This document shows, piece by piece, positions 1 through 24,927 of a stretch of DNA of 24,927 nt (its first letter is position 1; each line of letters opens with the position of its first letter). A program made the translations under genes and the position numbers. Source of the stretch: Propionibacteriaceae bacterium. Lineage in GTDB: Bacteria; Actinomycetota; Actinomycetes; Propionibacteriales; Propionibacteriaceae. Under the pieces are notes generated by a model, which saw only the letters and a program-made list of their open reading frames with translations, was not told the DNA's origin and ran no database searches. Where the stretch lies: the NCBI GenBank assembly GCA_020438595.1, contig JAGQUI010000007.1, forward strand, positions 1 to 24,927, written 5' to 3'.

Positions 1-89
1 CCTGAGGAGCGCTCCGGCGAGGAACCAGCCGGGCACCCCTCCCACTCCGATCCCTGAGGAGCGCTCCGGCGAGGAACGAGCCGGAGCGC
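1..89. repeat. Direct repeat pair containing a palindrome (REP-like)
   Basis: A 32-bp sequence at 1-32 recurs at 53-84 with a single clear difference (C26 versus G78). The right-hand copy contains a perfect 10-bp inverted repeat, GCGCTCCGGC (61-70) with GCCGGAGCGC (80-89), around a 9-nt loop. It ends two bases before the stop codon of the minus-strand acetyltransferase gene, so it could serve as that gene's terminator. The left copy keeps only the inner CCGGC/GCCGG stem. The array may continue beyond the left edge of the window. No T-tract follows, so REP-like is the safer name. Confidence 0.6.
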
Positions 90-90
90 G

Positions 91-648
91 TCACGAAGGG
101 CGCACCACCCGGGCGAGGTCGCGCACCCGCCGGCGCTCGATGAGCCGGTACGCCAGCGTCCCGAGCGTCCGATCGTCGACGAGCACGCCCCCATCCTCGA
201 TCCACCCGTGCCGCTCGTAGAAGGACGCCGCCCGCTCGTTGCCCTCAAGCACCCACAGGTACGCGGACGCGAAGCCCGCCGCCCGCAGGTCGGCCTCGCA
301 GCGCACCAACAACTCGTGGCCGACACCGGTGGACCAGCGCTCGGACGCCGCGTACAGCGCGTACAACTCGCCGTCGGCGCCAAGCTCCGGGTCGCGAGCC
401 GGCCCGTACGCGGCCCAGCCCACCACCACCCCACCGTCGGCCTCGGCGACGAGTTCGACCGTCCGGGGATCGGCGTGCCGCTCGTCCCAATCGGCGGCGC
501 GGCGCTCGGCGTCCCGACCGGCGTCGAGGCCCGCCAGGACCTCCGCCGGGACGAGCGCCGCGTAGGCGGCACGCCAGACGGCCACGCGAAGGCGGGCGAT
601 CGCCGCGACGTCCCGCCTCGTCGCAGGGCGAACCGCCGGCGGGGTCAC
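91..648 (-). CDS. GNAT family N-acetyltransferase
   Basis: The product is 185 aa and is predicted to transfer an acetyl group from acetyl-CoA to an unknown amine; it should be cytosolic. The N-terminal half (RPATRRDVAAIARLR, then WRAAYAALVP) is the usual opening of a GNAT domain. The acetyl-CoA binding region is recognisable around residues 94-125 (ELYALYA, then GVGHELL in the place of the Q/RxxGxG/A loop). The C-terminal signature LWVLEGNERAASFYERHGW lies near residues 131-149. The GTG start at 648 overlaps the TGA stop of the upstream gene by four bases (GTGA), so the two are probably translationally coupled and share one minus-strand transcript. The substrate cannot be deduced. Confidence 0.85.
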   Translation of the reverse strand: MTPPAVRPATRRDVAAIARLRVAVWRAAYAALVPAEVLAGLDAGRDAERRAADWDERHADPRTVELVAEADGGVVVGWAAYGPARDPELGADGELYALYAASERWSTGVGHELLVRCEADLRAAGFASAYLWVLEGNERAASFYERHGWIEDGGVLVDDRTLGTLAYRLIERRRVRDLARVVRPS

Positions 649-1520
649 CGCCCGGCCGCCGCCCGCGCGAGTTCGGCGAAGTGGTCGGCGAGGTGGTGGT
701 CGCCGAAGGGCTCCGCGACCGCGTCCTGGGTGAGGCCCTCGGCAAAGAACTGCGCGAGGTCTCCCGGACGCTCGCCGAGCCGGGACGCCACCCAGACCGC
801 CGCGGACAGCACGCCCTTCGGCAGCGTGACCATCCGCTCCTTGCGGCCCGCAGCGGCGAGCGCCAGCCGGCCGATCTCGGGGTAGGTGAGCGCGTCGGGG
901 CCGCCGACGTCCCAGCTGCCGCTCGCGTCGCCGAGGTGGTCGACGCAGAACCGGGCCAGGTCGGCGCCGTGGATCGGGGACACCCGGACGCCGGGGGCGG
1001 GCGGCAGCACCATCAGCCCGGAGCGCGCCATCGACACGAAGTCGGACATGTCGGAGAAGTAGCCGGACGGGTTCACCACCTGGTGGGCCAGCGACGACCG
1101 TTCCAGCACCGCCGCGAAGGCGGCCTTCGACCGCATGATCAGCGATCGGCCCGCTTCGACGTGCAGCACGTTCACGTACAGGAACGACCGCAACCCCTCC
1201 CGCTCGGCGTCCTGCAGCAGGTGCAGGTTGGCGAGGAAGTCCACGTCCCACGGGCTCGCCTTTTGCCGGGTCACGCCGAGCGCCGATGCGACCCGGTCGG
1301 CTCCCGCGCACACCCCGGCCACGAAGGCCTCCTCGGTGATCTCGCCGACCGCCCACTCCGCGACCGACCCGCGCAGGGACGGCGAGCCGAACGGCCCGGA
1401 CTCCTCCGCCCGCTGCCGGGACCGGACGACGGCGCGGACCGCGTACCCCCGGCGCGCGAGCTCGACCACGAGGTGGCGTCCGAGGTAGCCGGTGGCCCCG
1501 GCGACGACGACGGTCTCCAT
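645..1520 (-). CDS. NAD(P)-binding atypical SDR (NmrA-like)
   Basis: The product is 291 aa. It begins with a Rossmann glycine motif, VVVAGATGYLGRHLV (residues 4-18), followed by an RAVVRS segment that would suit NADPH binding. This layout is typical of NmrA-like or atypical short-chain dehydrogenases, which are often redox sensors or reductases. I see no classical YxxxK pair in the expected place, so catalytic activity is uncertain. The ATG at 1520 was chosen because GGAGG lies about 6 nt upstream and the Rossmann strand starts at once; a longer reading upstream has no family support. The gene is followed by the GNAT gene with a GTGA overlap. It is divergent from the duplicated small-protein modules that begin near 1600. 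Confidence 0.8.
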   Translation of the reverse strand: METVVVAGATGYLGRHLVVELARRGYAVRAVVRSRQRAEESGPFGSPSLRGSVAEWAVGEITEEAFVAGVCAGADRVASALGVTRQKASPWDVDFLANLHLLQDAEREGLRSFLYVNVLHVEAGRSLIMRSKAAFAAVLERSSLAHQVVNPSGYFSDMSDFVSMARSGLMVLPPAPGVRVSPIHGADLARFCVDHLGDASGSWDVGGPDALTYPEIGRLALAAAGRKERMVTLPKGVLSAAVWVASRLGERPGDLAQFFAEGLTQDAVAEPFGDHHLADHFAELARAAAGR

Positions 1521-1630
1521 GCATTGCCTCCATCGATCCTGGTGCTCCGAGTCAAGCACGCCGCGGCCGCCCGGCAAAGCGCATCGTGCCACCACGATTG
1601 CGTGATAATGCGTAACCTGCATAAATCGGG

Positions 1631-1660
1631 TTGCGCCGGTTCACCGGTGGCAGCTACCTT
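1631..1660 (+). promoter_or_regulatory. Candidate promoter of small-protein module 1
   Basis: TTGCGC (1631-1636) and TACCTT (1655-1660) are separated by 18 bp and sit about 24 bp before a strong ribosome-binding site. The corresponding place in module 2 has TTGCAC and TATTTT with a 17-bp spacer. Individual matches to consensus are modest; the equivalent position in both copies is the main support. Confidence 0.35.
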
Positions 1661-1699
1661 TTTCACAACGCCGATCACGCGAGAAAGGAGGCCGGCACC

Positions 1700-1783
1700 A
1701 TGATGATCACCATTGATCAGCGAGCTGATATCACGCTCGCCCTCGCCGGCTTCGTCGGCGTCCGCTCCGTCCGTAGCTGCTAG
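1700..1783 (+). CDS. Leader peptide of module 1 (small upstream ORF)
   Basis: A 26-27 codon ORF starts at ATG 1700 or the adjacent ATG 1703 and ends with TAG at 1781-1783. It is preceded by a near-perfect Shine-Dalgarno sequence, AAAGGAGG (1684-1691). The peptide starts MMITIDQRA and ends VGVRSVRSC, so its last sense codon is Cys. A second copy at 2421-2495 keeps MIT, DQR, AG, VG and VR. A 7-bp hairpin starts 11 nt after the stop, and the small protein gene at 1983 follows. This arrangement suggests a translated attenuator or sensor peptide. The strong ribosome site and the conservation in the second copy make translation likely; the signal sensed is unknown. Confidence 0.6.
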   Translation: MMITIDQRADITLALAGFVGVRSVRSC

Positions 1784-1794
1784 GCGGTTCCTTC

Positions 1795-1817
1795 CGCCAC
1801 CGGCTCTGACGGTGGCG
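1795..1817 (+). promoter_or_regulatory. Conserved post-leader hairpin, module 1
   Basis: CGCCACC (1795-1801) pairs perfectly with GGTGGCG (1811-1817) around a 9-nt loop that ends CTGAC. The same stem, loop length and loop ending occur in module 2. The hairpin begins 11 nt after the leader stop codon, the spacing at which a terminating ribosome would cover its base. There is no T-tract, so control of translation or a conserved RNA fold seems likelier than intrinsic termination. The sequence after the stem (ACGCCCACGAAGC) is also conserved. Confidence 0.5.
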
Positions 1818-1982
1818 ACGCCCACGAAGCGCAGCCCGGAGCACACCCACTCCCGGTCCTCCGGGCGCACCGTCCGGACCACACCATCTGCCGTGGTCCT
1901 GTCATTTCCGCACACCACCGGAAATAACCATGCCGCTATGCCCGAATTCGGCGACCCCGAATTCCTGACGAGAGAAACCACC

Positions 1983-2240
1983 ATGAACACCACCATCCAG
2001 CCATCCATCGACAGCCCCATCCGCATCCGCTCCGGGCCAGGCCTCATCGACCGGGCCGCGCTACGGCTCGGCTCGGCCCTGACCGAGTGGGCGGAGCACG
2101 CCGAGTCGAGGCGGACGGAGCGAATCGCACGGCGCAGGCTCCGCTCGGAGCACGCTCAGGAACTGATCCGGTGGCGCGCGGAGCGGGAGCGCGAGCAGAC
2201 GAGGATCGACTCCTCGCTGCTGTTCCGCAACCTGCAGTGA
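1983..2240 (+). CDS. Small charged helical protein, copy 1 (unknown function)
   Basis: The product is 85 aa. Residues 20-40 contain LIDRAALRLGSALTEWAEHAE, an amphipathic stretch. A long run rich in Arg and Glu follows and ends SSLLFRNLQ, so the whole is probably one or two helices. It is homologous to the 94-aa protein at 2682, sharing the D-R-x-A-L-R-x-G-x-A-L-x-E-W-A pattern, a REREQ/EREQLRLDS region and a terminal RNLQ. Short actinobacterial proteins with an LDR-ALRLG-AL-W core are familiar to me but have no known role. The ATG at 1983 sits after a weak GAGAGAA ribosome site. A GCGACCCC block lies 32 bp upstream of the start here and in the second copy. Confidence 0.65.
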   Translation: MNTTIQPSIDSPIRIRSGPGLIDRAALRLGSALTEWAEHAESRRTERIARRRLRSEHAQELIRWRAEREREQTRIDSSLLFRNLQ

Positions 2241-2272
2241 TCCGCGTCCGCGCCGGGCCGGCCGCAACCGGG

Positions 2273-2307
2273 GGGGTGTCCCGACCCGATCCTGGTCGGG
2301 ATACCCC
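2273..2307 (+). terminator. Strong hairpin after module 1
   Basis: A 14-bp stem with one G-T wobble is formed by 2273-2286 and 2294-2307 around a 7-nt loop (core TCCCGACC/GGTCGGGA). It begins 32 bp after the stop of the 85-aa gene. No T-run follows, as is usual for GC-rich actinobacterial terminators. It would insulate module 1 from module 2. Confidence 0.55.
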
Positions 2308-2353
2308 GCCCGGTAAACGATTCTGCCAAATCGACGAAATGCGTGTCGCCGAG

Positions 2354-2382
2354 TTGCACAAGTGTGCCTGACGCGCTATTTT
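2354..2382 (+). promoter_or_regulatory. Candidate promoter of small-protein module 2
   Basis: TTGCAC (2354-2359) and TATTTT (2377-2382) are 17 bp apart and lie about 19 bp before AAAGGAGG at 2402-2409. This position is equivalent to the candidate promoter of module 1. Confidence 0.4.
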
Positions 2383-2420
2383 CTTCCCGACGCCCACACA
2401 GAAAGGAGGCCGGCACGTTG

Positions 2421-2495
2421 ATGATCACTGACCAGCGTACGAAGTACGCAGGCGCTGCCGGCTCCGTCGGTGCGTCCATCGTCCGGATCGGTTAG
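2421..2495 (+). CDS. Leader peptide of module 2 (small upstream ORF)
   Basis: A 24-codon ORF starts at ATG 2421 (or TTG 2418) and ends with TAG at 2493-2495. It is preceded by AAAGGAGGCCGGCAC, which is the same as in module 1. The peptide starts MITDQRTKYAG and ends SIVRIG, so the terminal Cys of copy 1 is not conserved. The shared MIT, DQR, AG, VG and VR positions indicate duplication followed by divergence while an open frame was kept. The post-stop hairpin starts 10 nt downstream. Confidence 0.55.
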   Translation: MITDQRTKYAGAAGSVGASIVRIG

Positions 2496-2505
2496 CGGCT
2501 CCCGC

Positions 2506-2528
2506 CGCCACCTGCCCTGACGGTGGCG
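2506..2528 (+). promoter_or_regulatory. Conserved post-leader hairpin, module 2
   Basis: CGCCACC (2506-2512) pairs with GGTGGCG (2522-2528) around a 9-nt loop ending CTGAC. The stem is identical to that of module 1 and lies at almost the same distance from the leader stop codon. Confidence 0.5.
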
Positions 2529-2681
2529 ACGCCAACGAAGCCAGCACTCCGGATCACCATCTCCCGGAATCGCCCCGTCCTGCCGTAATCACGCCGCGCA
2601 CCCTGCTTTGTCGTACCCCGACAAAGATGATTTCCTGCGCCTTTCTTTGGCGACCCCATTTCCAGACGAAGGAAGATTCTC

Positions 2682-2966
2682 GTGTTCACCGATGTCGAAA
2701 CCCGACACGTCCAGACCACATCCACCACGACCACTCCCCTGACCGGTTTCCTCGACCGCGTGGCGCTCCGCTTCGGCGTCGCCCTGGTCGAGTGGGCCGG
2801 GCACGCGGAGGCCCGCGAGGTTGCTCGGCTCCAGCGCCGTCAGGCTCGCGAGGAGCGGCTTCGCGACCGGGCCCGGCAGCAGGCCGAGTTCGAGCGCGAG
2901 CAGCTCCGCCTGGACAGCAACCGGTTGTACTTCAACCAGGCGATGCTGTACCGGAACCTGCAGTGA
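2682..2966 (+). CDS. Small charged helical protein, copy 2 (unknown function)
   Basis: The product is 94 aa and a paralogue of the 85-aa protein at 1983. FLDRVALRFGVALVEWAGHAE is followed by a long Arg/Glu/Gln-rich helix (RQAREERLRDRARQQAEFERE), and the protein ends NQAMLYRNLQ. The GTG start at 2682 follows AAGGAAG. Nucleotide similarity continues past the stop codon: an AACCTGCAGTGATCCGCG block is identical in both copies. The duplication therefore covered the whole module, not only the coding part. Function unknown; a coiled-coil or nucleic-acid-binding role is possible from composition only. Confidence 0.65.
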   Translation: MFTDVETRHVQTTSTTTTPLTGFLDRVALRFGVALVEWAGHAEAREVARLQRRQAREERLRDRARQQAEFEREQLRLDSNRLYFNQAMLYRNLQ

Positions 2967-3001
2967 TCCGCGACCGCGCCGGGCCGCCACCGCAGGAGCA
3001 C

Positions 3002-3040
3002 CACGGCCCCGTCCCGGGAGATCCCCGGGCCGGGGCCGTG
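3002..3040. terminator. Long bidirectional terminator hairpin
   Basis: CACGGCCCCG followed by TCCCGGG (3002-3018) pairs with CCCGGGCCGGGGCCGTG (3024-3040), giving a 17-bp stem with one mismatch and a 5-nt loop. It lies between the plus-strand 94-aa gene (ends 2966) and the minus-strand epimerase gene (ends 3055), so it can terminate both. Confidence 0.75.
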
Positions 3041-3054
3041 TCGCGTCCGGTGCC

Positions 3055-4080
3055 TCAGCGTCCTGTTTCGGCCACCAGGCGGTCGAAGAACGCGTCCATC
3101 CGCGGGTCCACGGCGCGCCGCGACGCGTCGGCGTCGTGCCACTCCACCATCTCCCGCGCGCCCTGCGCGAACGGCGTCGTGGCGTGCCAGCCCGGCACGA
3201 TGCTGCGGACCAGGCTGTTGTCGAACACCATCGAGTTCGACTTGTCTCCGATCAGCCCGGCGCCCACCCCGGGCTCCAGCGCCGCGATCCGCTCCGAGGG
3301 GACGTGCACCAGGGTGGGTTCGACGCCCGCGGCGCGGCCCAGCGTGGTGTAGATCTCGTTCCACGGCATGCCGTAGTCGGCGGTGATGTGGAACGCCTGG
3401 CCGAGCGTCCGGGGGTCACCGAGCAGGCCGACGAAGGCGCGGGCGAAGTCGCGGGTGTGGGTGAGCGTCCACAGCGAGGTGCCGTCGCCGGGCACGACGA
3501 CCGGCAGGCCGCGGCGCATCCGCTCCACCACCGTCCAGCCGCCGTCGAACGGCACCAGCGTCGCGTCGTAGGTATGGGACGGTCGCACGATCGTCACCGG
3601 CAGGCCGGTCTCCCGGTACTCCGCCACGAGCAGGTCCTCGCAGGCGATCTTGTCCCGCGAGTACCGCCAGAACGGGTTGCGCAGCGGCGTCGACTCGACC
3701 ACCGGCAGCCGCGCGGGCGGGGTCTGGTACGCCGAGGCCGAGCTGATGAAGACGTACTGCCCGGTGCGGCCGGCGAAGATGTCGAGGTCCGCCCGTACGT
3801 GGCCGGGGACGAAGGCGAGGAACGACGCCACCACGTCGAACTCCTCACTGCCCACCGCCGCGCGGACGGCGTCGGCGTCCCTCAGGTCGGCGACGAGCGA
3901 CCGGACGCCGGCCGGCGGCTCGTGCACGGCACCGGCGCGGTTCACGCCCCGGTTCAGCACCGTCACCCGGTGCCCCTGCTCGACGGCGCGTCGCACCACC
4001 CCCGAGCTGATCACTCCGGTGCCGCCGAGCACGAGGATGCGCAGCCCGGTCGCGGCCGGGGTTCCGAGGTCAGTACCCAT
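3055..4080 (-). CDS. NAD-dependent epimerase/dehydratase family protein (extended SDR)
   Basis: The product is 341 aa. The NAD-binding motif LVLGGTGVISSGVV lies near residues 16-29. The catalytic SSASAY segment is at 113-118, and the YxxxK pair is Y140-SRD-K144 in FWRYSRDKIACEDLL. The cofactor loop IVRPSHTYD follows. The C-terminal part (HITADYGMPWNEIYTTLGRAAG) is the substrate-binding region of sugar-nucleotide or isoflavone-reductase-like SDRs. The ATG at 4080 has GGAGA about 9 nt upstream. It is a single-gene unit ending at the hairpin at 3002-3040. The substrate is unknown. Its place behind the xylan regulator may mean a sugar-related role, but that is only inference. Confidence 0.85.
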   Translation of the reverse strand: MGTDLGTPAATGLRILVLGGTGVISSGVVRRAVEQGHRVTVLNRGVNRAGAVHEPPAGVRSLVADLRDADAVRAAVGSEEFDVVASFLAFVPGHVRADLDIFAGRTGQYVFISSASAYQTPPARLPVVESTPLRNPFWRYSRDKIACEDLLVAEYRETGLPVTIVRPSHTYDATLVPFDGGWTVVERMRRGLPVVVPGDGTSLWTLTHTRDFARAFVGLLGDPRTLGQAFHITADYGMPWNEIYTTLGRAAGVEPTLVHVPSERIAALEPGVGAGLIGDKSNSMVFDNSLVRSIVPGWHATTPFAQGAREMVEWHDADASRRAVDPRMDAFFDRLVAETGR

Positions 4081-4118
4081 CGAGGTCTCCGTTCAGGTGT
4101 TCGGGGCCCATCCCATCA

Positions 4119-4138
4119 GGTCTCGACAGGCTCGACCA
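4119..4138. repeat. Short dispersed repeat of GGTCTCGACAGGCTCGACC type
   Basis: This 20-bp sequence carries two TCGA blocks and imperfect GGTC/GACC ends. From memory, closely similar sequences are scattered in intergenic regions of many high-GC actinobacteria. Only one copy is present in the window, so the repeat nature rests on that recollection. Confidence 0.4.
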
Positions 4139-4162
4139 GCCCACGCCGGGAACCGCACCGGC

Positions 4163-4226
4163 GACGTGGAAAGGAACCGTCCCCATTCCACGTCGACGCG
4201 AATCGGGGACGGTTCCTTTTCGCGTC
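4163..4226. repeat. Double-hairpin element with complementary loops
   Basis: Two adjacent hairpins are seen. Hairpin A pairs GACGTGGAA (4163-4171) with TTCCACGTC (4186-4194). Hairpin C pairs GACGCGAA (4195-4202) with TTCGCGTC (4219-4226). The loop of A (AGGAACCGTCCCC, 4172-4184) is perfectly complementary to GGGGACGGTTCCT in the loop of C. The loops could therefore kiss, or could pair as an alternative long stem (4170-4184 with 4205-4219, 15 bp). The element lies directly after the LacI-family gene and touches its stop codon on the minus strand. It may act as a terminator or be a mobile REP-like repeat. Confidence 0.7.
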
Positions 4227-5268
4227 ACCGGGACGGCGGCGCGGTGCTCGCGCGGACGACCAGCGTGGCGGGCAGGCGCAGGTGCTCCTCCCCGGTCTCC
4301 CCGGAGAGCAGGCCGAGCAGGATCCGGACCGCCTCGGCACCCATCTGGTGCATCGGCTGGGCGACCGTGGTCAGCGGCGGGACGGCGCTGGCGGCCTCGG
4401 GGACGTTATCGTAGCCGACCACGGACACGTCGTCGGGGACGCGCAGGCCGAGTTCGGCCGCGACCTCGAGCACGCGGATCGCCGACAGGTCGTTCGCGGC
4501 GAACACCCCCGTCGGCCGGTCCGGACGGGTGAGCAGCTCGCGGGCGGCGTCCGTGGTCTCGGCGGCGCGGTAGCCACCGACCCGGACCAGGTCGGGGTCG
4601 AACGGCAGCCCGGCCGCCTCGAGCGCGTCCCGGTAGCCCTGCTCGCGCTGCCGCGCGGAGACCAGGTCGGTGCGGCCGCGCACGTGCGCGATCCGCCGGT
4701 GGCCGAGGTCGATCAGGTGTTCGGTGGCGGCCCGGGCACCCGCGACGTTGTCGGACTCGATCGTGCTGGGGCCGGTGCGTCCGGTGTGCGGGTCGATCGC
4801 CACCACCGGGATCGTGGCATCGACCACGGTGGCCGTCGGCGCCACGATCACCGCTCCCTCGATCAGGGTGCCGGCCAGCCGGGACAGCGAACGCCGCTCC
4901 CAGCCCACCACGTTGTGCCCCTGGTCGCCGGAGTAGGCGAGCAACTCGTACCCCGTGCCCTCCACGGCGCTGGAGATGCCCTTGAGCAGTTCGGTCGAGA
5001 AGGGCTCGAACTCCGGCACCAGGATGCCGATCACGTTGGTGCTGCGCCGGCGCAGGCTGCTCGCGACCAGCGACGACTCGTAGCCGAGCTCGGCCACCAC
5101 GTCCATCACCTTGTCGTAGGTCTCCGGCGCCACGCCGTAGCGGTCGTTGATCACCTTGGAGACGGTCGAGACCGAGACCCCGGCCACCTTGGCGACATCG
5201 ATGATCGTCACCCTCGGCGCGTGCGACCGCGGCACGGAGCGGCGGGGCCTGCCAGCACTTACGGTCAC
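4225..5268 (-). CDS. LacI-family transcriptional regulator of the xylan operon
   Basis: The product is 347 aa. The helix-turn-helix is at residues 20-43 (VTIIDVAKVAGVSVSTVSKVIN), the hinge helix near 66-73 (SSLVASSLRRR), and then a periplasmic-binding-like effector domain (NVIGILVPEFEPFSTELLKGI through VVGYDNVPEAASAVPPLTTV). It is probably a repressor of the divergent sugar operon, released by a xylo-oligosaccharide. Three AACGTT half-sites in the divergent region fit LacI-type operators. The start is GTG 5268 with no ribosome-binding site. A TACCGT box lies 7 nt upstream on the minus strand, suggesting a leaderless mRNA. The double-hairpin element follows the stop. Confidence 0.9.
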   Translation of the reverse strand: MTVSAGRPRRSVPRSHAPRVTIIDVAKVAGVSVSTVSKVINDRYGVAPETYDKVMDVVAELGYESSLVASSLRRRSTNVIGILVPEFEPFSTELLKGISSAVEGTGYELLAYSGDQGHNVVGWERRSLSRLAGTLIEGAVIVAPTATVVDATIPVVAIDPHTGRTGPSTIESDNVAGARAATEHLIDLGHRRIAHVRGRTDLVSARQREQGYRDALEAAGLPFDPDLVRVGGYRAAETTDAARELLTRPDRPTGVFAANDLSAIRVLEVAAELGLRVPDDVSVVGYDNVPEAASAVPPLTTVAQPMHQMGAEAVRILLGLLSGETGEEHLRLPATLVVRASTAPPSR

Positions 5269-5275
5269 GGCGGTA

Positions 5276-5281
5276 ACGGTA
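5276..5281 (-). promoter_or_regulatory. TANNNT -10 box for a leaderless LacI-family gene
   Basis: On the minus strand TACCGT ends 7 nt before the GTG start codon. This is the spacing expected if transcription begins at the start codon. No Shine-Dalgarno sequence is visible. The pattern matches the leaderless promoters common in actinobacteria. Confidence 0.45.
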
Positions 5282-5306
5282 GCCCATGCGACCGGCGGGC
5301 ATCACG

Positions 5307-5340
5307 TAACGTTTGGAAAACGTTATCGAAAACGTTTGAC
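5307..5340. promoter_or_regulatory. Cluster of LacI-type operators
   Basis: TAACGTTTGGAAAACGTTA (5307-5325) is a perfect 19-bp palindrome. A third AACGTT half-site at 5331-5336 lies in GAAAACGTTTGAC, which resembles the common LacI-family operator with a central CG (GAAAACGTTTTC). The half-sites start at 5308, 5319 and 5331, so adjacent sites are about one helical turn apart. The third half-site overlaps the -35 box of the sugar operon. Binding there would block RNA polymerase. Confidence 0.75.
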
Positions 5341-5365
5341 ACGGCTCCGGCGGCGGTGTCAGGAT
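5336..5365 (+). promoter_or_regulatory. Promoter of the xylo-oligosaccharide operon
   Basis: A perfect -35 box TTGACA (5336-5341) is followed after 18 bp by CAGGAT (5360-5365), a typical actinobacterial -10 sequence. The -35 overlaps the last operator half-site. A 6-bp hairpin (GACAGG/CCTGTC, 5372-5387) lies in the leader, and GAGGAGG ends 14 nt before the ATG of the lipoprotein gene. Confidence 0.65.
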
Positions 5366-5414
5366 CCCCATGACAGGAACCCCTGTCGCAGTCGAGGAGG
5401 ACTGAGAGGTCTCG

Positions 5415-6725
5415 ATGAAGAAGACAGTCAAGGGCACGGCACTGGTCGCTCTCAGCGCGAGTGTCGCCCTCCTTGCCGCCGGGTGCAGCGGCGGCGCCAC
5501 CAGTTCGGGCTCGGCGTCCGGGGACAGCAACGCCCCGGTCACGATGTCGTTCTGGCACAACTCCACCACGGGTGACGGCAAGCAGTACTGGGAGGACACG
5601 GTCGCGGCGTTCGAGAAGGAGCACCCGAACGTGACCATCAACATCCAGGCCATCCAGAACGAGGACATGGACGGCAAGCTGCAGACCGCGCTCAACTCCG
5701 GCGGCGGCGATCCGACCATCTTCATGGCACGCGGCGGCGGCAAGCTCGCGGACGTCGTGGCAGCCGGCCAGGTGATGGACGTCACCGACCAGATCAGCGC
5801 CGACGTGAAGTCCGCCTACGGTGACGCGATCTTCAGCGCCTTCACCGTCGACGGCCGGATCTACGGCATGCCCACCTCGGTGCTGCCCGGCGGCATCTTC
5901 TACAGCAAGGACCTGTTCGCCAAGGCCGGCATCGAGAACACCCCGACCACCTTCGAGGAGCTCGACGCAGCCATCACCAAGCTGAAGGCCGCCGGGATCA
6001 CCCCGATCGCGCTGGGCGGCAAGGACGCCTGGCCGGCCGCGCACTGGTACTACTTCATGGCCCTGCGCGACTGCTCCAAGGACGTGATGGACGCCGCCGC
6101 GGCGAGCAAGGACTTCTCCGACCCGTGCTGGACCAAGGCCGGCGAGGACCTGAAGGCGTTCGCCGACACCGACCCGTTCAACAAGGGCTTCCTGACCACC
6201 TCGGCCCAGCAGGGCGCGGGCAGCTCGGCGGGCATGCTGGCCAACCACAAGGCCGCGATGGAGCTGATGGGCGCCTGGGAGCCGGGCGTGGTCGCGTCCC
6301 TGACCCCGAGCGGCACGTCGCTGGAGGACCTGGGCTGGTTCCCGTTCCCCGCGGTGAGCAGCGGTGCCGGTGACCCGAGCGCCATGATGGGCGGCTCGGA
6401 CGGGTTCGCGTGCCGCGAGGGCGCCCCCGCCGAGTGCGTGGAGTTCCTGAACTTCATCGCCAGCAAGGCCAACCAGGAGGGCTACGCGACCGCGTTCCAG
6501 ACCCTGCCGGCCAGCCAGGAGGCGCAGGGCGTGGTGACCGACCCCGCCCTGAAGGACGTGCTCGCCGCGTACAACAACGCGTCCTACGTGATGCTGTGGC
6601 TGGACACCATGTACGGCCAGAACGTCGGCAACGCCCTGAACGGCGGCGTGGTGAACATGCTCGCCGGCAAGGGCACGCCGGCCGACATCGTCGAAGCGGT
6701 GAAGTCGGCGGCAGCAAAGGGATAA
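5415..6725 (+). CDS. ABC transporter sugar-binding lipoprotein
   Basis: The product is 436 aa. The N-terminus MKKTVKG, a hydrophobic run and a lipobox LLAAGC (Cys24) mark a lipoprotein anchored outside the membrane. The mature part follows the family 1 solute-binding pattern: VTMSFWHNST near residue 37, FEKEHPNVTINI, GGGDPTIFMARGG, and a central YSKDLFAKAGIENTPTTFEEL hinge region. It heads an operon with two permeases and three xylan-type enzymes, so xylo-oligosaccharides are the likely ligand; this is inference from context. The ATG at 5415 has GAGAGGT close by and GAGGAGG slightly farther upstream. Confidence 0.92.
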   Translation: MKKTVKGTALVALSASVALLAAGCSGGATSSGSASGDSNAPVTMSFWHNSTTGDGKQYWEDTVAAFEKEHPNVTINIQAIQNEDMDGKLQTALNSGGGDPTIFMARGGGKLADVVAAGQVMDVTDQISADVKSAYGDAIFSAFTVDGRIYGMPTSVLPGGIFYSKDLFAKAGIENTPTTFEELDAAITKLKAAGITPIALGGKDAWPAAHWYYFMALRDCSKDVMDAAAASKDFSDPCWTKAGEDLKAFADTDPFNKGFLTTSAQQGAGSSAGMLANHKAAMELMGAWEPGVVASLTPSGTSLEDLGWFPFPAVSSGAGDPSAMMGGSDGFACREGAPAECVEFLNFIASKANQEGYATAFQTLPASQEAQGVVTDPALKDVLAAYNNASYVMLWLDTMYGQNVGNALNGGVVNMLAGKGTPADIVEAVKSAAAKG

Positions 6726-6733
6726 CGGACCTC

Positions 6734-7744
6734 ATGAGCGACACAGTGAACGCACTGCCGCAACGCTCGTCAGGTTCCCCATCGGTCCGGGGCGGCGCCA
6801 CGGCGTCGCCCCGGTCCGACCGGGCCAGGGCAGCGTGGCGCCAGCGCCTCGAGATCGCGATCCTCTCCGGACCGGCGATCGTGATGTTCCTGGCCTTCGT
6901 GATCTTCCCCGTCTTCATGGCGGCCTACTACGGCTTCTTCCGCTGGAAGGGGTTCGGGCCACCGAAGGACTTCGTCGGGCTGCAGAACTACGCGGTGATC
7001 TTCACCGACCAGAACTTCCTGGCCGCGCTGCAGCACAACGGGTTCATCCTCGTGATGTCGCTGATCATGCAGGGGCCGGCGGCCATCGCCTTCGCGCTGC
7101 TGCTCAACCAGAACATCCGGGGCCGCTCGCTGATCCGGGTGCTGATCTTCGTGCCCTACGTGATCTCCGAGGTGATCGTGGGCACCGGCTGGAGCCTGAT
7201 GCTGCAGTACCAGGGCGCCCTGAACGACCTGCTGGCCAAGATGGGCCTCGGCTGGATGGCCACCGACTGGATCGCCGACCCGGACATCGCCATCTGGACC
7301 CTGATGGTGATCATCTCCTGGAAGTACATCGGGTTCGCGGTGATCCTGATGCTCGCCGGCATGCAGGGCATCCCGGACGAGCTGTACGAGGCCGCCGCCA
7401 TCGACGGCGCGTCCTACTGGCAGATCCAGCGCTGGATCACCCTCCCGCTGCTCGGCCCGACGATCCGGGTGTGGGCGTTCCTGTCGATCATCGGCTCCCT
7501 GCAGCTGTTCGACCTCGTCTACATCATCTGGGGCCAGTACGTCTCGGCCACGGCAGGCACGTCCACCATGGCGACCTACATGGTCCGCGAGGGCCGGCTC
7601 GCCGGCAACTACGGCTACGGCAACGCGGTCGCGGTCGTGATCTTCCTGATCTCGCTGGTGATCGCCCTGACCTACCAGCGGTTCGTGCTGCGGCGCGACA
7701 CCGAGGGTGCGCTCACCGAGAAGTCCGGAAAGGCGGACGCGTGA
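6734..7744 (+). CDS. ABC sugar permease, first subunit (MalF-like)
   Basis: The product is 336 aa. After a polar N-terminus of about 40 residues there are six predicted membrane segments, starting with IAILSGPAIVMFLAFVIFPVFMAAYYG. The cytoplasmic EAA loop that docks on the ATPase is seen as YEAAAIDGASYWQIQRWITLPLLGP. It pairs with the next permease to form the channel. The ATG at 6734 is 8 nt after the stop of the lipoprotein gene, with a weak AAGGGA site. No ATP-binding subunit is encoded in the window, as is usual for actinobacterial oligosaccharide importers that share a MsiK/MsmX-type ATPase. Confidence 0.92.
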   Translation: MSDTVNALPQRSSGSPSVRGGATASPRSDRARAAWRQRLEIAILSGPAIVMFLAFVIFPVFMAAYYGFFRWKGFGPPKDFVGLQNYAVIFTDQNFLAALQHNGFILVMSLIMQGPAAIAFALLLNQNIRGRSLIRVLIFVPYVISEVIVGTGWSLMLQYQGALNDLLAKMGLGWMATDWIADPDIAIWTLMVIISWKYIGFAVILMLAGMQGIPDELYEAAAIDGASYWQIQRWITLPLLGPTIRVWAFLSIIGSLQLFDLVYIIWGQYVSATAGTSTMATYMVREGRLAGNYGYGNAVAVVIFLISLVIALTYQRFVLRRDTEGALTEKSGKADA

Positions 7745-8628
7745 TGTCCCAGGCAGCCCTCACCGCACGACCCGCCGGCGGACGCCGCGCGCGCCGCACC
7801 AGCCGCTCCGGCGCCAACTGGGGCAGCCCCACCACCTACCTGATCGCGACCGTGCTGATCGCGATCTGCATCGCCCCGGTGCTCTACATCATCGTGGGCG
7901 GGTTCCGGACGAACAGCCAGATCACCGTCGACCCGTCCGGCTGGCCCGACCCGTGGGTGCTCACCAACTACACCGACGTGCTGACCAGCGAGCTGTTCTG
8001 GCGCCAGTTCGGCAACTCGGTGATCTCCGCGGTTGCCACCACGATCGGGACGGTCGCGCTGGCCCTGATGGCGAGCTTCGTGATCGCCCGCTACGACTTC
8101 CGGGGTCGCCAGGGCATGTACGCCCTGTTCGCCGCGGGCCTGATGTTCCCGATGACGGTCGCGATCACGCCGCTGTACCTGCTGATCCGCTACATCGGCC
8201 TGACCGACAACCTGCTCGGGGTGATCCTGCCGCAGATCGCGTTCGCGCTGCCGGTGACCGTGATCATCCTGGTGCCGTTCCTGGCCGCCATCCCGAAGGA
8301 GCTGGAGGAGGCCGCCGCCATCGACGGCGCCAGCCGGCTCGGCTTCTTCTTCCGGATGGTGCTCCCGCTGTCGCTGCCCGGGGTGATCACCACGAGCATC
8401 CTGGCGTTCATCGGCGCGTGGAACAGCTACATGCTGCCGCTGTTCATCCTGAACAACTCCGACATGTACACCCTGCCGCTCGGCGTGCAGGCGTTCTCCT
8501 CGGAGCACTCCGTCGACACCGCGGCGGTGCTGGCGTTCACGTCCCTGTCGATGATTCCCGCGCTGCTCTTCTTCAGCATCTTCGAGCGGCGGATCGTCGG
8601 CGGCCTCACCGGGGCGGTGAAGGGATGA
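7744..8628 (+). CDS. ABC sugar permease, second subunit (MalG-like)
   Basis: The product is 294 aa with six predicted membrane segments (the first YLIATVLIAICIAPVLYIIVGGF). The EAA loop is LEEAAAIDGASRLGFFFRMVLPLSLPG, the MalG-type signature. The ATG at 7744 overlaps the TGA of the first permease by one base (TGATG), and a GTG at 7741 is an alternative start. The stop TGA overlaps an in-frame ATG at 8625 that opens a longer reading of the next gene. Confidence 0.92.
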   Translation: MSQAALTARPAGGRRARRTSRSGANWGSPTTYLIATVLIAICIAPVLYIIVGGFRTNSQITVDPSGWPDPWVLTNYTDVLTSELFWRQFGNSVISAVATTIGTVALALMASFVIARYDFRGRQGMYALFAAGLMFPMTVAITPLYLLIRYIGLTDNLLGVILPQIAFALPVTVIILVPFLAAIPKELEEAAAIDGASRLGFFFRMVLPLSLPGVITTSILAFIGAWNSYMLPLFILNNSDMYTLPLGVQAFSSEHSVDTAAVLAFTSLSMIPALLFFSIFERRIVGGLTGAVKG

Positions 8629-8711
8629 GTCCCGCACCCCGGGACGGTCTCTCGCCGGGCACTCCCCCACTCCGTACCTTTCCGCAAGAGCACACGAAGG
8701 AGCTGGACCCG

Positions 8712-11123
8712 GTGTCCCCAATCCACGAAGTCCCCGCCCTGCCGGAGGTCTCCGCGCGCGTGGCCGGCCTGGCCGCGCAGATGACGCTGGCGGAGAAGCT
8801 GGCCCAGCTCGTCGGCTACTGGCTCGACCAGGGCGGCAACGTCGTCGCGCCGATGCAGGGCGAGATGGCCGCCGGCCCGGGCGAGCTCGCCGAGGTCACC
8901 CGCGACGGCATCGGCCACTACACCCGGGTCTACGGCACCCGGCCGGTGGACGCCGCCGGACGCGCCGCCTGGCTGTGGGCCGAGCAGCGCCGGCTGCAGC
9001 GCGAGACCCGGCTCGGCATCCCGGCGCTCGTGCACGAGGAGTGCCTGACCGGCCTGGCCGCCTGGGGGGCGACCACGTTCCCCACCCCGCTCGCGTGGGG
9101 CGCGTCCTTCGACCCCGGGCTGGTCGAGCAGGTCGGCGCGGCGATCGGCGCCTCGATGAGCGCCCTCGGCGTGCACCAGGGCCTCGCGCCCGTGCTGGAC
9201 GTGATCCGCGACCCGCGCTGGGGCCGGGTCGACGAGTGCATCGGCGAGGACCCCTACCTGGTCGGCACGGTCGGCACCGCGTACGTGCGCGGCCTGCAGT
9301 CCCGGGGCGTGCACGCCACGCTGAAGCACTTCCTCGGCTACTCGGGATCGGCCGCCGGACGCAACCACGCCCCCGTCCACGCCGGGCCCCGCGAGGTCGC
9401 CGACGTGTTCCTGCCCCCGTTCGAGATGGCGATCCTCGACGGCGGCGTGCGCTCGGTGATGAACTCCTACGCCGACATCGACGGCATCCCGGTCGCCGCG
9501 AGCGCCGACCTGCTCACCAGAGTGCTGAGGGAGCGGCTGGGCTTCACCGGCGTCGTGGTCTCGGACTACTTCGCCGTCGGCTTCCTGCAGGTGATGCACG
9601 CCGTCGCCGCCGACCGGGGCGAGGCCGCCGCGCTGGCGCTGGCGGCCGGCATCGACGTCGAACTGCCCAACGGCGACGCCTACCTCGCGCCGCTCGCGGA
9701 GCGGATCGCGGACGGGCGCTTCGACGAGGCGTACGTGGACCGTGCCCTGCTGCGCGTCCTCGCCCAGAAGGAGGAGCTCGGCCTGCTGGACACGGACGCG
9801 TACGCCGGCGAGCCGCCGGCCTCGATCGACCTCGATCCGCCGGCGCACCAGGCCCTGGCCCGGCGCCTCGCCGAGCGCTCGGTGGTGCTGCTCGCCAACG
9901 ACGGGGTGCTCCCGCTCAACCAGGGCGCTCCCCCGCGCCGGGTCGCCGTGATCGGGCCCAACGCCGACCGGACCGAGGCGCTGCAGGGCTGCTACTCGTT
10001 CGCCAACCACGTGCTGCCCGGCTTCCCCGACCACCCGGTGGGGATCGCGATCCCGACGGTCGCCGAGGCCCTGGCCACGGCGTTCGCGGACGCCGGGTCG
10101 ACGCCCGAGTTCGTCACTGCCGCCGGCTGCGCGGTGGAGGGCGAGGACACCAGCGGGATCCCCGCGGCCGTCGAGGCGGCCACCGGCGCCGACGTGGCGA
10201 TCGTGGTCGTGGGCGACCAGGCCGGCCTGTTCGGCCGCGGCACCGTCGGCGAGGGCAACGATTCGGCGAGCCTGGTGCTGCCGGGCGTGCAGCGCGAGCT
10301 GGTGGAGGCGGTCGTCGCGACCGGCACGCCGGTGGTCCTGGTGCTCGTCACGGGCCGTCCGTACGCGGTCGGCTGGGCGCTGGACGGTCCGGGCCCGCGG
10401 CCGGCGGCGGTGCTGCAGGCCTTCTTCCCCGGCGAGGGCGGCGGTCTCGCGATCGCCGACGTGATCACGGGGGCGGTGAACCCGTCCGGCCGGCTGCCGG
10501 TCTCGCTCCCCCGCGCGGCCGGGGCGCAGCCGTACAGCTACAGCCAGCCGATCCTCGGCGGACCCTCCGAGGTCACCTCGACCGACCCGACGCCGGTGCG
10601 ACCGTTCGGGTTCGGGCTGTCGTACACGTCCTTCGCCTACTCCGGGCTGTCGGTGGACGCCGAAGTGGTCGCCGGCGGACGCTTCGCCGCCGCGGTCACG
10701 GTGACCAACACCGGGGCCGTGGCCGGGGCGGACGTGGTCCAGCTGTACGGGCACGACGTGGTCGCGTCCGTGGTGCGGCCGGTGGTGCAACTGCTCGGCT
10801 ACGCGCGCGTCGAGCTGGCTCCCGGCGAGTCGTGCCGGGTGCGGTTCGACGTGCCCACCACGCGGCTGGCGTTCGCGGGACGCAGTGGCACCCGGATCGT
10901 CGAACCGGGCAGGACCGAGGTCTGGGTGGGCTCGCACAGCACGGCGTCCGCGAGCGGAGCGCCGAGCGTCGACACCCACGGCGCCATCCCGGCCCGCGAA
11001 CTCGCCCCGGCGGCGCTGCCCGGGACGGCCACCGGCCGGGCGGTGCTCGAGGTCACGGGCGAGGTGTACGAGGTGGGCCCGGCCGACCCGCGGCTGGTCA
11101 CGGTGCAGGTCCAGCCCGGATGA
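8712..11123 (+). CDS. Glycoside hydrolase family 3 beta-xylosidase/beta-glucosidase
   Basis: The product is 803 aa from GTG 8712. It is predicted to release terminal beta-linked xylose or glucose from imported oligosaccharides. The barrel domain has GLAPVLDVIRDPRWGR (158-172), K205-H206 in LKHFLGY, and the nucleophile Asp285 in VVVSDYFAVG. The alpha/beta sandwich follows (SVVLLANDGVLPLN), and the C-terminus carries a fibronectin III-like domain (VTVTNTGAVAGADVVQLYG). There is no signal peptide, so it acts in the cytoplasm. I prefer GTG 8712 because AAGGAG lies 9 nt upstream. An ATG at 8625, overlapping the permease stop, would add 29 low-complexity residues. Xylosidase rather than glucosidase is inferred from the neighbours. 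Confidence 0.9.
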   Translation: MSPIHEVPALPEVSARVAGLAAQMTLAEKLAQLVGYWLDQGGNVVAPMQGEMAAGPGELAEVTRDGIGHYTRVYGTRPVDAAGRAAWLWAEQRRLQRETRLGIPALVHEECLTGLAAWGATTFPTPLAWGASFDPGLVEQVGAAIGASMSALGVHQGLAPVLDVIRDPRWGRVDECIGEDPYLVGTVGTAYVRGLQSRGVHATLKHFLGYSGSAAGRNHAPVHAGPREVADVFLPPFEMAILDGGVRSVMNSYADIDGIPVAASADLLTRVLRERLGFTGVVVSDYFAVGFLQVMHAVAADRGEAAALALAAGIDVELPNGDAYLAPLAERIADGRFDEAYVDRALLRVLAQKEELGLLDTDAYAGEPPASIDLDPPAHQALARRLAERSVVLLANDGVLPLNQGAPPRRVAVIGPNADRTEALQGCYSFANHVLPGFPDHPVGIAIPTVAEALATAFADAGSTPEFVTAAGCAVEGEDTSGIPAAVEAATGADVAIVVVGDQAGLFGRGTVGEGNDSASLVLPGVQRELVEAVVATGTPVVLVLVTGRPYAVGWALDGPGPRPAAVLQAFFPGEGGGLAIADVITGAVNPSGRLPVSLPRAAGAQPYSYSQPILGGPSEVTSTDPTPVRPFGFGLSYTSFAYSGLSVDAEVVAGGRFAAAVTVTNTGAVAGADVVQLYGHDVVASVVRPVVQLLGYARVELAPGESCRVRFDVPTTRLAFAGRSGTRIVEPGRTEVWVGSHSTASASGAPSVDTHGAIPARELAPAALPGTATGRAVLEVTGEVYEVGPADPRLVTVQVQPG

Positions 11124-12664
11124 GCCTGATCCGCAACCCGATCCTGCCGGGTTGCCACCCGGACCCGTCCGTCTGCCGGGTGGGCGCCGACTACTACCTG
11201 GTCACCTCGACGTTCGAGTACTTCCCGGGGCTGCCGGTGTTCCACAGCACCGACCTCGCGCACTGGGAGCCGGTCGGCCACGTGATCACCCGCGCCGGGC
11301 AGCTCGACTACTCGGGCATCGCCTCCTCGGGTGGGCTGTACGCCCCCACGATCCGGCACCACGACGGCCGGTTCTGGGTGGTCTGCACGCTGGTCGACCA
11401 GGCGGACGTGAGCCGCGGCGGCAACTTCCTGGTCACCGCCACCGATCCCGCCGGGCCGTGGTCGGACCCGGTCTGGCTGGACGCGGACGGCATCGACCCG
11501 TCCCTGTTCTTCGACGACGACGGCCGCGCCTGGCTGCACGGCACCCGGCTCGCCCGGGAGCCGCAGTGGCCCGACCAGACCGAGGTGTGGGTGCGCGAGC
11601 TCGACCTGGCCACGCTCACCCCGGTCGGGCCCGAGACGGTGATCTGGCGCGGCGCGATGCTCGGCGTGGTGTGGGCCGAGGGGCCGCACCTGTACAAGGT
11701 CGACGGCACGTACTACCTGCTCGCCGCGGAGGGCGGCACGGAGTTCCACCACAGCGTGTGCGTGGCCCGCTCGGCCTCGGTGACCGGGCCGTACGAGTCG
11801 AACCGGTGCAACCCGGTGCTCACCCACCGCCACCTCGGCCGTGGCGCCGACGTCGTCGGAGTCGGGCACGCCGACCTCGTGCAGGCGGCGGACGGCAGCT
11901 GGTGGGCAGTTCTGTTGGGCATGCGTCCGTATGGCGGCTACCACTACGCGCTCGGACGTGAGACATTTCTGGTACCAGTGGTCTGGGAGGACTCCTGGCC
12001 GGTATTTGAGCCCGGGGTGGGCCGTGTGGCCGGCCAGGTGGAGGTCCCGTTCGCCTCCCCTCGCGAACGCGGATCCGGGCGGGGTGGGCCCCAGGGGCCC
12101 ATCCCGCCGTCAGATGCCCGCTGGACCACGCTCCGCGGACCCGCAGCGGACTTCGCCTCCCCCACCGAGGACGGCTGGCTGCTGCGGCTCACCCCCGAGA
12201 CGCTCGCCGAGCCCGGCACACCCGCCCTCCTGGGCGTGCGGCAGCAGCACCGCGACCTGGACGTGCGGGTCGGCCTGCGGGCGCCGCTGCGTCCGGGCGA
12301 GGAGGCCGGGCTGGTCGTGCGCCAGTCCGAGCAGGACCACGTGCGGCTCGCCGTCGTGGGCACACCGGACGGCACGGTGGTGCGCGCGATCCACCGCAGG
12401 GCGGGGGTCGAGGCGGTGCTCGGCGAGGTGGCGGCGAGCGGCGACACGTTCGAGCTGGGCCTGCGCGTCCGCGGTGTCGACTACGCGCTGCTCGTCGACG
12501 GCGAACTCCTCGCGGTCGCGGACGGCCGGACGCTGGACAGCGTCGCCACCGGCGGCTTCCTCGGGCTGTGGCTGGGCACCTACGGCACCACGAACGGCGG
12601 CCCGACCGGGACCACCGTCGAGGTCGGGCCGTTCGAGTACTGTCCGATTGACGTCACCGAGTAG
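11120..12664 (+). CDS. Glycoside hydrolase family 43 beta-xylosidase/arabinofuranosidase
   Basis: The product is 514 aa and has the five-bladed propeller family signature. The catalytic base Asp15 lies in NPILPGCHPDPSV, the pKa-modulating Asp126 in GIDPSLFFDDDG, and the acid Glu187 in VVWAEGPHLYK. After about residue 310 comes the beta-sandwich domain found in GH43 xylosidases (LLRLTP, DLDVRVGLRAPLRPGEEAGLVVRQ, GGFLGLWLGTYG). No signal peptide is visible, so it cleaves imported xylo-oligosaccharides or removes arabinose branches. Its ATG overlaps the GH3 stop as ATGA, which implies coupling. Confidence 0.93.
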   Translation: MSLIRNPILPGCHPDPSVCRVGADYYLVTSTFEYFPGLPVFHSTDLAHWEPVGHVITRAGQLDYSGIASSGGLYAPTIRHHDGRFWVVCTLVDQADVSRGGNFLVTATDPAGPWSDPVWLDADGIDPSLFFDDDGRAWLHGTRLAREPQWPDQTEVWVRELDLATLTPVGPETVIWRGAMLGVVWAEGPHLYKVDGTYYLLAAEGGTEFHHSVCVARSASVTGPYESNRCNPVLTHRHLGRGADVVGVGHADLVQAADGSWWAVLLGMRPYGGYHYALGRETFLVPVVWEDSWPVFEPGVGRVAGQVEVPFASPRERGSGRGGPQGPIPPSDARWTTLRGPAADFASPTEDGWLLRLTPETLAEPGTPALLGVRQQHRDLDVRVGLRAPLRPGEEAGLVVRQSEQDHVRLAVVGTPDGTVVRAIHRRAGVEAVLGEVAASGDTFELGLRVRGVDYALLVDGELLAVADGRTLDSVATGGFLGLWLGTYGTTNGGPTGTTVEVGPFEYCPIDVTE

Positions 12665-12674
12665 GAGCCGCACC

Positions 12675-13643
12675 ATGCCGCTGTCCGACCTGACCCTGGC
12701 CGAACTGACCGAGTTCCGTCCCGAGGTGAGCGAGCCCGCGGGCTTCGACGCCTTCTGGGCCGACACCCTCGCCGAGGCGCGCGGGGTGCCGCAGCGGCTG
12801 GAGCTGGCGTCCGTCGAGGGGCCGGTCACGCAGCTCCAGGTGGAGGACCTCACGTTCCGCGGCTTCGGCGGCGATCAGGTGCGGGCGTGGGTGATCCGTC
12901 CGCGTTCGGCCGGACGCCTGCCGGCGGTGGTGGAGTTCATCGGCTACAACGGCGGCCGCGGCCTGCCCGCGGAGCACCTCGGCTGGGCGTCGGCGGGCTT
13001 CGTGCACGTGGTGATGGACACCCGCGGCCAGGGCAGCGGCTGGGGTGCGGGCGGCGGCACGCCCGATCCGCACGGCAGCGGACCGGCGTTCGAGGGCTTC
13101 ATGACCCGCGGCATCACCGATCCGCGCGACTACTTCTACCGGCGGGTGTTCACCGACGCCGTCCGGCTGGTCGAGGCGGTGCGGACGCTGGACTTCGTGG
13201 ACGCGGACCGGGTCGCGGTCACCGGCGGCAGCCAGGGCGGCGGGATCACGCTCGCGGTGGCGGGGCTGCTGGGCGACGCGATCGTGGGGGCGATGCCGGA
13301 CGTCCCGTTCCTGTGCCACTTCCGCCGGTCGGTGGAGCTGACGCCGGACCGTCCGTTCACCGAGGTGACGAAGTACCTGTCGGTGCACCGCGACGAGGTG
13401 GACGCGGTGTTCGACACGCTGTCCCACTTCGACGGCGCAGTGTTCGCCGGGCGGGCCGCCGCGCCCGCGCTGTTCTCGGTGGGCCTGATGGACACCATCG
13501 TGCTGCCGTCGTCGGTGTTCGCCGCCTACCACCGCTACGCCGCTGCCGACAGGGAGATCGCCGTGTACGAGTTCAACGGCCACGAGGGCGGCGGCATGTT
13601 CCACTGGCAGCGCCAGGTGGAGTGGCTGCGCGAGCGCCTGTGA
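12675..13643 (+). CDS. Acetylxylan esterase / cephalosporin-C deacetylase-like (AXE1 family)
   Basis: The product is 322 aa, the usual length for carbohydrate esterase family 7. The alpha/beta-hydrolase triad is Ser186 in TGGSQGGG, Asp273 in GLMDTIV and His303 in NGHEGGG. Other family marks are EFIGYNGGRG (oxyanion region, Tyr91), DTRGQGSGW (115-123) and the N-terminal FDAFWADTLAEA. It is predicted to remove acetyl groups from imported acetyl-xylo-oligosaccharides so that the GH43 and GH3 enzymes can act; it lacks a signal peptide. The ATG follows TAGGAG, which includes the GH43 stop codon. It is the last gene of the operon. I see no clear terminator behind it. Confidence 0.92.
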   Translation: MPLSDLTLAELTEFRPEVSEPAGFDAFWADTLAEARGVPQRLELASVEGPVTQLQVEDLTFRGFGGDQVRAWVIRPRSAGRLPAVVEFIGYNGGRGLPAEHLGWASAGFVHVVMDTRGQGSGWGAGGGTPDPHGSGPAFEGFMTRGITDPRDYFYRRVFTDAVRLVEAVRTLDFVDADRVAVTGGSQGGGITLAVAGLLGDAIVGAMPDVPFLCHFRRSVELTPDRPFTEVTKYLSVHRDEVDAVFDTLSHFDGAVFAGRAAAPALFSVGLMDTIVLPSSVFAAYHRYAAADREIAVYEFNGHEGGGMFHWQRQVEWLRERL

Positions 13644-13971
13644 CTGGCGCCCGGCACACCGCCGGCCCCTGATCAGGACGTCTGCGACAGCCGCGGTCGA
13701 GGGCCCTGCCCGACGCGCGAGTCGGACACCGTCGATCCATCCTCGCTCATCAACCGCGTTCCGGCGGGTCGACCTTGCCTGTACTGCGCCCGTCGAAGTG
13801 CCGTCGCCAACGCTCGATCATAGTGCCGAATGCAGGATGTTCTGCGGGGTATTCCCGTGGCGGTGTTGTGTTCCGAGGCAGGGAATCGGCGAGGTCTTCT
13901 GCATTCCCGTACCTTGGTTCTGATGAGCCACCGCGCCGGAGCTTGGCCATCGTCTGGGAGGGAGCATTCGG
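13644..13971. other. 328-bp intergenic region, no convincing gene
   Basis: This segment separates the xylan operon from the accessory block. A nested inverted repeat is visible: GAATGCAG (13828-13835) with CTGCATTC (13899-13906), and inside it ATTCCC (13851-13856) with GGGAAT (13881-13886). A minus-strand reading across it has no ribosome-binding site, unusual codon use and no recognisable motif. The nested repeat may be an operator or RNA structure ahead of the gene at 13972. Confidence 0.4.
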
Positions 13972-15165
13972 ATGGGTGCAGTGAGGCAGGCGCGGGTCCG
14001 GGAGGTTCGTGCGGACCTTGATCGTGCGCACAGGCTTCAGCTGGTCACGCACATCCGACGCTCGGCCCCCGACGCGCCGAGCGTTCGTGGCTTCATCGTG
14101 GGGATCGGACGCAAGTGGGTCGCGGTGGCCACTCTCAACGACCGGGACGAACCCGATGGCCACAGCCTGCTCCGCTTGCGTGATCTGCTGGCCGTCACGA
14201 TCGATCCGGATCCTGACTGCCTTGAAGTCCGGGTCCTGAAGGCCCGCGGGGCTTGGCCACCCCGGGGGCTGCAGGTCAATCTCGACAACTTCACCGGCAT
14301 CGCTGAAGCGATCTCGACCGCGCCAGTGATCAGCGTCGGTCGGGCGGACGGGACGTACCGGGTCGGCTCGGTCGTGCTGGCCGACGGGGACCAGGTCCTG
14401 CTGCGGCTGATCGGCCGACGAGGAGCCTGGCTACGCCGGATCCGCGTCATTCGCGCGGATGAGATCGTACGACTCAACATCGGCGGCAGGTTCGACGAGT
14501 CGAACTTGCTCGCCGCAAACTCCGCGCTGGCAGGACCGGTTTCCGGCGGATCGGACGGGCAGGTCTCCCCGGCTCGCGAGGACCCGCCTGAGCGCGGATC
14601 AGTCGGCGCCCGGTTGGCGTTCGCCCATGAGCACACCGAATTGGTCACCGTCATCCGCCGTATCCCGGGTGCTGACCGGCTGCAGGGCTTCGTGGTCGGT
14701 CTCGGAAGTGAATGGGCAGCGATCGAGGTTGTCGCTGATGACTTGGCGCTCGACGGGATCGCGCTGGTTCGGGTCGCTGACGTGAAGCGGGTGCGTTTCG
14801 ACGCCGATCGTGGCGACGGTCCGCTCGTGATGCGCGCCCTTCGGGCTCGGGGCGAGTTCCCACCGCCCGTCTTTCCGGTCGGTCTGGACGATCTTGAGGC
14901 ACCCCTGCGGGCAGCGGAGGACCAGATGATTGCCGTGCACAGGGAGTGGTTCAGCCCGGACCTGTGCTGGATCGGGGTCGTGAGGACGCTGGATCGTGAC
15001 CGCCTCGGCCTGCTCCAGGTCGACCCTGGCGGAATCTGGAGTGTCCACCAACGCCTCTTCGACCGGGCCGCGATCACACGGGTGGATTTCGGCGGTGGCT
15101 ACGAGCGCGCGCTCCAGCTCGGTGCGGGAGCGCCGCCGGACCAGCAGCCCTGGGACGCATCGTGA
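13972..15165 (+). CDS. Hypothetical protein with an internal duplication
   Basis: The product is 397 aa. Residues about 25-180 and 225-382 are clearly homologous to each other. VTHIRRSAP..RGFIVGIGRKWVAVATL matches VTVIRRIPG..QGFVVGLGSEWAAIEVV. DGHSLLRLRDL matches DGIALVRVADV, and VRVLKARGAWPP matches MRALRARGEFPP. The late parts RVIRADEIVRLNIGGRFDES and RLFDRAAITRVDFGGGYERA also match. The short-strand pattern suggests small beta-barrel (Sm-like or SH3-like) folds, which is inference. There are no membrane segments or signal peptide. The ATG has GGGAGGGAG about 8 nt upstream. Codon use is somewhat less GC-rich than in the xylan operon. Function unknown. Confidence 0.8.
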   Translation: MGAVRQARVREVRADLDRAHRLQLVTHIRRSAPDAPSVRGFIVGIGRKWVAVATLNDRDEPDGHSLLRLRDLLAVTIDPDPDCLEVRVLKARGAWPPRGLQVNLDNFTGIAEAISTAPVISVGRADGTYRVGSVVLADGDQVLLRLIGRRGAWLRRIRVIRADEIVRLNIGGRFDESNLLAANSALAGPVSGGSDGQVSPAREDPPERGSVGARLAFAHEHTELVTVIRRIPGADRLQGFVVGLGSEWAAIEVVADDLALDGIALVRVADVKRVRFDADRGDGPLVMRALRARGEFPPPVFPVGLDDLEAPLRAAEDQMIAVHREWFSPDLCWIGVVRTLDRDRLGLLQVDPGGIWSVHQRLFDRAAITRVDFGGGYERALQLGAGAPPDQQPWDAS

Positions 15166-15397
15166 TCATCAATCACGACGGGTTCCCGCCCAAGACGGCG
15201 CACGTCTGGCGGCGCCGCGCGAGCGCCCAAGGATCTGCCTGAACGTTGGCCGGTGATCGGCGTCACCCCATGTGAGGGGGGTCGAGAGGTCCGATGGTTC
15301 GGGACTCAGTTCAGTAGGCGGAGGCCCTGGAAGCCGCGAGTCACAACCAACGCACGATGCCGCGGAGATTTGCGGACTAATGCTGCTTGCAGAGTGC

Positions 15398-15403
15398 TAG
15401 CAT
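15398..15403 (+). promoter_or_regulatory. -10 box of the toxin-antitoxin operon
   Basis: TAGCAT (TANNNT type) ends 7 nt before the ATG at 15411, and no Shine-Dalgarno sequence is present, which points to a leaderless transcript. The -10 lies within TGCTTGCAGAGTGCTAGCA, which has TGCT/AGCA half-sites and may be the autoregulatory operator. Confidence 0.45.
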
Positions 15404-15410
15404 GGGGTGC

Positions 15411-15638
15411 ATGACGACCCTGTACATTCGTGAAGTCCCCGAGGCCGTCGCCGAGACGCTCAAGGAGCGTGCCGCCGCGCAGGGCAAGTCGTTGTCTTCC
15501 TACGTCGGCGCAGAGTTGGCCCGGATCGCCGCGCGGCCGACGAACGAGGAGATCGCCGCCCGGTTGCGGGCCAAGGACAGGTCGAAGGGCCCGAACACCG
15601 ATGAGATTGTGGCCGCGGTCGAGGCCGGACGCCGGTGA
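15411..15638 (+). CDS. vapB: VapB-like antitoxin (ribbon-helix-helix type)
   Basis: The product is 75 aa. The N-terminus TTLYIREVPEAVAETLKERAAAQGKSLSSYV is the strand-helix-helix of FitA/VapB-type DNA-binding antitoxins. The C-terminal tail (RLRAKDRSKGPNTDEIVAAVEAGRR) is the flexible part that neutralises the toxin. ATG 15411 is preferred because residue 2 begins the DNA-contacting strand. An upstream ATG at 15387 would add eight residues with no family match. It overlaps the toxin gene as GTGA. Confidence 0.85.
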   Translation: MTTLYIREVPEAVAETLKERAAAQGKSLSSYVGAELARIAARPTNEEIAARLRAKDRSKGPNTDEIVAAVEAGRR

Positions 15639-16027
15639 TCGTGGTCGATGCTTCCGCCATGGTCGAGGCGCTGGTGGGACGTGACGCCGACTCCGACCTG
15701 CTTGATGCCCTGACCGGCGACATCGACGCCCCGCACCTGCTGGATGTTGAGGTGCTGTCGGTTCTGCGGGGCCTCGTTCTGGGCGGAAGGCTCGACCCGG
15801 AGGAGGCCGTCCAGGCGCGAGAGGACCATTTCGCGTTCGTGATCACCCGGCATGAGATCGCGCCGCTGGCCGGCCGGATCTGGGAACTGCGCCACCAGTT
15901 CACCAGCTACGACGCCAGCTACCTCGCCCTCGCCGAGGCCCTCCAAGCACCCCTGGTCACCTGCGACGCCAAGCTCGCCACCAACGGCCACAACGCAGAG
16001 ATCCACCTCATCCCACAATCACACTGA
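15635..16027 (+). CDS. vapC: VapC-like PIN-domain toxin ribonuclease
   Basis: The product is 130 aa. The acidic residues of a PIN nuclease are all present: Asp5 in MIVVDASAMVE, Glu39 in LLDVEVLSVL, Asp93 in SYDASYLALAE and Asp111 in VTCDAKLA. It is predicted to be a Mg-dependent endoribonuclease cutting tRNA or rRNA when free of VapB; the precise target cannot be told. The GTG start at 15635 overlaps the antitoxin stop by four bases. The module stands alone in the accessory block and could stabilise it. Confidence 0.93.
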   Translation: MIVVDASAMVEALVGRDADSDLLDALTGDIDAPHLLDVEVLSVLRGLVLGGRLDPEEAVQAREDHFAFVITRHEIAPLAGRIWELRHQFTSYDASYLALAEALQAPLVTCDAKLATNGHNAEIHLIPQSH

Positions 16028-16119
16028 TCTGGCCGCCCGTGGTGCGCTTGTCCAGGTGGAAGTGTTTGCGGAACGTCGGCAGCCATTCCTTGCCGTTCCA
16101 CACGCGGCACGCGTCATGT
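16008..16119 (-). pseudogene. C-terminal fragment related to the 199-aa membrane protein
   Basis: On the minus strand a frame ending at 16008 reads CRVWNGKEWLPTFRKHFHLDK. The W-(T/N)-G-x-E-W-(F/L)-P-x-F-R motif also occurs at the end of the protein encoded at 19612-20211 (LQLWTGVEWFPKFRE), and it resembles the WDG-x-x-W motif of DUF2510-type domains. No start codon or ribosome site precedes it, and the sequence upstream is not related, so it is probably the remaining tail of a lost gene. It overlaps the 3' end of vapC on the other strand. A chance similarity is possible. Confidence 0.35.
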
Positions 16120-16245
16120 CGCCCACTCCTGAGCCTGCGCGTCGCCCGCCTACACTCGAGGTCAGGCGATGGAGTTCGCCGCGGCCGCGATCCCGGCCGC
16201 AATGCACCCGCTGATGACTCCTGTGGTGAACACAGGGAGGTTGTC

Positions 16246-16767
16246 ATGGAAAGGACCGAAGCGACCCTCGTCCCCGCCGCGGACGGAGTGCTGGTCGACC
16301 TGCGCTGCTCGGTGGCGCTGATCCGGAGGAACCAGGTTCTGCTGCTGCACCGTGCGGCACACCCCGACGTGGACAACGACGGCGACTGGGTGCTGCCCGG
16401 CGGCCACCCCGCCGACGGCGAGTCGATGCGGGCCTGCGCGGCGCGGGAGATCTTCGAGGAGACCGGCCTGCGCGTCGACGTCGGCCGCTGCCTGTTCGTG
16501 TACGAGATCGTGGGTCCCGGAGAGGTCGGACGCCGGGTCGAACTCGTCTTCGCCGCCACGGCCGAGAACCTCGACGAACTCGGCGCCCGGGAGTCGGACC
16601 GGCACCCGGAACTGGTGCACCTGGACGACCTGACCGCGCTCGACCTGCGGCCGCCGCTCGCCGGCCACCTGCGCGGGCTGAGGTTCCCGCAGCCGACGGG
16701 CGCGGCCTACCTGGGAAACCTGTGGCGTCCACGGCGGGACGCCGGCGGGCCCGTCCCGCTCACCTGA
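16246..16767 (+). CDS. NUDIX hydrolase
   Basis: The product is 173 aa. The complete NUDIX box runs from Gly53 to Leu75: G-H-P-A-D-G-E59, seven residues, then R67-E68-I-F-E71-E72-T-G-L. Such enzymes hydrolyse a nucleoside diphosphate linked to another group using Mg2+. The start LRCSVALIRRNQVLLLHRA is the normal first strand of the fold. ATG 16246 follows CAGGGAGG at 6 nt. The specific substrate is unknown; a housecleaning or regulatory role is possible. Confidence 0.9.
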   Translation: MERTEATLVPAADGVLVDLRCSVALIRRNQVLLLHRAAHPDVDNDGDWVLPGGHPADGESMRACAAREIFEETGLRVDVGRCLFVYEIVGPGEVGRRVELVFAATAENLDELGARESDRHPELVHLDDLTALDLRPPLAGHLRGLRFPQPTGAAYLGNLWRPRRDAGGPVPLT

Positions 16768-16779
16768 GACGATGGCCCG

Positions 16780-17124
16780 GTGAGGCTCAACGACGACTGG
16801 CCCAGGGACGCCCGGCTCGACCCGTTCCGGGACGCCGTGTGGGAACTGCGCCGCAACGGACGCGTGGCGGCCCACCTGGTCTGCCGGGTGGTCCCGGTGC
16901 GGCGGTTGTGGGCGAAGCGGGAGCAGCTCTGGTACCAGGTGGTGTGGCCGGACGGACGCCGCGAGCCCGCGCAACTGGACTCCGGGCCCGTCTGGAGCAT
17001 CGTCGCCGACCTCGAACAGGGCCGCTTCGAGCTGCTCGACGTCGGCCAGCACGTCTTCGACGCCGTCCCCGTCCCGCCGGACCAGCGGGACACCCTCCGC
17101 GCGCGGCTCGGCCCGCCCGACTAG
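16780..17124 (+). CDS. Conserved-looking hypothetical protein, 114 aa
   Basis: The product is rich in Arg and Trp: MRLNDDWPRDARLDPFRDAVWELRRNG, then WYQVVWPDGRREPAQL and a C-terminus QHVFDAVPVPPDQRDTLRARLG. I do not recognise the family. It starts with GTG 16780, 12 nt after the NUDIX stop. A GACGAT box lies 6 nt before the GTG and no ribosome site is seen, so it may be leaderless or read through from the NUDIX gene. Its last 26 codons lie in a 150-bp repeat that occurs again at 20325, where only this C-terminal piece remains. Confidence 0.7.
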   Translation: MRLNDDWPRDARLDPFRDAVWELRRNGRVAAHLVCRVVPVRRLWAKREQLWYQVVWPDGRREPAQLDSGPVWSIVADLEQGRFELLDVGQHVFDAVPVPPDQRDTLRARLGPPD

Positions 17125-17194
17125 CCAGGCAGCCGGTTTGCAGCGGCTGGTGTCGGGTCATGGCGGCGCAACACCCGGACCGGGACATCGGCGG
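17045..17194 (+). repeat. Left 150-bp direct repeat flanking the insert
   Basis: This stretch matches 20325-20475 with about seven differences (about 95% identity by eye). It covers the 3' end of the 114-aa gene, the short intergenic spacer and the first codons of the gene that is complete at 20441. The two copies enclose about 3.1 kb (17195-20324). Confidence 0.9.
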
Positions 17195-17234
17195 AGTGGG
17201 CGGACGCAGCCGGATTCGTCCATCCGCGAGCTGA
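17160..17234 (+). pseudogene. 5' remnant of the 148-aa membrane protein gene
   Basis: The ATG at 17160 begins MAAQHPDRDIGG, matching [12 protein letters not shown] at 20441. The frame then leaves the repeat and stops after 24 codons. The TAGTGT -10 box of the intact copy is changed to TGGTGT here, in line with decay after the insertion. Confidence 0.7.
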
Positions 17235-17240
17235 ACTGGC

Positions 17241-17246
17241 TATGGT
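17241..17246 (+). promoter_or_regulatory. -10-like box before the tRNA-like RNA
   Basis: TATGGT lies 9 nt before the first acceptor base of the tRNA-like RNA, so transcription would start at or a few bases before its 5' end. TTCGTC at 17215 is a possible -35, but the spacing of 20 bp is long. Confidence 0.35.
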
Positions 17247-17255
17247 GAAGGTCAT

Positions 17256-17328
17256 CGACACGTAGCTCAACAGTGAGAGCACTGGGCTGCAGACCCGGAG
17301 GGAGCAGGGGCGGCACCTGCCGTGTCGG
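17256..17328 (+). ncRNA. tRNA-like RNA with GCA (Cys) anticodon and aberrant T- and D-loops
   Basis: All four stems of a tRNA are perfect or nearly so. The acceptor is CGACACG (17256-17262) with CGTGTCG (17321-17327). The D stem is GCTC/GAGC (17265-17268, 17277-17280). The anticodon stem is CTGGG/CCCGG with one wobble (17282-17286, 17294-17298), and the T stem is GCAGG/CCTGC (17304-17308, 17316-17320). Spacings are exactly those of a tRNA: two linker bases TA, one base at position 26, a 5-nt variable loop and a 73-nt total with a G discriminator. The anticodon loop CTGCAGA carries GCA. The T-loop is GGCGGCA instead of TTCRANY, the D-loop AACAGTGA lacks GG, and CCA is not encoded. It is therefore unlikely to be a normal elongator tRNA. 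It ends 17 nt before a 725-aa ORF. Confidence 0.8.
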
Positions 17329-17345
17329 CGAGAAGGTCGACGGCG

Positions 17346-19523
17346 ATGCAGAAGGGCGCCATGTTCGGGTATGCGTGGGGCCAGTTCCAGAAGGCGCTGA
17401 CGTCATTCGGCGCCAGTCCGGATCCCGAGGTGCGGGCGCGGGCGGAGAAGCGAGCCAACTCCTGGGTGCAGGTGCTGAACGGCATGCTCAGCGGCCGGAT
17501 CAGGATCGGTTCCCGGACTCCGGTCAAGGGCTTTCCCGACTGGCTGACACCGGAGATCGTCCGCGGCGGTTTCGCCACCGGTGCAGCCGCCGCCGGTGGC
17601 CCACCACACCCTGACGAGATCATCCTCGCCGAGCGCGTCGGCGTCCCCGTGAACCGTGCGAGCCTGTTCGCCTGGTTCCTCTCCGACGACGGCCTCGCCC
17701 AGCTCAACGAGTGGCTCGATTCCGGTCACTACCAGGTCTTCCTGCCTGAGCACGGCGCACTCCTTGTGGTTGCGCACCTCCTGCGCCGTGGCGACTCCGA
17801 CGCCGCGGAAGACCTGCTCCGGACGCTCGAACCGTGGGCCGGCCGGATCAGGTTCTGGCCGTTCGAGGCCGTCGACTCCGAGGCCGTCGGCGTACATGTG
17901 GCGACAGTCCCGGAGGTCTCCCGGAGGCTCGCCCGGAAACGTCCGCAGCGGCAGGTCGAGGCCGAGCGCGAGGCGCTCACCATCTGGGCCCCGTTCACCG
18001 ATCGGGTCGTCGCGCACTGGTGGCTCACCAGGACGGAAGCCGGCGGCCTCGACACCACCTTTCCGCCCGGGTGGGACGCCGGGGCGCGGGCGCTGCTCGA
18101 GGAGTACGAGCAGCTCGCCGCGCAGCACCGGCTGACGCACAAGCATGCGGACCCCAAGGGCAACCTCCAGCACCTCCTGGCCGGGTTCAGGGCCAGGCTC
18201 GCCGCTCCGCCCGGGACGCCGTCGATGGGAAAGGTCCGATGGGCCGTCGCCTGCATCGTCGAGAAGCGGGGAGAACCGGGTTCACCCACCCACACGGCTC
18301 TCCGTGAACGCCAGGCCAGCACCGCGGAGCGCCCCTCCCACGCTGCCCTGGCTCACGAGGTCGCAGCCGCACTCGATGCGACCGGCGTCACCGGTGCCGT
18401 ACCGCGTCCCGAGCTGCTCGTGGACGGCTCGGAGGGGGCACGCCTGGAGTCGGTGCAGCGCGTGCTGCGCCAGGCGACGCAGGCTCCACTCCCCGACCTG
18501 CTGGGCCGCGGCATCGTCCACTCGGCCGAGACGCTCGCGGTGCTCGCGCCACAACTCACCGCCGACACCGTGGCGTCCCGCTATCCCGATCCCGTGGCGG
18601 GCGCCCTGGCGAAAGCGCTCTATGTCGCGTTCTCGAATCGCCGCAGCGTGCTCCTGCTCGACCTCGAGTCGCAGGTCCGCATCGACGCGATCCCGTGGTT
18701 CACCGCCCTTGAGCGGTGCGGCGCGAGGGACGACCGCGGAAGCCTGGCGCACGCCCAGGCCGCCGATCTGGCGACTCTCGCGCTCCGCCATTTCGCCGGC
18801 ACGATGCTCCCCAACTCCCTGGTGCGCGAACTGGCGAGGTTGTACAAGCTCGCGGGCGAGGACGTGCCACTGACCTACGAACTGGCTGCGGACATCTTCA
18901 TGGGTTCGTTCAGCCCCGTGTTCCAGCGGGCGGCCCAGGAGGCGGCGACGGTCGTCGGCGGGACCCTCTATGCCCGCTACTACGACATCGACTACGCGGC
19001 GATCTCGCGGATGGGTACGAGCGAGGCAGCCAGCTGGCCCGGCCTGCCACCCCGTACGACCGTTCCGGAGTTCGACCGACTCGCCCACGCCCGCGCCGGA
19101 GCGACCGACACCCGACGCAGCTGGAGTCCGGCCACCAACGGGAAGACCATCGAGCAGGCCCAGATCCTGACCACGCAGAACCTCGCAGTCCTCCTCAGGC
19201 GTGGGGTCGATCTCGATCCCGCCGAGCAGGCGCGAGCTGCCTGGAACGCCACCTGGGCACACCTGGCCAAGGCGGCCAACGGTCACCGGCTGCGCCACCG
19301 CAAGAACGCTGCCTTCGCCTGGCGCCAGACGGTCTTCTACCTCAGCCAGGGGTCATCCCACACCGTTGCCCAGTTCATCGAGAACGCGCAGCCGAACGCC
19401 TCCGGCCCCGGCGAAGTGGCAGAGCAGGCCGCACTGATGCTCCGGGGGCTTGCGGAGGCCCAGCGGGGCGGCCCGCCCACCGGGGGCCCGTTCCTCGGCT
19501 GGGTCACGCGGGACGCCGAGTAG
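17346..19523 (+). CDS. Large hypothetical protein partnered with the tRNA-like RNA
   Basis: The product is 725 aa with no signal peptide, membrane segment, P-loop or nuclease motif that I can see. It opens MQKGAMFGYAWGQFQKAL. Notable stretches are GMLSGRIRIGSRTPV, VRGGFATGAAAAGG and HGALLVVAHLLRRGDSDAAEDLL. The C-terminal region (IEQAQILTTQNLAVLLRRG, then RLRHRKNAAFAWRQTVFYLSQ) is basic and could bind RNA. I recall similar large uncharacterised bacterial proteins with FGYAW and GGFATG motifs, but no function. ATG 17346 is chosen because GAGAAGG lies 9 nt upstream; a GTG at 17322 falls inside the tRNA-like RNA. The RNA and gene are probably one transcript, so this protein may bind or use the RNA. 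Confidence 0.8.
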   Translation: MQKGAMFGYAWGQFQKALTSFGASPDPEVRARAEKRANSWVQVLNGMLSGRIRIGSRTPVKGFPDWLTPEIVRGGFATGAAAAGGPPHPDEIILAERVGVPVNRASLFAWFLSDDGLAQLNEWLDSGHYQVFLPEHGALLVVAHLLRRGDSDAAEDLLRTLEPWAGRIRFWPFEAVDSEAVGVHVATVPEVSRRLARKRPQRQVEAEREALTIWAPFTDRVVAHWWLTRTEAGGLDTTFPPGWDAGARALLEEYEQLAAQHRLTHKHADPKGNLQHLLAGFRARLAAPPGTPSMGKVRWAVACIVEKRGEPGSPTHTALRERQASTAERPSHAALAHEVAAALDATGVTGAVPRPELLVDGSEGARLESVQRVLRQATQAPLPDLLGRGIVHSAETLAVLAPQLTADTVASRYPDPVAGALAKALYVAFSNRRSVLLLDLESQVRIDAIPWFTALERCGARDDRGSLAHAQAADLATLALRHFAGTMLPNSLVRELARLYKLAGEDVPLTYELAADIFMGSFSPVFQRAAQEAATVVGGTLYARYYDIDYAAISRMGTSEAASWPGLPPRTTVPEFDRLAHARAGATDTRRSWSPATNGKTIEQAQILTTQNLAVLLRRGVDLDPAEQARAAWNATWAHLAKAANGHRLRHRKNAAFAWRQTVFYLSQGSSHTVAQFIENAQPNASGPGEVAEQAALMLRGLAEAQRGGPPTGGPFLGWVTRDAE

Positions 19524-19611
19524 CCGACTGGCTCGCCGAACGGCCGTCCGCCCAGTCCACCGGGCGCCCATCACCTGGTCCACGCGGTCGAGGACCGGAA
19601 CGCGAGCGGGA

Positions 19612-20211
19612 TCAGGGGCGTTCGGCCGGCGGTTCGCGGAACTTGGGGAACCACTCGACCCCCGTCCACAACTGGAGCATGCCCGGTCTGGCCGGCGACG
19701 GGTAGAAGCCGGGCGCGTCGAGCCCGCGCTCGGGTTCGGCCTTGACCCGACCCGACCAGGTCAGCACCCAGATGCCCCGGAAGCTCCACTTCATGCTGCT
19801 CCGACCACCGGCCCACACCTGGGCCGTGGGCCGGGTGACGTACCCGGCGTCCAGTTCCGCGTACAGGCGGCGCGTCGCCCACCAGCCGAGGATGATGATC
19901 GAGCCGACGGCCCCGACCCCGAGCGCCGGGAACGGCACGAATCCGCGCAGGAGAGGGATCGCGGCGAACACCGCGACCGGCACGACGTACTGCGCGATGT
20001 TCCTCACGTTGCCCGGGACTCCTGGCAGCGGGATCGGCGGCTGCTCGGGGGGCGGCCGGAACTGCCCGGCAGCCAGGCCGGCGGCGTAGCCGGGCAGGTT
20101 CCGCGGCATCATCGGCCCCTCTGCCAGGTCCGAGGGAGCACCCAACGGATCGTGGTGGTCCACCAGCACCCAGCCGACGGACTTCCGGCCAGCCCCCATC
20201 ACCACGTACAT
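19612..20211 (-). CDS. Membrane protein with DUF2510-like C-terminal motif
   Basis: The product is 199 aa. The N-terminus MYVVMGAGRKSVGWVLVDHHDP is soluble, followed by a Pro-rich linker. Two membrane segments come next (YVVPVAVFAAIPLLRGFVPF and GVGAVGSIIILGWWATRRLY). The C-terminal domain ends GFYPSPARPGMLQLWTGVEWFPKF, which resembles the YPDP..RYWDG..W pattern of DUF2510. ATG 20211 is chosen because a longer reading starts inside the right-hand repeat in antisense. The ribosome site is weak (GAGAGAG). It converges on the 725-aa gene and lies inside the same insert. Function unknown. Confidence 0.6.
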   Translation of the reverse strand: MYVVMGAGRKSVGWVLVDHHDPLGAPSDLAEGPMMPRNLPGYAAGLAAGQFRPPPEQPPIPLPGVPGNVRNIAQYVVPVAVFAAIPLLRGFVPFPALGVGAVGSIIILGWWATRRLYAELDAGYVTRPTAQVWAGGRSSMKWSFRGIWVLTWSGRVKAEPERGLDAPGFYPSPARPGMLQLWTGVEWFPKFREPPAERP

Positions 20212-20324
20212 CGTGTCCAACTCTCTCGCGCTCGGCGGCCCGGCCGGGTGGCCGCTGATGGTCGTCGCCGTCGATTCTCGGGCATTCCGGGGGGACCCGG
20301 TGGGACGCGCGACGGGAGCGAACC

Positions 20325-20404
20325 GCCAGCACGTCTTCGACGCCGTCCCCGTCCCGCCGGACCAGCGGGACACCCTCCGCGCGCGGCTCGGCTCGCCCGA
20401 CTAG
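20325..20404 (+). pseudogene. 3' remnant of the 114-aa gene
   Basis: The frame reads QHVFDAVPVPPDQRDTLRARLGSPD and ends with the same TAG as the complete gene at 16780-17124. One residue has changed (Pro to Ser). No related sequence lies upstream of the repeat border, so this is a displaced gene end. Confidence 0.75.
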
Positions 20405-20427
20405 CCAGGCAGCCGGGTTGCAGCGGC

Positions 20428-20433
20428 TAGTGT
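20428..20433 (+). promoter_or_regulatory. -10 box of the 148-aa membrane protein gene
   Basis: TAGTGT (TANNNT) is 7 nt before the ATG at 20441, with no ribosome-binding site, which fits leaderless initiation. The copy in the left repeat has lost the A of this box. Confidence 0.4.
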
Positions 20434-20440
20434 CGGGGTC

Positions 20441-20887
20441 ATGGTGACGCAACACCCGGACCGGGGCATCGGCGGCCGCGCGCTCCTCGGCCTGCTGGCG
20501 GCGGGTTTCACGTTCTTCGGGGCGTTCATCTTCACCATGGAGTACCCCGAGCCGCGCCCGGAGGGTGGCCTGGTCACCCTCCTGGCCCTCCCGGGCCTCG
20601 GACTGCTCGGCCTGATCGGCGCCGGGGTGGGCCGCGCGCTCGGACGGTGGGTTCTGGCCGGCTATGGAGTCATCCTGATCGGCGGAGCCGCTGATCTGCT
20701 CATCTCGTCGTACACCCGCGCCCCGGGGCCCGGCCGGTCGGTCGTGGTGATCTACGCCACGACGATCCTGCTCGGGTGCCTGGCGCTGGCACTGGCGATC
20801 AGGTCTTTCCTCGCACGTCGCCACGAGCTGGCGGAGTCCCGGCCGACTCGACCGTCCGAGGCCCCGCCGCTCTCCGGCACTCAGTAG
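20441..20887 (+). CDS. Small integral membrane protein, unknown function
   Basis: The product is 148 aa with four hydrophobic segments: [60 protein letters not shown] and [21 protein letters not shown] polar tail of about 25 residues follows. I do not recognise the family. It probably once followed the 114-aa gene directly and was separated from it by the 3.1-kb insert. Its last 7 bases overlap the end of the convergent xylulokinase gene. Confidence 0.7.
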
Positions 20888-22278
20888 CGTCCGGCGACCG
20901 CCCGGTAGGCCTCCAGGATCTCCGGGTGCGGGTCGGACGGTGGTGCGGCCACCAGTTCGACGGGCCAGGTGGGACGGGTGCCGGTGAGCACCCAGGCGGC
21001 CTGGCGGGCGGCGCCGTCGGCGACGTACTCGCCGGGACTGGGCACCTGGACGGGCACGTCGAACACCTGGCCGGCGATCACCTGCACGGCCGGGTTGGCC
21101 GCGGCGCCGCCGATCAGCAGGATCCGCTTCGCCTCCACCCCGAGCTGCTGCACCGCGTTGACGCCGGCGGCGAGCCCGCAGAGCATGCCCTCCACGGCGG
21201 CGCGGGCGAGGTTCGGCCGGCTGGTCGAGTTCAGGGTGAGCCCGGCCAGGGTCGCGGTCGCCTCCGGCAGGTTGGGGGTGCGCTCGCCCTCGAAGTAAGG
21301 CACCAGCACCGCTCCCCCGGCCCCCGGGGACGCCTCGAGTGCGAGCCGGGCGAACTCGTCGTGGTCGACGCCGAGCAGACCGGCGACCGCATCGAGCACC
21401 CGGGCGGCGTTCAGCGTGCAGACCAGCGGCAGGAAGCCGCCCGTGGCGTCCGCGAAACCGGCCACGGTGCCGGTCGGCTCCCCGACCGCGGCGTCGGTCG
21501 CGGCGAACACCGTGCCGGATGTGCCGAGCGAGACCGCCACGTCACCGGGACGGGCGTCCAGCCCGAGCGCGGCGGCGGCGTTGTCCCCCGCACCGGCCCC
21601 GACCACGAAACCGGGCCCGGGCACCGACTCGGCCTCGCCGAGCACCCGGGGCAGGACGGCGTCGTGGCCGAGCGCGCGGACGAGCAGGTCGCGGTCGTAC
21701 TCGCCGGTGGCGGGTGAGAAGTAGGCCGTGCCGGAGGCGTCCGAGCGGTCGGTGACCAGCTCGTCCAGCACAGGGCCGAGCTCGGACTCGCCGGCCGGCC
21801 CGTAGCCGCGCAGCCGCCAGGTCAGCCAGTCGTGCGGCAGGCACACCGCCGCCACCTTCGCGGCGTTATCGGGCTCGGCGTCGCGCAGCCAGCGCAGCTT
21901 GGTCGCGGTGAACGAGGCCACCGGCACCACGCCGGTGCGCGCCACGTACTCCGCGGCGCCCACCTCGGCCACGAGGTCCGCCGCCGCCGCGGCCGACCGG
22001 GTGTCGTTCCACAACAGGGCTGGACGAATCACCCGGCCGGCCGCGTCCAGGACGACCATGCCGTGCTGCTGGCCGGCGATGCTGACGGCTCCCGCACCAT
22101 CCAGCCCGCTGGCCCCGGCGATGGCCTCCTGCAACGCCGTCCACCAGTGCGCCGGGTCGACCTCCGTCCCTGCAGGGTGGGACGAACGGCCGGACGCCAG
22201 CAGGGCACCGGTGTCGGCATCCCGGACGACGACCTTGCAGCTCTGGGTCGAGGAGTCGACCCCGATCACACGAGCCAT
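20881..22278 (-). CDS. xylB: Xylulokinase
   Basis: The product is 465 aa, a FGGY-family sugar kinase that phosphorylates D-xylulose to xylulose 5-phosphate with ATP. The phosphate-binding start [15 protein letters not shown] is followed by the sugar-contact region [12 protein letters not shown] (Gln71-His72) and LLWNDTRS. The catalytic base is Asp232 in [13 protein letters not shown]. The adenosine motif [14 protein letters not shown] and C-terminal [14 protein letters not shown] complete the fold. The ATG at 22278 has GGAGAGAGG upstream. It lies downstream of the xylose isomerase gene on the same strand, with a long hairpin between them. Confidence 0.95.
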
Positions 22279-22294
22279 GAATCAGCCTCTCTCC

Positions 22295-22348
22295 CCGAGT
22301 TGTCAGAATCTGGTGCGGCTATAGGCGCAGGAGATTCTGACAACTCGG
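22295..22348. repeat. 17-bp perfect hairpin between xylA and xylB
   Basis: CCGAGTTGTCAGAATCT (22295-22311) is the exact reverse complement of 22332-22348 around a 20-nt loop, which itself holds a TGCG/CGCA mini-stem. It occupies most of the 87-bp spacer between the stop of xylA and the start of xylB. It may be a REP-like repeat, a processing site or a partial terminator that lowers xylB expression. Confidence 0.75.
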
Positions 22349-22365
22349 CAGTGGGGGACGGGGGG

Positions 22366-23556
22366 TCAGCGGGCGCCGAGGAGGTGCTCGGTGGCCAGCT
22401 GCTGGAGCCGGACGAAGCCGAAGCCCTTGCCGTTGTAGTACGCGGCGGCGTCGAAGTCCTCCCAGGCGGAGGCGTCGGCCAGCAGCTCGGCGTAGCCCTC
22501 ACCCTCGGCCAGCGTCGGCACGGCCAGCTCGGGCACCTTGCAGTCGGCCAGCACCTGCTGCACCTCCGGATCGGCCCGGAACGCCGCCGCCCGCTCCTTC
22601 AGCAGCAGGTAGGTCTTCATGTTCGCCTGCACCGAGTCCCAGACGCCGGTCTCGTCCTCGGTCCGCGAGGGCTTGTAGTCGAAGTGCCGCATGCCGGTGT
22701 AGGCCTGGCCGCCGTCCGGGCCGCCGTTCTCCAGCAGGTCGACCAGCGCGAACGCGTTGTGCAGGTCGCCGTGGCCGAAGACCAGGTCCTGGTCGTACTT
22801 GATGCCGCGCTGCCCGTTCAGGTCGATGTGGAACAGCTTGCCGTGGTACAGCGCCTGCGAGATCGCGGTGGCGAAGTTCAGCCCGGCCATCTGCTCGTGC
22901 CCCACCTCGGGGTTCAGGCCGACCATCTCCGGGCGCTCCAGCGACTCGATGAACGCCAGCGCATGCCCGACCGTCGGCAGCAGGATGTCGCCGCGGGGCT
23001 CGTTCGGCTTCGGCTCGATCGCGAACCGGATGTCATAGCCGGAGTCGACGACGTACTGGCCGAGCATGTTCACGGCCTCGCGGTAGCGCTCCAGCGCCGA
23101 ACGGATGTCCTTGGCCGCGTCGTACTCCGCGCCCTCGCGTCCACCCCACATCACGAACACCTTCGCACCCAGCTCCGCGGCCAGGTCGAGGTTGCGCAGC
23201 ACCTTGCGCAGCGCGAACCGGCGCACGGCGCGGTCGTTGGAGGTGAACCCGCCGTCCTTGAACACCGGCTGGGAGAACAGGTTGGTGGTGATCATCGGCA
23301 CCTTCAAGCCGGTCGCGGCCAGTGCGCCCTTCAACCGCTCGATCTGGTGGCGCCGCTCGTCCTCGGTCGATCCGAACGCGAACAGGTCGTCGTCATGGAA
23401 CGTCAGGCCGTAGGCGCCGTAGGAGGCGAGCTTCTCCACCACGTGCACCACGTCCAGCGGGGCACGGGTCGGACCGCCGAACGGGTCCTGGCCGTTGTAG
23501 CCGACCGTCCACAGGCCGAAGGTGAACTGGTCCGAAGGCGAAGGAGTGAGGGTCAC
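22366..23556 (-). CDS. xylA: Xylose isomerase
   Basis: The product is 396 aa and converts D-xylose to D-xylulose. It is the short class I type found in Streptomyces, and residue numbers match that enzyme. His54 and Asp57 lie in TFHDDDLF, Phe94 in TTNLF and Trp137 in VFVMWGG. Glu181 and Lys183 are in IEPKPNEP, Glu217 and His220 in NPEVGHEQ, and Asp245, Asp255 and Asp257 in [15 protein letters not shown]. The last metal ligand is in [11 protein letters not shown]. The GTG start at 23556 gives [22 protein letters not shown], the usual family opening. The gene is divergent from the ROK regulator, with a palindrome between them. Confidence 0.97.
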
Positions 23557-23589
23557 GGGTGGTGTCCATTCTCTCGACGGTGAGTATTC

Positions 23590-23604
23590 GTTGTGGTACA
23601 CAAC
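23590..23604. promoter_or_regulatory. XylR-type operator in the xylA / regulator divergent region
   Basis: GTTGTGGTACACAAC is a perfect 15-bp palindrome (GTTGTG, centre GTA, CACAAC). It lies 34 bp upstream of xylA and 56 bp upstream of the regulator gene. It covers the -35 region of a plus-strand TAGTCT -10 candidate (23622-23627). It is the most likely binding site for the ROK regulator; binding is inferred. Confidence 0.65.
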
Positions 23605-23659
23605 ATATCTCATCCGTCCGGTAGTCTGCCAGCGGATCAGGGAAGTGGGGAGGCCGGGC

Positions 23660-24823
23660 GTGCCCAAGGGAACCACCGAGGACGTGAGGCAGCAGAACCT
23701 CGCGGCCGTACTGGGCCTCCTCTACCGCGGCGGGCCCGCGTCCCGCTCCTCGCTGGGCCGGCGCACCGGACGCAACCGGTCCACGATCGGCAGCCTGGTC
23801 GGCGACCTCGTCGACCTCGGCCTGGTCAGCGAGAGCGACCCGGACCTGGTCGGCCAGGTGGGCCGTCCCAGCCCGGTGGTGTCGATCCGTCCCGAGGTGA
23901 CCGCGATCGCGGTGAACCCCGAGATCGACGCGCTCACGATCGGGCTGGTGGGCCTCGACGGCACCGTGCGCAGCACGATCCGCCACGAGTACGACCGGAT
24001 CCCCACCGCAGCGCAGGTCCTCGACGTGTGCGCCACGGTGATCGCCGGCATGGGGGCCGACCGGGACGGACTGCTGGTCGCGGGCGTGGGGGTCGCGGTG
24101 CCCGGCCAGGTGCGCACCGGCGACGGCGTCGTCCGCAACGCCCCCCACCTGGACTGGCACGACCAGCCCTTCGGCCAACCCCTCGCCGAGGCGACCGGCC
24201 ACCGGGTGCTGGTGGCCAACGACGCCGCGCTCGGCGCGCTGGCCGAGCACGAGTTCGGCGCCGGACGCGACCACGACCACCTGGTCTACGTCAACGGCGG
24301 CGCCTCCGGCATCGGCGGCGGCGTGATCACCGGCGGGACGCTGCTCGGCGGCGGCGCCGGCTACGCGGGCGAGCTGGGCCACGTGCGGGTCTCCGGCTCG
24401 AACGCCCTCGACTCGGCCGGCTTCGCAGGGACGCTGGAGGCGGAGGTCACCCGGGCGGAACTGCTCGCCGCCCTCGGCCTGCCCCGCGCCGACCCCGCAC
24501 AGTTCGAGGCCGCGCTGCTCGCCGACCGGTCGGACGCCGTCGCGGCGATCGTCGAGCGGCAGCTCGGCCACCTGGGCACCGCCCTGGCCACCGCGATCAA
24601 CCTGTTCAACCCGGAGGTGATCGCGCTCGGCGGCTTCCTCGCCGCGCTGCAGGCCTACCACCCCACACGCCTCGACGAGCTGGTCGCCGGCGCGGCGCTG
24701 GCGCCCTCCCTGGAGGGCGTCCGGATCACCCCGGCCGAACTGGGCCCGAACCTGCTCATGGTCGGGGCGGCCGGGCTGGCGTTCCGTCCCCTGCTGGACG
24801 ACCCCGCCTCGATCAGCGGCTGA
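23660..24823 (+). CDS. ROK-family transcriptional regulator (XylR-like)
   Basis: The product is 387 aa. The N-terminal winged helix-turn-helix is at about residues 5-60 ([41 protein letters not shown]). The ROK sugar-kinase-like domain follows, with [21 protein letters not shown] and the signature [30 protein letters not shown] ending at His241. The usual zinc motif CxCGxxGCxE is replaced by [13 protein letters not shown], so no cysteine ligands are left. The GTG start has GGGGAGG about 6 nt upstream. It is divergent from xylA and very probably represses xylAB, with xylose as inducer; activation is not excluded. Confidence 0.92.
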
Positions 24824-24927
24824 CCGGGCCGCTCCAGTCCCAAAGCGGCAGCACCGCGCCGCGCGGCACGGAGTGGGGCGAATCGGGGTGCTCCGCCATT
24901 CGTCGTGTGGACCACGCGAAGTAGTCG
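24824..24927. other. Window end, no feature seen
   Basis: These 104 bp after the regulator stop contain no clear hairpin terminator and no gene that can be supported. A minus-strand reading that overlaps the regulator here has no family motif. Confidence 0.4.

What the first reader, a model, noticed from the sequence alone, without database searches (positions are those of the whole stretch)
17256..19523. tRNA-like RNA fused in layout to a 725-aa protein of unknown function
The sequence forms a complete, correctly spaced tRNA cloverleaf with a Cys anticodon, but the T-loop is GGCGGCA, the D-loop lacks GG and no CCA is encoded. It ends 17 nt before the start of a large ORF that has its own ribosome site. 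A functional tRNA would need the D-loop/T-loop contacts, so selection appears to keep the stems for another purpose. From established knowledge, tRNA-like or Y RNAs occur beside TROVE and SPFH/Band-7 scaffold proteins of RNA-repair systems. The partner here shows neither domain by eye, so this could be a different system. Possible roles are sensing tRNA damage, binding tRNA-modifying or tRNA-cleaving enzymes, or regulating the ORF in cis.
Basis: partly seen in the sequence, partly recalled or inferred. Interest (0 to 1): 0.88.

Follow-up and report, generated by a model that had tools for sequence, protein, structure and literature searches.

The report
tRNA mimic paired with orphan protein
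A tRNA-shaped RNA with a swappable anticodon loop sits at the very start of the message for a large protein of unknown fold, and the pair stays together in distantly related bacteria, pointing to an undescribed RNA-protein system that uses tRNA mimicry.

Summary
The cloverleaf is real: Rfam's tRNA model scores it 48.7 bits, though ARAGORN calls no tRNA. Homologues of the adjacent protein occur in many Actinobacteria and in Verrucomicrobia, Planctomycetota and myxobacteria. 85 of 88 sources carry one to three tRNA-like structures (TLS) upstream; the misses are an N-terminally truncated gene, a gene fragment, and one near-full-length gene whose genome holds an unlinked TLS. In 117 genomes of one family, the 6 with the gene are the 6 with a TLS. 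Compensatory change keeps the stems (440 of 440 cells paired, 38 changed on both sides). The anticodon loop is hypervariable (29 triplets) on an otherwise conserved body. TANNNT lies 8-12 nt upstream in 91 of 125 loci; the first usable start codon follows within 1-3 nt in 79 of 87 type-1 loci. The protein matches no family convincingly, and its confident helical model has no clear PDB match. Best reading: a mobile module of a protein and its tRNA-mimic RNA, probably excised from its own mRNA and acting in trans. Its biochemical role is unproven; an RNA-controlled defence or toxin-like effector is my leading guess.

The parts
17256..17328 (+). Type-1 tRNA-like structure (TLS), GCA in the anticodon position, T-loop GGCGGCA, D-loop without GG, G73, no CCA
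   Evidence: covariation in 21 sequences; 84.2 bits with the TLS model, (the window is one of the sequences the model was built from)
17241..17246 (+). -10-like hexamer TATGGT ending 9 nt before the TLS, so transcription would start at or just before the TLS
   Evidence: TANNNT at 8-12 nt in 91 of 125 loci, shuffle mean 4.7; the E. coli-type promoter scan finds nothing here
17346..19523 (+). Partner gene, 725 aa from ATG 17346 (720 aa if ATG 17361 is the start), mostly helical protein without known domain
17331..17336 (+). Shine-Dalgarno-like AGAAGG, 9 nt before ATG 17346; a second one (AGAAGGG, 17350-17356) lies 4 nt before ATG 17361
   Evidence: read directly
17045..17194 (+). Left direct repeat flanking the module
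   Evidence: 97% over 113 nt, 93% over 40 nt
20325..20475 (+). Right direct repeat; the TLS+gene module and ORF 19612-20373 (-) lie between the repeats, suggesting a recent insertion or duplication

Best explanation
This is a stand-alone, mobile two-part module: one to three tRNA-mimic RNAs plus one large, mostly helical protein. Transcription starts at the 5' edge of the first TLS. The transcript is TLS(s) followed by mRNA, and a tRNA 3'-processing cut after position 73 would release the mimic and, in most type-1 members, leave an almost leaderless mRNA beginning 1-3 nt before AUG. The freed mimic then works in trans as the RNA partner of the protein. Shown by comparison: conserved structure, near-strict linkage, -10 and start-codon geometry, tandem copies with different loops, and one genome in which TLS and gene are unlinked. 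Inferred: excision, direct binding, and that the exchangeable anticodon loop sets specificity. My leading guess for purpose, clearly an inference, is an RNA-controlled defence or toxin-like effector: the protein is held by, or reads, tRNA mimics whose anticodon loops imitate particular tRNAs, so that attack on or occupancy of those loops switches the protein.
For: Structure under selection: 440/440 cells paired, 38 compensatory. Linkage: 85 of 88 sources, 26 of 26 further near-full-length loci and 6 of 6 plasmid copies. Concordance: a TLS in 6 of 6 gene-bearing and 0 of 111 other genomes of one family (E at most 1e-11 for the RNA); in 26 gene-bearing genomes all 27 matches of 74 bits or more, in 19 genomes, lie at the gene, and 20 gene-less genomes give at most 60.2 bits. 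T-loop type changes once on a tree of 114 proteins, so RNA type and protein lineage stay together. TANNNT ends 8-12 nt before the first TLS in 91 of 125 loci. First usable start codon 1-3 nt after the TLS in 79 of 87 type-1 loci. Tandem copies in 22 of 125 loci, many 1-5 nt apart, with all triplets different in 21 of 22. An unlinked TLS, with a -10-like hexamer before it and a hairpin after it, in the genome whose gene lacks one. Mobility: patchy occurrence (27 of 394, 74 of 394, 28 of 196), plasmid records, no neighbour family in more than 7 of 25 loci, direct repeats around the module here.
Against: No expression, processing or binding data. The trans argument rests on one fragmentary genome (G1123), whose orphan TLS has an odd T-loop (ATCAACA) and could be a leftover of a deleted module. 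The anticodon-loop rate (24.8%) is no higher than at four-fold sites (22.5%; 5303 of 20000 neutral simulations reach it), so diversifying selection is not shown; only clumping is (P about 0.01). No catalytic domain or fold was found, so 'effector' is a guess. No recurrent defence neighbourhood was seen and PADLOC gives only one stray match among 57 homologues. Of 18 disrupted or partial gene copies that I looked at, 11 have a TLS and 7 do not, so decay patterns do not prove an antitoxin role. L006 has an open but N-terminally truncated gene and no type-1 TLS. Type-2 members and the window have an SD-like site and a start further away, so a leaderless mRNA is not general.
Confidence: 0.5

Rival explanations
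1. The TLS is only a cis-acting leader: the protein, an aminoacyl-tRNA synthetase or a tRNA enzyme binds it in the mRNA and controls translation of the gene, as in the E. coli thrS operator (recalled).
For: TLS at the 5' end of the transcript and abutting the start codon; no room for an SD between TLS and ATG in most type-1 loci.
Against: Tandem TLS with different loops, in L126 with the first copy about 270 nt before the start; unlinked TLS in G1123; anticodon loop shows no complementarity to its own flanks beyond swapped controls; type-2 starts lie 20-36 nt away in 21 of 27.
Confidence: 0.22
2. The TLS is a dedicated aminoacyl donor that escapes the ribosome, charged and used by the protein for a non-ribosomal transfer, like the S. 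aureus cell-wall tRNA-Gly (recalled).
For: Loss of D-loop GG and T-loop TTCRA in type 1 would weaken ribosome and EF-Tu use (recalled); body resembles tRNA-Val; type 2 keeps a normal elbow and 6 of 27 are followed by CCA.
Against: Anticodons vary over 29 triplets including CTA and TCA, which would read stop codons; position 37 is often a pyrimidine (37 of 133); the discriminator differs between types; the protein shows no known transferase domain.
Confidence: 0.12
3. The anticodon loop is a short guide (positions 34-38) that directs the protein to RNA targets by pairing.
For: Fixed C32-U33 followed by 4-5 variable nt in a conserved scaffold; arrays with different loops.
Against: Four or five nt give little specificity; no target in the 150-nt flanks; A35 is rare (3 of 133), unlike a free guide.
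Confidence: 0.1
4. A decayed tRNA or chance cloverleaf beside an unrelated ORF.
For: ARAGORN rejects it; real tRNA-Val genes have a similar body.
Against: Compensatory changes, gene linkage and genome-level concordance.
Confidence: 0.01

Closest known systems
Bacterial Y RNA with Rsr (Ro60/TROVE protein), e.g. YrlA in Salmonella (PMC7790460, passages read)
   Same: A noncoding RNA with a tRNA-like domain encoded beside a large RNA-binding protein
   Different: No TROVE match in 57 homologues; here the entire RNA is a cloverleaf and its anticodon loop varies; no recurring neighbour gene, though neighbours were clustered and not all named
AbiF with RNA RCd22 in C. difficile (PMC12373285, abstract and list of sections read), and type III toxin-antitoxin modules (recalled)
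   Same: A single protein gene associated with a structured RNA that may hold more than one motif copy; the RNA can act in trans
   Different: No Abi_2, ToxN or other toxin domain; the RNA is a tRNA mimic; toxicity untested
Non-ribosomal tRNA-Gly of Staphylococcus cell-wall synthesis (recalled)
   Same: tRNA bodies with an altered elbow that avoid translation
   Different: There the anticodon is fixed; here it is hypervariable and the gene sits directly behind the RNA
tRNA-mimicking mRNA leaders such as the E. coli thrS operator (recalled)
   Same: tRNA-like fold in an mRNA leader
   Different: Complete four-arm cloverleaf, tandem copies, an unlinked copy, no synthetase gene

Membership tests
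Bacterial Y RNA / Rsr (TROVE) | TROVE domain in the protein | tested here: not met
   Pfam scan of 57 homologues: 12 families, each in one member only, none of them TROVE, at E 0.1
Bacterial Y RNA / Rsr (TROVE) | Y RNA with a Ro-binding stem plus a tRNA-like domain | tested here: not met
   At the locus Rfam gives the tRNA model and one chance-level match (sR42, E 0.98), no Y RNA family; the element is a bare cloverleaf of about 72 nt
Type III toxin-antitoxin / AbiF | ToxN-like or Abi_2 toxin domain | tested here: not met
   no such match for the window protein in Pfam, NCBIfam or PADLOC, nor among 57 homologues in Pfam and PADLOC
Type III toxin-antitoxin / AbiF | Structured RNA directly upstream, often repeated | tested here: met
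   TLS in 85 of 88 sources; tandem in 22 of 125 loci
Type III toxin-antitoxin / AbiF | Protein is toxic and neutralised by the RNA | not testable with these tools
   needs expression experiments
Translational tRNA | D-loop GG and T-loop TTCRA elbow contacts | tested here: not met
   absent in the window and in type 1; present in type 2
Translational tRNA | Fixed anticodon matching body identity | tested here: not met
   29 triplets on closely similar bodies
SPFH/Band-7 RNA-repair operon | Partner protein is an SPFH scaffold | tested here: not met
   no SPFH/Band-7 match in 57 homologues
SPFH/Band-7 RNA-repair operon | RtcB-type or SPFH genes nearby | tested here: inconclusive
   no recurring neighbour in 25 loci; 14 window neighbours scanned without such a domain, but neighbours elsewhere were not named
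Known protein folds in the PDB | Clear structural match of the partner protein | tested here: inconclusive

The most novel reading that the evidence does not exclude
A bacterial immune-like system built on tRNA mimicry: the protein is an effector kept inactive by decoy tRNAs excised from its own mRNA. Each decoy displays the anticodon loop of one tRNA, and when an invader's or rival's nuclease attacks that loop, the decoy is cut and the effector is released. Arrays with several loops would widen the range of attacks sensed, and loop exchange would follow the enemies met by each lineage.
Probability: 0.2. Interest if true: 0.95.

Novelty: categorically new. Interest (0 to 1): 0.86.

Why it matters
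It would be a previously unnamed RNA-protein system, common in Streptomyces and relatives (74 of 394 genomes of the family of Streptomyces iconiensis carry all or part of the gene), with a protein family lacking any recognised fold and a tRNA mimic whose anticodon loop is exchanged while the scaffold is kept. It offers a test case for how tRNA-shaped RNAs leave translation, for mRNAs that may become leaderless by tRNA processing, and possibly for defence based on tRNA decoys. It also warns annotators: ARAGORN calls such elements tRNA-Gln, -Thr or -Pro in 4 of 7 loci.

Tried and rejected
Chance or pseudogene: rejected. Conserved operon partner: in 25 loci no neighbour family occurs in more than 7; the sharing is mostly between sets of loci with several neighbours in common, whose kinship I did not check, and in L103 the script missed the main gene. 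Pairing of the anticodon loop with the 150-nt flanks: no excess. Diversifying selection above neutral: not shown. Phage origin: no match to P0036 in 50,697 phage records, and none confirmed in viral contigs, by a scan that rests on two short peptide patterns. PDB sequence relatives: none. Fold searches of the full and the C-terminal model: no clear match; the N-terminal part was not folded alone. PHROGs: one match at E 0.086 in the window protein, nothing in two others. NCBIfam: one match at E 0.11, far below its cut-off. Promoter/terminator scan with E. coli-type consensus: none in 17100-19700. Literature: 10 searches showed no description in their listings; the library is open-access PMC only, without bioRxiv. 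The 'tRNA-like' passages opened in three Streptomyces papers are citations of the 1987 bldA-type paper by Lawlor and colleagues.

Corrections: TLS types were mis-sorted and for two Verrucomicrobium rows; one search has the corrected count. In one search the test for pairs with 3 or more changes used a threshold of 6 although 7 were observed, so I quote only the zero-change test. One search showed that four hits matched in pieces (L167, L171, L172, L173) are open frames, so I no longer count them as broken. One TLS-model match (L070:601-674) is an ordinary tRNA-Pro and one (L027:1254-1323) is degenerate; both were left out of loop counts from then on (one search left out only the first). L003 and L045 have the same gene and TLS and are probably one genome; L035/L167 and L039/L168 are the same places, so the 125 loci hold at least three duplicates.

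Full report
Observation. The window holds a complete cloverleaf at 17256-17328 (+), read directly and scored 48.7 bits by Rfam's tRNA model. ARAGORN calls no tRNA. Folding the single sequence does not give the full cloverleaf, so comparative evidence decides.

Partner protein. The ORF 17346-19523 has no Pfam match at E 1, no PADLOC match, and one NCBIfam match at E 0.11 far below its cut-off. Among 57 homologues Pfam and PADLOC give only stray matches, each in a single member. One search finds 169 homologues at E 0.001 or better (120 listed); named ones are mainly Streptomyces, Actinomadura, Nocardiopsis, Actinoplanes, Arthrobacter and Citricoccus, with a planctomycete. One search adds Archangium, Minicystis and an Akkermansiaceae bacterium, and adds Verrucomicrobium. 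No distant relative with an informative annotation is listed ('transcriptional regulator' is the only name besides 'hypothetical protein' and 'uncharacterized protein'). AlphaFold2 gives a confident, mostly helical model (mean pLDDT 90.0, pTM 0.83); Foldseek finds nothing at E 0.001 in the PDB or the viral library. The C-terminal half, folded alone (pLDDT 88.8), also has no clear match. No sequence relative is in the PDB.

Linkage. Of 7 first loci, 6 have a tRNA match just upstream of the gene. A covariance model of 21 TLS was run over 88 sources: 85 have at least one TLS. The misses are L006, an open frame lacking about 80 N-terminal residues; L043, a gene fragment; and L096. Later additions, 26 of 26 near-full-length loci of the Streptomyces family sample and 6 of 6 plasmid copies, all have one. 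At genome level, among 26 gene-bearing genomes all 27 matches of at least 74 bits (in 19 genomes) lie beside the gene. Four unlinked matches that I read (62.8-69.4 bits) are tRNA genes with a TAC anticodon; the other, weaker ones were not read. Type-2 TLS score in the range of real tRNAs with this model, so that statement covers type 1 only. Twenty gene-less genomes of the same family sample reach 60.2 bits at most (10 of 20 have a match at E 1e-9). In 117 genomes of another family, the 6 with a TLS at E 1e-11 or better are the 6 with the gene. L096 is the telling exception: its gene follows an SD-like GAGGAG and has no TLS in the 5 kb held, yet the same genome holds a TLS on another contig with a -10-like hexamer before it and a strong hairpin after it. 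This suggests action in trans, but the genome is fragmentary and the orphan's T-loop is unusual.

Structure and variation. On 21 type-1 sequences every cell pairs (440 of 440), with 38 cells changed on both sides in 8 pairs (shuffle mean 11.9), and RNAalifold independently returns the cloverleaf. Two types exist. Type 1 has a T-loop beginning GGC and no D-loop GG; type 2 has a T-loop beginning TTC (one CCC) and D-loop GG. On a FastTree of 114 partner proteins the type changes once. The anticodon triplet changes at least 55 times over 106 tips (mean of 50 shuffles 79.9). C32 and U33 do not vary in the 90 distinct TLS, and 34-37 form the main cluster of high entropy there, with single variable sites in the D- and T-loops. 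29 full triplets occur in 135 distinct TLS; A at position 35 is seen in 3 of 133. In 38 independent nearest pairs (protein identity at least 70%), positions 34-37 differ in 37 of 149 comparisons (24.8%), the other TLS positions in 78 of 2508 (3.1%), and four-fold sites of the gene by 22.5% on average. So the loop drifts about as fast as silent sites overall, but in bursts: 22 of 38 pairs are unchanged against 15.2 expected (P 0.012), while some pairs with an otherwise identical TLS differ at 3 or 4 of 4 loop positions. Tandem copies occur in 22 of 125 loci and carry different triplets in 21 of 22.

Gene architecture. A TANNNT hexamer ends 8-12 nt before the first TLS in 91 of 125 loci (shuffle mean 4.7, maximum 12 of 200 shuffles). 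In 79 of 87 type-1 loci the first start codon that opens a frame of over 600 codons lies 1-3 nt after position 73, leaving no room for an SD. Type-2 starts lie 20-36 nt away in 21 of 27, and 20 of 27 have an SD-like site. Hence the TLS appears to form the 5' end of the transcript, and a normal tRNA 3' cut would leave a nearly leaderless mRNA in most type-1 members, which actinobacteria can translate (recalled). In the window the start lies further off: ATG 17346 behind AGAAGG, or ATG 17361 behind AGAAGGG.

Mobility. The gene is patchy: 27 of 394 in a class sample, 74 of 394 in the family sample around Streptomyces iconiensis, 28 of 196 in an order sample, 2 of 288 in the phylum sample around Verrucomicrobium (each includes its seed genome). 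Six plasmid records, some of them megabase linear replicons, carry it; no phage record does. No neighbour family is found in more than 7 of 25 loci. Of 18 disrupted or partial copies looked at (L040, L041, L043, L097, L168, L170, L178-L188, L196), 11 have a TLS and 7 (L043, L179, L180, L183, L185, L187, L188) do not. In the window, direct repeats of about 150 nt, 3.28 kb apart, flank the module and one neighbouring ORF inside a xylan/xylose utilisation cluster.

Mechanism. I commit to a two-part module in which the TLS is released from the 5' end of its mRNA and serves the protein as an RNA partner. The partner relation is well supported by comparison; excision and binding are inferences. For purpose I favour an RNA-controlled effector, by analogy with AbiF and its RNA RCd22 (PMC12373285, abstract) and with YrlA, whose tRNA-like domain was suggested by its authors as a possible competitive inhibitor of an anticodon nuclease (PMC7790460, passages). 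Exchangeable anticodon loops on a fixed scaffold would suit bait or specificity use. A cis-only leader, a dedicated aminoacyl donor and a short guide remain open rivals.

Novelty. Membership in Y RNA/Rsr, type III toxin-antitoxin/AbiF, SPFH scaffolds and ordinary tRNAs each fails at least one tested defining feature. I found no description in the listings of ten literature searches of an open-access library without preprints, so prior description elsewhere cannot be excluded.

Noticed in passing
window 17045-17194 and 20325-20475: Near-identical direct repeats of about 150 nt, 3280 bp apart, bracket the TLS+gene module; they duplicate the 3' end of ORF 16780-17124 and the start of ORF 20441-20887.
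   Followed up: partly
window 16156-16230: Fluoride riboswitch match barely above the Rfam cut-off (35.1 against 34 bits), upstream of a NUDIX gene (16249-16767); no fluoride transporter was among the neighbours scanned.
   Followed up: no
window 4225-13643 and 20881-23676: Sugar (xylan/xylose) utilisation cluster: LacI regulator, solute-binding protein, acetyl xylan esterase, FGGY kinase and a xylose-isomerase-like protein.
   Followed up: no
window 15387-16027: PIN-domain protein (15635-16027) preceded by a small ORF (15387-15638), looking like a VapBC-type toxin-antitoxin pair about 1.2 kb upstream of the TLS; the pairing is my reading.
   Followed up: no
L175 1501-1570: Orphan TLS in the genome whose partner gene lacks one, with a D-loop holding GG, T-loop ATCAACA and a strong hairpin downstream.
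   Followed up: partly
L066 and L068, first TLS: Two loci with the same printed flanks (30 nt up, 40 nt down) whose first TLS anticodon loops differ at one base (CTCCAGA and CTTCAGA).
   Followed up: no
L163-L165: Real tRNA-Val (TAC) genes resemble the TLS body, and TLS triplets rarely have A35; I recall A35 as a ValRS identity element, so avoidance of charging is possible.
   Followed up: no
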